Shown here in pieces: positions 1 to 64,000 of a DNA stretch of 64,000 nt. Origin of the DNA: Streptomyces cadmiisoli. GTDB lineage: Bacteria; Actinomycetota; Actinomycetes; Streptomycetales; Streptomycetaceae. Position numbers and translations under genes: made by a program. Each line of letters starts with the position of its first letter. The first letter of the stretch is position 1. The stretch is from the NCBI RefSeq assembly GCF_003261055.1, contig NZ_CP030073.1:558001-622000 (forward strand), written 5' to 3'. The notes under the pieces were generated by a model. The model was given only the letters and a program-made list of their open reading frames with translations. It was not told the origin of the DNA and made no database searches.

Positions 1-1
1 C

Positions 2-655
2 CCCTGGAACGTCTTCGACCTGGCCGTGGTGCTGTGCGCGTTTCTGCCTCTCGTTCGCGAGAACACCACGGTGCTGCGGCTGCTGCGCCTCGCTCGCGTG
101 CTGCGAACCGCACGCTTCCTGCCCCAACTCCGCGTCGTACTGACGGCGGTCGCGCGCAGTCTGCCCGGCACGCTCAGTTTCCTGCTCGTCGGCACCCTGC
201 TGCTGTATCTGTACGCCATGGTCGGCTGGGTCTTCTTCAGCAGCCACGACCCGGTGCACTACGGCTCCATCGGTCGCGCCGTGCTCACTCTGTTCCTTCT
301 GATGACGCTGGACGGCATCGGCGACGCGGTCCGTGCCGGCTTGGAAGTCTCCCGCTGGAGCCTGCTCTACTACGGCTCCTACGTTCTGCTCGCCTCCTTC
401 GTGCTCGTCAACGTCCTCATCGGCGTTGTCCTCACCTCCCTGGACGAGGCGCGGCAGACGGAGCAGGACGAGCCTGAACATGCGGCGAGCGCGCCGGACT
501 CCCGACAGCTGAGGGAACGGATCACCGCAGCGCGCCGTGCCCTGGATGCCCTGCAAGCCGAACTCGAGCGCTCCGACCAGCCGTACGCCGAGCCGGCACA
601 ACGAGCCGCCATCGATGCGAACGGGCACTCCCATGCCACCAGCGATCAGCGGTGA
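2..655 (+). CDS. Voltage-gated cation (sodium) channel, 5'-truncated by window edge
   Basis: The reading frame is open from base 2, so the start lies outside the window. The visible part begins in an S3-like segment (PWNVFDLAVV), followed by an S4-type voltage sensor with regularly spaced arginines (RLLRLARVLRTARFLPQLR), an S5 helix, a pore loop (LFLLMTLDGIGDA) and an S6 helix (YVLLASFVLVNVLIGVVL). The C-terminal tail is charged and probably coiled-coil. This is the layout of bacterial NaChBac-like ion-transport proteins. The pore sequence TLDGIGDA differs from the TLESW filter of NaChBac, so ion selectivity cannot be assigned. The gene is convergent with the esterase remnant that follows. 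Confidence 0.85.
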   Translation, partial: PWNVFDLAVVLCAFLPLVRENTTVLRLLRLARVLRTARFLPQLRVVLTAVARSLPGTLSFLLVGTLLLYLYAMVGWVFFSSHDPVHYGSIGRAVLTLFLLMTLDGIGDAVRAGLEVSRWSLLYYGSYVLLASFVLVNVLIGVVLTSLDEARQTEQDEPEHAASAPDSRQLRERITAARRALDALQAELERSDQPYAEPAQRAAIDANGHSHATSDQR

Positions 656-815
656 CCAGCGCTCACGGTGAGCCCAGGCGCGAGCAGCACGGAGCATCGC
701 GGCGCGGTGATCGGTGCCCTCGGCCGACTCGTGCCGGGCCGCCGCCCCGCAGCGGCCGATGTGGGCTCCGGCCGCGGACCGCGGCGCCTCCCGGCCCATG
801 ACGTCGCGGAACGCG

Positions 816-1671
816 TCACAACCCCGGTGTCCGAAGCAGCATCGGCAGTGACCGGCGGAACTCCCGTGCCCAGTACGGTGGGGAGTGGGTACCGGCGTAG
901 AAATGCGTGGTCACCGGGGTCCCCAGCGAGGCCAGTCGGGTGGCCAGGGCGCTCGACTCTCGCGGCATCAGCGTTTCCGTCGGAGAGATCGCGTTGTCGG
1001 GGAACGGCTCGGACGGGTCCTCCAGCCCGGGGACGTGCGGGTCCGGTTCGGTGCCCGGTGGGTCGAGTGGGCCGGCGGTGCCGTCTCCGCTGGAGAGGTA
1101 CACCGGCAGGGTGCCTAGGCGGGCGGTGAGGTAATAGGGCTCGTGGGCCTGCCAGGTGGCGCGCTGGGCGACCGGGTCGCCCCACAGGGCTTTCCAGACC
1201 AGGCCGAGGAAGCACCTCCTTCAGATGGAAGCTCTCCACAGCGGGCGGGCCACCCCGGCCGGCGTTGTGCCAGTCGGTGCAGAAGCCGAACAGCGGCATC
1301 TCCGGCATGACGACCAGTACGTTCCGCAGCTCGTGCAACTCCGTCAGGCCGACCGGGTAGTCCTCGGGCCAGGCCTTGTGGTTGCCGTCGCCACCGACCA
1401 GCAGATACAGCGTCGGCCAGCTCTGGCCGGGCCTTCGCTGCTCCCAGCCGTCAGGGGTGAGCAACCGGACCGTGGCCGTGCGTCCCAGCGCGGGCGAGTC
1501 GATGGTGAGGTCGACGAGCCGGTCACCCGCGTCCTGCGCCAGGAGGACGCACGCACCGTGCGGTGGTGAGGGTGTCGTTCGGGCGTCCGTGGCGGACGCG
1601 GTCGCGAGCAGCAGGAGGTCCGCGATCACCAGGGCGAGCAGCAGCCGTGAGCGAGCAGGACTCCATGGCAT
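816..1671 (-). pseudogene. Secreted esterase (alpha/beta hydrolase), internal deletion and frameshift
   Basis: The N-terminal part has a signal peptide (MPWSPARSRLLLALVIADLL) and an esterase-like lead-in (LYLLVGGDGNHKAW, NVLVVMPEMPLFGF, TDWHNAGRGGPP, ESFHLKEVLP). Near base 1210 the frame is lost. The rest of the protein continues in another frame (GLVWKALWGDPVAQRATWQA, YLSSGDGTAGPLDPPG, THFYAGTHSPPYW) down to a stop at 816. Between these halves family members carry the nucleophile segment (GxSMGG) and about 60 more residues, which are absent here. An out-of-frame deletion has therefore removed the catalytic serine. ATG at 1671 is chosen because an AAAGGGG Shine-Dalgarno lies about 7 nt upstream. 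The family (esterase D / antigen 85-like) is assigned by motif memory. Confidence 0.8.
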
Positions 1672-1725
1672 GACATGACCCCTTTCCTGGTGGCTCAACT
1701 GCGGTTCGTCCTGTGTCGACTGCGT

Positions 1726-2484
1726 TCACAGGTCCCATGCGCGCAGTGCGCCGGCCGCCAGCAGGAGCAGGACCGTGGTTCCGGCCGCCACGAGCATCAG
1801 GGAGGGCCACGCGCCGAGACTGCCGACCGTCTCCGAAGTCGCGTCCGAGGTCTGGGTGAGCTTTTGGAGTGCGGCTGTCGGGGAGACTCCCGCGACCCAG
1901 GGCTGGGCGTCGCCGAACAACGGGCCGATGAGGGAGGGAAAGAGCATCACGCCGATCACGGCGGTGACGGCGCCGGCAGAGTGCCGTACGAGGGTGCCCA
2001 CCGCCAGTCCGAGCAGTGCGGCGACGGTGAAGGACGCGGCGATGCCGAACAGGGCGGGCAGCGGCTCTCCTTGGGCGTACCGGCCTTTGTCGAGCAGCGC
2101 GCCGCCGACGGCGTAGGCGAGGGTGCAGGACAGCAGCGCCGAGGCGTAGGTCAGTCCAATGAGCAGCGCGGCTTTCGCCGACAGCACGGTGGTGCGGCGC
2201 GGGGTGGCGGCGAACGTTGTGCGGATGGTGCCGCTGCCGTACTCGCCGGTGATGACGAGTGCGCCGGTGACGGCCGCCAGCAGTTGGGCGACGACGGAGA
2301 GGGTGAGGCTGCCGCCCAGTATCGTGTCGTCCGGTCGCAGGCTCCCGGTGGCCGCGACGAACACGGCGCCCAGGACGGGCACGACGGCGGTCGCGGCGGT
2401 CGTCCACACCAGCGAGCGCAGACTTCGGAACTTGATCCACTCGTGGGCCAGGGACTGCTGGAAGCCGATCGTCCGTGTGGTCAT
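1726..2484 (-). CDS. ABC-2 type transporter permease
   Basis: A 252-residue integral membrane protein with about six hydrophobic helices, for example SLVWTTAATAVVPVLGAVFVA, LSVVAQLLAAVTGALVITGEY and AVTAVIGVMLFPSLIGPLF. The GEYGSGTIRTTFAATPRR segment after the second helix is typical of ABC-2 permeases of bacterial exporters. Its ATG at 2484 overlaps the stop of the ATPase gene (ATGA), so the two are translationally coupled and should form one exporter. This is the last gene of an operon that begins with a histidine kinase and response regulator. That arrangement suggests a sensor-controlled efflux or cell-envelope stress pump. The substrate is unknown. Confidence 0.9.
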   Translation of the reverse strand: MTTRTIGFQQSLAHEWIKFRSLRSLVWTTAATAVVPVLGAVFVAATGSLRPDDTILGGSLTLSVVAQLLAAVTGALVITGEYGSGTIRTTFAATPRRTTVLSAKAALLIGLTYASALLSCTLAYAVGGALLDKGRYAQGEPLPALFGIAASFTVAALLGLAVGTLVRHSAGAVTAVIGVMLFPSLIGPLFGDAQPWVAGVSPTAALQKLTQTSDATSETVGSLGAWPSLMLVAAGTTVLLLLAAGALRAWDL

Positions 2485-3404
2485 CGGGTGGCCTCCTGGC
2501 GTTCCTGGGTGCGGAATTCGGACGCTCCCCCTGCCAGGGCCGTGTAGACGTCCTCCAATGAGGAGCGCGCCGGGGTGAGTTCGTGGAGGGCCAGTCCGTG
2601 GTCGCGTGCCAGGTCGCCGATGGTGGCGGCGTCCGGGCCGTCGACTCGCCAACCTCCGCGTGCCTCGGGCCGTACAGTCGCGCCCCTGGCCTCCAGCAGG
2701 CCGCGGAGCCTTTCCGGCTCGGGGGAACGGACGAGTGTGTGTGCCTGGGAGTTGGCCTCGATGAAGTCGCGCACGGTGGTGTCGGCCAGCAGCCTGCCGC
2801 GGCCGATCACGATCACGTGGTCGGCGGTCAGTTCCATCTCGCTCATCAGGTGGCTGGAGAGGAAGACCGTGCGGCCTTGCGTGGCAAGGGTCCTGAGCAG
2901 CGTGCGGATCCAGCGGACGCCCTCCGTGTCCAGGCCGTTGACGGGCTCGTCGAGGAGCAGGATCTCCGGGTCGCCGAGAAGCGCGGCGGCGATGCCGAGC
3001 CGCTGGTTCATGCCGAGCGAGAAGCCTTTCACCCGGTGGTCGGCCACGTCGGTGAGGCCGGTGAGGTCCAGGACGTCGTCGACTCGGCCGCGCGGGATGC
3101 TGTTGCTCGCCGCGAGCCCGGCCAGGTGGTGGCGGGCGGTGCGGCCGCTGTGGGTGCCCCCCGCGTCCAGCAGGGAACCGACCGTGCGCAGGGGGGCGGG
3201 AAGTTCGGCGTACGGCCGTCCCGCGACCGTCACCGTGCCGGAGGTCGGGGTGTCCAGGCCGAGAACGACTCGCAGTGTGGTGGACTTGCCGGCGCCGTTC
3301 GGGCCGAGGAACCCGGTCACGCGGCCGGGCCGGACGGTGAAGGTCAGCCGGTCGACAGCGGTTCTGCCGCCGTACCGCTTGGTGAGAGCGTGTGCCTCGA
3401 TCAT
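2481..3404 (-). CDS. ABC transporter ATP-binding protein
   Basis: This 307-residue ATPase has Walker A (GPNGAGKST) near residue 38, a signature region (KGFSLGMNQRLGIAAALLGD), Walker B (EILLLDEPVNGLD) and an H-loop (VFLSSHLMSE). It matches the single-domain ATPases that pair with ABC-2 permeases in drug or lantibiotic self-protection pumps. MIEAHALTKRYGG at 3404 is the natural N-terminus; longer in-frame versions only read promoter-like sequence. It overlaps the permease gene by 4 bp. It follows the response regulator gene after a 56-bp gap, which leaves room for an extra promoter. Confidence 0.93.
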   Translation of the reverse strand: MIEAHALTKRYGGRTAVDRLTFTVRPGRVTGFLGPNGAGKSTTLRVVLGLDTPTSGTVTVAGRPYAELPAPLRTVGSLLDAGGTHSGRTARHHLAGLAASNSIPRGRVDDVLDLTGLTDVADHRVKGFSLGMNQRLGIAAALLGDPEILLLDEPVNGLDTEGVRWIRTLLRTLATQGRTVFLSSHLMSEMELTADHVIVIGRGRLLADTTVRDFIEANSQAHTLVRSPEPERLRGLLEARGATVRPEARGGWRVDGPDAATIGDLARDHGLALHELTPARSSLEDVYTALAGGASEFRTQERQEATR

Positions 3405-3460
3405 GCAGGCGACGGTAGGCCACCGGGGCGAAGTGGACATCTGCTGCTGGGAGTCGGCTG

Positions 3461-4150
3461 CTACTCCCGCGGGAGTAGCGGGGCCTGCTCGCCGGGCCTG
3501 ACCAGTCCGGTCTCGAAGGCCAGTACCACCAGTTGCGCCCGGTCACGGGCCCTCAGCTTGGTCATCGCGCGGCTGACATGGGTCTTCGCGGTGAGCGGGC
3601 TCATCAGCAGCTCGCGGCCGATCTCCTCGTTGCTGAGCCCCGCCGCGACCAGCCCCATCACCTCGCGCTCCCGCTCGGTGAGCGCGGCCAGCCGCTCGGC
3701 ACCGGCCGCCTCGGGACGCCTGAGCCGGGCGAACTCCTGCACCACAGCGCGTGTGACGGCGGGCGCGAGCAGACTCTGTCCGGCCGCGACCGTGCGGATC
3801 GCTTCCCGCAGCGCATCCGGCTCGACGTCCTTGAGCAGGAACCCGGCCGCTCCGTGCCGCAGCGCCTCGAAGACGTACTCGTCGATCTGATAGGTGGTGA
3901 GCATGAGGACGCGTACGCCGTCGAGGTCGCTGTCGGCGGCGATACGGCGGGTGGCCTCGATGCCGTCGACGCTGGGCATGCGGATGTCCATCAGGACCAC
4001 GTCGGGACGGGTCAGCCGCACCGCCTCGACGGCCTGCGTGCCGTCGGCCGCCTCGGCGACGACGACCAGGTCCTCCGTGAGGTCCAGCAGGGCGCGGAAG
4101 CCGGCGCGGACTACGGTCTGGTCGTCGGCCAGGACGACACGTACGGTCAC
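3461..4150 (-). CDS. LuxR/NarL-family response regulator
   Basis: 229 residues. The receiver domain has acidic residues DD at 9-10, the phospho-acceptor Asp55 in VVLMDIRMPSVDG, the conserved Thr in LMLTTY and Lys in GFLLKD. A LuxR-type helix-turn-helix follows at about residues 155-215 (LTEREREVMGLVAAGLSNEE, SPLTAKTHVSRAMTKL). It would act as a DNA-binding activator phosphorylated by the kinase encoded immediately upstream. The GTG start at 4150 overlaps the kinase stop (GTGA). The likely target is the adjacent ABC transporter, as in kinase/regulator/ABC-2 loci of Gram-positive bacteria. That target is inferred from position. Confidence 0.93.
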   Translation of the reverse strand: MTVRVVLADDQTVVRAGFRALLDLTEDLVVVAEAADGTQAVEAVRLTRPDVVLMDIRMPSVDGIEATRRIAADSDLDGVRVLMLTTYQIDEYVFEALRHGAAGFLLKDVEPDALREAIRTVAAGQSLLAPAVTRAVVQEFARLRRPEAAGAERLAALTEREREVMGLVAAGLSNEEIGRELLMSPLTAKTHVSRAMTKLRARDRAQLVVLAFETGLVRPGEQAPLLPRE

Positions 4151-5334
4151 GATCGCTCCTCTTCCAAGCTGCCGTCTGCCGGGAGCACCGCCCGCACCCG
4201 GTATCCCCCGCCGTCCATCACCCCGTGCTCGAGTGTGCCGCCGGCGGCCATCGCACGCTCGCGCATCCCGAGCAGTCCGAAGCCGCCGGGCATGCCGGGG
4301 GCCTGAGGCGGGCTCCCGTCGTCGCGGATCTCGACCGAGAGCCCGCTGCCCTGCCTGTTCACCGATACGACCGCGTGCCGGGCGCCGGAGTGCCGGACGA
4401 CGTTGGTCAGCGCTTCCTGCACGATCCGGTAGGCGGCCAGCTCGACCACGGGTGGCAGTCCGTCCGCGTCGGCCCCCTGCCGGAGGGTGATCTCGACGCC
4501 GCTGCCCGCGAACCGGCCGACCAGCCCGGGGAGACGCGCAAGACCCGGCGTCGGCTCGATCGTGTCGTCCTCCCGCTCCCGCAGCACGGTGACGGTGGCC
4601 CTCAGTTCGCGTACCGCCTCCTTGCCGGAGTCCCGCACCTGCCGCATGGCCTGCCGGGCCACTGCGGGTTTCACCTCGAAAGCCTCCAGGGCCACGCCTG
4701 CCTGGACGGTCATCGCCGTCACGGTGTGCGCGACGACGTCGTGCAGCTCCCGGGCGATGCGCACCCGCTCCTCACGCACCCGGCGCACGGCCTCCCGTTC
4801 CCGGTCCTCCTCGGCGCGGGCGGCTTGGGCGGCGTACTCGGCCAACAGCTGCCGCCGGGTGCGCACCGCTTCTCCGAGCAGCAGCGGAACCAGCGGCCAG
4901 AGCATCTCCAGGACCGGCAGTCCCTGCGGATCGACCACGTCGTGGCCGATCCGCAGAGCTACGGCTCCCGACGCCAGGGAGGCGACGAGGCCGGTCCACA
5001 GGGTGCGCCGCCGGTCGCCCTGGACCGCCACGGTGTACAGCGCCACGATCGTCGGCAGGTTCAGCAGCTCGCCGATGTGTCCGTACAGGGCCCAGGCCGC
5101 GCAGGCCGCTCCTGTGACCGCCGCGACCTGCACGGGCCACCGCCGCCGCCACACCAGCGCCGGCAGCGAGACGGCGAGCAGCAGCCAGGTGAACCAGTCC
5201 GCCTGCCGGTACGGCGGTTCGTTCACGGCCACGTCCGGCCCGGTGAACAGCGCGACCGCGGCAACGACGAGGAGGTCCGTGGCCATCGGTGGCAGGGTCC
5301 GCAGCCGGGCTGTCTGCCGGTCGTAGAACGTCAC
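4147..5334 (-). CDS. Sensor histidine kinase (HisKA_3 type)
   Basis: 395 residues. The N-terminal half has four to five hydrophobic segments (LLVVAAVALFTGPDV, WLLLAVSLPALVW, VQVAAVTGAACAAWALYG, LWTGLVASLASGAVAL, EMLWPLVPLLLGEA) with little extracytoplasmic sequence, so it probably senses a signal within the membrane. A dimerization / phospho-acceptor helix follows with His198 in ARELHDVVAHTVTAM. Then comes a HATPase domain with the N-box EALTNVVRHSG and G-box GGFGLLGMRERAMAAGG. The GTG start at 5334 is the first gene of the kinase, regulator, ATPase and permease operon, which reads away from the ArsR/MMPL operon. Confidence 0.92.
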   Translation of the reverse strand: MTFYDRQTARLRTLPPMATDLLVVAAVALFTGPDVAVNEPPYRQADWFTWLLLAVSLPALVWRRRWPVQVAAVTGAACAAWALYGHIGELLNLPTIVALYTVAVQGDRRRTLWTGLVASLASGAVALRIGHDVVDPQGLPVLEMLWPLVPLLLGEAVRTRRQLLAEYAAQAARAEEDREREAVRRVREERVRIARELHDVVAHTVTAMTVQAGVALEAFEVKPAVARQAMRQVRDSGKEAVRELRATVTVLREREDDTIEPTPGLARLPGLVGRFAGSGVEITLRQGADADGLPPVVELAAYRIVQEALTNVVRHSGARHAVVSVNRQGSGLSVEIRDDGSPPQAPGMPGGFGLLGMRERAMAAGGTLEHGVMDGGGYRVRAVLPADGSLEEERS

Positions 5335-5449
5335 GCACTCACGGTAGGAGCGTGGGGCTACGGCTGCATACGACAGCGGGAGTAGTCGGCTCCGGCGGAC
5401 GATGCAGGGCCCGGCCCCGTACGTGACCCTGAGATGTCCCCCATCCCTC

Positions 5450-5514
5450 CCTGATATGTGTCAGGAATCTTTGACAGGTACCGGCGAGGCCTGTCAGCCT
5501 TTTCTTACAGGTAC
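5450..5514. promoter_or_regulatory. Cluster of CAGG-type repeats upstream of ArsR-like gene
   Basis: Just upstream of the ArsR-like start lie three overlapping repeat features. CCTGA-6 nt-TCAGG occupies 5450-5465. TGACAGG-11 nt-CCTGTCA (7-bp arms) occupies 5472-5496. The direct repeat ACAGGTAC occurs at 5474-5481 and 5507-5514. A TTGACA hexamer (5471-5476) lies inside the second element and could be a -35 box. The arrangement suggests autoregulation of the downstream regulator/exporter operon. Binding by the ArsR-like protein is inference. Confidence 0.5.
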
Positions 5515-5530
5515 GACGAAAGGGGCCGCG

Positions 5531-5932
5531 ATGCCCGAGGTCCCGCCTCCGGCACCGACGGGCGACGAGTTGCTGAGAGTGCTCTCCGCACTCGGCAACC
5601 CGCACCGCATGCGCATCGTCGCGGCGCTGCTGGAGCGCCGGAACTACGTCAGTGCACTGGCTCGTGAGATCGGGATGAGCCGGCCGCTGCTGCACATGCA
5701 CCTCCAGCGGCTGGAGGCGGCAGGACTGGTCGTCGGCACGCTGGAGCTCGCTGAGGACGGCAAGACCATGAAGTACTTCGATGTCGCGCCGTTCTTCTAC
5801 GAGTTGACACCCGAAGTCGTCGCGCGCGCGGCCGCGACACTCACCGAGGCCGAGAAGACCCAGGCCGGGAGAACCGAGGCCGAGAGGACCGAGGCCGAGA
5901 GGACCGAGGCCGAGAAAGAGGAAGCGAAGTGA
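5531..5932 (+). CDS. ArsR-family winged-helix transcriptional regulator
   Basis: 133 residues. The winged helix runs from about 10 to 95 (LLRVLSALGNPHRMRIVAAL, SALAREIGMSRPLLHMHLQR, LEAAGLVVGTLELAEDGKTM), as in ArsR-type repressors. No metal-binding cysteine cluster is seen, so it is more likely a general or drug-responsive member. The C-terminus is a tandem five-residue repeat (TEAER/TEAEK). ATG at 5531 is preceded by GAAAGGGG. An upstream extension would run through the promoter repeats and is rejected. The stop overlaps the next start (GTGA). The downstream MMPL exporter suggests control of efflux. Confidence 0.85.
   Translation: MPEVPPPAPTGDELLRVLSALGNPHRMRIVAALLERRNYVSALAREIGMSRPLLHMHLQRLEAAGLVVGTLELAEDGKTMKYFDVAPFFYELTPEVVARAAATLTEAEKTQAGRTEAERTEAERTEAEKEEAK
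5843..5917 (+). repeat. 15-bp coding tandem repeat (five units)
   Basis: About five copies of a 15-bp unit related to ACCGAGGCCGAGAGG encode TEAEK-TQAGR-TEAER-TEAER-TEAEK at the C-terminus of the ArsR-like protein. The units lie in frame, so copy-number change would lengthen or shorten a charged helical tail without breaking the gene. Confidence 0.8.
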
Positions 5933-6243
5933 ATGCGGAACAGGTGACGCTCGCCGACAGCGCCGAAACCGTGGGCGCGCTGGTCGGGGCCGTGGGCGCG
6001 GCCGGGCTCTTCACCCTGCTGATCGTGATCGTCTGGCAGTTCGCCGCCACCTGGCGGGCCCGGATGCTGGCCGCGCGCGAGCAGCAGTACAAGGATCTCG
6101 CGGCGAAGTACGCCGAGCTCCTGGAGGACACCGTGGAGCTCCAGCGCCGAACGGCCGAGGAGCAGCGGCAGACCCTGGACGAGCTGACGCGGACCCGGCT
6201 CGCGGTGACCTCGATGGAGAAGATGATGCGCGAGATCGAATAG
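5929..6243 (+). CDS. Small single-pass membrane protein with coiled coil
   Basis: 104 residues: a short N-terminus, one transmembrane helix (LVGAVGAAGLFTLLIVIVWQF) and a long charged coiled-coil region (REQQYKDLAAKYAELLEDTV onward to the end). The GTG start overlaps the ArsR stop by 4 bp, so the two are translationally coupled. Small proteins of this layout often follow PadR/ArsR-like genes in Streptomyces, but no function is recognised. It may anchor or modulate the regulator at the membrane. That role is inferred only from coupling and topology. Confidence 0.75.
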   Translation: MNAEQVTLADSAETVGALVGAVGAAGLFTLLIVIVWQFAATWRARMLAAREQQYKDLAAKYAELLEDTVELQRRTAEEQRQTLDELTRTRLAVTSMEKMMREIE

Positions 6244-6285
6244 CACCCCGACAGCATCACCGCACGCGCTCGAGACGCGAAGAAG

Positions 6286-6323
6286 CTCGTACGGCCGGGA
6301 GCGGCAACTCCCGGCCGTACGAG
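6286..6323. terminator. Perfect 16-bp hairpin between small membrane gene and MMPL gene
   Basis: Arms CTCGTACGGCCGGGAG (6286-6301) and CTCCCGGCCGTACGAG (6308-6323) are perfect complements around a 6-nt loop. It lies 43 bp after the small membrane gene and about 140 bp before the MMPL gene. There is no U-run on the plus transcript. It could end the two-gene transcript, act as an attenuator, or stabilise mRNA. Confidence 0.6.
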
Positions 6324-6463
6324 GGAAGAACACACCCCTCGGACACACCCACCCGACACCACGGCAGGTCGTCACACCTGCAAGCGCCGTGGTGCGGGCC
6401 CGTGCGCCCTGATGCCGGTCGGTAAACGGCCGGCGGCGCGCTCCCTACACAAGGAGACTACTC

Positions 6464-8566
6464 ATGCGTGCGCTGCTCAAGCGCGTCGCCCGTGCCCCCG
6501 GCGGGCAGCGCGGCAAATGGCTGGTCCTGGCGCTCTGGCTGATCCTGGCCGTCGCCCTCGGCCCACTGGCCGGCAAGCTCGGCGACGTCGAGGAATCCGG
6601 CCCCAACGCCTTCCTGCCGCGCGGCTCCGAGTCCGCGCGGGTCAACACGGAGCTGGAGAGGTTCCGCACGGACACGGTGATGCCGGCCGTCGTCGTGTAC
6701 GCCGGCGACGGCGCGCAGGCCGCGGCGGCGGCCGACCGTGACGCCTTCGCACGGTACGTCCCTGCCGGTCGGGAAGTGTCGCGGCCCATCCCGTCCGAGG
6801 ACGGCAAGGCTCTGATGACGATCGTTCCGCTGGACAGCGAGGACGACATCACCGACAAGGTCGACGAGCTGCGCGACCTGGCCGGCGCCAACGCCCCGCC
6901 CGGCCTCGACGTCGAGGTCGGCGGCCCCGCCGGATCGCTCACCGACTCCGTGGCGGTCTTCGACGGCCTCGACACCACGCTGCTCCTGGCCACCGGCCTG
7001 GTGGTGGCCGTCCTGCTGCTGCTCACCTACCGCAGTCCCGTCCTGTGGCTGCTGCCGCTGCTCTCCGTGGGCTTCGCGGCCGTCCTCACGCAGGTCACCA
7101 CGTACTTGCTGGCGAAGCACGCCGGACTCCCGGTGGACCCGCAGAGCGCGGGCGTGCTCATGGTCCTGGTCTTCGGTGTCGGCACGGACTACGCCCTGCT
7201 CCTCATCGCCCGCTACCGCGAGGAACTGCACCGCCACGAGGACCGCCACGACGCGATGCGGATCGCGCTGCGCCGCTCCGGCCCGGCGATCCTGGCCTCC
7301 GCCGCCACCATCGCCGTCGGCCTGTCCTGCCTCGCCCTCGCCGACATCAACTCCTCCCGCTCGCTCGGGCTGGTCGGAGCGGTCGGCGTCATCTGCGGCT
7401 TCGTCGCCATGGTCACCGTGCTTCCGGCGCTGCTCGTCATCACGGGCCGCTGGGTGTTCTGGCCCTTCGTCCCACGCCACGGCACGCCCGTCCGCGCACC
7501 GCGCACCATCTGGTCCCGTGTCGGTGCCGCCGTGGCCCGGCGCCCCCGCTGGTCGTGGCTCATGTCGGTCGCCGTCACCGGCGTGCTCGCGCTGAGCGCG
7601 GTGAGCATCAACATGGGTCTGACCCAAGCGGAAATGTTCCAGGACAAGCCCGAGTCGGTCGTGGCACAGGAGCGCATCTCGCTGCACTACCCGTCGGGCT
7701 CGACCGACCCGGCGGACATCGTCACCCGCACCGACCAGGCAACCGCGGTCAGGTCGGCCGCCGCCGGGGTGGACGGCGTGGCCCGCGTCGAGGACGCCAC
7801 CGACCGCACCCCGGACGGCGAACTCACCACCGTCTCCGTGGTGCTGAAGGACGCGCCGGACAGCCAGGCCGCCAAGGAGACGATCGACGAGCTGCGCACG
7901 GCAGTGAACCCCCTGGGCGCCCTGGTCGGCGGCACCACCGCCGAGATGCTCGACACCCGGCGCGCCGCCGACCGCGACCTGACGACGGTCGTCCCGATCG
8001 TGCTCCTGGTCGTCCTGGGCGTACTGATCCTGCTCCTGCGGGCCCTGATCGCCCCGCTTCTGCTCCTGGCGACGGTCGTGCTGTCGTACTTCGCGGCCCT
8101 CGGCGCTTCGAACCTGCTCTTCGAGCACGTCCTGGGCTTCGCGGGCGTCGATTGGTCGATCCCGCTGATGGGCTTCGTCTTCCTCGTCGCCCTCGGCATC
8201 GACTACAACATCTTCCTCATGCACCGCGTGAAGGAGGAGACCGGCAGGCTGGGTTACGAGCGTGGCGTCCTGGAAGGACTGACCAGTACCGGCGGCGTCA
8301 TCACCTCGGCCGGTATCGTCCTGGCGGCCACCTTCGCGATCTTCGCGGGACTGCCGCTGGTGACGATGGCCCAGATGGGCGTCCTCGTGGGCATCGGCGT
8401 CCTCCTGGACACCTTCCTCGTCCGCACGGTCCTGGTGCCCGCCCTCGCGCTGGACTTCGGCCGCTGGTTCTGGTGGCCCGGCCGCCTCTTCCGCGACCAG
8501 CCCCCGGGCGCCGCAGCGGGAACCGCTTCCAGCGCAGCACCCGAACGGACCCACGAGGTGGCGTAG
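6464..8566 (+). CDS. MMPL-family RND transporter
   Basis: A 700-residue membrane protein with a helix near the N-terminus (WLVLALWLILAVALGPLAG), a large extracytoplasmic loop, helices 2-6, a second loop starting near residue 380 (MGLTQAEMF), and helices 8-12. The sequence GTDYALLLIARYREEL in the first half and its counterpart GIDYNIFLMHRVKEE in the second half are the duplicated MMPL signatures carrying proton-relay Asp/Tyr residues. It probably exports lipophilic molecules with the proton gradient. The Shine-Dalgarno AAGGAG lies 7 nt upstream of ATG 6464. The nearby ArsR-like gene is its likely regulator. Confidence 0.93.
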   Translation: MRALLKRVARAPGGQRGKWLVLALWLILAVALGPLAGKLGDVEESGPNAFLPRGSESARVNTELERFRTDTVMPAVVVYAGDGAQAAAAADRDAFARYVPAGREVSRPIPSEDGKALMTIVPLDSEDDITDKVDELRDLAGANAPPGLDVEVGGPAGSLTDSVAVFDGLDTTLLLATGLVVAVLLLLTYRSPVLWLLPLLSVGFAAVLTQVTTYLLAKHAGLPVDPQSAGVLMVLVFGVGTDYALLLIARYREELHRHEDRHDAMRIALRRSGPAILASAATIAVGLSCLALADINSSRSLGLVGAVGVICGFVAMVTVLPALLVITGRWVFWPFVPRHGTPVRAPRTIWSRVGAAVARRPRWSWLMSVAVTGVLALSAVSINMGLTQAEMFQDKPESVVAQERISLHYPSGSTDPADIVTRTDQATAVRSAAAGVDGVARVEDATDRTPDGELTTVSVVLKDAPDSQAAKETIDELRTAVNPLGALVGGTTAEMLDTRRAADRDLTTVVPIVLLVVLGVLILLLRALIAPLLLLATVVLSYFAALGASNLLFEHVLGFAGVDWSIPLMGFVFLVALGIDYNIFLMHRVKEETGRLGYERGVLEGLTSTGGVITSAGIVLAATFAIFAGLPLVTMAQMGVLVGIGVLLDTFLVRTVLVPALALDFGRWFWWPGRLFRDQPPGAAAGTASSAAPERTHEVA

Positions 8567-8575
8567 ACCGCATCC

Positions 8576-8598
8576 GACCCGGCGCTCTGCGCCGGGTC
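8576..8598 (+). terminator. Rho-independent-like hairpin after MMPL gene
   Basis: GACCCGGCGC (8576-8585), TCT loop and GCGCCGGGTC (8589-8598) make a perfect 10-bp stem just after the MMPL stop, followed by a weak pyrimidine tract (CACTTTCCC). Confidence 0.75.
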
Positions 8599-9327
8599 AC
8601 ACTTTCCCGTCGGGGTCGGGGTCCGTCCAGGTCGGCTCTCCATGCGTGGGCTCGCGTCGTATGACGAACGAGCCGCCGGGCTGCAACCCATGGCCGTGGT
8701 GGACGGTGCCGGCACACCAGGCAACCATCTGTGGTCTCTGCGCCAGGGCCGGCAAAGTGTGTCTCACCTGGTATCCAGGAGTACGGGAAGAGCCGTCTGA
8801 CTGCCACCTTCGTCGGCTCACGGAGGCGTTCGGTCAACGGCGTTGCCTTCAGGTCTGCTGCGGTCAGCCATCCTTCCTTCCGTTCAGGGTTCCGCTCGCC
8901 CTCTTGGCGCGTGACCTCCCGGAAGCAGATCCGGCTGCCACGCCGTACGCGGAGCCTGCTCCGTTCCCCGGCTGATCCTGCAGGCGCGAGGGCCGGCAGG
9001 CCGTCAGCGCAGCGCACCAGGGACACCGGGGCGGAAGGGGTGAGATGGTCGAGCTGTGTCCCGTCCTCGAGTGAGAGTCGGACGACGGCCTGTGGACGCT
9101 TCCTCCACTCGGACCGGACCAGACCGACCCGGGCCGATCGCTCATCCGCGGCGATGACAAGATCCCGACCGCCTTCGCTGTCCTGACGACAGCCAGCACT
9201 CAAGCTGGACCTCGTCGAGCGTCGCCAGGATGCTGCCGTCGGACAGTTGCTCGACCGCGCGGACATGGCCCCGCGGATTCCAGTCCGTACTCAGCGAGGA
9301 GACCGTCCGGCAATCAAAGCGGTACAG
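8597..9327 (-). pseudogene. Decayed beta-propeller-like (WD40/PQQ-type) protein, several frameshifts
   Basis: Protein-like segments in the same order and orientation lie in different frames of the minus strand. First is AALYRFDCRTVSSL to SILATLDEVQLECW (9327 to about 9197). Next is DLVIAADERSARVGLVRSEW to QLDHLTPSAPVSLVRC (about 9160 to 9010), continuing to LFPYSWIPGETHFAGPG. Last is AGTVHHGHGLQPGGSFVIRR, ending at a stop at 8597. An intact gene would join these without shifts, so at least two frameshifts occurred. The sequence resembles large Streptomyces proteins with repeated YRFDRRT / GGSFVVRR propeller blades. That family likeness is from memory. The remnant ends against the MMPL terminator and begins where a sigma-factor fragment starts, so both ends look like rearrangement scars. 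Confidence 0.65.
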
Positions 9328-9330
9328 CGC

Positions 9331-9402
9331 CGCCTACTCCGCATACCTGCCGGCACCGTGAAGTCCCGCCACCACTACGCCCTCAACAGCGTGCGAGCCA
9401 CC
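9331..9402 (+). pseudogene. Fragment of sigma-70 region 4
   Basis: This short plus-strand stretch translates as RLLRIPAGTVKSRHHYALNS followed by VRAT. That is the end of the sigma-70 region 4 helix-turn-helix (compare GTVKSRLHYALRALR). No region 2 and no in-frame gene accompany it. It appears to be a relic of an ECF sigma gene, cut where the propeller remnant on the opposite strand begins. Confidence 0.6.
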
Positions 9403-9487
9403 GCCGCGAGGCCCGCCTACCGGGCTTCCCAGTGGCAGGCGACGGCACCTTGGGGAGAAGGTGAGCGGAAACGCGGGACACCGGGTG

Positions 9488-9997
9488 TCAGCACCAGGCG
9501 GCTCCGTCATGGCTGGCCGTGACGTCCAGACCGTAATCGCCGGGGCTGTCGCCGAGATCGCTGGGGAACCACACGGTGAGGTGTGCGGTCGTGCCCGCGA
9601 CAGGCTTCTCGAAGCAGAGCGCTGACGTGTCGATCGCGAGGCTGCCGGGCGCCGGGGACGGCGAGGAGTCGGCACTCTCGAGTCGCCAGCCGTCCTCCTC
9701 GGCAGCCTGGCGATAGAAGGCCAGCACGTCGGCTCGGGATGTTGTGTACCGGTAGTACTGCCCGGCGTAGGCGAACCCGTCATCGTCGTCGCATCCGGAG
9801 TACCGCTCGTCCTCGGGCCGCGTCCGGCTCGGGTGCGCGTCGAGGATGGGCAGGGACGCCAGCGTGGGAGCGAGTTCCCGGTCAGCCTTCGTGCAGCCGT
9901 AGAGCCCACCCGACAGCGCCCACACGCCTGTTGCCGCGACGACGGCCAGGCCGCCTGCTCCGACGAGCAGCGGCGTGACCGCTCTCCTCGGCTTCAT
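9488..9997 (-). CDS. Exported, membrane-anchored protein of unknown function
   Basis: 169 residues: a short basic N-terminus (MKPRRAV), one hydrophobic anchor or signal segment (TPLLVGAGGLAVVAATGVWA), then an extracytoplasmic domain with three cysteines (GCTKADREL, YSGCDDDDGFAY, ALCFEKPV) and many acidic and aromatic residues. The segment TTSRADVLAFYRQAAEEDGW resembles small secreted domains of actinobacterial hypothetical proteins. The start at 9997 is the only one that gives a sensible N-terminus. It lies 73 bp beyond the end of the biosynthetic unit that starts at 16241, on the same strand, and may be outside the cluster. Confidence 0.7.
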   Translation of the reverse strand: MKPRRAVTPLLVGAGGLAVVAATGVWALSGGLYGCTKADRELAPTLASLPILDAHPSRTRPEDERYSGCDDDDGFAYAGQYYRYTTSRADVLAFYRQAAEEDGWRLESADSSPSPAPGSLAIDTSALCFEKPVAGTTAHLTVWFPSDLGDSPGDYGLDVTASHDGAAWC

Positions 9998-10070
9998 GGC
10001 GCGCAGCCGAACGCGTTGGATCTCGGGCGGGGCGTGCGCACTGCGAGGACAGGTGCCGCCGTGTCGGAGT

Positions 10071-11429
10071 TCACAGCAGCGCCGCCGCGATGTCCTCGAC
10101 CGTCGACACCGGTACGAGCGCCGACTCCTCGGGGGTCCGCACGTCGTCGTCGGCGTACCAGCCGGAACCGTGGACCACCACGTCGCGGCCCGCTTCGACC
10201 AGCCCGCGGTCGATGGCGTTGCACACACCGGTCAGTGCCATGACCAGCGACCACTCGCGCAGGGCCCGCGGATCGTCCGGCAGCGGCCGCGCGTGGTCAG
10301 CGACCAGCTCCCGCAGCGCGGGGTAGCGTTCGAGGCACTCGTGGCGCGAGACCACGATGCCGTCGCCGCCGTGCCGGGCGATGATCGCGTTCATCGCCGG
10401 AGAGGTGGCGGGGCGGTGGGTGTAGAAGGTCGGGTCGAGGATCTCGTCCACCTCGTCGGCGACGCCCGGGAAGTTGGGGTCGGTCCGCTGCCTCCACAGT
10501 CCGTCGTCGCCGCGCTCGTAGCGCGGCAGTCCGGCCCGGTCGAAGCTGCCCCGGCGCAGGCTGAGCACCATGTCCGGGGTGCCCAGGTGCTGGACGAGCA
10601 GGCTCGCCGGGCGGCTGGCCGGACGAGCCTCGCCCGCGGCTTCCAGCACGTCCCGGCCGGCGTGGTAGCCGAGCAGTCCGAACGCGCTCGACACGGCGTG
10701 TGCGTGCAGCCGCGGCCCGGCGGCGCCGGTCGGATCCGCGTCCTGCTCGAAGAAGGCCCGTGCGGTGTCGGCCACGAGGTAGTTGCGCAGGTCCAGCGAG
10801 AACCACAGGTTCAGTCCGTGGCGTCGTTTGAGGTCGGCCGCGTGGGCGTCGGTGAACTGCCGGGCCAGCGTCTTGACGTCCTCGGCGCGCTCGCCGTCGT
10901 ACACCATCAGCGGGTTGCGGGCGCGCAGTTCCGCGTCGTCGGTGAGGCTTCCGGCGCGCAGCTTGGACCGGCCGGAGGCCGGGGCCAGCGTGGCGATCCG
11001 CAGTTGGTCGGGGGTGGCCAGCCCCGCGGCCAGTGCCCGCGCCACGGCGTCGCGGAGAGCGGTCCCCTTGTTCGCCGAGGTGGGTGTGAAGATCATGACC
11101 GGTTCGCCCGTGCGGCGGATGTACTCCACGGCGCGGGCGACGATCAGCAGGGAGGGGAAGGTCTTGGTGGTGTGCGTGCCGGGGTTGCCGGCCAGGTCCA
11201 GCATGACCAGCCGGTGGCTGCCGTACTTGCCGAGTTCCCGCCACTGGGCCCGGGCCGGCTCGAAGAAGTCGCGGACGCCGGCGTCCGGTTCCGGCAGCGT
11301 GAAGCCGGGTGAGAACGCGCCGGGTTCGGTGACCGGCGCCGGGTCGTCCACCAGGGCCGCGACGACCTGCGGCAACCGCTCGTAGTAGTCGAGGATCAGG
11401 TTGCGCTCGGCGACGAGTGCGGTGGTCAT
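10071..11429 (-). CDS. DUF6002-like protein, possible PLP-dependent (threonine-synthase-like) fold
   Basis: 452 residues and soluble. A run with KYGSHRLVMLDLAGNPGTHT, TKTFPSLLIVARAVEYI and VMIFTPTSANKGTALRDAVA resembles the Lys-containing and SANKG-type phosphate-binding regions of fold-type II PLP enzymes (threonine synthase, cysteine synthase). A further segment is VVHGSGWYADDDV. I associate it with DUF6002 proteins found in actinobacterial biosynthetic loci; that name is from memory and unverified. ATG 11429 overlaps the stop of the KS gene (ATGA), so it belongs to the KS / A-PCP / dehydrogenase unit. A role in making or modifying an amino-acid building block is inference. Confidence 0.65.
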   Translation of the reverse strand: MTTALVAERNLILDYYERLPQVVAALVDDPAPVTEPGAFSPGFTLPEPDAGVRDFFEPARAQWRELGKYGSHRLVMLDLAGNPGTHTTKTFPSLLIVARAVEYIRRTGEPVMIFTPTSANKGTALRDAVARALAAGLATPDQLRIATLAPASGRSKLRAGSLTDDAELRARNPLMVYDGERAEDVKTLARQFTDAHAADLKRRHGLNLWFSLDLRNYLVADTARAFFEQDADPTGAAGPRLHAHAVSSAFGLLGYHAGRDVLEAAGEARPASRPASLLVQHLGTPDMVLSLRRGSFDRAGLPRYERGDDGLWRQRTDPNFPGVADEVDEILDPTFYTHRPATSPAMNAIIARHGGDGIVVSRHECLERYPALRELVADHARPLPDDPRALREWSLVMALTGVCNAIDRGLVEAGRDVVVHGSGWYADDDVRTPEESALVPVSTVEDIAAALL

Positions 11430-13198
11430 GCGGGTCCTCCCCGGTCAGCTGCCCGATGGGCCGGCGGATCGATCCAGTGGCGCCGACGCCGGAACGGGTA
11501 GGCGGGCAACGTGCAGACCCGTCCCGGGCGGTTCTTGAGGTAACTCGTCCAGTCGGTGTCCTCACCGCGCAGCCAGGATTCGGCGGCCGCATGCAGCTCC
11601 GGTCCTGCCGCGGCCGGCAGCGGTGGCCTCTGCGGTCCCGCCGCGGCCCGTCGCAGCGCCGCAGCCGCCTCGGCGGGTTCGTGGGCGGCGATCGCCGCAC
11701 GGTACGGCAGGACCCGGCGGCCCGTGGCAAGGGTGTAGGCGAGATCGGCCAGGTGCGTGCCGGGGCCGGCGGTCTCCAGATGTTCGGCCAGCCGCCGGCA
11801 GGCCTCGGCGAGGGCGGCCGGGGAGTGCGCGGAGAGCGGCAGCAGGTGCCAGCCGGCCGTCGATGCCGGAGCGGGCCGGGCCGCCTGTTCCAGCACCACG
11901 TGTGCGTTGCTGCCGCCCAGTCCGAACGAGCTGACGCCGGCCAGTCGGCTGCCGTCGTGCGGCCAGGGCCGCAGCGTCCGCGGCACAGCGAACGGCCCGG
12001 TCTCGATCCCGAGTTCCGGGTGGGGCTCGTGGAACTGCACATGGGCGGGCACGGTGCCCTCGGCGACGGCGCGGACGGCGGCCACGAGTCCGGCGATGCC
12101 CGACGCCGCGTCCAGGTTGCCGATGTTGGCCTTGACGGTGCCGAGCGCGCAGGACCCGGCAGGTGCCGCGCCGGCCGTCCGCCAGACCTGGTGCAGAGCG
12201 GAGAGTTCGATGGCGTCGCCGACGACGGTGGCGCTGCCGTGCGCCTCCAGATAGCCGACCTCGTGCGGGCTCACGGCGGCACGGGCGAGTGCCTCGGCGA
12301 TCACTGCGGCCTGCCCGTCCGCTCCCGGTGCCTCGAAACCGGCGCGGTGGGCGCCGTCGTTGTTCACCGCCCAGCCGCGCAGCACGGCGTGGACGCGGTC
12401 GCGGTCCGGGTCGACGTCGGCGTAGCGCTTGAGGACCACCGCGGCGGCTCCGGTGCTGTATCCGGTCCCGGCGGCCGCCGCGTCGAAGGCCCGGCACCGC
12501 CCGTCGGGTGAGACCAGTCCCTCGGGCGTGTGCCGGTGGCGAGGCAGCGAGACGCTCGCGCCGCCGGCGACGGCGAGGTCGCAGGCGTAGTCGAGGAGGC
12601 TCTGCGCCGCCACGCAAACGGCGGTGAGCGAGCTGGAGCACGCGGTCTGGACGGCCATCGCGGGCCCGCGCAGTCCGAGCCGGTACGCCACCTGGGCGGG
12701 CAGGTAGTCGGCGCCGGGCCGGGTGGCGAGCTGCGCCTCCCAGTCGTCCGGGCGGCCGTCCGAGGCCGCGGGGTTGCCGAGCAGGTGAAAGAGGAAGTAG
12801 CGGTTGGTGGAGATGCCGGTGAACACGCCGACGTCGCCGTCGTACCGGCGCGGGTCGCAGCCGGCGTCCTCCAGCGCCTCCCAGGCCGACTCGAGGAACA
12901 GCCGGTGCTGCGGGTCGAGCAGGGCGGCGTCGGGGGCGTCGAAGCCGAACAGGTCCGCGTCGAACCCGGCGATGCCGTCGAGCGCTCCGCCGGGCAGTAC
13001 GCCGCCGGAGCGCACCAGCGCCGGGTCGTCCAGCAGCCCCGGGGCGATGCCGAGTTGGCGCAGTTCCGCCTCGGTGTAGTCGTGGACGGCGTCGACGCCG
13101 TCGCGCAGCAGCCGCCAGAGTTCCGGCACGCTGTCCGCGCCGGGGAACCGGCCGGCGAGGCCGACGACGGCGACGCGGTCGTCGTACTCGCTCACCAT
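11426..13198 (-). CDS. Free-standing ketosynthase (KS-only PKS) with altered active site
   Basis: 590 residues. The KS domain (about 8-430) has the nucleophile Cys187 in QTACSSSLTA and His320 in LEAHGSATVVGD. The second catalytic histidine is replaced: ANIGNLDAASGIAGL has Asn361 where elongating KS domains have NIGH. The domain is followed by the start of a post-KS linker (LLPLSAHSPAALAEA) and directly by a post-AT type end (TLPAYPFRRRRHWID), with no AT and no carrier protein between. It looks like a PKS module that lost its AT. Such non-elongating KS domains usually transfer rather than condense acyl groups. Its start overlaps the A-PCP gene end by 7 bp. Confidence 0.85.
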   Translation of the reverse strand: MVSEYDDRVAVVGLAGRFPGADSVPELWRLLRDGVDAVHDYTEAELRQLGIAPGLLDDPALVRSGGVLPGGALDGIAGFDADLFGFDAPDAALLDPQHRLFLESAWEALEDAGCDPRRYDGDVGVFTGISTNRYFLFHLLGNPAASDGRPDDWEAQLATRPGADYLPAQVAYRLGLRGPAMAVQTACSSSLTAVCVAAQSLLDYACDLAVAGGASVSLPRHRHTPEGLVSPDGRCRAFDAAAAGTGYSTGAAAVVLKRYADVDPDRDRVHAVLRGWAVNNDGAHRAGFEAPGADGQAAVIAEALARAAVSPHEVGYLEAHGSATVVGDAIELSALHQVWRTAGAAPAGSCALGTVKANIGNLDAASGIAGLVAAVRAVAEGTVPAHVQFHEPHPELGIETGPFAVPRTLRPWPHDGSRLAGVSSFGLGGSNAHVVLEQAARPAPASTAGWHLLPLSAHSPAALAEACRRLAEHLETAGPGTHLADLAYTLATGRRVLPYRAAIAAHEPAEAAAALRRAAAGPQRPPLPAAAGPELHAAAESWLRGEDTDWTSYLKNRPGRVCTLPAYPFRRRRHWIDPPAHRAADRGGPA

Positions 13199-15141
13199 CG
13201 CCCCTTCCCTTCGCGGCGGGCCCGGCGGGCGGCCCGTTCGGTGACCCGGCGCAGATCGGGCGCGGCGGTGGGGGTGGCGTGGCCGTCGAGATGGCGGGCC
13301 AGCGCGGCGACGGTCGGATGCCGGTACAGGTCCACCATCTGCACGGGTACAGCGAGGCTGTCCTGCAGCAGCTGTTGTACATCGGCGAGCAGGAGCGAAT
13401 TGCCGCCGAGGTCGAAGAAGTTGGCGTCGGTGACGACGGCCGGTGTCTTGAGGACCGTGCACCACGCCCGGGCTATCGCCTCTTCGGTCGCGGTGCGCGG
13501 CCTTGGGCCCTGTCCCGCGGGCCGGGGTGCCTGCGGAGCGGGCAGTGCCCGGGTGTCCACCTTTCCGGTGCTGGTCAGCGGTAGGGCGTCGAGGACGGTC
13601 AGCAGGCGCGGCACCAGATGCTCCGGTACCCGGGCCGCCACTCCGCGGCGCAGCTGGGCGGGATCGAGGAGGGTGCCCGCGACGGGCTGCACGTAGCCGA
13701 GCAGTTCCGTGCGGCCGGTGTCGTCGGGACGGGCGACCGCCACTGCCCGCAGCACGCCGGGCTGTGCCGCGAGGTGGTACTCGACCTCGCCGAGTTCGAC
13801 GCGGATGCCGCGGATCTTCACCTGGCGGTCCAGCCTGCCCAGATACGCCAGCCTGCCGTCCGGGAGCCGGCGTCCCAGATCGCCGGTGCGGTAGCTCGAC
13901 ATGCCGTGTCCGGTGCCGTCGCCGCCGCCGAACCGCTCGGCGGTCAGTTCGGGTGCCCGCCAGTAGCCCGGCGCGACGTACGGGCTGTGGATGACAATCT
14001 CCCCCTCGTCGGCCGACGGCTCGTCCCCGGGGCCGAGGAGCGAGATGGTGTATCCGGCCAGCGGGTAGCCGATGGGCAGGACGTCGTGTTCCAGCGCGGC
14101 GTCCGGCGGCAGATGGTCCTGCACGGCGAAGCTGGCCTCGGTGGCCCCGTACCCGTTGACGAACACACAGTCCGGCGCGAAGTGCGTGCGGCAGCGCAAC
14201 GCGTCGTGCCGGGTGACGGTTTCGCCGCCGAGCACGACCGCGCGGATCGTGTCCAGGCGCCGCTCGCCGAGCGCGTCGACCAGATAGCGGTACACGGTCG
14301 GTGTGGAGTGGAAGACCGTCGTTCCCCGGTCGGCCAGGGCCTGTGCGAGGTGGGCCGGGCCGTGCCGGCGCACGTCCACGACGACGGTGGCCGCGCCGGC
14401 GAGCAGTGCCGCGAAGGTGTCGGTCACCGCCATGTCGAAACTGAAGGAGGACGCCACACTGAGCCGGTCGGCAGGTGTGATGCGGAAGTTCTCGATGTGG
14501 TTGGCGACACCGTGCAGCACGTTGCGGTGCGTCTGCGGCACGCCCTTGGGCCGGCCCGTGGAACCGGAGGTGCAGAGCAGATAGGCCACGTCGTCGGGAC
14601 GGGCCGGCTGTTCGTCGAAGTGGACGTCCGGGTCTCCGGGGGCGGTCGGCTCCGGCGGCGGCACGACGCGCAGGGGTTCGGCCCGCAGCCGGTCCACCGG
14701 TCTCGCCGCGTCGGCGATCACGACGTCGATACCGGCCAGCGCGACGAGTTGGGCCAGGCGCGGTTCGGGATGGGCGGGGTCGAGCGGCACGTAGCAGCCG
14801 CCGGCGAACAGGACGCCCAGGATCGCGGCGACGGTCTGCGGTGAGTGGTCCAGCAGGATGCCGACACGGTCACCGTGCCGGACGCCGGCGGACCGGAGTG
14901 CGGCCGCGGTCCGGTCCGCCGCGTCCGCCAGCATGCGGTACGTCCACGGCTCGCCCTCGCCGAGCACCGCAACGGCGTCGGGTTGCCGGGCGGCCTGTGC
15001 CGCGAACGCGGCCGGGATCGTCCCGTGGCGGGCGGGCGGGCTGTAGCCGGTCTGCTGCCGGTGGTGGTCGGCGAAGGGCACGGGCGGTGCGTCGTCCGGT
15101 TGCCGAGGGAACCGCCGGTCGCGCGGAGTCGTTGCGGTCAT
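13192..15141 (-). CDS. Free-standing NRPS adenylation-PCP didomain
   Basis: 649 residues. The adenylation domain (about 40-540) has core motifs [14 protein letters not shown] (A3), NGYGATEAS (A5), YRTGDLGRRLPDG (A7) and the catalytic Lys in STGKVDTRAL (A10). A PCP follows with the phosphopantetheine serine in FFDLGGNSLLLAD. There is no condensation domain. Reading the binding pocket by alignment to GrsA A gives D-M-T-H-V-G-G-F-A, which I do not recognise. It may load a pathway-specific amino acid onto its own PCP or in trans. It overlaps the dehydrogenase gene by 4 bp upstream and the KS gene downstream, hinting at one building-block route. Confidence 0.9.
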   Translation of the reverse strand: MTATTPRDRRFPRQPDDAPPVPFADHHRQQTGYSPPARHGTIPAAFAAQAARQPDAVAVLGEGEPWTYRMLADAADRTAAALRSAGVRHGDRVGILLDHSPQTVAAILGVLFAGGCYVPLDPAHPEPRLAQLVALAGIDVVIADAARPVDRLRAEPLRVVPPPEPTAPGDPDVHFDEQPARPDDVAYLLCTSGSTGRPKGVPQTHRNVLHGVANHIENFRITPADRLSVASSFSFDMAVTDTFAALLAGAATVVVDVRRHGPAHLAQALADRGTTVFHSTPTVYRYLVDALGERRLDTIRAVVLGGETVTRHDALRCRTHFAPDCVFVNGYGATEASFAVQDHLPPDAALEHDVLPIGYPLAGYTISLLGPGDEPSADEGEIVIHSPYVAPGYWRAPELTAERFGGGDGTGHGMSSYRTGDLGRRLPDGRLAYLGRLDRQVKIRGIRVELGEVEYHLAAQPGVLRAVAVARPDDTGRTELLGYVQPVAGTLLDPAQLRRGVAARVPEHLVPRLLTVLDALPLTSTGKVDTRALPAPQAPRPAGQGPRPRTATEEAIARAWCTVLKTPAVVTDANFFDLGGNSLLLADVQQLLQDSLAVPVQMVDLYRHPTVAALARHLDGHATPTAAPDLRRVTERAARRARREGKGRW

Positions 15142-16241
15142 CTGGCCCCACCGTTCCCCTCGGGTACGGCGGGCTGCCCCACCGGTGTGCGGCGCAGGCG
15201 CCCGCGCAGCTCGAGCAGCCGACCGCAGACCTCCGGGATCCGCTCGGCCGGGAACTCCTCGTCCTCCCAGCCCGGTTCGGCCTCCGCCAGCGCCGCCGTC
15301 GCGGCCGGGGCGAACCTGACCCGCCCGCTCTCGACGACGATGCCGTCGGCCTGCGACCACCGCTGGTTGGCCGCGACCGCCTCGGCCCGGCTCAGTCCGG
15401 CCGGCAGCCGCAGGGTGAGGCGGCCGTGGCTGATCCGCACCGGGTAGCCGCCGGGCAGTCCGGCCACGCCCGGCAGGCTGGTGTCCAGCTCCGAGCCGCT
15501 CGCGAGCGCGTCGATGAGCATCGCGCCTGCCTGTCCGGTCACCTGGTTGAGGGCCGGACGGTCGCAGGCACGCTGACCGGCCAGCGCCGCGGTGACTCCG
15601 TCCAGCGGCTCGTCGTCCAGCCAGCCGAGGGCCTCGCCCGCCGGGCCGGGCGGGTTCAGGTGCACATGGTGGCCGACCACCCGCAGTCGGCGCTGGTCGG
15701 GCAGGCCGAGCCGGGCCTGCAGACTCGCGGCGAGCAGCGCCACGTTGCCGATGCCGCACAGCACCGGCACTCTCAGCGCGGCAAGCACCGGGTTGACCGC
15801 GTCCGGGAAGCAGGCGTTGACGAACCAGGAGCCGCATTCGGCCGCGGCCCGGCCTGCCACCAGGGCGAGATCCGCCTGCAGCGGGAGCGTCAGCCCGAAG
15901 CCACCGCGCCCGAGCAGGGCGGTCCAGGCCGAAGGTGCCCCGCGGCGCTCCCACGGCGACTGGTGGGAAGCGCACAGCAGCACACCGTCCGGGGCCTCCT
16001 CGCGGATCACCTCGGGCAGCGCGGCCCGCAGGTCCGGGCCGGTCGTCCGGGGCCGGAACTGCGCGGCGCGACCGGCCAGCGCGGCACGTGTGCCGGCCAG
16101 CTCGCACAGGTGGCCGACGCTCTCCCCGCGGGCTGCCACGATCACCCGCAGTGGCGGTCCGGCCGCCGTCGCCAAGCCTGCGCAGACGGAGGCGGCGAGG
16201 GAGCCGCTGCCGATGACCACGACGGTGGGCACCGCCGTCAT
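15138..16241 (-). CDS. Rossmann-fold NAD(P)-dependent dehydrogenase-like protein
   Basis: 367 residues starting MTAVPTVVVIGSGSLAASVC, a GxGxxA-type dinucleotide-binding motif at the very N-terminus. Other visible segments are VLLCASHQSPWER, SWFVNACFPDAVNPVLA and VVGHHVHLNPP, broadly reminiscent of opine/malate-type dehydrogenases or of reductases acting on carrier-bound substrates. No specific family is recognised. It is the first gene of a unit that continues with A-PCP, KS and DUF6002-like genes through short overlaps. A redox step on the amino acid loaded by the A-PCP protein is a reasonable inference. Confidence 0.7.
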   Translation of the reverse strand: MTAVPTVVVIGSGSLAASVCAGLATAAGPPLRVIVAARGESVGHLCELAGTRAALAGRAAQFRPRTTGPDLRAALPEVIREEAPDGVLLCASHQSPWERRGAPSAWTALLGRGGFGLTLPLQADLALVAGRAAAECGSWFVNACFPDAVNPVLAALRVPVLCGIGNVALLAASLQARLGLPDQRRLRVVGHHVHLNPPGPAGEALGWLDDEPLDGVTAALAGQRACDRPALNQVTGQAGAMLIDALASGSELDTSLPGVAGLPGGYPVRISHGRLTLRLPAGLSRAEAVAANQRWSQADGIVVESGRVRFAPAATAALAEAEPGWEDEEFPAERIPEVCGRLLELRGRLRRTPVGQPAVPEGNGGAR

Positions 16242-16509
16242 CGCACCGACGCCCGTCCGTGCGGTCTCGCGGTCACGAAAGTGATCTTCGGTATCGGCAC
16301 GGCTGGATAGTAACCCCTCACCGGCCGCGCGGGAGGGCTCCGCGGCAAGGTATTCGAACACTTCCCAAGCACCGACGGCGTGGTTAGCATGCCCACTCAG
16401 TGCTAGATCAACTAAGCCCTGTCCAGCCGGTGTTCCTGGCGGCGGTGCGGTGCCGGCGGCGAACCACCGGACACCTGTGGGCGTTTTCCGGGGGGAGCTT
16501 GGCTTGAGG
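16242..16509. promoter_or_regulatory. Divergent intergenic region between two biosynthetic units
   Basis: 268 bp separate the minus-strand building-block unit from the plus-strand LanB/NRPS/PKS unit, so it must hold both promoters. It is locally AT-richer around 16385-16425 (TAGCATGCC, TAGATCAACTAAG). A clear -10/-35 pair could not be chosen with confidence, and no precursor-peptide gene is visible. Confidence 0.5.
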
Positions 16510-18894
16510 ATGTCGCTGACGTCCACACCGGCCGTGCACGAAACCGGCCAGGAGCCGGTCGCACTGGCCGACCTGCCCGGAACCCGCTGGCAGGTGTGGC
16601 GCGACGCCGTCCTGCGCTCCACCGGATTCCCCGCCCAGGGCCTGCGCGTCTTCGCCTCCCCCGCCGCCGCCTCGGCCGCCGAGGCCCGTCTTGCCGGAGA
16701 CATCGACGACGTCGGCTACCGCGCGGCCTTCGCAAAGGCCGCCGCGGTCATCGGCACCCAGCTGTACGAGATAGCGGGCGACCCCCTGTTCCGCGAGGCG
16801 ATCACCTGGCAGAACCCCGATGTGCTGGCGTTCCTGGACGGTCTGCGCGCGGCCGGCCCCGACGCCGCGCCGGACCGCAAGACCCGCCGCCGGCAGGCGG
16901 TGGTGGCCCGCTACTGGCAGCGCTACTGCGCCAAGAACGACACCATCGGCTTCTTCGGCCCGGTGTGCTGGGTCCGGCTGACCGACGACGACGCCGTGGT
17001 GACGGCCCGTCCGGGACCCGGCCTGGTGACCGGGCGGCAGGTGTACTTCGAGTGGTGGGCCCTGGCGGCGTTCGCGGACCGGCTGGCCTCCGACCCGCGC
17101 TTCCGGCCGCACCTGCCCGTGGCACTGCAACCCCAGCTCTCCGTCCGGGCGGGGATGTTGCACCGCCCCGTGGAGCCGCCCGTGGAGCTCACTCCCGCCG
17201 AGGTGTCGCTGCTCGGCCTGCTGACCGGCCCGCGCCCGGCCGCCGGGGTGGTGGCCGAACTCGTCGCGGACAGCGGCAATCCCGTCCGGCGCAGCGCGGA
17301 CGGTTTCATGCTGCTGGAGCGCCTCACCGAACGCGGGGTGCTGCGCTGGGGCATCGACCTGCCGCTGAACCTGTCCGCCGAAGCGGCCCTGCACGCGGCG
17401 ATCGACGCGATCGGCGACCCTGCCGCCCGCGAGGCCGCTCGCGAGGAGTTCGGCCGGCTGGACGCCGCCCGCTCCGCGGTGGCCGCCGCGGCCGGCGATC
17501 CGGCCGCCCTGCGCGCCGCGACGGTCCGGCTGGACGAGGTGTTCACCGAGCTGACCGGGCTCGACAGCCGACGCAGGGCGGGGCAGACGTACGCCGGACG
17601 CACGCTGTGCCACGAGGACGCCGTACGCGACCTGGAGCTGTCGTTCGGCCGGCCGCTGCTCGAGGAGTTGGCACCGGCACTCGGCGTGCTGCTCACGGCC
17701 GCGCGCTGGCTGAGCCACACGCTGGCCTCGGCGTACCGGCAGGCACTGCGGGAGGTCTACGCCGATCTGTGCACCGATCTCGGTACCCGGGAGGTGCCGA
17801 TGGGCGATCTGCGTTATCTCGCGCACGGCTTGTTCTTCGGCGCTGGCCGGCGGCCGGTCGACGACGTCGTGGCCGCCTTCGCCGACCGGTGGGCCCAGCT
17901 GACGGGCGGGACGGAACGCGCGCCGGACACGCGCCGGGTGCGGCTGCGCTCCGCGGAACTCGCCGACCGTGCCGCCGAGCTGTTCGACGCGCCGGGCCCC
18001 GGCTGGTCCACCGCCCGTATCCACAGCCCTGATCTGCAGATCGCCGCGCCCAGTCTGGAGAAACTGGCCGCCGGCGACTACACGGTGGTGCTCGGCGAGC
18101 TGCACGCGGCGTATCTGACGCTGTGCACCGGCGTGTTCAGCTGGGCGCACCCCCGGCCGGGCGCTCTGCGGTCCGCGATCGACCGGGATCTCGGCACGGA
18201 CCGGGTGCAGCTGCTGCTGCCGGAGGACTTCCCCCGGATGACCGCCCGGGTCGCCGACCTGCTCTGGTCGCCGGACAACTGGCAGCTCGGCTTCGCACCG
18301 GCGCCGGGCGCCGAGCACTCCCGGCTGCTCCCGGTCACCGCGTTGACGGTGACCGAGCGGGACGGCGACCTCGTGGCGCGGCACGCCGACGGGCAGGAGT
18401 GGCCGCTGCTGGAGCTGTTCGCCGACTTCCTGTCCATGCACACGGCGGACGCGTTCAAACTGGTCTCGGCCGGTCCGCACACCCCCCGGGTGGCGATCGA
18501 CCGGCTCGTCGTGGAGCGCGAGACCTGGCGCAGCACGGTCGGGGCGACCGGCCTGGCCACGGCCAAGGGCTATGCCGAGCGGTATCTCGCGGCCCGGCGC
18601 TGGGCAACGGAACTCGGCCTTCCGGACCGGGTGTTCATCCGCCTCGGCACCGAACTCAAGCCCACCTACGCGGATCTGACCAGCCCGCCGCTGGTGTACT
18701 CGCTCGCATCCATGGTGCGCCGCGCCGGTCTGGACGGGGGGCCCGACGTCGAGGTGGTGGTCACGGAGGTGCTGCCGCTCCCCGAGGACACCTGGGTCCC
18801 GGATGCCGACGGCCGCACCTACTACTCGGAGTTGCGCGTGCAGGTCCGCGATCCGCTCGTTCCGCCGCACGCCTCCGGGAGCGCCGATGACTGA
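16510..18894 (+). CDS. LanB-type protein (lantibiotic dehydratase N-terminal / tRNA-dependent aminoacylation domain) 1
   Basis: 794 residues. Family landmarks are the N-terminal LRSTGFPAQGL, the central RYCAKNDTIGFFGP (about 137-150), YAGRTLCHEDAVRDLEL (about 360) and the C-terminal LGTELKPTYADLTSP (about 714). These match the PF04738-type domain that transfers glutamate (LanB) or other amino acids (PEARLs) from aminoacyl-tRNA. The SpaB_C elimination domain of full LanB enzymes is absent. ATG 16510 follows GGGGGGAG by 12 nt; a TTG at 16504 is an alternative. The 3' end overlaps the NRPS gene by 8 bp. A second copy lies at 28059-30377. The substrate is unknown. Confidence 0.85.
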   Translation: MSLTSTPAVHETGQEPVALADLPGTRWQVWRDAVLRSTGFPAQGLRVFASPAAASAAEARLAGDIDDVGYRAAFAKAAAVIGTQLYEIAGDPLFREAITWQNPDVLAFLDGLRAAGPDAAPDRKTRRRQAVVARYWQRYCAKNDTIGFFGPVCWVRLTDDDAVVTARPGPGLVTGRQVYFEWWALAAFADRLASDPRFRPHLPVALQPQLSVRAGMLHRPVEPPVELTPAEVSLLGLLTGPRPAAGVVAELVADSGNPVRRSADGFMLLERLTERGVLRWGIDLPLNLSAEAALHAAIDAIGDPAAREAAREEFGRLDAARSAVAAAAGDPAALRAATVRLDEVFTELTGLDSRRRAGQTYAGRTLCHEDAVRDLELSFGRPLLEELAPALGVLLTAARWLSHTLASAYRQALREVYADLCTDLGTREVPMGDLRYLAHGLFFGAGRRPVDDVVAAFADRWAQLTGGTERAPDTRRVRLRSAELADRAAELFDAPGPGWSTARIHSPDLQIAAPSLEKLAAGDYTVVLGELHAAYLTLCTGVFSWAHPRPGALRSAIDRDLGTDRVQLLLPEDFPRMTARVADLLWSPDNWQLGFAPAPGAEHSRLLPVTALTVTERDGDLVARHADGQEWPLLELFADFLSMHTADAFKLVSAGPHTPRVAIDRLVVERETWRSTVGATGLATAKGYAERYLAARRWATELGLPDRVFIRLGTELKPTYADLTSPPLVYSLASMVRRAGLDGGPDVEVVVTEVLPLPEDTWVPDADGRTYYSELRVQVRDPLVPPHASGSADD

Positions 18895-21800
18895 GGCCGT
18901 GCCCGAGGACTGGGGCAGAGGAGAGTCACTGGCCGCGGCAGCGCCGACCGTGCCGCACGCCGTTCTGGCGGCGGCGCGACGGTATCCCGACGCGATCGCC
19001 GTACGGCAGGGCCGCCGTGCGGTGACCTACGCCGAACTGGTCGCCTCGGCCGGTGAACTCGCCCGGACGCTGCGTGAACTCGGCGTCGGCCCCGAGGTCA
19101 CGGTCGGTGTGTCCGGCCGACGCCGACCGGACACGATCGCAGCAATGCTGGGCATCATGCTCGCGGGCGGCGCCTATGTACCGCTGGACCCGACACACCC
19201 CCGTGACCGGCTGCTGGCCGTTCTCGACGACGCCGGTGCGGAACTCGTGGTCGTCGACGCCGAGGGCCGCGCGCTGCTCGCCGACGCGGCGCCGGACCGG
19301 CTGTTCGTCACCGCGCCGGCCGGCAGCCCGTCCTCCTCGGGCAACCCGGTCCACCCGGTCCCGGAGGCCCTGTCCCCGGACAACCCGGCGTACGTGATGT
19401 ACACCTCCGGCTCGACCGGCGCCCCGAAGGGCGTGGTCGTCACCCATCGCAGCGTGTCCGCGTTCCTGACGGCCTCCGCGCACCGATTCGGGATCGGTGC
19501 CGACACCGTCGCCCTGGCCACCGCGTCGTTCGGCTTCGACGTGAGCGTGTTGGAGGTCTTCACCACGCTGGCCGCCGGCGGCACCGTCGCCCTGGTGCCG
19601 GAGGCCGACCGCCGTTCACCGGAGCGGCTCGGCAGCTTCGCCGCCGCACACCACGTCACCTGGGCCACCCCGCCGGTGTCGATGCTGCCCTTGCTGGACC
19701 CGGCCCAGTTCGCCGCGCTGCGGGTGCTCGTGGCCACCGCCGAACCGGTGGCACCCGATCAGGTGGGGCGCTGGGCGGGCACCGCCGAGGCGCCGAGGCT
19801 CCGCTTCATCAACGCGTACGGCCCGACGGAGACCACGGTCGAGGCCACCGCCCATGACGCCGTCGGCGAGTGGACCCGGCCGGTGCCGATGGGCCGCCCA
19901 CTGCCGAACCAGCGCGTGTACGTGGTGGACGCGGCGCTGCGCCCGGTGCCCGTCGGCGTGCCGGGCGAGCTGTTGGTCGGAGGCACGGGACCGGCCCGCG
20001 GCTACCTCGGACAACCGGGCCTGACCGCGCAGCGGTTCGTCGCCGACCCCTTCGACGGGTCGGGCGGGCGGCTGTACCGCACCGGCGACCTCGCGGCCTG
20101 GGAACCCGACGGAGCCCTGCGCTACCTCGGCCGTGTCGACCGGCAGCTCAAGGTCCGCGGTCACCGCATGGAGCCCGGGGAGGTGGAGGCCGCTCTGGCC
20201 GGCCACCCCGACGTCCGCCAGGCGGTCGTCGACCTGGTACCGACCACCGCAGGACCCCTGCTGACGGCGTTCCTGACACCCGCGCGGGCGCCGTCGGACA
20301 CGGCCCTGCGCGAGCACTGCGCCCGGCTGCTCCCGGCCGCCATGGTGCCCTCGCGTTTCGTCCGGCTCGACGCGCTGCCGCGCAACGCGTCCGGCAAGAC
20401 CGACCGGACGGCACTGCACGCGCTCGCGTCGCCGCCCACCGCGGAACCCGGCTACGGCTGGCAGCCGGACAGCGAGGAGGCGGCCGTGGTCGCCCGGGCC
20501 TGGGCCGACGTGCTGGGTGTACCGGCGCGCTCCGGCGACGACACCTTCTTCGACGCCGGCGGCCACTCCCTCGGCGCGATGCGGCTGGTCGCCCGGCTGC
20601 GCGCCGACATGGACCGGGACGTACGGATCGAGGACGTCCTGCGCGGCCGTACGGTCGACGGCATCGCCGCCGCGCTGGCCGTCGCCGCGCCGGCCGGACC
20701 GGAGCTGACGCGCGGCAACCCGCCCGCGCTGTCGGCGGCGCAACGGCGGCTGTGGTTCCTCGACCAGCTCACGACGGACAGCGGTGCCTACAACATCGCG
20801 CTGGCGCAACGGCTGCGCGGCCCGCTTGACCCGGCGGCGCTCCGGTCCGCCCTGACCGAGGTCGCCCGGCGGCACGAGGTGCTGCGCTGGCGGATACCGA
20901 CCGTCGACGGCGCCCCGACCGTGGTGCTCGACCCACCCGCCGACATCCCCCTGCCGGTCACCGATCTGACGACGCTGCCGCCGGCGGAGCGGGCCGGCGC
21001 CCTGGCCGCGCAGCTCGCGCAGGCCGCCGAGGCCCGCTTCGACCTGGCCGCCGACCGGCTCTGGCGGGCCCGCCTGCTCCGGGTCGGCGAGGACGAGCAC
21101 GTGCTGGCGGTCACCGCCCATCACGCGGTCTTCGACGGCTGGTCGCAGGGACTGTTCCTGCACGACCTGGGCACGGCCTACGGGCGCCGCGCCGCGCCCC
21201 TGCCACCCGCGGCGGCCTCGTTCGCCGACTACGTCGCCTGGCGGGCGGACCGGGCGAACCGCCGCGCCGACACCGATCTGCGCTGGTGGCTGGAGCACCT
21301 CGACGGCGTGCCGCCCGTGCTGGAACTGCCCGGCGACCACCCCCGCCCGGCCGAGCAGACCTTCCGGGGCGGGCGGGTGGAGACGCTCCTCGATGCGGCG
21401 ACCACGGCGGCGGTGCACGCGCTGGCCCGTGACTGCGGGGCGACGCCGTCGGCGGTGCTGCTGGCCGTGCTCGGCCAGCTCGCCGGCCGGCTCACAGGCC
21501 GGGACGACCTGGTCATCGGCACCCCCGCGGTGGACCGCCGGCACCCCGCGTTCCTGGATCTCGTGGGCTTCTTCATCGAGGTGGTGCCGCTGCGGCTGCG
21601 CCCGGCCGCCGGCCGGAGCTTCCGGACGCAGGTGCGGGACACTCGCGACGAGTTGCTCGACGCCCTGGCCCACCCCGAGGCACCCGTCGAGCGCCTGGTG
21701 GAGGCGCTGCGACTGCCCCGCGACGCGTCCCGTCAGCCGCTGGTCCAGGTGCTGTTCAACGCCTACAACTTCCCGCAGCCGCGGCTCGAGATGCCCGGAC

Positions 21801-22411
21801 TGGACGTCACGGCTGAGCCGGTACCGGTACCCGGGGCCCCGTTCGACCTGACGCTGTACGCCGCCGAGGCCGACGGGCACTACCGGATCGAACTCGTCCA
21901 CAACACCGATCGCTTCACGACCGCCCGCGCGGAGCGGCTCCTGGCCGCCTACGTACATCTGCTGAATGGTTTCCTCGGAGCGCCGGACCGCCCGGCCGGG
22001 GAGATCGGCCTCGATCCGTACGCCGATCTGTTCGAGGGCACGACAGCCGGGCCCGCACCGGCCGCGCCGCCGGCCCTCCCTGCGCTCCCCAACCCCGGCG
22101 GCGGCACCGAGGCGGCCGTCCTGGCCGTCTGGCGGCAGGTCCTGGAGCGCGACGACATCAAGGTCACCGACAACTTCTTCGATGCCGGCGGAACGTCACT
22201 GCTGCTCGTCACCGTGCGGCAGCGACTCGAGAAGGCGCTCGGCCGGGAGCTGCGGGTCGTGGACCTGTTCCACCACCCCAACATCCGCGCGCTCGCCGCC
22301 CATCTCGACGGTGCCGCACCGGCAGCCGGTGCGGACCGCGGCACCGACCGAGGCCTCGCACGCCGCCGCCGCGCCCCCGCCCGCGCGGTCCGGCGGCGCG
22401 GGCCGAACTGA
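18887..22411 (+). CDS. NRPS with A-T-C-T organisation
   Basis: 1174 residues: adenylation (about 20-520), carrier (Ser near 561, DTFFDAGGHSLGAM), condensation (about 630-1050, HHAVFDGWS near 745) and a second carrier (DNFFDAGGTSLLLV near 1100), then a basic tail. With no N-terminal C domain it looks like a starter: the A domain loads the first carrier and the C domain joins this unit to whatever sits on the second carrier. That second module has no A domain. The GrsA-aligned pocket reads D-V-L-A-V-T-A-V-E, not recognised; the A5 motif is NAYGPTETT. It is coupled to the LanB-type gene by an 8-bp overlap, with the PKS gene 37 bp downstream. Confidence 0.92.
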   Translation: MTEAVPEDWGRGESLAAAAPTVPHAVLAAARRYPDAIAVRQGRRAVTYAELVASAGELARTLRELGVGPEVTVGVSGRRRPDTIAAMLGIMLAGGAYVPLDPTHPRDRLLAVLDDAGAELVVVDAEGRALLADAAPDRLFVTAPAGSPSSSGNPVHPVPEALSPDNPAYVMYTSGSTGAPKGVVVTHRSVSAFLTASAHRFGIGADTVALATASFGFDVSVLEVFTTLAAGGTVALVPEADRRSPERLGSFAAAHHVTWATPPVSMLPLLDPAQFAALRVLVATAEPVAPDQVGRWAGTAEAPRLRFINAYGPTETTVEATAHDAVGEWTRPVPMGRPLPNQRVYVVDAALRPVPVGVPGELLVGGTGPARGYLGQPGLTAQRFVADPFDGSGGRLYRTGDLAAWEPDGALRYLGRVDRQLKVRGHRMEPGEVEAALAGHPDVRQAVVDLVPTTAGPLLTAFLTPARAPSDTALREHCARLLPAAMVPSRFVRLDALPRNASGKTDRTALHALASPPTAEPGYGWQPDSEEAAVVARAWADVLGVPARSGDDTFFDAGGHSLGAMRLVARLRADMDRDVRIEDVLRGRTVDGIAAALAVAAPAGPELTRGNPPALSAAQRRLWFLDQLTTDSGAYNIALAQRLRGPLDPAALRSALTEVARRHEVLRWRIPTVDGAPTVVLDPPADIPLPVTDLTTLPPAERAGALAAQLAQAAEARFDLAADRLWRARLLRVGEDEHVLAVTAHHAVFDGWSQGLFLHDLGTAYGRRAAPLPPAAASFADYVAWRADRANRRADTDLRWWLEHLDGVPPVLELPGDHPRPAEQTFRGGRVETLLDAATTAAVHALARDCGATPSAVLLAVLGQLAGRLTGRDDLVIGTPAVDRRHPAFLDLVGFFIEVVPLRLRPAAGRSFRTQVRDTRDELLDALAHPEAPVERLVEALRLPRDASRQPLVQVLFNAYNFPQPRLEMPGLDVTAEPVPVPGAPFDLTLYAAEADGHYRIELVHNTDRFTTARAERLLAAYVHLLNGFLGAPDRPAGEIGLDPYADLFEGTTAGPAPAAPPALPALPNPGGGTEAAVLAVWRQVLERDDIKVTDNFFDAGGTSLLLVTVRQRLEKALGRELRVVDLFHHPNIRALAAHLDGAAPAAGADRGTDRGLARRRRAPARAVRRRGPN

Positions 22412-22448
22412 ACAACACCGCCCCGCTTCCGGACTCGGAGAGGCAACA

Positions 22449-25400
22449 ATGACGACCCCGCAGGACATCCCCGGCGGCGATGGCGACGTCGAACCGATCG
22501 CGATCGTGGGAATGGCGTGCCGCCTACCCGGTGCGGCCGACGTCGACACGCTGTGGCGCAACCTGGTCGACGGTGTGGTGTCGACCCGCACCCTGCCGCG
22601 CACCGAGCTGCTCGCCGCGGGAGTGTCCGCCGCGGAGATCGACGACCCGTCGTACGTGCCGGTGGTGTCCTCCCTGGACCACCCCGAGTCCTTCGACTAC
22701 GGCTACTTCGGAATGACCCGCCGTGAGGCGGAGCTGGCCGATCCGCAGATCCGTCTCTTCCTCGAGCTGGCGAACACCGCTCTGCAGCACGGCGGTTACG
22801 ACCCGACGCGCTTCGACGGGGACATCGGCGTCTACGGCGGGGTCGGGCCCACCCGCTACTACTGGCGGCACCTCGGTGCCAACCGCGCCGTGACCGACGC
22901 CCTGGACGGCTCGATGGCCCTGTCCAACGCCAACCTGGCGGACTACGTCACGACCACCACCTCGTACCACCTCGACCTGCGCGGACCGAGCATCAGTGTG
23001 CACACGGCCTGCTCCACCTCGCTGGTCGCCGTGCACACCGCCTGCGAGTCACTGCGCGGCGGCGAATGCGATCTGGCCCTGGCCGGCGGCGCGTCCATCG
23101 AGCTGCCACTCAACCACGGCTACCTGCAGACGGACGGCGGGGTGGAGTCCGCCGACGGCCGCTGCCGCCCGTTCGACGCCGGCGCGACCGGCACGGTGTG
23201 GGCCTCCGGCGGCGCCATGGTGCTGCTGAAGCGGCTGTCCGACGCCCTGGCCGACGGCGATCACGTGCACGCGGTGATCCGCGGCAGCGCCGTCAACAAC
23301 GACGGCGCCGGCAAGGTGGGCTTCACCGCGCCCAGCGTGGAAGGACAGGCCGCCGTGGTGTCGACGGCCCTGTCCGTGGCCGGCATCGACCCCCGGACGG
23401 TGGGCTACGTCGAGGCGCACGGCACAGCGACGAACCTCGGCGACCCGATCGAGGTGCGGGCGCTGTCGCAGGCGTACGGCCGGCAGCCCGGCGACCGGGG
23501 CTGGTGCGGCCTGAGCTCGCTCAAGTCCAACATGGGCCACCTGAGCCAGGCCGCCGGGGCCGCCGGACTGATCAAGGCGGCGCTGGCGCTGCGCCACGGG
23601 ATGATCCCGCCCAGCGTCGGCTACGAATCGCCCAACCCCGCCATCGACTTCGACACCAGCCCGTTCTACGTCAACGCCACGCTGGCCAAATGGGACACCG
23701 ACGGCACGCCGCGCCGTGCCGGGGTCAGCTCGTTCGGTATCGGCGGCACCAACGCGCACGTCATCCTCGAGGAGACGCCGACCCCGGCGAGCACCCCGTC
23801 GGAGCGGTCCGCGCACCTGCTGCAACTGTCCGCGCGCACCCCCGAGGCCCTGGCCACCGCCGTGGACGAACTCGCCGCGCACCTGGCCGAGCGGCCCGAA
23901 CTGGCCGTCGCCGACGTGGCGCACACGCTGCGGGTCGGCCGGCGCGAGCACCGGCACCGTACGGCCGTCGTCGCCGCCGACAGCGCGGCGGCGGTGGCCG
24001 CGCTCAGGGCGGGCAAGCGCCGGCCGGCCGGTGAGGCCGCACCGGAACGTCCCCGGCTGGCGTGGCTCTTCTCCGGCCAGGGCGCCCAGTACGCCGGTAT
24101 GGGCGCGACGCTCTACCGCGCCGAGCCCGTCTTCCGCGACGCCGTCGACACCTGTGCCGAACTGCTCGCCCCGGAGCTGGGTCTGGACCTGAGATCGTTG
24201 CTCTTCGCCGACGGCAGCGGCCCGGACACCGAAGCGGCGCAGGCCGAACGGGACGCCGCCGACGAGCAGTTGCGCCGCACCGTCCACACCCAGCCGGCAC
24301 TGTTCACGGTGGAATACGCGCTGGCCGTGCTCTGGCGTTCGTGGGGCCACTCCCCCGACGCGATGGTCGGCCATTCCATCGGCGAGTACGTCGCCGCCAC
24401 CCTCGCCGGGGTGTTCGAACTCCCGGACGCGCTGCGCCTGGTCGCGCTGCGCGGACGGCTGATGGACGCGCTGCCGGCCGGCGCGATGCTCGCCGTGCAG
24501 CAGGCGGCGGAACAGGTGGCCCCGCGGCTGCCGGACGGACTGTCGGTGGCGACCGTGAACGGGCCGGGCGTGTGCGTGGTGGCGGGCCCGGCGGACGCGG
24601 TCGCGGACTTCGCCGCGCAGTTGGAGGCCGACGGCGTCCGCAGCCGCGAGCTGCGTACCTCGCACGCCTTCCACTCGGCGATGATGGACCCGATCCTCAC
24701 CGAGTTCACCGCCGCTGTGGCCGCGGTGCCCCGGCAGGCGCCGCGGTTGCCCTTCCTGTCCAACGTGACCGGCACATGGTTCACCGCGGAAGACGCCGCG
24801 GACCCGGCGTACTGGGCACGGCACCTGCGCGGCACCGTCCGCTTCGGGGACTGTGTCGGCACGCTGCTGGCCGACGGCGAGTGGGCGTTCGTGGAGTGCG
24901 GTCCGGGCCGGCAGCTCGCCGGACTGGTGCGGATGCAGACCGGCCGTGACGCGCTGGTGCTGCCCAGCCTGCCCGGACCGACCGAGTCCGCCGACGACCC
25001 GACCGTCTGCTACACCGCCGCCGGCACGCTGTGGACCCGTGGGTTCCCGGTGGAGGCGGAGTCGTTCGGGCAGCAGGCGGCCCGGGTGCCGCTGCCGGCC
25101 TACCCGTACGAGCGGGTCCGCTGCTGGATCGAGCCGGATCCCCCGGCGACCGTGGCCGCGCGGACCGAGGACCCCGCAGGCGCGGGCGCCGACGACCTGG
25201 TCCCGGCCGATCCGGCCGACTGGTTCCAGGTACCGGTGTGGCGGCAGCTGGCCCCCACCCCTGCGGACCGGCCCGCCCCCGTCTGCGTGCTCTTCGACAC
25301 CGAGGACGGCACGGACGGCCTGTTCGCCGCGCTGACCCGGGCCGGAACGGCGGTGACCCGGGTGCGCCCCGGCAGCGGCTACGCCCGCGACGGCGCCGAC

Positions 25401-28040
25401 GTCCACACCGTGCGCCCCGCCGAACCGGACGACTACCTCGCCCTGGTACGGGCCCTGCTGGCCGACGGGGTCCTCACCGAGGGCGTACGGGTCGTCCACG
25501 CCTGGTCGGCGGCCCCCGGGAACGGCGAGGGACGTGTCGCGGCCGCCTGGTCGGCCCAGGAGCACGGCTATCTCAGCCTCGTCTGCCTGGCCCGGGCCCT
25601 GGCCGCCGAGGCCGCCGACGTCCCCCTGCACCTCGATGTGGTCACCGCCGGGGTGCACGACGTCGTCGGGGGCGACGGGCGGCGCCCGGAGCACGCGACC
25701 GTGGCCGGAGCCGTGCTCGCCGTCAACCGGGAGCTGCCCGCCGTCACCGCCCGCCACCTCGACCTCGACGCGGGGCGGACCGGTGCCGACCGGTCCGCCG
25801 ACCGGTCGGTCGCCGCGCTGTGGCGCGACCCCGGCCACGACCGGGACCGGCCGCTGGCGTTGCGCGGCGGACGGCTGTGGGTACGCGGCTTCGACCGGGT
25901 GCCGCTGCCGGACGCCGGGGACGGCCCGTGGCGTACCGGCGGCGTCTATCTGATCACCGGCGGCTACGACGGCCTGGGACTGGCCGTGGCGGAGGACCTG
26001 GCCCGCCGCTTCCGGGCACGGCTGGTCCTGCTGGGCCGCTCCGGACTGCCGCCGCGGGACCGGTGGTCCGCGCTGCGCGGCACCTCCGGCCGGGCCGGCA
26101 CCGCGGTCGCCGCCGTGGAGCGGATGGAGGCCGCGGGCGGGGAAGTGCTGCCGGTGGCCGCCGACGTGTGCGATCCGGCCGCCCTTCGGCGGGTCCGCGA
26201 GGAGCTGCTGGCACGGTTCGGGCGGCTGGACGGCATCGTTCACTCGGCGGGCCTGCCGGGCGACGGCATGCTCGAGGTCAAGACTCTCGACGCCGCTCGC
26301 TCGGTGCTCGCCCCGAAGCTGGCCGGAACACTGGCGCTGCAGGACGCGTTCGGGGACCTGTCCCTGGACACGGTGGTCCTGTTCTCCTCGGTGTCGTCGG
26401 TGGTCGGCGGCATCGGCGACACGGACTACACCGGCGCCAACGCCTTCCTGGACGCCTACGCCACCTCGGAGCACGGCTGGTCGGCCCAGGTGCTGTCCCT
26501 GGGCTGGGGCGCCTGGGGGCGGATCGGGATGGCCGCCCGCTCCACCGCCCGCGATCTCCTGGGACGGTCCGACGCCTCCGGCGCCGCGACGGCATCCGCG
26601 GCGGCCGGCCGGAGCGGTGCCGTACCGATCACCCACCCGGTGCTGACCGAGCTGGTGCCGGCGTCCGGCGGCGACCCGGCGTACTGCCGCGGCACCGTCT
26701 CGGCCGCACAGCACTGGCTGCTGGACGAGCACCGCATCGGCGGGGTGCCGGTGGTGCCCGGCACCGGTCAGCTCGAACTCGTCCGCGCGGCGGTGGCGGC
26801 CTGGCGGCCCGCTCCGGACGGGGAGAGCGAACTGGAGCTGTCCGACGTCGCGTTCACGGAGCCGATCACGGTCGCCGACGGCACGCGGACGGAGGTCCGC
26901 GTAGCGCTGCGCCCGGACGCCGACGGGGTGGAGTTCACCGTGTCCAGCGTGCACGGCGAGACCGTGCGCACCCACACCCGCGGCCACGCCGCATGGGTTC
27001 GGCCGGACAGCACCGCGCCGCTCGACCTCGCGGCGGTCCGCGGGCGGTGCGCCGAGTCCGCCGCGGAGGCCGAGCGCTTCCAAGAGCAGCTCGACAGCAA
27101 TCCGTTCCTGACGTTCGGGCCGCGCTGGCGCTGCCTTCGCGAGGCGTGGATCGGCGCCGACGAGGAACTCGTCCGCCTGGTCCCGGCCGAGGCGGACGGC
27201 ACCGACTGGCCGCTGCATCCCGCGCTGCTGGACGTGGCGACCATGCCGGTCGGGCCGGGCGGCGGCGGTACCCGGCTGCCGATCGGCTACGGCCGCGTGC
27301 GCATCCACGCGCCGCTCGACTCCGCGGTGTGGGTGCACCGGTGGCGCGACGGCGCGCACGACGACACCGCGGCGGTCGTCTCCTGGGACTTCGTGGTCAC
27401 CGATGACGGTGGACGGCCGCTCGTGACGGTCGCCGACTTCATGCTGCGCGCCGTCGATCCGGACGCGATTCGCGCGGCGGTCGCCACGACGCCGGAGCCC
27501 GCCGCGCCGGACGCCGGTCCCGCGGACCCCTGGGCGATCCAGCCCGCCGACGGCCTGGACGCCCTGCACCGGGTGGTCGCCGCGGCGCCGGCGGCACACG
27601 TGCTGATCACCCCGGGCCGGTACGACGCCATGCTGCGCGGCAGCGCCGAGCGGGCCCGGCGGGCCCTGGCCGTGCTGCGCGGTGAGACCCCCGAACCGGT
27701 CGCCGCCGGACCGTCCGAGCGGGGCACGTCCGGCGGCGACGACCTGACGGCCACGGTCAGCCGGGTCTGGTCGGCGGTCCTCGGCGAGGAAGACATCGCC
27801 GACGACGACAACTTCTTCGAGCTGGGCGGGAACTCGCTCGTGGCCGTGCAACTCGTCGCGCAGATCCGCAAGGCCACCGGGGTACGGCTGCCGATGCGGA
27901 CGCTGTTCGACGCCCCCACGGTCGCGGGCATGGCCGCACGCATCGCCGAACTGCGGACGGCACAGCCGGAGTCGGCGACCGTGCCGGCCGCGCCGCAGGC
28001 GACGACGATTCCGGTCCTGCCGCGCCCGCGCCCGAGCTGA
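22449..28040 (+). CDS. Type I PKS, KS-AT-KR-DH-ACP
   Basis: 1863 residues. The KS has Cys188 (HTACSTSLVAV), EAHGTAT and SNMGHLSQAAG, so the triad is intact. The AT has GHSIGEYVAA (Ser near 640) and HAFH in SHAFHSAMMDP, the malonyl-CoA type. The KR (about 1165-1370) has TGGYDGLGLAV and catalytic DYTGANAFLDA. The DH (about 1400-1680) has DEHRIGGVPVVPGTG and Asp in HPALLDVATM. The carrier Ser is near 1793 (FFELGGNSLVAV). KR before DH is unusual for modular cis-AT PKSs. The second DH motif lacks its usual Gln/His. It should add one malonyl unit, reduced and perhaps dehydrated, to the chain from the A-T-C-T protein. A Shine-Dalgarno GGAGAGG precedes ATG 22449. Confidence 0.93.
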   Translation: MTTPQDIPGGDGDVEPIAIVGMACRLPGAADVDTLWRNLVDGVVSTRTLPRTELLAAGVSAAEIDDPSYVPVVSSLDHPESFDYGYFGMTRREAELADPQIRLFLELANTALQHGGYDPTRFDGDIGVYGGVGPTRYYWRHLGANRAVTDALDGSMALSNANLADYVTTTTSYHLDLRGPSISVHTACSTSLVAVHTACESLRGGECDLALAGGASIELPLNHGYLQTDGGVESADGRCRPFDAGATGTVWASGGAMVLLKRLSDALADGDHVHAVIRGSAVNNDGAGKVGFTAPSVEGQAAVVSTALSVAGIDPRTVGYVEAHGTATNLGDPIEVRALSQAYGRQPGDRGWCGLSSLKSNMGHLSQAAGAAGLIKAALALRHGMIPPSVGYESPNPAIDFDTSPFYVNATLAKWDTDGTPRRAGVSSFGIGGTNAHVILEETPTPASTPSERSAHLLQLSARTPEALATAVDELAAHLAERPELAVADVAHTLRVGRREHRHRTAVVAADSAAAVAALRAGKRRPAGEAAPERPRLAWLFSGQGAQYAGMGATLYRAEPVFRDAVDTCAELLAPELGLDLRSLLFADGSGPDTEAAQAERDAADEQLRRTVHTQPALFTVEYALAVLWRSWGHSPDAMVGHSIGEYVAATLAGVFELPDALRLVALRGRLMDALPAGAMLAVQQAAEQVAPRLPDGLSVATVNGPGVCVVAGPADAVADFAAQLEADGVRSRELRTSHAFHSAMMDPILTEFTAAVAAVPRQAPRLPFLSNVTGTWFTAEDAADPAYWARHLRGTVRFGDCVGTLLADGEWAFVECGPGRQLAGLVRMQTGRDALVLPSLPGPTESADDPTVCYTAAGTLWTRGFPVEAESFGQQAARVPLPAYPYERVRCWIEPDPPATVAARTEDPAGAGADDLVPADPADWFQVPVWRQLAPTPADRPAPVCVLFDTEDGTDGLFAALTRAGTAVTRVRPGSGYARDGADVHTVRPAEPDDYLALVRALLADGVLTEGVRVVHAWSAAPGNGEGRVAAAWSAQEHGYLSLVCLARALAAEAADVPLHLDVVTAGVHDVVGGDGRRPEHATVAGAVLAVNRELPAVTARHLDLDAGRTGADRSADRSVAALWRDPGHDRDRPLALRGGRLWVRGFDRVPLPDAGDGPWRTGGVYLITGGYDGLGLAVAEDLARRFRARLVLLGRSGLPPRDRWSALRGTSGRAGTAVAAVERMEAAGGEVLPVAADVCDPAALRRVREELLARFGRLDGIVHSAGLPGDGMLEVKTLDAARSVLAPKLAGTLALQDAFGDLSLDTVVLFSSVSSVVGGIGDTDYTGANAFLDAYATSEHGWSAQVLSLGWGAWGRIGMAARSTARDLLGRSDASGAATASAAAGRSGAVPITHPVLTELVPASGGDPAYCRGTVSAAQHWLLDEHRIGGVPVVPGTGQLELVRAAVAAWRPAPDGESELELSDVAFTEPITVADGTRTEVRVALRPDADGVEFTVSSVHGETVRTHTRGHAAWVRPDSTAPLDLAAVRGRCAESAAEAERFQEQLDSNPFLTFGPRWRCLREAWIGADEELVRLVPAEADGTDWPLHPALLDVATMPVGPGGGGTRLPIGYGRVRIHAPLDSAVWVHRWRDGAHDDTAAVVSWDFVVTDDGGRPLVTVADFMLRAVDPDAIRAAVATTPEPAAPDAGPADPWAIQPADGLDALHRVVAAAPAAHVLITPGRYDAMLRGSAERARRALAVLRGETPEPVAAGPSERGTSGGDDLTATVSRVWSAVLGEEDIADDDNFFELGGNSLVAVQLVAQIRKATGVRLPMRTLFDAPTVAGMAARIAELRTAQPESATVPAAPQATTIPVLPRPRPS

Positions 28041-28058
28041 ACGGGGGCGGGCCTGCGG

Positions 28059-30377
28059 TCAGGGCCGGCCGGGCGGCTCCGGATCGATGATCTGGAGCCG
28101 CAGCTCGGAGGAGTACCGCCGGCCCTGCCCGTCGGCCAGCCAGGCGTGCTCGGCCGTGGGCAGCGCCTCGGTGACGATCACCTCCACGTCGTCGCCGCCC
28201 TTGGCGCGGGCCCCGCGCAGCATGGTGCAGAGCAGGCGCACGTACACCGGGCTGGTGAAGTCGACGAACTGGGGCTTGATGTCGGTGGCGACCCGGACGT
28301 AGACCTGCTCGGGCATGTCCTCGGCCCGCCGCCAGCGGCGGGCCGCCACGAACCGCTGCTGCTCGCCGGTGACGTCGGCCAGCCCGCCTGCGCCGATCGT
28401 GGACCGCCAGGTGCGGCGGACGAGCACGAGGTCGTCCACCGTGATCCGCGGCGTGTGCCCGTCGGCGCCGGCCAGCTTCCAGGTGTCGAACGCCTGGAGG
28501 CCCAGCATGTTCGCGAAGACCTCGAGGATGGGCCACTGCCGGCCGTCCTCCGCCCGGGCGACGAGCCCGTCCGGGGTGTCGGTGACGGTCAGGGCGGTGA
28601 CCGGCACGAGCCGGTCGGGGTCCGCCCCCGGGGCCGGGACGAAGCCCAGTTCCACATCGTGCGGCCCGTTCATCCAGTACGCGTTGCGGGAGCAGTGCCG
28701 CGGCCAGTCGTGCGGCAGCAGCAGCCGGACCCGGCTGTCCGGCAGGTCGGCGGCGAGGGCCTCGCGCAGCACCTGGGGTGCGGGGTGCCCGAGGGCGAAG
28801 AACTGCGTGTCGAACGCCGCGGAGGCGATGTGCAGCTCGCCGAGCACAAGGGTGTAGTCGCCGCGGGCGAGCGCCTCGGCGTCGGTGGCGCACAGGTGGA
28901 CGTCCGGGCTGTGCACCCGTGCCTCGGACCAGCCCGGCCGGTCGGCGGGGAACGCCTCGGCGGCCCGGGCGCCGAGTTCCTCGGCAGTGAACCGCAGTTC
29001 GGCGGTGCCGGGGCCGACGTCCTCCAGGCCGAGCACGGCAGTCCACCGGCGCAGGAAGTCGGCGACCACCGGGTCCGCGGGCCGCTCGTCGCCGAAGACC
29101 AGCGCCTGGGCCATGAACCACAGCTCCCGCAGCGGCACCTCCGCTCCCCCGGCGTCGGCGGCCAGTTCGCGGTACAGCTCGGTAAGCGCGGCAGTGTAGG
29201 CCGCCGCGATCCCGGCCGACAGCCAGCGCGCCGACTGGAGCAGCGGCGCCAGGCCGGCCAGCCGGGCCAGCACGTCGCCGCCGACGGTGACGTCCAGGTC
29301 TCGGACGCTGTCCAGGTGGCAGAGCGTGCGGCCGGCGTACGTCTCGCCGGGCCGCCGCCGGGCGTCCTGGCCGGTGATCCGGGTGAAGGTGTCCTCCAAC
29401 ACGGCCATGGAGTTGGCGAGTTCGTCCGGGCCGTCGGCGGCGGCCACCGCGTCACGGGCGTCGCACAGCCGGTCCATCGTCGCCAGCGCCCGCTCCCGGG
29501 CTTCCGCGTCTCCGATGCCGTCCAGTTGCTCGCGCAGCAGCCGTTCGGCGCCGAGGTCCATCGGCAGGTCGAAGCCGAGCCGCAGGATTCCCGCGGCGGC
29601 GAGCTCGTCGAGCTGGGCGTACACGTCGGCCGGGCGGCGGAAGGTGCCGGCCGCGGTCAGACCGGCGGCGAGTTCACCGGCCCGCCGGCGCCCGTCGCAG
29701 CGGGCCACCAGCTCGGCGGCGCCGGCCGGCAGGTCCTGCGGGGGCCGGTTCGGCCATACCAGCCTGCGGCCGTCGAGCCGCAGCTGCGGCTGCCTGGCCA
29801 CGGGCAGCCAGGGGCGCAGCCGTTCGTCGGTCGCCAGGTGCGCGGCGAGCGCGTCGAGCGCCCACCACTCGAAGTGCACCGCGGTGTCCCGGACGAGCGC
29901 CGGCCCGTGCCGGACCTCCAGTCGCGGGCCGCCGTTGTCCACGGTCGACCAGCACATCGGACCGAAGAAGCCGATGGTGTCGTTCTTGGTGCAGTACCGC
30001 TGCCAGTACTTGGCGACGATCTCCTCCCGGCGCCGGCGGCGTTCGTTGCGCCGCGCCGCGGGCCCGTCTCGCAGCACGCCGGCCACGGAGCTGAGCGCTC
30101 CGGGGTTCTGCCAGGTGACCGCCTGGCGGAACAGCGGATCGGCGCAGACGTCGTGGACGGCGCGGCCCAGCCGGGTCATCGCGTCGGCGAACGCGGTGTC
30201 GACCCGGGCGGCTTCGTCGGCGTCTTCCAGGTACCGGTCCACGGTCCGGGCCAGCTCCGGCGCGCAGAACGCGGCGACGCCGTCGGCGGGGAAACCGGCG
30301 GAGCGCACCAGGGTGTGCCGCCAGACATTCCAGGTGGTGCCGGGCAGGGGGACGAGATGGTCGGACACGTTGGTCAC
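28059..30377 (-). CDS. LanB-type protein (lantibiotic dehydratase N-terminal / tRNA-dependent aminoacylation domain) 2
   Basis: 772 residues, clearly paralogous to the protein at 16510. It shares the N-terminal LVRSAGFPADGV, RYCTKNDTIGFFGP (about 125), YAGRTLCHLDSVRDLDV (about 345), HSPDVHLCA and IKPQFVDFTSP (about 699). It too lacks an elimination domain. The GTG start at 30377 lies 10 bp after the ABC permease stop, making this the last gene of the four-module NRPS / MbtH / ABC unit. It ends 18 bp from the convergent PKS gene. Because each assembly-line unit carries one copy, the two probably act on different intermediates or form a pair. Neither the amino acid nor the acceptor can be read from sequence. 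Confidence 0.85.
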   Translation of the reverse strand: MTNVSDHLVPLPGTTWNVWRHTLVRSAGFPADGVAAFCAPELARTVDRYLEDADEAARVDTAFADAMTRLGRAVHDVCADPLFRQAVTWQNPGALSSVAGVLRDGPAARRNERRRRREEIVAKYWQRYCTKNDTIGFFGPMCWSTVDNGGPRLEVRHGPALVRDTAVHFEWWALDALAAHLATDERLRPWLPVARQPQLRLDGRRLVWPNRPPQDLPAGAAELVARCDGRRRAGELAAGLTAAGTFRRPADVYAQLDELAAAGILRLGFDLPMDLGAERLLREQLDGIGDAEARERALATMDRLCDARDAVAAADGPDELANSMAVLEDTFTRITGQDARRRPGETYAGRTLCHLDSVRDLDVTVGGDVLARLAGLAPLLQSARWLSAGIAAAYTAALTELYRELAADAGGAEVPLRELWFMAQALVFGDERPADPVVADFLRRWTAVLGLEDVGPGTAELRFTAEELGARAAEAFPADRPGWSEARVHSPDVHLCATDAEALARGDYTLVLGELHIASAAFDTQFFALGHPAPQVLREALAADLPDSRVRLLLPHDWPRHCSRNAYWMNGPHDVELGFVPAPGADPDRLVPVTALTVTDTPDGLVARAEDGRQWPILEVFANMLGLQAFDTWKLAGADGHTPRITVDDLVLVRRTWRSTIGAGGLADVTGEQQRFVAARRWRRAEDMPEQVYVRVATDIKPQFVDFTSPVYVRLLCTMLRGARAKGGDDVEVIVTEALPTAEHAWLADGQGRRYSSELRLQIIDPEPPGRP

Positions 30378-30387
30378 CGGCTCCTGA

Positions 30388-31143
30388 TCAGTGAATGCTG
30401 CGGGTGAAACGACGTACGGCCCAGGCGGCCGACAGACTCCCCACGACGACCACGATCACCAGGGCCCGGATCACCGAGGGGTCGCTGTAGGTGCCTGCGA
30501 ACACCGCCCGGGAGGCGACCACCGCGTGCTGCACCGGGTTGAACTCGGAGACCAGACGCAGCCAGTCGGGGGCGTAGGCGACCGGGATGAGGATGCCGGA
30601 CGTCAGCATCAGGGGCAGGTTGATGATGTTGGCCAGGGCCGCGAGGGACATCTCGGAGCGCACGACGGTCGCCAGCGCGTAGGACAGCGAGGTCGCCGCC
30701 AGGGCCACGAACGCCATCAGCACGAACGTCAGCAGCAGCGGTCCGGCCCGCAGCGGGAAGCCGAACGGCACGGCGAGGGCCACCAGGACCGAGGCCTGGA
30801 CGAGCAGCATGAAGATGTCCCGCGCGCACCGGCCCAGCAGCAGCGCCGTCCGGCTGACCGGCGTGACCCGCATCCGCTCCAGCAGTCCCGCGTGGATCTC
30901 GCTGACCAGGCCCACGCCGGCGAAGATCGTGCCGAACACGGCGATCTCCACCAGGAGTCCGGGCAGGAACACCGAATAGGACTCGTCGCGCGACATGCCC
31001 AGCGAACGCTCCCACAGCGGCCCGAACAGCACCACGAAGTACACGGGCGGAGCCAGCGCGACCAGCACCATGAGCGGTTCGCGCAGGCTCAGCCGCAGGG
31101 ACCGGGTGAAGACGATCCAGATCTCCCGCGCCAAGGTGATCAC
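30388..31143 (-). CDS. ABC-2 type permease (DrrB-like)
   Basis: 251 residues with six hydrophobic segments (LMVLVALAPPVYFVVLFGPL, LLVEIAVFGTIFAGVGLV, LVQASVLVALAVPFGFPL, FVALAATSLSYALATVV, IINLPLMLTSGILIPVAY, VIRALVIVVVVGSLSAAWAV). The pattern ERMRVTPVSRTALLLGR and MLTSGILIPVAYAPDWLR is typical of DrrB-like drug-export permeases. The GTG start at 31143 overlaps the ATPase stop (GTGA). It should form a two-subunit exporter with the ATPase. Its place inside the NRPS unit suggests export of, or self-resistance to, the cluster product. Confidence 0.93.
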   Translation of the reverse strand: MITLAREIWIVFTRSLRLSLREPLMVLVALAPPVYFVVLFGPLWERSLGMSRDESYSVFLPGLLVEIAVFGTIFAGVGLVSEIHAGLLERMRVTPVSRTALLLGRCARDIFMLLVQASVLVALAVPFGFPLRAGPLLLTFVLMAFVALAATSLSYALATVVRSEMSLAALANIINLPLMLTSGILIPVAYAPDWLRLVSEFNPVQHAVVASRAVFAGTYSDPSVIRALVIVVVVGSLSAAWAVRRFTRSIH

Positions 31144-32099
31144 GCCGGGCCTTCCTCGTCGGCCAGTGAGCGCCCGGTGTGCGCCATGAAGACGTCGTCG
31201 AGGCTGGGCTGGTGCAGTTCGATGGCGACCGGTCTGGTGCCGGCCTCGTGCAGCGCGCCGAGCAGCCCGGGAATCGCCGTGGTGCCGTCGGGTACATGCA
31301 GCCGGAGCCGCTGCCGCCCGGCGTCGACCGGCTGCAGTCCCGGTTCCTTCGCCAGCACCGCGGCGGCGGTTGCCGCGTCGGTCCCGTCGGCGAACCGCAG
31401 GGTCACCACGTCGCCGCCGACGGCCCGCTTCAGTTCGGCGGGCGAGCCGACCGCGACGACGGTCCCGTGGTCCATGACGGCCACCCGGTCGCACAGTGCG
31501 TCGGCCTCGTCCAGGTAGTGCGTGGTGATGAAGATCGTGGTGCCAGCGGCGCGCTGCCGGCGCACCTCCTGCCACACGTCGCTGCGGCTCGCCGGATCGA
31601 GTCCCGTGGTCGGCTCGTCGAGGAACAGCAGCACCGGTTCGTGCACGATGCCCAGGGCGATGTCCACCCGCCGCCGCTGGCCGCCGGAGTAGGTGCCGCA
31701 CTGCCGGTCCGCGAAGTCCGCCATGCCGAGCGCGTCGACGACCTCGGCGGCGCGGCGTGTGGCGGCCGCTTTCGACATGCCGTGCAGTCGCCCTTGCATG
31801 ACCAGTTCCTCGCAGGCGGTGACGAGCCGCCAGGTGGCCGGGCCCTGGGCCACGTAGCCGATCCGCCGGCGCACCTTGCGCGGGTGCCGGCGCAGGTCGG
31901 CGCCGGCCACCGTGGCCTCGCCGCCGTCCGGTGGCAGCAGCGTGGTCAGCATCCGCATCAGGGTCGACTTGCCGGCGCCGTTCGGGCCCAGGAAGCCGAA
32001 TATCTCCCCTTCGGCGACGTCCAGGTCGAGATCGCGCACCGCCGGAACGCTGACCTTGCGGCCGCGGTAGGTCTTGCGCAGTCCACGGGCCTCGATCAC
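31140..32099 (-). CDS. ABC transporter ATP-binding protein (DrrA-like)
   Basis: 319 residues. Walker [10 protein letters not shown] near residue 40, signature [14 protein letters not shown], Walker [14 protein letters not shown] and H-loop [11 protein letters not shown] are all intact. A C-terminal regulatory extension ([20 protein letters not shown]) resembles the C-terminal region of DrrA-type daunorubicin-resistance ATPases. The GTG start at 32099 overlaps the MbtH stop (GTGA); a longer version would only re-read the MbtH gene in another frame. It pairs with the adjoining permease. Confidence 0.94.
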
Positions 32100-32320
32100 G
32101 ACGTCGGCCCGGCATCCTCCATCGACCGCACCAGGCTCAGGGGCCGCATGTCCGTCCAGTGCGTCTCGACGTAGTCCAGGCAGGCCTGGCGGCTGTCCTC
32201 CGGGTGCGCCACCGTCCAGCCCGCGGGCACCTCGGCGAACGAGGGCCACAGCGAGTGCTGGCCCTCGTCGTTGACCAGGACCAGGAAGCGGCCCTCGGCG
32301 TCGTCGAACGGATTGGTCAT
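32096..32320 (-). CDS. MbtH-like protein
   Basis: 74 residues with the family signature [19 protein letters not shown] and [17 protein letters not shown]. MbtH-like proteins bind and activate adenylation domains. The gene lies 14 bp after the four-module NRPS and overlaps the ABC ATPase gene, so it is co-transcribed with its probable partner. It may also serve the adenylation domains encoded at 13192 and 18887, since only one MbtH is visible here. Confidence 0.97.
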
Positions 32321-32334
32321 GGTGTTCTGCTCCT

Positions 32335-47118
<14,784 letters not shown>

Positions 47119-47191
47119 ATGGTTCCACCTCCGGAAGCGCTCCCACAAGATCTTGACGACCATGGAAAGCGGCGCGCGGGCCGCGGGGTTG

Positions 47192-47209
47192 ACTGAATCT
47201 CGCTTCAGT
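47192..47209. promoter_or_regulatory. Inverted repeat in the NRPS / radical SAM divergent promoter region
   Basis: ACTGAA-6 nt-TTCAGT (ACTGAATCTCGCTTCAGT) lies in the 196-bp region between the divergent NRPS and radical SAM genes. It sits 74 bp before the NRPS GTG and about 105 bp before the radical SAM start, and directly follows a TTGAC hexamer. It could be an operator shared by both units. No regulator is linked to it. Confidence 0.4.
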
Positions 47210-47314
47210 AACGAGCAAGATCAAGGCAGTTGGCCCGGCGCAGCGCGTGGGCTACGCTCCGACCCCGGGGTATGTGCCTCCGTCTCAGCCCTTCTAGCCG
47301 ACGCGGAGCACCTC

Positions 47315-49399
47315 GTGAACATCACGATCGTCTTTCCCCCCGCCGCCGATCCTTCGCTGCCGTACGGCGCTCTGCCGCTGCTCGGCGCGGTCCTGAAGCG
47401 GGCCGGCTACGAGGATGTGTCGCTGCGCGACGTGAACCTCGAGGCGTTCGACGACCTCTGGAGACCGGACGCACTGGCCGAGGCGCTGCACCGCGAGGAC
47501 GTCCCCGGCCGGACCAGCGCCACGGCGGCCGAAGTGATCGCCGACATCGACGCGGCGCGCGCCATCCTGCGCGACCCGGTCGACTTCTACGACCCGATGA
47601 AGCTCCTGTTCGCCAAGCGCCTGTTCCACCTCGCCGGCGACCTGCTCTCGGCATCGCACCCGACGGTCCGGTTCGGCAAGTACTCGTATTCGCCGAGCTC
47701 ATACGACTCCTACGAGGAGATCGAAGCAGCCGTCCGAACCGACGCGGGCCCGCTCGCGCGGTACTTCGAGACGACCACCGTTCCCTCGCTGCTTGCCGCG
47801 GCCCCGAAGGTGATCGGCATCTCCGTCCCGTACTTCTCCCAGCTGATCCCCGCGTTCATCCTGGCCGACCGCATCCGCGCGGCGGATCCGGACATCCACC
47901 TCACCTTCGGCGGCCCGGTGATCACCTGGGGCAAGGAGGTGCTGATGGCGGACGGACGGTTCGGGCGCTGGCTGGACTCCTTCTTCGTCGGCGAGGCTGA
48001 CGAGACGTTTCTGCACTTCGTCGACGCGCTGCACGGCAAGCGCGACCTCGGCGCCGTCGCCAACATGGTCCGGTACGTGGACGGCGGGGTCGTCAGCCAG
48101 CTCGACGACCACTACCAGCTCGATCTGGACTGGTCGCCCACACCGGACTTCACGATGATGCCGATGGACCGCTACTTCGCGCCCAAGCGCATCATCTGCC
48201 TGATGCCCACACGCGGCTGTTACTTCAACAAATGCGCCTTCTGCAACTACGCGTTCATCAAGATGACGCCGTACCGGATGCGTTCGCCGCAGCTCCTCGC
48301 CGAGGACGTCGCCACCATCCGGCAGGCCACCGGCGAGGACGTGTTCTCGTTCGAGTCCGACGTCATGCTGCCCCTGCACCTGAAGCAGATATCCGAAGCC
48401 CTGATCTCCCGCGGCACCGACATCAAATGGCATGGTGTGGCCCGCTTCGAGAAGGGCATGACGGACGAACTCTTCGCCACCATGCGCCAGGCAGGCTGCG
48501 TGCGCCTGTACATGGGGATGGAGAGCGCCAACGAACGCGTACTGAAGGCGATGGTCAAGGGGACCGACCGGCAGCGTATGTCGGACATCCTGCGTATGTG
48601 CAGCTCGGCGGGCATCTCCGTGGAGGCCGGGGTGTTCAGCGGCTTCCCGTCCGAGACGGCGGAGGAGGCGGACGACACCTACCGTTTCGTCCGCGACCAC
48701 CGCCACGTCATCGCCCGGGCGGACGTGGGCACGTTCAGGCTGCTCAAGGGGGCTCCCATCGCCGACACCCCCGAGAAGTACGGGATCGTCGTCCTCGGCG
48801 ACCCCAAGAAGCGCTGGTACCACCTGGACTTCCGGCACACGGCACCGGAGAAGGTGTCGGTCGGCGCGGCGGCCATGGAACGGATCCAGCGCCTCTACCC
48901 GGAGGTCGCCCTGATCGACGTGCCGGAGGACATCCTCTACAACGCCGATGTGGCCCCGGACGCGTTCCGCCGGTTCTTCGCCGCCGCAGGCGAACCCGCG
49001 ACCCCGTCGGCGGCGGTGCCCGACGAGGCGACGGTCGCCCTGTCCACCGACTGCGAGCTGCAGCGGGTCCATGTGGCCAACTCCGGGGCCGTGCACTTCG
49101 ACGACCCCGCCACGCAGGACGCGCGCCCCGTCTTCGAGGTGTCGCGTATGACGCTGACCATCGCCGTCGACAGGGCGGCCTCGGCCCTGTACCCCCTCAG
49201 CCGTGCGGAGGAGTTCGTCCTGCGCCGTCTCGGGGAGGGCCCGATGACCGCCGCCGGTCTGCGCGCCGAGATCCAGGAGTACGCGGAGTCGGCCCCGGAC
49301 GGCGATGACAAGGTCGACGTGAGCCTCCTGGACCACTTGGTGGCCCTGGGGGTCGTGGTCGTACGCGTCGCGGGCGTCGTCGCTGTGGCTGCCCCTTGA
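47315..49399 (+). CDS. B12-binding-type radical SAM enzyme
   Basis: 694 residues. The N-terminal segment (ITIVFPPAADPSLPYGALPL) and a following Rossmann-like region (KVIGISVPYFSQLIPAFILA, LTFGGPVITWGKEVL, FVGEADETFLHFVDAL) match the cobalamin-binding half of B12-dependent radical SAM proteins. The radical SAM core has the cluster motif RGCYFNKCAFCNYAF, spaced C-x4-C-x2-C, then FESDVMLP, GMESANERVLKAM and VEAGVFSGFPSETAEEADD. The C-terminal 120 residues look like a small winged-helix-type region (SRAEEFVLRRLGEGPMTAAG). GTG 47315 has GGAG 7 nt upstream. It is divergent from the NRPS and is probably a tailoring enzyme. Methylation at an unactivated carbon is a common activity of such enzymes but is not shown here. 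Confidence 0.85.
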   Translation: MNITIVFPPAADPSLPYGALPLLGAVLKRAGYEDVSLRDVNLEAFDDLWRPDALAEALHREDVPGRTSATAAEVIADIDAARAILRDPVDFYDPMKLLFAKRLFHLAGDLLSASHPTVRFGKYSYSPSSYDSYEEIEAAVRTDAGPLARYFETTTVPSLLAAAPKVIGISVPYFSQLIPAFILADRIRAADPDIHLTFGGPVITWGKEVLMADGRFGRWLDSFFVGEADETFLHFVDALHGKRDLGAVANMVRYVDGGVVSQLDDHYQLDLDWSPTPDFTMMPMDRYFAPKRIICLMPTRGCYFNKCAFCNYAFIKMTPYRMRSPQLLAEDVATIRQATGEDVFSFESDVMLPLHLKQISEALISRGTDIKWHGVARFEKGMTDELFATMRQAGCVRLYMGMESANERVLKAMVKGTDRQRMSDILRMCSSAGISVEAGVFSGFPSETAEEADDTYRFVRDHRHVIARADVGTFRLLKGAPIADTPEKYGIVVLGDPKKRWYHLDFRHTAPEKVSVGAAAMERIQRLYPEVALIDVPEDILYNADVAPDAFRRFFAAAGEPATPSAAVPDEATVALSTDCELQRVHVANSGAVHFDDPATQDARPVFEVSRMTLTIAVDRAASALYPLSRAEEFVLRRLGEGPMTAAGLRAEIQEYAESAPDGDDKVDVSLLDHLVALGVVVVRVAGVVAVAAP

Positions 49400-49402
49400 C
49401 AC

Positions 49403-49470
49403 CGAGGAACGACAAGACCGCTGCCTCCCACGCAGGCGAAGCAGCGGTCTGTCCGGCCTCGTTCCACCTC
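49403..49470. terminator. Bidirectional terminator between radical SAM and subtilase genes
   Basis: A perfect inner stem GACCGCTGC (49416-49424) / GCAGCGGTC (49441-49449) is extended by outer GGAACGA / TCGTTCC arms. It sits between two convergent stop codons and can terminate both. It is a natural right boundary of the biosynthetic cluster. Confidence 0.8.
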
Positions 49471-49519
49471 TAGGCAGGATCCGTGCGAAGTCGGACCTCG
49501 AATCGCCCGATCACCGGGA

Positions 49520-52500
49520 TCATCCGAGACCGAAGGCGCGGATGACGGTCTGGGTGACGCCACCGCCGTTGCGCTGCTTGGCGGTGACGCGTATGGAGGC
49601 ATGGACCGCGTGTCGCGGGGCGTCGAGTGACGCGTGCCAGGTGCTCTTCTTCTCCTTGAGGTTCTGACGCTGCCAGGTCGCGCCGTCGTCGTAGGAGATG
49701 TCCAGCCGGAGTGAGGTGGGCGCGTCCTGTGCGGCGTCGCTGCCGACCACGACGGGCGTGATGGCGAGGTCCGTTCTCCGCTGCGCCCGTCCCTCGGCGT
49801 CCAGCTCCGTGGCGTAGTCGAGCTGGACCAGCGGGATGGCCTGCACGCCTTCCGCGGCGCCGGAGGTGAAGCTCCACTCCGTGCGGGTGGTGGTGGAGTA
49901 GGGCGTCAGGTCGCTGTCACCCTTGGTGTCGACCACCAGACGGTAGGGAAGCCGTTCGGGTGCCAGTTCACCCGCGCCGATCGTGGGCCAGCCCTCGGCC
50001 TTGGCCAGTTGCCGGTCACCTTGGTAGAGCGAGATCGCCTGGTACATGCCCGCGCCGCCGCTGTGGGCGGATCCCGCGTCGCCGAACCCCTGGACGTAGG
50101 CGCTCATGGCGCTCTCTCCGCGGTACGGAATGTCGCTGCTGATCAGGCGTGGGCGGGTGATGGGCCCGAACCAGCGGTCCTTGTGCACACTGCCCGGCCG
50201 GTAGGTCAGCTGGTCCGTGTTCGAGGAACCCCAGCCCTCCAGTGCGGCACTCTGCTGCCAGGTGACGCCGTCTCCCGCCGTCACCCAGTCGGTGCGGTGT
50301 CCGGGGGCGGCGACGTCGGCGGGGAGCGAGTTGGGCGACCCACCCTTGTACGGCGGGTAGTCGTACGACGGCAGGTCGAGCCGCGTTTCGGTGACCTGTC
50401 TGCCGCCGGGCGGCGTGAACTCCTGGTCGATCCTGGCCAGGTCGCGCGGATCGGTTGTCGCCGAGGGGTCCTGGGGCACTCCCCCGACGTGGTAGTCGGC
50501 CAGGTCGTACAGGTACCGCGGGGCCGGGTGCGACTCGACCTCGAGGCGGATCCGGTTCCCGGCGGCGGCGGTGATCTCCTCGATCAGGTCATCACCCTGG
50601 TCCCTGGTCGTCGAGGCGACGGGGATCCGCCCGGCCGACACGCCGTCGGGGTCGCCGTACCAGTCGCTGCCGCGGCCGGCCCCGTCGTTGACCACCAGGA
50701 GCATCGCCGCTCCGGCGGCATGTGCCGCCTTCGCCCGGTCGGTGGGTGCGACGGCGTCACTGCGACGGACCACCACGGCCTTGCCGCGGGCGGACAGCCC
50801 GCGGTACTCGGCCGGTGAACCGGTACCGGCGAAGACGGCCTCCGGGCGGGAGGTCCCTTCGGGCATCGGCCGGGAGCCGGGCTGCACGAGGGCGTCGTCG
50901 AGGCGCAGGTCGCGGTGGGCGATCCGCAGCGGTGGCTGTTCGGCGCGGATCCTGGTGGCGAAGACGAAACTGCCCTTCTTCACCTTCTCCTCGGTCGGCA
51001 GTGCCCACAGGCTGTCGTAGGCCGAGGAGGGCCGGATCCGCTCCCGCAGGGCGTTCCCGTCGCTGGGCGTGGGAGTGCTCGACGTGAAGGAGCGGTAGAG
51101 GTCGATCCGGGCGTGCGCGACGGTGCTCGGCCGATGCGTCGCCACCTTCACCTGCCGTGCGCGCGAGGCGTCGAACTCGACCGTCCGGTCGGTGGTGAGG
51201 TCGACCTCGGGCGCGGTGAGCACCGCGAGCCCGAGGGAGTGGGGGCCGTGGACGCCTCGCACGTCCAGCAGCGAGACGAGTGTGTACGACCCGGGTGCCC
51301 AACGGCTGGTCAGCTTGCCGTCCGGGATCCACAGGTAGGTGGAGCGTCCGTCGGCGCTCCTGATCTCGACCTCACCGCTCACGGGCCGGCCGGAGCGGTC
51401 CTTGAGGTGGATGGTGAGGGCGTACTTCTCGGATTCGACGGAGACTCCCACGGCCGTGTGCACGGCCCCGGTCGCGTGGCGGGCCGTGACCTGGGCGGCG
51501 TACTGGCCCGCCGCGAGGTCTTGCGGGTTCACCACGACCTCCGCGGCCGAAGTGCCGTGCGCGGGCACCGTGATCTGTCGTGCGGCTGTCGTGAACGTCT
51601 GCGCCGGCGAGTCGCCGTGGTCGACGGTGAGGTCCAGCACGACGGGCTGGTCGGTGGTGTTGGTGTAGGTGATCTTCCGCTTGATCGGCTGCGGTCGGGT
51701 TCCGGGCGACCACGGTACGAGCCCGGCGTCCACCGAGCCGGTCGCGATGATCCTGTCGTGGCGGTAGGCGGCGCCCACGTCCAGCCGGCCGGCGCCCGCC
51801 TGGTAAGGGCTGTGATCGGGGGTGGGCGCGCTCGTGCTCATCAGCGCGTCCTTGATCTGCCGCGCGCTCCACTGCGGGTGCTTCTGGGCCAGCAGGGCGG
51901 CCGCACCGGCGACGTGCGGCGTCGCCATGGAGGTGCCGCTGTCCGGGCGGTAGTAGCCCTCGCCCCAGGGCATGTGCTGCGAGCGCGCCGCCAGGACGTC
52001 CACGCCCGGCGCGGTCAAGTCGGGCTTGAGTCCGTCGTCGTTCAGGCGCGGGCCGGCACTGGAGAACTCGGCGAGGCGGTCGGATCCGTCCACGGCCCCG
52101 ACGGTGAGCGCCGCATCCGCGGTACCCGGCGCCGCGAGGGTGGTGGGACCGGGGCCGTCGTTGCCCGCGGCGACGACGAAGAGGGCGCCCGTCTCCGCGG
52201 TCAGTCGGTTCACGGCCTGACTGATCGGGTCGTCCTGGGTGTGCCAGCCGCTCACGCCCAGGCTCATGCTGATGACTTTGGCGTGTTCGGTGCGCGCGGC
52301 CCACTCCATGCCGGCGATGATGCCCGACACCGTCCCGCTCCCGGAGTCGCCGAGGACCTTGCCGACGACCAGGTCGGCGTCCGGGGCGACTCCTCGTTCC
52401 TTGCCGTCGGAGGCCGCTCCCGTTCCGGCGACGGTGGAAGCGGTGTGGGTGCCGTGCCCGTTGCGGTCGACAACGTCATCGCCGGGGACGAAACTGCGGG

Positions 52501-53332
52501 ACGCGACGATGCGGTTCACCAGGTCGGGGTGGGTGGTGTCCGCCCCGGTGTCCAGGACGGCCACGCGGACCCCCGTGCCCGTGCCTCCGGCGGCCCAGGC
52601 GGTGGGGGCGCCGACCTGGGCGGTGGTGTGGGCCAGGGTCGCCTCGGCCTTGCTGTCGAGCCAGACCTTGTCGACGCCGGCGGCGAATCGCGGCGCGGGG
52701 CGTGCGTCCGATGTGCCTGCGGTCCGGCCGCCTGCCGATGCGGCGTTGCCGTCGGCGGCGGTGCCGATGAGGGCGGACCAGAACGCCGCGGCCTTCGGCC
52801 GGCTGGCCCGGACGGCCTCGCCGTCGACGGAGGGAAGCCTGAGGGTGGTCCGGGCCCCGGGCAGTACGGCGGAGAGCTCCGTTGCACCACCTCGGGCGGA
52901 GGCCCCTTCGGCACGTGTGACGATCAGCGGGAGGGCGCGGGTGTGCGCGTCGTCGTACCCCTGCGCCAGCAGTTGTGTGACGTTGAACAGCTGCTTGTCG
53001 AGTCGGCCGGTGGCGATGTAGGGCACCGCCTCGTCGGGGTACACATATGTGTCTCCGCCCTCGGTCGTGATACGCACCGAGCCTTTGGCTCCCGGTGGAC
53101 GTTCCACATCCACCATGGGAGCTGTTCGCGCGGGTCCCTGATCGACCGTCACCTTGTCACCGGTGACCAGCGTGACCGTGACGGGATCACGTGGGACGCC
53201 GCCGGACTCGACCGGGATGGCCGTGGCCGGCTGGGAAGAGGCAGCAGCGGGCGCCGTCGCGGGGGTGACCAGGGCGGCGACAAGGGCTGCGGCGACCGAC
53301 ACTGCAGATCTTCGAGTGGAAGATATTCGCAC
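49520..53332 (-). CDS. Secreted subtilisin-like serine protease (S8), large multidomain
   Basis: 1270 residues. A signal peptide (STRRSAVSVAAALVAALVTP) and propeptide are followed by the catalytic triad: Asp in VAVLDTGADTTHPDL, His in NGHGTHTASTVAGTG and Ser in DSGTSMATPHVAG, with the oxyanion Asn in AAGNDGPG. A long C-terminal region (over 700 residues) has beta-rich repeats and a PA-like insert (AKAAHAAGAAMLLVVNDG). It should be an extracellular protease. GTG 53332 is chosen because it starts the signal peptide and has GGAG 5 nt upstream. It is convergent with the radical SAM gene and not part of the peptide cluster by function. Confidence 0.92.
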   Translation of the reverse strand: MRISSTRRSAVSVAAALVAALVTPATAPAAASSQPATAIPVESGGVPRDPVTVTLVTGDKVTVDQGPARTAPMVDVERPPGAKGSVRITTEGGDTYVYPDEAVPYIATGRLDKQLFNVTQLLAQGYDDAHTRALPLIVTRAEGASARGGATELSAVLPGARTTLRLPSVDGEAVRASRPKAAAFWSALIGTAADGNAASAGGRTAGTSDARPAPRFAAGVDKVWLDSKAEATLAHTTAQVGAPTAWAAGGTGTGVRVAVLDTGADTTHPDLVNRIVASRSFVPGDDVVDRNGHGTHTASTVAGTGAASDGKERGVAPDADLVVGKVLGDSGSGTVSGIIAGMEWAARTEHAKVISMSLGVSGWHTQDDPISQAVNRLTAETGALFVVAAGNDGPGPTTLAAPGTADAALTVGAVDGSDRLAEFSSAGPRLNDDGLKPDLTAPGVDVLAARSQHMPWGEGYYRPDSGTSMATPHVAGAAALLAQKHPQWSARQIKDALMSTSAPTPDHSPYQAGAGRLDVGAAYRHDRIIATGSVDAGLVPWSPGTRPQPIKRKITYTNTTDQPVVLDLTVDHGDSPAQTFTTAARQITVPAHGTSAAEVVVNPQDLAAGQYAAQVTARHATGAVHTAVGVSVESEKYALTIHLKDRSGRPVSGEVEIRSADGRSTYLWIPDGKLTSRWAPGSYTLVSLLDVRGVHGPHSLGLAVLTAPEVDLTTDRTVEFDASRARQVKVATHRPSTVAHARIDLYRSFTSSTPTPSDGNALRERIRPSSAYDSLWALPTEEKVKKGSFVFATRIRAEQPPLRIAHRDLRLDDALVQPGSRPMPEGTSRPEAVFAGTGSPAEYRGLSARGKAVVVRRSDAVAPTDRAKAAHAAGAAMLLVVNDGAGRGSDWYGDPDGVSAGRIPVASTTRDQGDDLIEEITAAAGNRIRLEVESHPAPRYLYDLADYHVGGVPQDPSATTDPRDLARIDQEFTPPGGRQVTETRLDLPSYDYPPYKGGSPNSLPADVAAPGHRTDWVTAGDGVTWQQSAALEGWGSSNTDQLTYRPGSVHKDRWFGPITRPRLISSDIPYRGESAMSAYVQGFGDAGSAHSGGAGMYQAISLYQGDRQLAKAEGWPTIGAGELAPERLPYRLVVDTKGDSDLTPYSTTTRTEWSFTSGAAEGVQAIPLVQLDYATELDAEGRAQRRTDLAITPVVVGSDAAQDAPTSLRLDISYDDGATWQRQNLKEKKSTWHASLDAPRHAVHASIRVTAKQRNGGGVTQTVIRAFGLG

Positions 53333-53674
53333 ATCGTCTCCAGAGTTGATGATCGGCCAGATCCGATCACCCTGGAGAAGCGCTGTAAAGTACTTGATTG
53401 CGCAAGTCATTGAATGTAGGGTCCGCCTGATCGGCCCGCGCCCGGGACAGGCGATGCGGCGACGGCAACTGCTCGGTGGATCTCGATCACCTTGCGCCGT
53501 GGGGTGACGATGTCCGGCCGATGCTCGTCGGCGGCGGTCAAGAAGCCGCGGACCTGGACCAGGCCACTTGCACGCGATACGCGGCAGCCCCGGTCGGTCA
53601 CCCGGGTCGTGTGAACCTTTCTGCCTCGAATGCCGACTGTCTCGGTGATACATGGCGCGAGGCAGGGAGGTGCG
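53333..53674. promoter_or_regulatory. Divergent intergenic region, subtilase / ECF sigma
   Basis: 342 bp without a convincing gene. It must hold the promoters of the subtilase (minus) and the ECF sigma factor (plus). The AT-richest stretch (53385-53415) contains the inverted repeat ACTTG-6 nt-CAAGT at 53392-53407, about 60 bp upstream of the subtilase start, a possible operator. Confidence 0.4.
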
Positions 53675-54220
53675 GTGAGCGGCGACGGGCGATGCGAAGG
53701 GCTGCTGGTGGTGCGCTGCCAGTTGGGGGAACGCGCAGCGTTCCAGGAGCTGGTGCAGATCTGGCACGCCCCGCTGTGGCGCTACGTGCGGGGCATGGTC
53801 GGCTCGCCGCACCTCGCGGACGATCTCGCTCAGGACGCATGGGTCGCCGTGGTACGCGGACTGACGCGCCTGCGACAGCCGGAGCGGTTCGCCCCGTGGC
53901 TGTTCACCATCGCTCGGCGCACGGTCGCCGACCATCTGCGGCAGGCGTACCAGGCTTCAGTGACCTCCGTGCAGGAGGCGGACGCCGTCGTGGACGACCC
54001 TCTCAGCGGCGTGCTGACCACGATGCAGGTGGAAGCCGGCCTCAACGGGCTGCCACCTCTCGAACGTGAAGTGCTGATCCTGTTCCACCTGGAGGATCTG
54101 TCTCTGGCCACCTGCGCGGAAGTGCTCGGCGTACCGCCCGGCACGGTCAAGAGCCGGCTGCACCGCGCGCGCCACATGTTGCGAAGCGTTCTCGCGGAGA
54201 GGGGATACGGGCATGAGTGA
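53675..54220 (+). CDS. ECF-type RNA polymerase sigma factor
   Basis: 181 residues. Region 2 (about 20-85) includes DDLAQDAWVAVVRGL and FAPWLFTIARRTVADHLR, which contact the -10 element. Region 4 (about 120-175) includes LPPLEREVLILFHLEDLSL and GVPPGTVKSRLHRARHMLR, the -35-binding helix-turn-helix. GTG 53675 has GGGAGG 4 nt upstream. The stop overlaps the start of a membrane protein gene (ATGAGTGA), the usual arrangement for a sigma factor and its membrane partner. The regulon is unknown; the neighbouring subtilase is a possible target. Confidence 0.92.
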   Translation: MSGDGRCEGLLVVRCQLGERAAFQELVQIWHAPLWRYVRGMVGSPHLADDLAQDAWVAVVRGLTRLRQPERFAPWLFTIARRTVADHLRQAYQASVTSVQEADAVVDDPLSGVLTTMQVEAGLNGLPPLEREVLILFHLEDLSLATCAEVLGVPPGTVKSRLHRARHMLRSVLAERGYGHE

Positions 54221-54710
54221 GCAGAACCCCGCGGCACATCGGGATGTGCCCGACGAACTCGAGCGGGCACTGGCGGCGGAGGTCTCGCTGGGCGCCCGGC
54301 TGCGCCATGTGGCCGTGGGACTGGCGGGAGGGTGTACGGCGGCACTGATCGCGGTGCTGTGGGCCACCGAGCCGCATCCCCTTCCCACGCGCACCCAGGC
54401 CGCCTTCGCCGGACTGATCGCCATCGGGCTGGCCTGGGCCGCCGTCGCCGGCTGGGTGCTGACCAGACGCCGACCGCTGTTCGCCCGGGACCGGGTCCTG
54501 GGGGCCCGGCTCGCGCTCGTGGCCGCGGTGGTGACCGGCGTGGCCGGGACCGCACTGACCGCGGCACGCGCTTCCACGGCCGAGGCACTGGCCACCGCCC
54601 TGGCCGGGCTCACGCTCGTCGCGGCAGCAGGACTCCTCCTCGTCCGGGCGAACTCCCGCCGTCGCGAGCTGCTGCGGCTGCGGGACGCTCTGCGGCGGGA
54701 AGCCTCCTGA
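54213..54710 (+). CDS. Four-helix membrane protein, candidate partner of ECF sigma factor
   Basis: 165 residues: a cytoplasmic N-terminus of about 30 residues (HRDVPDELERALAAEVSLGA) and four predicted transmembrane helices (GLAGGCTAALIAVLWA, AAFAGLIAIGLAWAAVAGWV, LALVAAVVTGVAGTALT, ALAGLTLVAAAGLLLVRA). It lacks the zinc-anti-sigma HxxxCxxC motif. Overlap with the sigma gene by 8 bp suggests it controls that sigma factor or responds with it. This resembles the small DUF-type membrane proteins found after ECF genes in Streptomyces. Confidence 0.75.
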   Translation: MSEQNPAAHRDVPDELERALAAEVSLGARLRHVAVGLAGGCTAALIAVLWATEPHPLPTRTQAAFAGLIAIGLAWAAVAGWVLTRRRPLFARDRVLGARLALVAAVVTGVAGTALTAARASTAEALATALAGLTLVAAAGLLLVRANSRRRELLRLRDALRREAS

Positions 54711-54834
54711 GTCCCCGAATGCATCCGTCCGGAATTGCCGGCTCAGCAAGGAGAGGCCACGAGCAACGAAGTCACCCCGGTCGACCCACGGACCCTTGCC
54801 CTACGCATCCGCGGCGCAGGCAAAGGCCGCGATG

Positions 54835-55590
54835 CTACGGCGTGGCGGTACCGCCGGACACGGTCTGTGCGCGGCCCGCGGCCAGCTCCCGCCGCAACTC
54901 CCCCATACCCAGGACGCGGAAGACGCTGAGTCGGCGGATGAGCTGGGAAGCGAGCACGGTCGCCAAGTCGGGGTGGTGAAAGGGCAGTACGTGGTCCGGC
55001 CGCTCGACGACGTGCACTTCCTTCCGCGCGTCGAGGCCGTAGATCGCCCCGTGAACGCCGTACAAGGGGGCACTCCGGGCAAGGAAGACCATCGGGTCCT
55101 GCTGCAGGTGCGGGCAGAGCGCGGCGGCAGCGCGGGCGTGCTTGACGCATACAGGGGGCTGATTGGTGTAGATCGTGGTCTGTGTGGGGTCCTGGTCCTG
55201 CGGACCGGCCAGGAAGACGCACCCCGCAGGGGTTCGGGCCGGTTCCGCACAGACCTGGCAGCGCAGGCCCAGCATCGTGAGCATCTGCCGATACGGGTGC
55301 ATGAGCTTCCACTGCGGGACACCCGTCGGCATATGGCGGTCGTCCACCGGGTTGAACGCACACCGTGCCCACAGCACACCACGCAGCGGCCGGTCCCTGG
55401 GGTCCTCGTCCAGGTAGTACAACCGCGGACCCGCGGAGTGCGGCACGATCGTGAGGTTGTCCGGGGCGGCTTCCTCTCCTTGCCGCTGGGTGACGAAGGG
55501 GACCATGCCGGGTTCGGTGGAGGCGCGTGACAAACCGTTGTTCTCTTTCGAATCTCCGGGCGGGCTGTAGGGCAGCGGAGGGACGATCAC
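54835..55590 (-). CDS. Conserved hypothetical protein with Cys-rich motif
   Basis: 251 residues and soluble. The middle contains CQVCAEPARTPAGCVFLAG, then CVKHARAAAALCPHL, a set of Cys/His residues that could bind zinc. Other segments are VLWARCAFNPVDDRHMP and YGVHGAIYGLDARKEV. No function is recognised. GTG 55590 overlaps the upstream gene's stop (GTGA) and has GGGAGG close upstream. It is the last gene of a three-gene unit headed by a HATPase protein, a locus type common in Streptomyces next to XRE regulators. Confidence 0.7.
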   Translation of the reverse strand: MIVPPLPYSPPGDSKENNGLSRASTEPGMVPFVTQRQGEEAAPDNLTIVPHSAGPRLYYLDEDPRDRPLRGVLWARCAFNPVDDRHMPTGVPQWKLMHPYRQMLTMLGLRCQVCAEPARTPAGCVFLAGPQDQDPTQTTIYTNQPPVCVKHARAAAALCPHLQQDPMVFLARSAPLYGVHGAIYGLDARKEVHVVERPDHVLPFHHPDLATVLASQLIRRLSVFRVLGMGELRRELAAGRAQTVSGGTATP

Positions 55591-56009
55591 GCCGCCTCCC
55601 TGAGGCACTTGACTGCCACGAGCCGTTCATGCAGCTCGCTGAGCGTCCAGCCCATCCGCCGCAGGTGGCCGACGGCCTTCCAGCGGTCGCCCGGCACCTC
55701 GGCAGTACGCAGCACGCGGGCCTGCCGGATGAGCTGTGCCGCCGTGATGTCCTCCTCGGCCCCGGCAGCGACGGCGATGTTCACGAGCTGCATGAGGTGA
55801 CCGCGAAGCCGTCGGGCGAACTCCTCGATGTGTTCCTCGTTCGGTACGACGTCATCCAGCACAGCCCCGATGTCGTCGAGCAGCGCGTCTCCGTCGAACG
55901 GGGTCCAGCGCCGAATCTTCGTCAGGACGCGGTCCAGCTCGGCACCTTGGAGGGGCGGCGACCACTGCGGGGTATGACGCGTAGACCCCGCCAGGGTTGC
56001 CGGGGACAT
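55587..56009 (-). CDS. Small soluble protein of unknown function
   Basis: 140 residues, mostly helical and acidic (DALLDDIGAVLDDVVPNEEH, ITAAQLIRQARVLRTAEVPG, RRMGWTLSELHERLVAVKCL). ATG 56009 overlaps the HATPase stop (TGATG) and has GGGAGG about 7 nt upstream. Its stop overlaps the next gene. It is co-transcribed with the Cys-rich protein and the HATPase protein. No domain is recognised. Confidence 0.7.
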   Translation of the reverse strand: MSPATLAGSTRHTPQWSPPLQGAELDRVLTKIRRWTPFDGDALLDDIGAVLDDVVPNEEHIEEFARRLRGHLMQLVNIAVAAGAEEDITAAQLIRQARVLRTAEVPGDRWKAVGHLRRMGWTLSELHERLVAVKCLREAA

Positions 56010-56578
56010 CACGAGTCCTCCCGGGACGGTAAGCGAAGGCTGCACCAAACCTCAGTGCCGTCCTCGTTGGTGCCCCAGGTGCCGCGGTTCGCGGCTGCGA
56101 GACAGTCGACGATCAGAAGGCCGCGACCACGCTCGGCGTCACCAGCGGCGTCCTGGACGATCGGCTGGCCGGGCATGCAATCAAGCACGGCAAGGCGCAG
56201 GAAACCGTCGCGGACCGTCATGGTGAAGGTGACACGTACGCCCCCACTGTGCTGAATCGCGTTGGTGACCAGCTCCGAGACAATGAGCGTGGCGTCGTCG
56301 ACAAGGCGATCCAGACCGCGGAAGCACAGCAGCGCGGCCGTCGCCCGTCGGGCCATCCGCACACGGCGCGCGCCCCTTTCAGCGACGCCATCACGCGCCC
56401 GAGGCCCGGAGATCTCGAAGGACATGCTCGCCAGGACTTCAGCCGAGTGCGCGCACTCGGTCGGTTGATGGATGTCCGATGTACGTTCCGCCAAATCGAA
56501 GGTTGACGAAGCGGATTCGCCGGCACCTAAGGCACTTCGACGAGTGCACCCCGATGCTGAGAGATGGGCAGTTGTCAT
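56009..56578 (-). CDS. HATPase-fold anti-sigma-like regulatory protein
   Basis: Up to 189 residues. The GHKL ATPase fold is marked by the N-box SELVTNAIQHSGGVRV and the G-box ERGRGLLIVDCLA, as in RsbW/SpoIIAB-like serine kinases abundant in Streptomyces. The start is uncertain. ATG 56578 gives the full length, while ATG 56425 (SFEISGPRARDG) gives a core of typical size. An 18-bp palindrome at 56443-56460 just upstream of the shorter start favours regulation there. It is divergent from an XRE regulator, a frequent pairing. Confidence 0.8.
   Translation of the reverse strand: MTTAHLSASGCTRRSALGAGESASSTFDLAERTSDIHQPTECAHSAEVLASMSFEISGPRARDGVAERGARRVRMARRATAALLCFRGLDRLVDDATLIVSELVTNAIQHSGGVRVTFTMTVRDGFLRLAVLDCMPGQPIVQDAAGDAERGRGLLIVDCLAAANRGTWGTNEDGTEVWCSLRLPSREDS
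56443..56460. promoter_or_regulatory. Perfect 18-bp palindrome
   Basis: CCGAGTGCGCGCACTCGG is fully self-complementary. It lies 17 bp upstream of the shorter HATPase start (56425). It could be an operator if the shorter start is used, or lie within the coding region if the longer start is right. Confidence 0.45.
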
Positions 56579-56816
56579 AGTCGTTTACCTCGCGCTCGCG
56601 GTCGGTTCGGCGCTCCGTCCGACCCTCCGCTGCAGACGGGGAGTGGACAGAGCCGACGACGGCCTCCCGTACGAGAAGCGGTTGGCCGCTGTATAGACAA
56701 CTCCCCCGTACAACTTGCTGGTTAGGGCGATGCGGCCCGCATCCGACGCGACGACCTAGGGCGATTTGACGTTTGCTTTACCTCACGCTTGGACGGCAGG
56801 AGGCTACGGTGCGTAT

Positions 56817-58097
56817 ATGAACACCACGCGCAACGAAGCTCTTGAAGCGTGGATGGACGAGCACGGATACAGCTCCAACAGTCTGGCTGAAGCCGTGAAC
56901 GGGGCAGTTGAGCGACTGACCGGAAGGCTTGGCGGGCTGGACGGCTCGTCGGTCCGGGACTGGAAGGCGGGCCGAGTCCGATGGCCCAAATCGGCGACCC
57001 GCAGGGCTCTTGAAGAAGTCACCGGCTTACACGCAACCGCCTTGGGGTTCAAACCACGGGACCGGGCTCCATCCAACCCAGCCGCACCGCAGGAGGACCC
57101 CGACATGAAGCGCCGCACCCTCGTCGGCGGCATCGCTGTCGCAGTCGCAGCAGCAGCTCCCGGCCCAGCAGCACCCCGCCGAATCGGTATGAGCGACGTC
57201 GACCGCCTGCAGCGGCGCTTCGCTGAGATCGTTGCAAGCGACCACCGTTACGGTGGTCAGCTCGGTATCGAGCAGCGAGCTGCCGCGCTGGCCGACGAAG
57301 CGCTGAACCTTCAGAACGCCGGCAGCGCGACCCAACGTGTGCGCAGCAACCTCTACGCCTGCGCTGCTTCCTTTCGTTCGTCCGCGATGTGGGCGGCGAT
57401 CGACGGCCGCCGCTACGGCGACGCGCAGGCACACATGCGCGAGGCGCAAGCGCTCGCCGAAATGTCGGGCGAGCAGGCAATCAAATTCCGCATCTGGAGC
57501 CACGCTGGGTCCATGTTCAGGCACATCGGCCGCCCGGCCGATGCCCTCGCCGCAAACGACGTCGCGCGCACACTGCACATCACGCGGCGTGACCCAATGT
57601 TCGCGTCCCTCGGCCTGGCCCGGCAGGCAGCCATTCACGGTGCGGCGCATGACCGCACCGGCACCCGCCGCGCATACGATCAAGCGCAGGACGCCATGCA
57701 ACGTGCGAACCCGGACGACTACCGGCCAGTGTGGCTACTCGCCTTCTACGATCAGGCCGAGCTGGATCAACTCGCGCTCTCCGCCTATCTCGCCCTCGGT
57801 GACTACCCGACTGCCGAGTTCCACGCCCACCGCTGTTTGTCCGCCCTGCGGCCCCACATGCGCCGGTCCCAAGCCATCACCACCACTCGCCTCGCGCACG
57901 CCCAGCTGGCCCAGGGCGACATCGAAGCGGCCACGGCCACTGCGATGAAGGTCCCCTCCGACGCCGCCACCCAGCACCCCCGTGTATCCCGCCTCTTGCA
58001 AGAATTCGGGGCTGCGCTGCGCGCGAAGGCGTCGGACAGCTCCGCTGTGGAGACCTGGACCGCGCACACCCACGACGCCTGGAGGGCGGCCACATGA
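56817..58097 (+). CDS. XRE-like regulator with TPR-type C-terminal domain
   Basis: 426 residues. The N-terminal 75 residues resemble a helix-turn-helix of Streptomyces XRE-type regulators (SNSLAEAVNGAVERL, SSVRDWKAGRVRWP). A variable linker with a hydrophobic stretch (TLVGGIAVAVAAAAPGPAAP) follows. The rest is helical with TPR-like repeats (AAFRSSAMW-like and ALADEALNLQNAGSATQRV segments; LDQLALSAYLALGDYPTAEF). A TTA leucine codon at 57027-57029 makes it a candidate bldA-dependent gene. ATG 56817 is preceded by AGGAGG 12 nt upstream. The stop overlaps the GNAT gene (ATGA). Its role is probably local regulation together with the divergent HATPase protein. Confidence 0.8.
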   Translation: MNTTRNEALEAWMDEHGYSSNSLAEAVNGAVERLTGRLGGLDGSSVRDWKAGRVRWPKSATRRALEEVTGLHATALGFKPRDRAPSNPAAPQEDPDMKRRTLVGGIAVAVAAAAPGPAAPRRIGMSDVDRLQRRFAEIVASDHRYGGQLGIEQRAAALADEALNLQNAGSATQRVRSNLYACAASFRSSAMWAAIDGRRYGDAQAHMREAQALAEMSGEQAIKFRIWSHAGSMFRHIGRPADALAANDVARTLHITRRDPMFASLGLARQAAIHGAAHDRTGTRRAYDQAQDAMQRANPDDYRPVWLLAFYDQAELDQLALSAYLALGDYPTAEFHAHRCLSALRPHMRRSQAITTTRLAHAQLAQGDIEAATATAMKVPSDAATQHPRVSRLLQEFGAALRAKASDSSAVETWTAHTHDAWRAAT

Positions 58098-58642
58098 CCA
58101 CGGCACCCACGACCGACCTGCGTACCTTCACCGATCTGGAACCAATCCGCGGCGACGTGATCAATGTGTACGCCGACGTGCGTACTCCGCTGCTGCACCT
58201 GCCGAACTATGCGATCACCGCTTTCGGTGAACGTCTGGACCGGCACGGCGCCGAACCCGGTTTCGTCGTCGTCCTTGCCTACGCCGACGGTCATCCGGTC
58301 GGCTACGCCTACGGCAACCGCATCGAGCACGGCGACCGGTACTGGCAGCGCACCGCCCCAGAACCAGCGGAGCAGTACACCAACCGTCCGGCCGCAGCTC
58401 TGAAGGAGATCGGCGTACGGCCTGCTTGGCGGAAAACGGGAACCGCCCGGCGCATGCACGACGCTTTCCTGGCCACGCGCGACGAGTCGTACGCAACGCT
58501 CATGGTCAACCCAGCAGCCGGTGACGGGAAAGTGCACGCCCTCTATCGAACGTGGGGATACGAAGACATCGGGCACAGCCAGCCGTCACCGGCCTCACCC
58601 GTGCTCGCCGTGATGATCCGCGCCATATCTCGCCCGGCATGA
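58094..58642 (+). CDS. GNAT-family N-acetyltransferase
   Basis: 182 residues. The acetyl-CoA-binding region is seen as LKEIGVRPAWRKTGTARRMH, with the R/Q-x-x-G-x-G/A pattern slightly altered, and the late strand ALYRTWGYEDIGHSQPS is typical of GNAT C-termini. It is coupled to the XRE-like gene by a 4-bp overlap. The acceptor is unknown. It may act on a small molecule or a protein within this regulatory locus. Confidence 0.82.
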   Translation: MTTAPTTDLRTFTDLEPIRGDVINVYADVRTPLLHLPNYAITAFGERLDRHGAEPGFVVVLAYADGHPVGYAYGNRIEHGDRYWQRTAPEPAEQYTNRPAAALKEIGVRPAWRKTGTARRMHDAFLATRDESYATLMVNPAAGDGKVHALYRTWGYEDIGHSQPSPASPVLAVMIRAISRPA

Positions 58643-58684
58643 GCCGGTCCCGGCGCTGAATCCGTTGAGCGGGCGTAATACGGA

Positions 58685-59542
58685 TCAGACAGCCCCGGCC
58701 AGCGTTTCGAAGGCCTCGTCGTCCAGCTGGATGGCTGCCGCGCCGACGTTGTCCTCCAGATGCGCCACGCTCGACGTACCCGGGATCGGAAGCATGACCG
58801 GCGAGCGCTTGAGAAGCCAGGCGAGGGCGAGCTGGGACGGGGAGGCGCCGTACTGCTGGGACAACGCTACGAGCGGGCCCTCCGGACCGGCGAGCTCACC
58901 CGTGGCCAACGGGAACCAGGGGATGAAGCCGATGCCCTGCTCGGTGGAGTAGTCCAGCAGGTCCTCGGCCGTGCGGTTGGCTACGTTGTACAGGTTCTGC
59001 ACCGTGACGATGTCGGCGATGCGCGCCGCGGCCTTCACTTGGTCGACAACGACCTCGCTGAGACCGATGTAGCGGATCTTGCCCTCTTCCTGAAGCTTCT
59101 TCAGCTCGCCGATCTGATCCTCCAGCGGCACGGTGGGGTCGATACGGTGCAACTGGAAGAGATCGATACGGTCGACGCCGAGGTGGCGCAGGCTGAGCTC
59201 GGCCTGCTGTCGCAGATACTCCGGCCTTCCCAGGGGGATCCACTGGTCCGGCCCCTGCCGGGTGAACCCGGCCTTGGTCGCAATGACCAGGTGGTCGGGG
59301 TAGGGGTGCAGAGCCCGTTTGATCAGGAGCTCGGCGACGAATGGACCGTAGGAGTCGGCAGTGTCGATGAAGTTCACACCCAAGTCGACCGCACGGCGCA
59401 GGACCCGGACCGCCTCTTCGGGATCCTTCGGTTCGCCCCACACACCAGGGCCGGTCAGTTGCATCGAGCCGAAACCGAGACGGGTGAGCGTCAGATTACC
59501 CAGCGGGAAGGTGCCGCTCGCGCCGGCCGGAGTGTTGTTCAT
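58685..59542 (-). CDS. Aldo/keto reductase
   Basis: 285 residues with the family pattern: NLTLTRLGFGSMQLTG, the catalytic GVNFIDTADSYGP (Asp, Tyr), HLVIATKAGF (Lys), DRIDLFQLHRIDP (His), and the cofactor-binding end IPGTSSVAHLEDNVGAA. It should be an NADPH-dependent oxidoreductase of the (alpha/beta)8 family. ATG 59542 has GGAGG 5 nt upstream. It is convergent with the GNAT gene (42 bp). No link to the biosynthetic cluster is visible. Confidence 0.92.
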   Translation of the reverse strand: MNNTPAGASGTFPLGNLTLTRLGFGSMQLTGPGVWGEPKDPEEAVRVLRRAVDLGVNFIDTADSYGPFVAELLIKRALHPYPDHLVIATKAGFTRQGPDQWIPLGRPEYLRQQAELSLRHLGVDRIDLFQLHRIDPTVPLEDQIGELKKLQEEGKIRYIGLSEVVVDQVKAAARIADIVTVQNLYNVANRTAEDLLDYSTEQGIGFIPWFPLATGELAGPEGPLVALSQQYGASPSQLALAWLLKRSPVMLPIPGTSSVAHLEDNVGAAAIQLDDEAFETLAGAV

Positions 59543-59869
59543 GTTTCCTCCCGAACCGAACAGTAGGCCCAGTCTATTTCTCCTTCTCCGGATAGGCGCG
59601 GCAACCCATATCAGGCGCCCTTGAGCCATGGCTGGACCGGCGATCACAAGCTCGGTGCAGCCCGCACGGATCCTGCCGGTGAGCGTGGTGGTCTACGCCC
59701 TTGATAGGGAGAAGCCATCAATAGTCTTCAGCAACAAGACGCAGTCCCTGCTGTTCGGTATTCTATGTCGCCGCAACTTCCGTCGGCCCTGTCCAGGTCG
59801 CTCTGGCAACCAGTTCCTGCCCCGGATCACGATCGGAAGAGGCAAAGCTGCTGACAAAGCGCAGCCTCC
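59543..59869. other. Intergenic region upstream of aldo/keto reductase
   Basis: 327 bp without a supported gene. It lies between two minus-strand genes and should contain the reductase promoter. An AT-richer patch (59695-59765) is the likeliest place, but no convincing -10/-35 pair or repeat was found. Confidence 0.4.
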
Positions 59870-60634
59870 TCAGTTCTTGCGGGCGGTGACCAGAGCGAAG
59901 GAGAGAAGCTCCCCGCCATCGGCGGTGAGCATGTCGATGACCGGCCCGTTCATGCGCCCGCCGTCGGGCTGATGCGCGGCCCCCGCCCGGGCCCACAGCA
60001 GCCAATCCCGCCAGGCGTCTTTCTGCAGCCTCGCGGACGTGACGTCCACCAGCTCCGTTATCTCCCATTGAAAGCGCCACCACTCCGCTGTGTGCCAGGC
60101 GATCGCCTCCCAGCCGACCACCTCTTTGATATGGGGCGGAATGACCCCGAGCTCGCGGATCTCACGCTTCATGGCAGGCGTGGCCATGCCCAACTGCCCG
60201 CCAGGACGGAGAAAGCGCACCAGGTACGGCAGATAGCTGTCCGCCGTTCCGAAGTACTCGAACGCGTCGACGCTCACGATGGCGTCGAAGCTCTCCTCCT
60301 CGAACGGCAAGGCGTGCGCCTCCGCTCGCACGGCCTCCACCTCATGGCTCACACCCGCGTCGGCGAAGACGGCTGCCGCCTCCTCGGGTGCGGTCCACAA
60401 ATCGGCCGCGACGACCCGGACGCCGAATTCGCGGGCCAGGAACACCGACGTGGCGCCCTTGCCGGAACCGAGGTCGAGAATGCGCATTCCTGGTCGTAGG
60501 TCAAGGTCTTGCGCGAGGTCCTCCAGCAGCCACAACGGATTCGGCCCCATGTCGAGGTCGAGCAACCAGGCGGGGTCGTAGCGGGAAGAACGCGGATAGC
60601 GGTCCGGACGTACGAGATCGCTCAAGGCAGTCAT
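59870..60634 (-). CDS. SAM-dependent methyltransferase
   Basis: 254 residues. Class I methyltransferase motif I is ILDLGSGKGATSVFLA, with acidic AADLWTAPEE (motif II), VSVDAFEYFGTADSYL (motif IV) and FLRPGGQLGMATPA (motif V). It resembles small-molecule methyltransferases of the UbiE/cyclopropane-synthase-like group. The substrate is unknown. ATG 60634 (MTALSDLVRPDRY) is preferred; GTG 60661 upstream is in frame, and neither has a strong Shine-Dalgarno. Confidence 0.88.
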   Translation of the reverse strand: MTALSDLVRPDRYPRSSRYDPAWLLDLDMGPNPLWLLEDLAQDLDLRPGMRILDLGSGKGATSVFLAREFGVRVVAADLWTAPEEAAAVFADAGVSHEVEAVRAEAHALPFEEESFDAIVSVDAFEYFGTADSYLPYLVRFLRPGGQLGMATPAMKREIRELGVIPPHIKEVVGWEAIAWHTAEWWRFQWEITELVDVTSARLQKDAWRDWLLWARAGAAHQPDGGRMNGPVIDMLTADGGELLSFALVTARKN

Positions 60635-60708
60635 GAGCACGAACCCAAGCCGATCGCCCACGTCGGCACAACCCGATTACGGGTCACCGCCCTCGTCCGC
60701 GGCCCTTC

Positions 60709-60738
60709 GGCCCCGGGGACGGTCGAGTCTCCGGGGCC
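60709..60738 (-). terminator. Hairpin after small secreted protein gene
   Basis: Arms GGCCCCGGGGAC (60709-60720) and GTCTCCGGGGCC (60727-60738) pair with one mismatch around a 6-nt loop, just past the stop at 60749 on the minus strand. Confidence 0.6.
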
Positions 60739-60748
60739 TGTCGGCGCG

Positions 60749-61093
60749 TCAGCTGAAGATGACCGACCGCACCTTCAGCCGCTCAGACCCGCCGCCCGTC
60801 TGCGGGCGCAGGGTGAAGGAGTCGCCCTCACAGTTCGGCTCGGTGAAGACCAATGCCCAGGCGTCCGTGCGGTTCTTCGGTGAATGGCCGGGCTGGGGGT
60901 TCTCCTGGCCGACGCCGGGAAGATTCAGGCACTGGCCGCTGGGCGGGTTGTTGAGAAAGCCGCTGGCCTCGCTGCCCTCCACGGTCACGTAGTCGTAGCG
61001 GAACTGGCCTGACGCGGCTGATGCGGACGTAGGGACGGCGGCGAGGAGCAAGGCGGCACCGAGAACGGCGGTGAAGGCGGAGCAACGACGCAT
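60749..61093 (-). CDS. Small secreted protein
   Basis: 114 residues: a signal peptide (MRRCSAFTAVLGAALLLAAV, cleavage likely after SASA), then a mature domain of about 86 residues with two cysteines (GQCLNLPG, EPNCEGDSFTLRP) that may form a disulfide. The pattern GFLNNPPSGQCLNLPGVG is seen in small exported actinobacterial proteins of unknown function. The gene is monocistronic with a terminator hairpin downstream. Confidence 0.8.
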   Translation of the reverse strand: MRRCSAFTAVLGAALLLAAVPTSASAASGQFRYDYVTVEGSEASGFLNNPPSGQCLNLPGVGQENPQPGHSPKNRTDAWALVFTEPNCEGDSFTLRPQTGGGSERLKVRSVIFS

Positions 61094-61330
61094 CGATCGG
61101 TCTTTCTGCTGGTGGGAAGGTTGCCGCGGCCATTTCTGCCCGCTGAGCGGGTCCGCATCCGCGCATCACACGAACGGATGGCGCGGAAACGACCCTGCAC
61201 CCCCCGAACGGCGTCATGACCCGCCCGTACGCCTCGCCGCACCATCGCGTCAGGTCCGACGTGACCTCAGCGCCCTCACCTGCAAGAGGCAGGCAATCGC
61301 ATATCCCCGGGAAACCGAGACCTGACGCAA

Positions 61331-61717
61331 TCAGAAGCGGCCCTCGACCGATGCATACAGCCTGTCCACACTGCGCCGGGTGCCGTCACCCCCGCCCATG
61401 AAGTTCGTACGGGGATTCAGACGGAACGTGCTGCCGTCCGCACGGCGAACGCGAACGTACGTATTGCCGGTGTACATGCCCTGCATGTGCAACTCTCTGG
61501 GCCTGTCTCCGAGCGCCACCTCGTCGAGCGGATCGGCCCACAGGAGCCCTTTGTCCCGAACCGACCAATAGGCGCTCTTGACCAGGAGTACCCGGCGTTC
61601 GGTCACCCCGAGGACCGCGCGGCGCCACCCGGCGCCGAGGTACACGGAGAGCGCCACCTTGACTGTCTCTTTGCGCAGGTACGGGTGCAGGACCCGCTTC
61701 AGCTCGGACTCGCTCAT
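61331..61717 (-). CDS. PH-domain-like (YokE/bPH-type) small protein
   Basis: 128 residues with no membrane segment. The pattern VLGVTERRVLLVKSAYWSV, then LDEVALGDRPRELHMQGMYT and VRVRRADGSTFRLNP, matches short bacterial pleckstrin-like domains (beta-strand-rich, one C-terminal helix). The function in the cell is not known. ATG 61717 is preceded by GGAGGG at a good distance. Confidence 0.7.
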   Translation of the reverse strand: MSESELKRVLHPYLRKETVKVALSVYLGAGWRRAVLGVTERRVLLVKSAYWSVRDKGLLWADPLDEVALGDRPRELHMQGMYTGNTYVRVRRADGSTFRLNPRTNFMGGGDGTRRSVDRLYASVEGRF

Positions 61718-61793
61718 GACGACCCTCCGTCGGTGGTGCGCACGTACCTGGCACAGTGCCGCGCCTGAGTGCACACCCTCACCGTCGTGCGTA

Positions 61794-62045
61794 CTACGAC
61801 GGGCAACGGTCGCGAGACACCTCCAGCAAATTACCGGACTCACCCGTGGCCCGCACCACCTTCGCATCATCCCTCAAGGGCAACTCGGGTCCACAGTAGG
61901 TGAGTTGGAGACCGGGTGTATCGGGGTCAGGGTGCGTGCGCGCGCACAAACACGACAGCAGGGCCTCCCGGAACTGCTCGGTTCGGTTCGCACCTCCGAG
62001 CTGCCAAGGGGCCCTGCCGTCATGCCGCGAACCGTGGAACATCAT
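61794..62045 (-). CDS. Possible small hypothetical protein
   Basis: 83 residues (WQLGGANRTEQFREALLSCL, LTYCGPELPLRDDAKVVRAT, SGNLLEVSRDRCPS) with moderately GC-rich third codon positions, so it could be real. It shows no known domain and no clear Shine-Dalgarno. If not real, the 383 bp from 61718 to 62100 hold no gene. Confidence 0.35.
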   Translation of the reverse strand: MMFHGSRHDGRAPWQLGGANRTEQFREALLSCLCARTHPDPDTPGLQLTYCGPELPLRDDAKVVRATGESGNLLEVSRDRCPS

Positions 62046-62100
62046 CCGACCTGGATCCCTGCTCGATCCCCCCGGTCCAAGGTCGGTTCAACAGGGCTTC

Positions 62101-62622
62101 TCAGTAGCTGGCGGTCTGCCCGCTGTACTGATAGCCGGGGCTCGTGTCGCAGTGGGCCTTGACGTACGCCGTCACGCCCGCGTCATACACGGTGTTCGAC
62201 CACACGGTGGCGTTCGTGGCCCCGAACGCGGGCTTGCGCGAGTACTCCTGGCCGTCCGAGTTGCGGTGCACGGTGACGGTGCAGCCGCCCTGGTCGGCGT
62301 CGGTACCCCAAGCGCCGGTCAGGCGTCCCCACACGGTCCGGCAGCTCGAGCTGTAGCGGAGCTCGAGCAACGGACCGTTCAAGGCGCCGTCGTAGCTGCG
62401 CTTCAGGCGCGTGGAGTAGATCGTCTGCCCGTCGTTGCCGCACGACGCGGCGAGGACATCGGGGTCCTTGTTGTCGCAGTTGGACGAAGTCCCGGTCTGC
62501 CCGGAGTACCAGGAGCAGGTGGCGGCCGCCTGGGCGGGTGTCGCCAGACCGACCCATGCGACACCTGTCACCGCCGTCATGGTCAGCGCGCTCAGCAACG
62601 CCTTGACACGCAGTCGCTCCAC
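62101..62622 (-). CDS. Secreted DUF2690-type protein
   Basis: 173 residues. A signal peptide (LLSALTMTAVTGVAWVGLAT, cleavage after AQA) is followed by a cysteine-rich mature domain (SSNCDNKDPDVLAASCG, LRYSSSCRTVWGRLTGAW, GGCTVTVHRNSDG). The YSSSCRTVWGR segment is characteristic of DUF2690 proteins, which are exported and of unknown role. It is divergent from the winged-helix regulator that follows. Confidence 0.85.
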   Translation of the reverse strand: MERLRVKALLSALTMTAVTGVAWVGLATPAQAAATCSWYSGQTGTSSNCDNKDPDVLAASCGNDGQTIYSTRLKRSYDGALNGPLLELRYSSSCRTVWGRLTGAWGTDADQGGCTVTVHRNSDGQEYSRKPAFGATNATVWSNTVYDAGVTAYVKAHCDTSPGYQYSGQTASY

Positions 62623-62742
62623 GGAAATCCCCCTTCTGTCATCGTCCGCGAATGCGGAACGCGGCTATCTTGTCAGCCGGCCCCGGCGGGCCCCAGACTC
62701 TGCGAGCAGGCTCGAAGTGTGCAGGCCACGAGGGGGAATTCA

Positions 62743-63804
62743 TTGCTCCGGATCCACTTCACCGAGGTCGATCTGGCCCGGACGCGCCTGGCGTCCCGCC
62801 CCGACCCGCTGTGGGAGATCGCATCGAGCCTGCATCGCTTCCAGACCCGCCGCGGCAAGTGGGCGTACTCCGCCTGGTACCGGTCCGCGGCGCACCGGCT
62901 GACCGAGTCCGGCCTCGCGCCCACGGTGAAGTCCCTGCTCCTCCCCGCCTTCCCGCGCGCGGCGTACTACCCCGATTTCCTGACACCCCCGGAGTCCCAG
63001 GAAGGACTGTCGGCCGGCCTCGAGGCGATCCTGGCGACACCCCGGGACCGCGTGCTCCGCGAGGTGGCCATGGTCGCCGACGCCGCGCACCACCCCTGGC
63101 TGCCGCGCCTCGCCGAGCCGGAGCAGCGCAGGATGCTGGCCGACGCCCTGCGGGCGTACCACGAGACGGCCATAAAGCCGTACGAGGAGAAGATGCAGGC
63201 CCGCATCGACGCCGACCGGGCCGTACGGGCCCGCGCCTTCCTCGACGGCGGCGCCGAGGGCCTGCTGTCCAGCTTCGCGCCGCGCATGAACTGGCGGCCC
63301 CCGGTGCTGGAGGTGGAGCACCACATGGTGGGCGGGGACCTGCATCTGAACGGCCGGGGCCTTGTCCTCCTGCCGTGCTACTTCATCTGGCACAGCCCGG
63401 TGACCTTTGCGGACCCCGGCCTCCCCCCGGTGCTCGTTTACCCTCTGCTCCACAAGGCTCCGCCCGACGCGGCGGACGGCGGCGGGCAACCCGCGCTCGA
63501 CACGCTGCTCGGACGCACACGGACGGCGGTCCTGCTCGCGTCCGCGCACGGCGCGACCTCGACCGAGGCCGCCAGAGCGGCGGGGGTGTCGCCGACCACC
63601 GCCAGCTTCCACACCCGCGCCCTGCGCGACGCGGGGCTCATCGCGAGCGAGCGCGTGGCCGCCCACGTGCTGCACACGCTCACCCCGCTGGGGGCGGCGC
63701 TGCTGCGCGAGGCGGGACGGGGCCCCCGGCCTGATCCGGTCGCCACTGCGCTCGCCCCCGCGGACGCCGGCGGCGGCACCGCTCGGATGGCGCCCCACCC
63801 CTAA
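62743..63804 (+). CDS. Winged-helix (ArsR-type) transcriptional regulator
   Basis: 353 residues. The N-terminal part (LRIHFTEVDLARTRLASRPD) and long middle region are those of the large Streptomyces ArsR-like regulators. The C-terminal winged helix is seen as SAHGATSTEAARAAGVSPTT, ASFHTRALRDAGLIASER and HVLHTLTPLGAALLREA. The TTG start at 62743 is chosen for its AGGGGG Shine-Dalgarno 6 nt upstream; GTG 62719 is an in-frame alternative. The target is unknown. Confidence 0.85.
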   Translation: MLRIHFTEVDLARTRLASRPDPLWEIASSLHRFQTRRGKWAYSAWYRSAAHRLTESGLAPTVKSLLLPAFPRAAYYPDFLTPPESQEGLSAGLEAILATPRDRVLREVAMVADAAHHPWLPRLAEPEQRRMLADALRAYHETAIKPYEEKMQARIDADRAVRARAFLDGGAEGLLSSFAPRMNWRPPVLEVEHHMVGGDLHLNGRGLVLLPCYFIWHSPVTFADPGLPPVLVYPLLHKAPPDAADGGGQPALDTLLGRTRTAVLLASAHGATSTEAARAAGVSPTTASFHTRALRDAGLIASERVAAHVLHTLTPLGAALLREAGRGPRPDPVATALAPADAGGGTARMAPHP

Positions 63805-64000
63805 GGGCTACCGCCGCGCCCCTCGACCCGCGCCGGGGCGTCTGCCACGTCACCGGATCGACAACGCCCACAGCTTCGAGGATGCGGGCGCAGCGGTGGT
63901 CGATGAGCAATCCGCGCTGGTCCACGGCCTGGTCGGAGGTGCTCCGGCCCTCCTCACCCGCGCCGCGCTGCCCGATCGCCAGGGCAGGATCCAGGCCGAC
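63805..64000. other. Unresolved right edge
   Basis: 196 bp at the end of the window. A minus-strand frame stays open from the edge (DHRCARILEAVGVVDPVTWQ), but it is too short and too unfamiliar to call. No repeat or RNA gene is seen. Confidence 0.3.

Follow-up and report, generated by a model that had tools for sequence, protein, structure and literature searches.

Two predicted PEARL-type proteins and a candidate tRNA-dependent step in a nonribosomal peptide/polyketide cluster of Streptomyces cadmiisoli

Why two LanB-like proteins should be encoded within a nonribosomal peptide/polyketide (NRPS/PKS) cluster is the question raised by the window, a stretch of 64,000 nucleotides (bases 558001-622000) on the main contig of the Streptomyces cadmiisoli genome (10.2 Mb). 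The reading favored here, with a probability of roughly 0.7, is that both are PEARL-type amide ligases acting on a nonribosomal substrate, each adding one tRNA-derived amino acid. The features concerned are listed below in window positions; the Pfam scans took in part of the window's ORFs.

10071-11429, minus strand: DUF6002, a fold-type II PLP enzyme, threonine-synthase-like (predicted fold)
11426-13198, minus strand: stand-alone ketosynthase (KS) without acyltransferase (AT), with a Cys-His-Asn active site (CSS, HGSA, KANIGN; Pfam, motif survey)
13192-15141, minus strand: stand-alone A-T didomain (Pfam; start from reading frame)
15138-16241, minus strand: OX, a probable NAD(P)-binding (Rossmann) oxidoreductase, 367 aa
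16510-18894, plus strand: PEARL1 (P0001 shortened by 20 codons at its start), a 794-aa PEARL-type protein with the LanB glutamylation domain, opening the A-T-C-T/PKS operon
18887-22411, plus strand: NRPS A-T-C-T, second carrier domain without adenylation domain, C motif AHHAVFDG (Pfam, domain map)
22449-28040, plus strand: PKS module KS-AT-KR-DH-T (Pfam, domain map)
28059-30377, minus strand: PEARL2 (P0002), the other PEARL-type protein (772 aa), at the end of the NRPS/exporter operon
30388-32115, minus strand: ABC-2 permease ORF (Pfam), domain confined to the second half, probable true start near 31140
31140-32249, minus strand: ABC exporter ATPase ORF (Pfam), probable true start near 32100, past the MbtH gene
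32096-32320, minus strand: MbtH-like protein, 74 aa (reading frame; PF03621, E 4.2e-29, at contig 590165-590320)
32335-47163, minus strand: NRPS C-A-T-C-A-T-E-C-A-T-C-A-T-TE (Pfam, domain map), ORF start given, true start may be later

The two paralogues of 794 and 772 aa described in an earlier, sequence-only reading were recovered at 16510-18894 (+) and 28059-30377 (-), with 47% identity over 767 columns (nearly full length) and with the three motifs that it had quoted (RYCxKNDTIGFFGP, YAGRTLCHxDxVRDL, and KPxxxDxTSP). The start of PEARL1 was placed at the ATG that is also used by the homologue P0108. PF04738 was the sole Pfam match of each protein (E 4.9e-35 for PEARL1 and 3.2e-36 for PEARL2), with no PF14028, in agreement with the claim that both lack the elimination domain. 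The 8-bp overlap between PEARL1 (end, 18894) and the A-T-C-T gene (start, 18887) proved exact. A divergent operon containing OX, the A-T didomain, the stand-alone ketosynthase, and DUF6002 lies across from PEARL1. PEARL2 had been said to close the four-module NRPS unit; it does end the minus-strand operon, but the MbtH gene and the two ABC exporter genes intervene between it and the NRPS with its thioesterase.

Several observations concern these neighbors. The Pfam scan gave no family of its own above the cut-off for OX; weak Shikimate_DH or Sacchrp_dh matches were detected in 7-8 of 17 members, and the best match in a PDB profile search had an E of 0.0033. The DUF6002 protein belongs to a family of unknown function (PF19465) with a predicted type II PLP fold of the threonine-synthase kind. 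The Cys-His-Asn site, as opposed to Cys-His-His, was common to 19 of 22 stand-alone ketosynthases (that of the window counted), and the readable A-T-KS fusions were without it; the stand-alone ketosynthase is probably non-elongating. The frame of the MbtH gene, between the NRPS and the exporter, is open upstream and was hence missed by a plain small-ORF scan. A possible tailoring enzyme, encoded divergently from the NRPS (46550-49399, +; true start uncertain), is a radical SAM protein whose match to a B12-binding domain is weak, and a very large subtilisin-like protein (49520-53935, -; 1471-aa ORF) contains Peptidase_S8 and a PA domain.

Structure prediction, which had been proposed as a check, gave both window proteins the LanB glutamylation-domain fold, the same as that of TbtB and NisB. 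The residues D492, E514-L-H516, and E758-L-R760 were kept in 125-126 of 126 rows and match, by motif spacing, D558, E575, H577, E813, and R815 of BhaB, which are involved with ATP and the carboxylate. Two LanB-type loci elsewhere in the genome (1580500-1587500, L119; 1766500-1773500, L120), both with elimination domains, served as controls: L119 is without four of the five ATP/carboxylate residues and keeps E758, and L120 is without E514, H516, and R760 and shows a gap in place of D492. The CCA-end residues Y124, R127, and R350, which match Y205, R208, and R429 of BhaB by spacing, were present in both proteins and in 124-125 of 126 rows. A counterpart of BhaB Q201 was looked for at that spacing in the window PEARLs, and none was found. 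All active-site positions examined were kept in both PEARL1 and PEARL2. The earlier label of "LanB-type" is imprecise; judged from these residues, the two proteins are of PEARL type rather than of dehydratase type. PEARL2 also keeps an RRE-like winged helix (residues ~190-268) with no peptide substrate in sight, and this helix may bind a carrier protein or a thioesterase instead.

The genes from 10071 to 47163 overlap or lie 10-85 bp apart, the single gap of more than 100 bp being the 268-bp divergent gap at 16242-16509. No LALA-like ending was found among ORFs of 25-100 aa at 8-50 kb of the window. When 7035 C-terminal frame tails lying outside mapped domains were compared among the window and 77 related loci, just two families joined the window to two or more other loci: the KS gene tail (51 sources) and MbtH (17). 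The divergent gap also contains a 50-codon ORF (16238-16390, -), which is open in L062 too and carries little weight, because the DNA is 92% identical throughout. Micromonospora loci (e.g., L030 and L031, at ~5.1-5.6 kb and 8.5-8.8 kb) contain short frames that are common to up to 35 loci and absent from the window, and these are either chance frames or real small genes. Genome-wide, the sole PF14028 sites were at 1.58 and 1.77 Mb and the sole sites of LanC-like PF05147 at 0.28 and 1.77 Mb, on the contig where the window spans 0.558-0.622 Mb. The earlier observation that no precursor, LanC, or elimination partner lies nearby was thus borne out, and the hallmarks of a class I lantibiotic dehydratase were lacking: there was no elimination domain in cis or adjacent, no lanthipeptide or thiopeptide precursor, and no LanC nearby. 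Since no ribosomal carrier peptide was found in the window, the proteins were filed as NRPS-associated PEARL-like proteins rather than as RiPP PEARLs.

A precedent is SnaE, a PEARL in an NRPS/PKS cluster that, according to gene inactivation reported in the accessible text of PMC11212132, is required for the addition of Thr to the product; it is the one characterized NRPS PEARL found in the accessible literature. Together with the kept PEARL residues, this result makes the addition of a tRNA-derived residue to a nonribosomal chain, as the sequence-only reading had proposed, the best reading of the locus. Its further suggestion of an undescribed link between tRNA chemistry and assembly lines was wrong, because the accessible part of PMC11212132 already describes such a link; PacB of the pacidamycin pathway is a further tRNA-dependent NRPS example in the accessible text of PMC12945691. 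Yu and van der Donk counted some two thousand NRPS/PKS clusters that carry genes of this kind and remarked on the missing precursor (PMC11212132, accessible part).

The search for PF04738 proteins in NRPS clusters that had been suggested was carried out as a scan of named genomes, in which the best 80 of 414 relatives yielded 77 loci, with a bias to close relatives. Every locus was chosen for having a PEARL, not for the place of the PEARL; domains were typed with a home-made map, and flanks of up to 10 kb make all counts lower bounds. At least 56 of the 77 loci contained an A-T-C-T protein, at least 56 a KS lacking an AT in its ORF, at least 20 DUF6002, and at least 20 OX. One PEARL was seen in 38 loci, two in 38, and three in one (lower bounds). 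In 36 loci (among L021-L097, e.g., L030, L031, and L035), a thioesterase was fused to the PEARL in one ORF, N-terminally in 36/36. The nearest domain-bearing gene upstream of A-T-C-T was a same-strand PEARL in all 56 A-T-C-T loci, which also included a separate A or A-T protein (51 loci) and a non-AT KS (53 loci). An even, class-wide sample of 394 genomes gave a PEARL match at E <= 1e-20 in 14, the source genome included. Twelve stretches from 11 genomes were mapped, leaving out the source genome and two weak hits: three held the window-type cassette (the same as L038, L040, and L043, not additional), 8 had some C domain, one had the ureido motif discussed below, and four were without a C domain. 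A literature search, with most subscription journals outside its scope, turned up no description of a PEARL cassette resembling that of the window. These results indicate that the PEARL sits in a conserved, widely spread cassette, often with two PEARLs and without a recognizable ureido domain.

The carboxylate on which SnaE acts becomes available through a ureido-forming condensation domain with the motif EHHXXHDG, which, in the accessible part of PMC11212132, is found in Curea domains and in no other MIBiG C domain. This motif was absent from all C domains of the window (AHHAVFDG, VHHSAFDA, SHHILMDG, HHHTLIDG, and LHHIAGDG) and from its E domain (VHHLAVDG). It occurred in none of the 54 intact A-T-C-T C domains (window counted, three split ones excluded), all of which read xHHAV[FA]DG. 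In a C-domain tree that took every second A-T-C-T C domain, 27/27 fell inside a 31-row clade (support 100/100); the other four rows were C domains labeled otherwise, two of them from split A-T-C-T proteins. Ureido-type C domains (EHHLVHDG and EHHMIHDG) share stretches with other PEARLs in L112 (two PEARLs) and L125 (one PEARL). The motif is therefore recognizable where present, and these two loci resemble the published sna logic more closely than the window does. In the window, the free carboxylate cannot derive from a C domain bearing the published motif.

A tree of 126 PEARLs and one LanB, built by a quick method that left some forks open, placed PEARL1 with cassette PEARLs (L062 and L081; SH-aLRT 99) and PEARL2 with L021, L022, and Micromonospora L023-L027 (SH-aLRT 95), and more loosely with L028 and L029_1 (support 89). 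The last of these, from Amycolatopsis taiwanensis (L029), is encoded in tandem with another PEARL ahead of A-T-C-T. Streptomyces sp. Ncost-T10-10d harbors a 93-95% identical relative of each window PEARL, which indicates that the two did not arise by a very recent duplication.

According to the favored reading, each PEARL would phosphorylate, at the expense of ATP, a free carboxylate on an intermediate or product of the assembly line; the amine of an aminoacyl-tRNA would then attack the phosphorylated carboxylate and the tRNA would be released, with one amino acid gained per PEARL. PacB acts on an amine, not on a carboxylate. PEARL1 belongs to a conserved front unit (A-T, KS, PEARL, A-T-C-T, and KS-AT-KR-DH-T), and PEARL2, from a different clade, would probably add a second residue in turn. 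Both residues most likely go, one after the other, onto a free carboxylate of the front unit, and serial action of the two PEARLs on this unit is the simplest reading. For PEARL1 and PEARL2, we infer catalysis, tRNA use, target carboxylate, order, and amino acids, whereas the predicted fold, the active-site residues, the conserved gene order, and the absence of an elimination domain, of a precursor, and of the ureido motif come directly from the computations. The carboxylate could be an additional one on the amino acid that is supplied to the front unit, could be released by a thioesterase, or, with lower likelihood, could result from an unrecognized ureido step. It is improbable that a PEARL instead stands in for the missing adenylation domain, an (X-aminoacyl) unit made on tRNA passing to the second A-T-C-T carrier directly or via the ketosynthase; if true, aminoacyl-tRNA would feed the assembly line itself instead of decorating its product.

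Amide ligation by the two PEARLs has to be weighed against other explanations. In a ureido route as in sna, the A-T-C-T C domain would join two amines head to head without the published motif and leave the PEARL a free carboxylate; the gene logic resembles that of SnaA, SnaB, and SnaE (A-T-C-(A)-T, then PKS, with a PEARL), and the A-T-C-T C domains form one tree group. This route is nevertheless unlikely, given that the sequence xHHAV[FA]DG is uniform in these domains, that EHHXXHDG is specific to Curea domains within MIBiG (PMC11212132, accessible part), and that it is readily seen in L112 and L125. LanB-like ester chemistry, in which a Ser/Thr hydroxyl on the nonribosomal chain would be aminoacylated without elimination (as a stable ester, or giving a dehydro residue through another enzyme), is consistent with the fold shared with TbtB and NisB and with several tRNA-contact residues common to the LanB of the same genome. 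It is made very improbable by the PEARL-marking D492, E514, H516, and R760, which are almost invariant and absent in the two own-genome controls, and by the distance of ~0.96 Mb to the closest elimination domain.

RiPP-type PEARLs working on a carrier peptide encoded elsewhere, and lying beside the NRPS by chance or supplying it with an amino acid, are equally hard to credit: the RRE-like subdomain is kept, a peptide encoded far away is conceivable, and Micromonospora loci share short frames that the window lacks, but the window holds no precursor, its frame tails shared with more than one other locus reduce to the KS tail and MbtH, and a PEARL directly precedes A-T-C-T in every A-T-C-T locus. 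It is also rather unlikely that one PEARL, with PEARL2 the likelier candidate, is inactive or a duplicate without a role in the pathway. P0001 and P0002 fall in separate clades and operons, and only one PEARL was seen in 38/77 loci of relatives (flank-limited); against this, every active-site position examined is kept in both, and relatives of P0002 are 95% and 92% identical in two other Streptomyces.

The partnership of tRNA chemistry with an assembly line is itself known; the surprise is its occurrence in a conserved cassette without the ureido domain that had been regarded as opening the way to it. The published ureido route may well account for only part of such clusters (small sample), and the source of the remaining carboxylates is a clear question open to experiment. 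Furthermore, a PEARL, A-T-C-T, and a KS without AT, optionally joined by the DUF6002 PLP enzyme, form a marker set for finding the compounds.

Like the sna (threopeptin) cluster of Stackebrandtia nassauensis, as described in the accessible text of PMC11212132, the window combines a stand-alone PEARL-type PF04738 protein with an NRPS-PKS cluster and has no precursor or elimination domain. The window differs in having two PEARLs and no ureido motif, as against a single PEARL and a Curea C domain (EHHLVHDG) in sna, and in having A-T-C-T and KS-AT-KR-DH-T in place of the A-T-C-A-T and KS-AT-T of sna. It adds the stand-alone KS, A-T, DUF6002, and OX; SnaE was compared by its description, outside the tree. 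The RiPP PEARLs TglB, AmmB2/B3, and the BhaB series have in common with the window proteins the LanB-N domain and, with the spacing preserved, the ATP and CCA-end residues; their clusters likewise contain several PEARLs, which in their case act in turn; no carrier peptide was found in the window, where the substrate would be small or bound to a carrier protein. Unlike the LanB dehydratases TbtB, NisB, and MibB, the window proteins are without an elimination domain, and they contain the PEARL-marking Asp, Glu-x-His, and Arg that are missing from the two own-genome LanB-type controls. PacB is alike in providing an NRPS chain with a donor of the aminoacyl-tRNA type and belongs to another enzyme family, being grouped with VlmA, DhpH-C, and DhpK among the GNAT-fold transferases (PMC12945691, accessible part).
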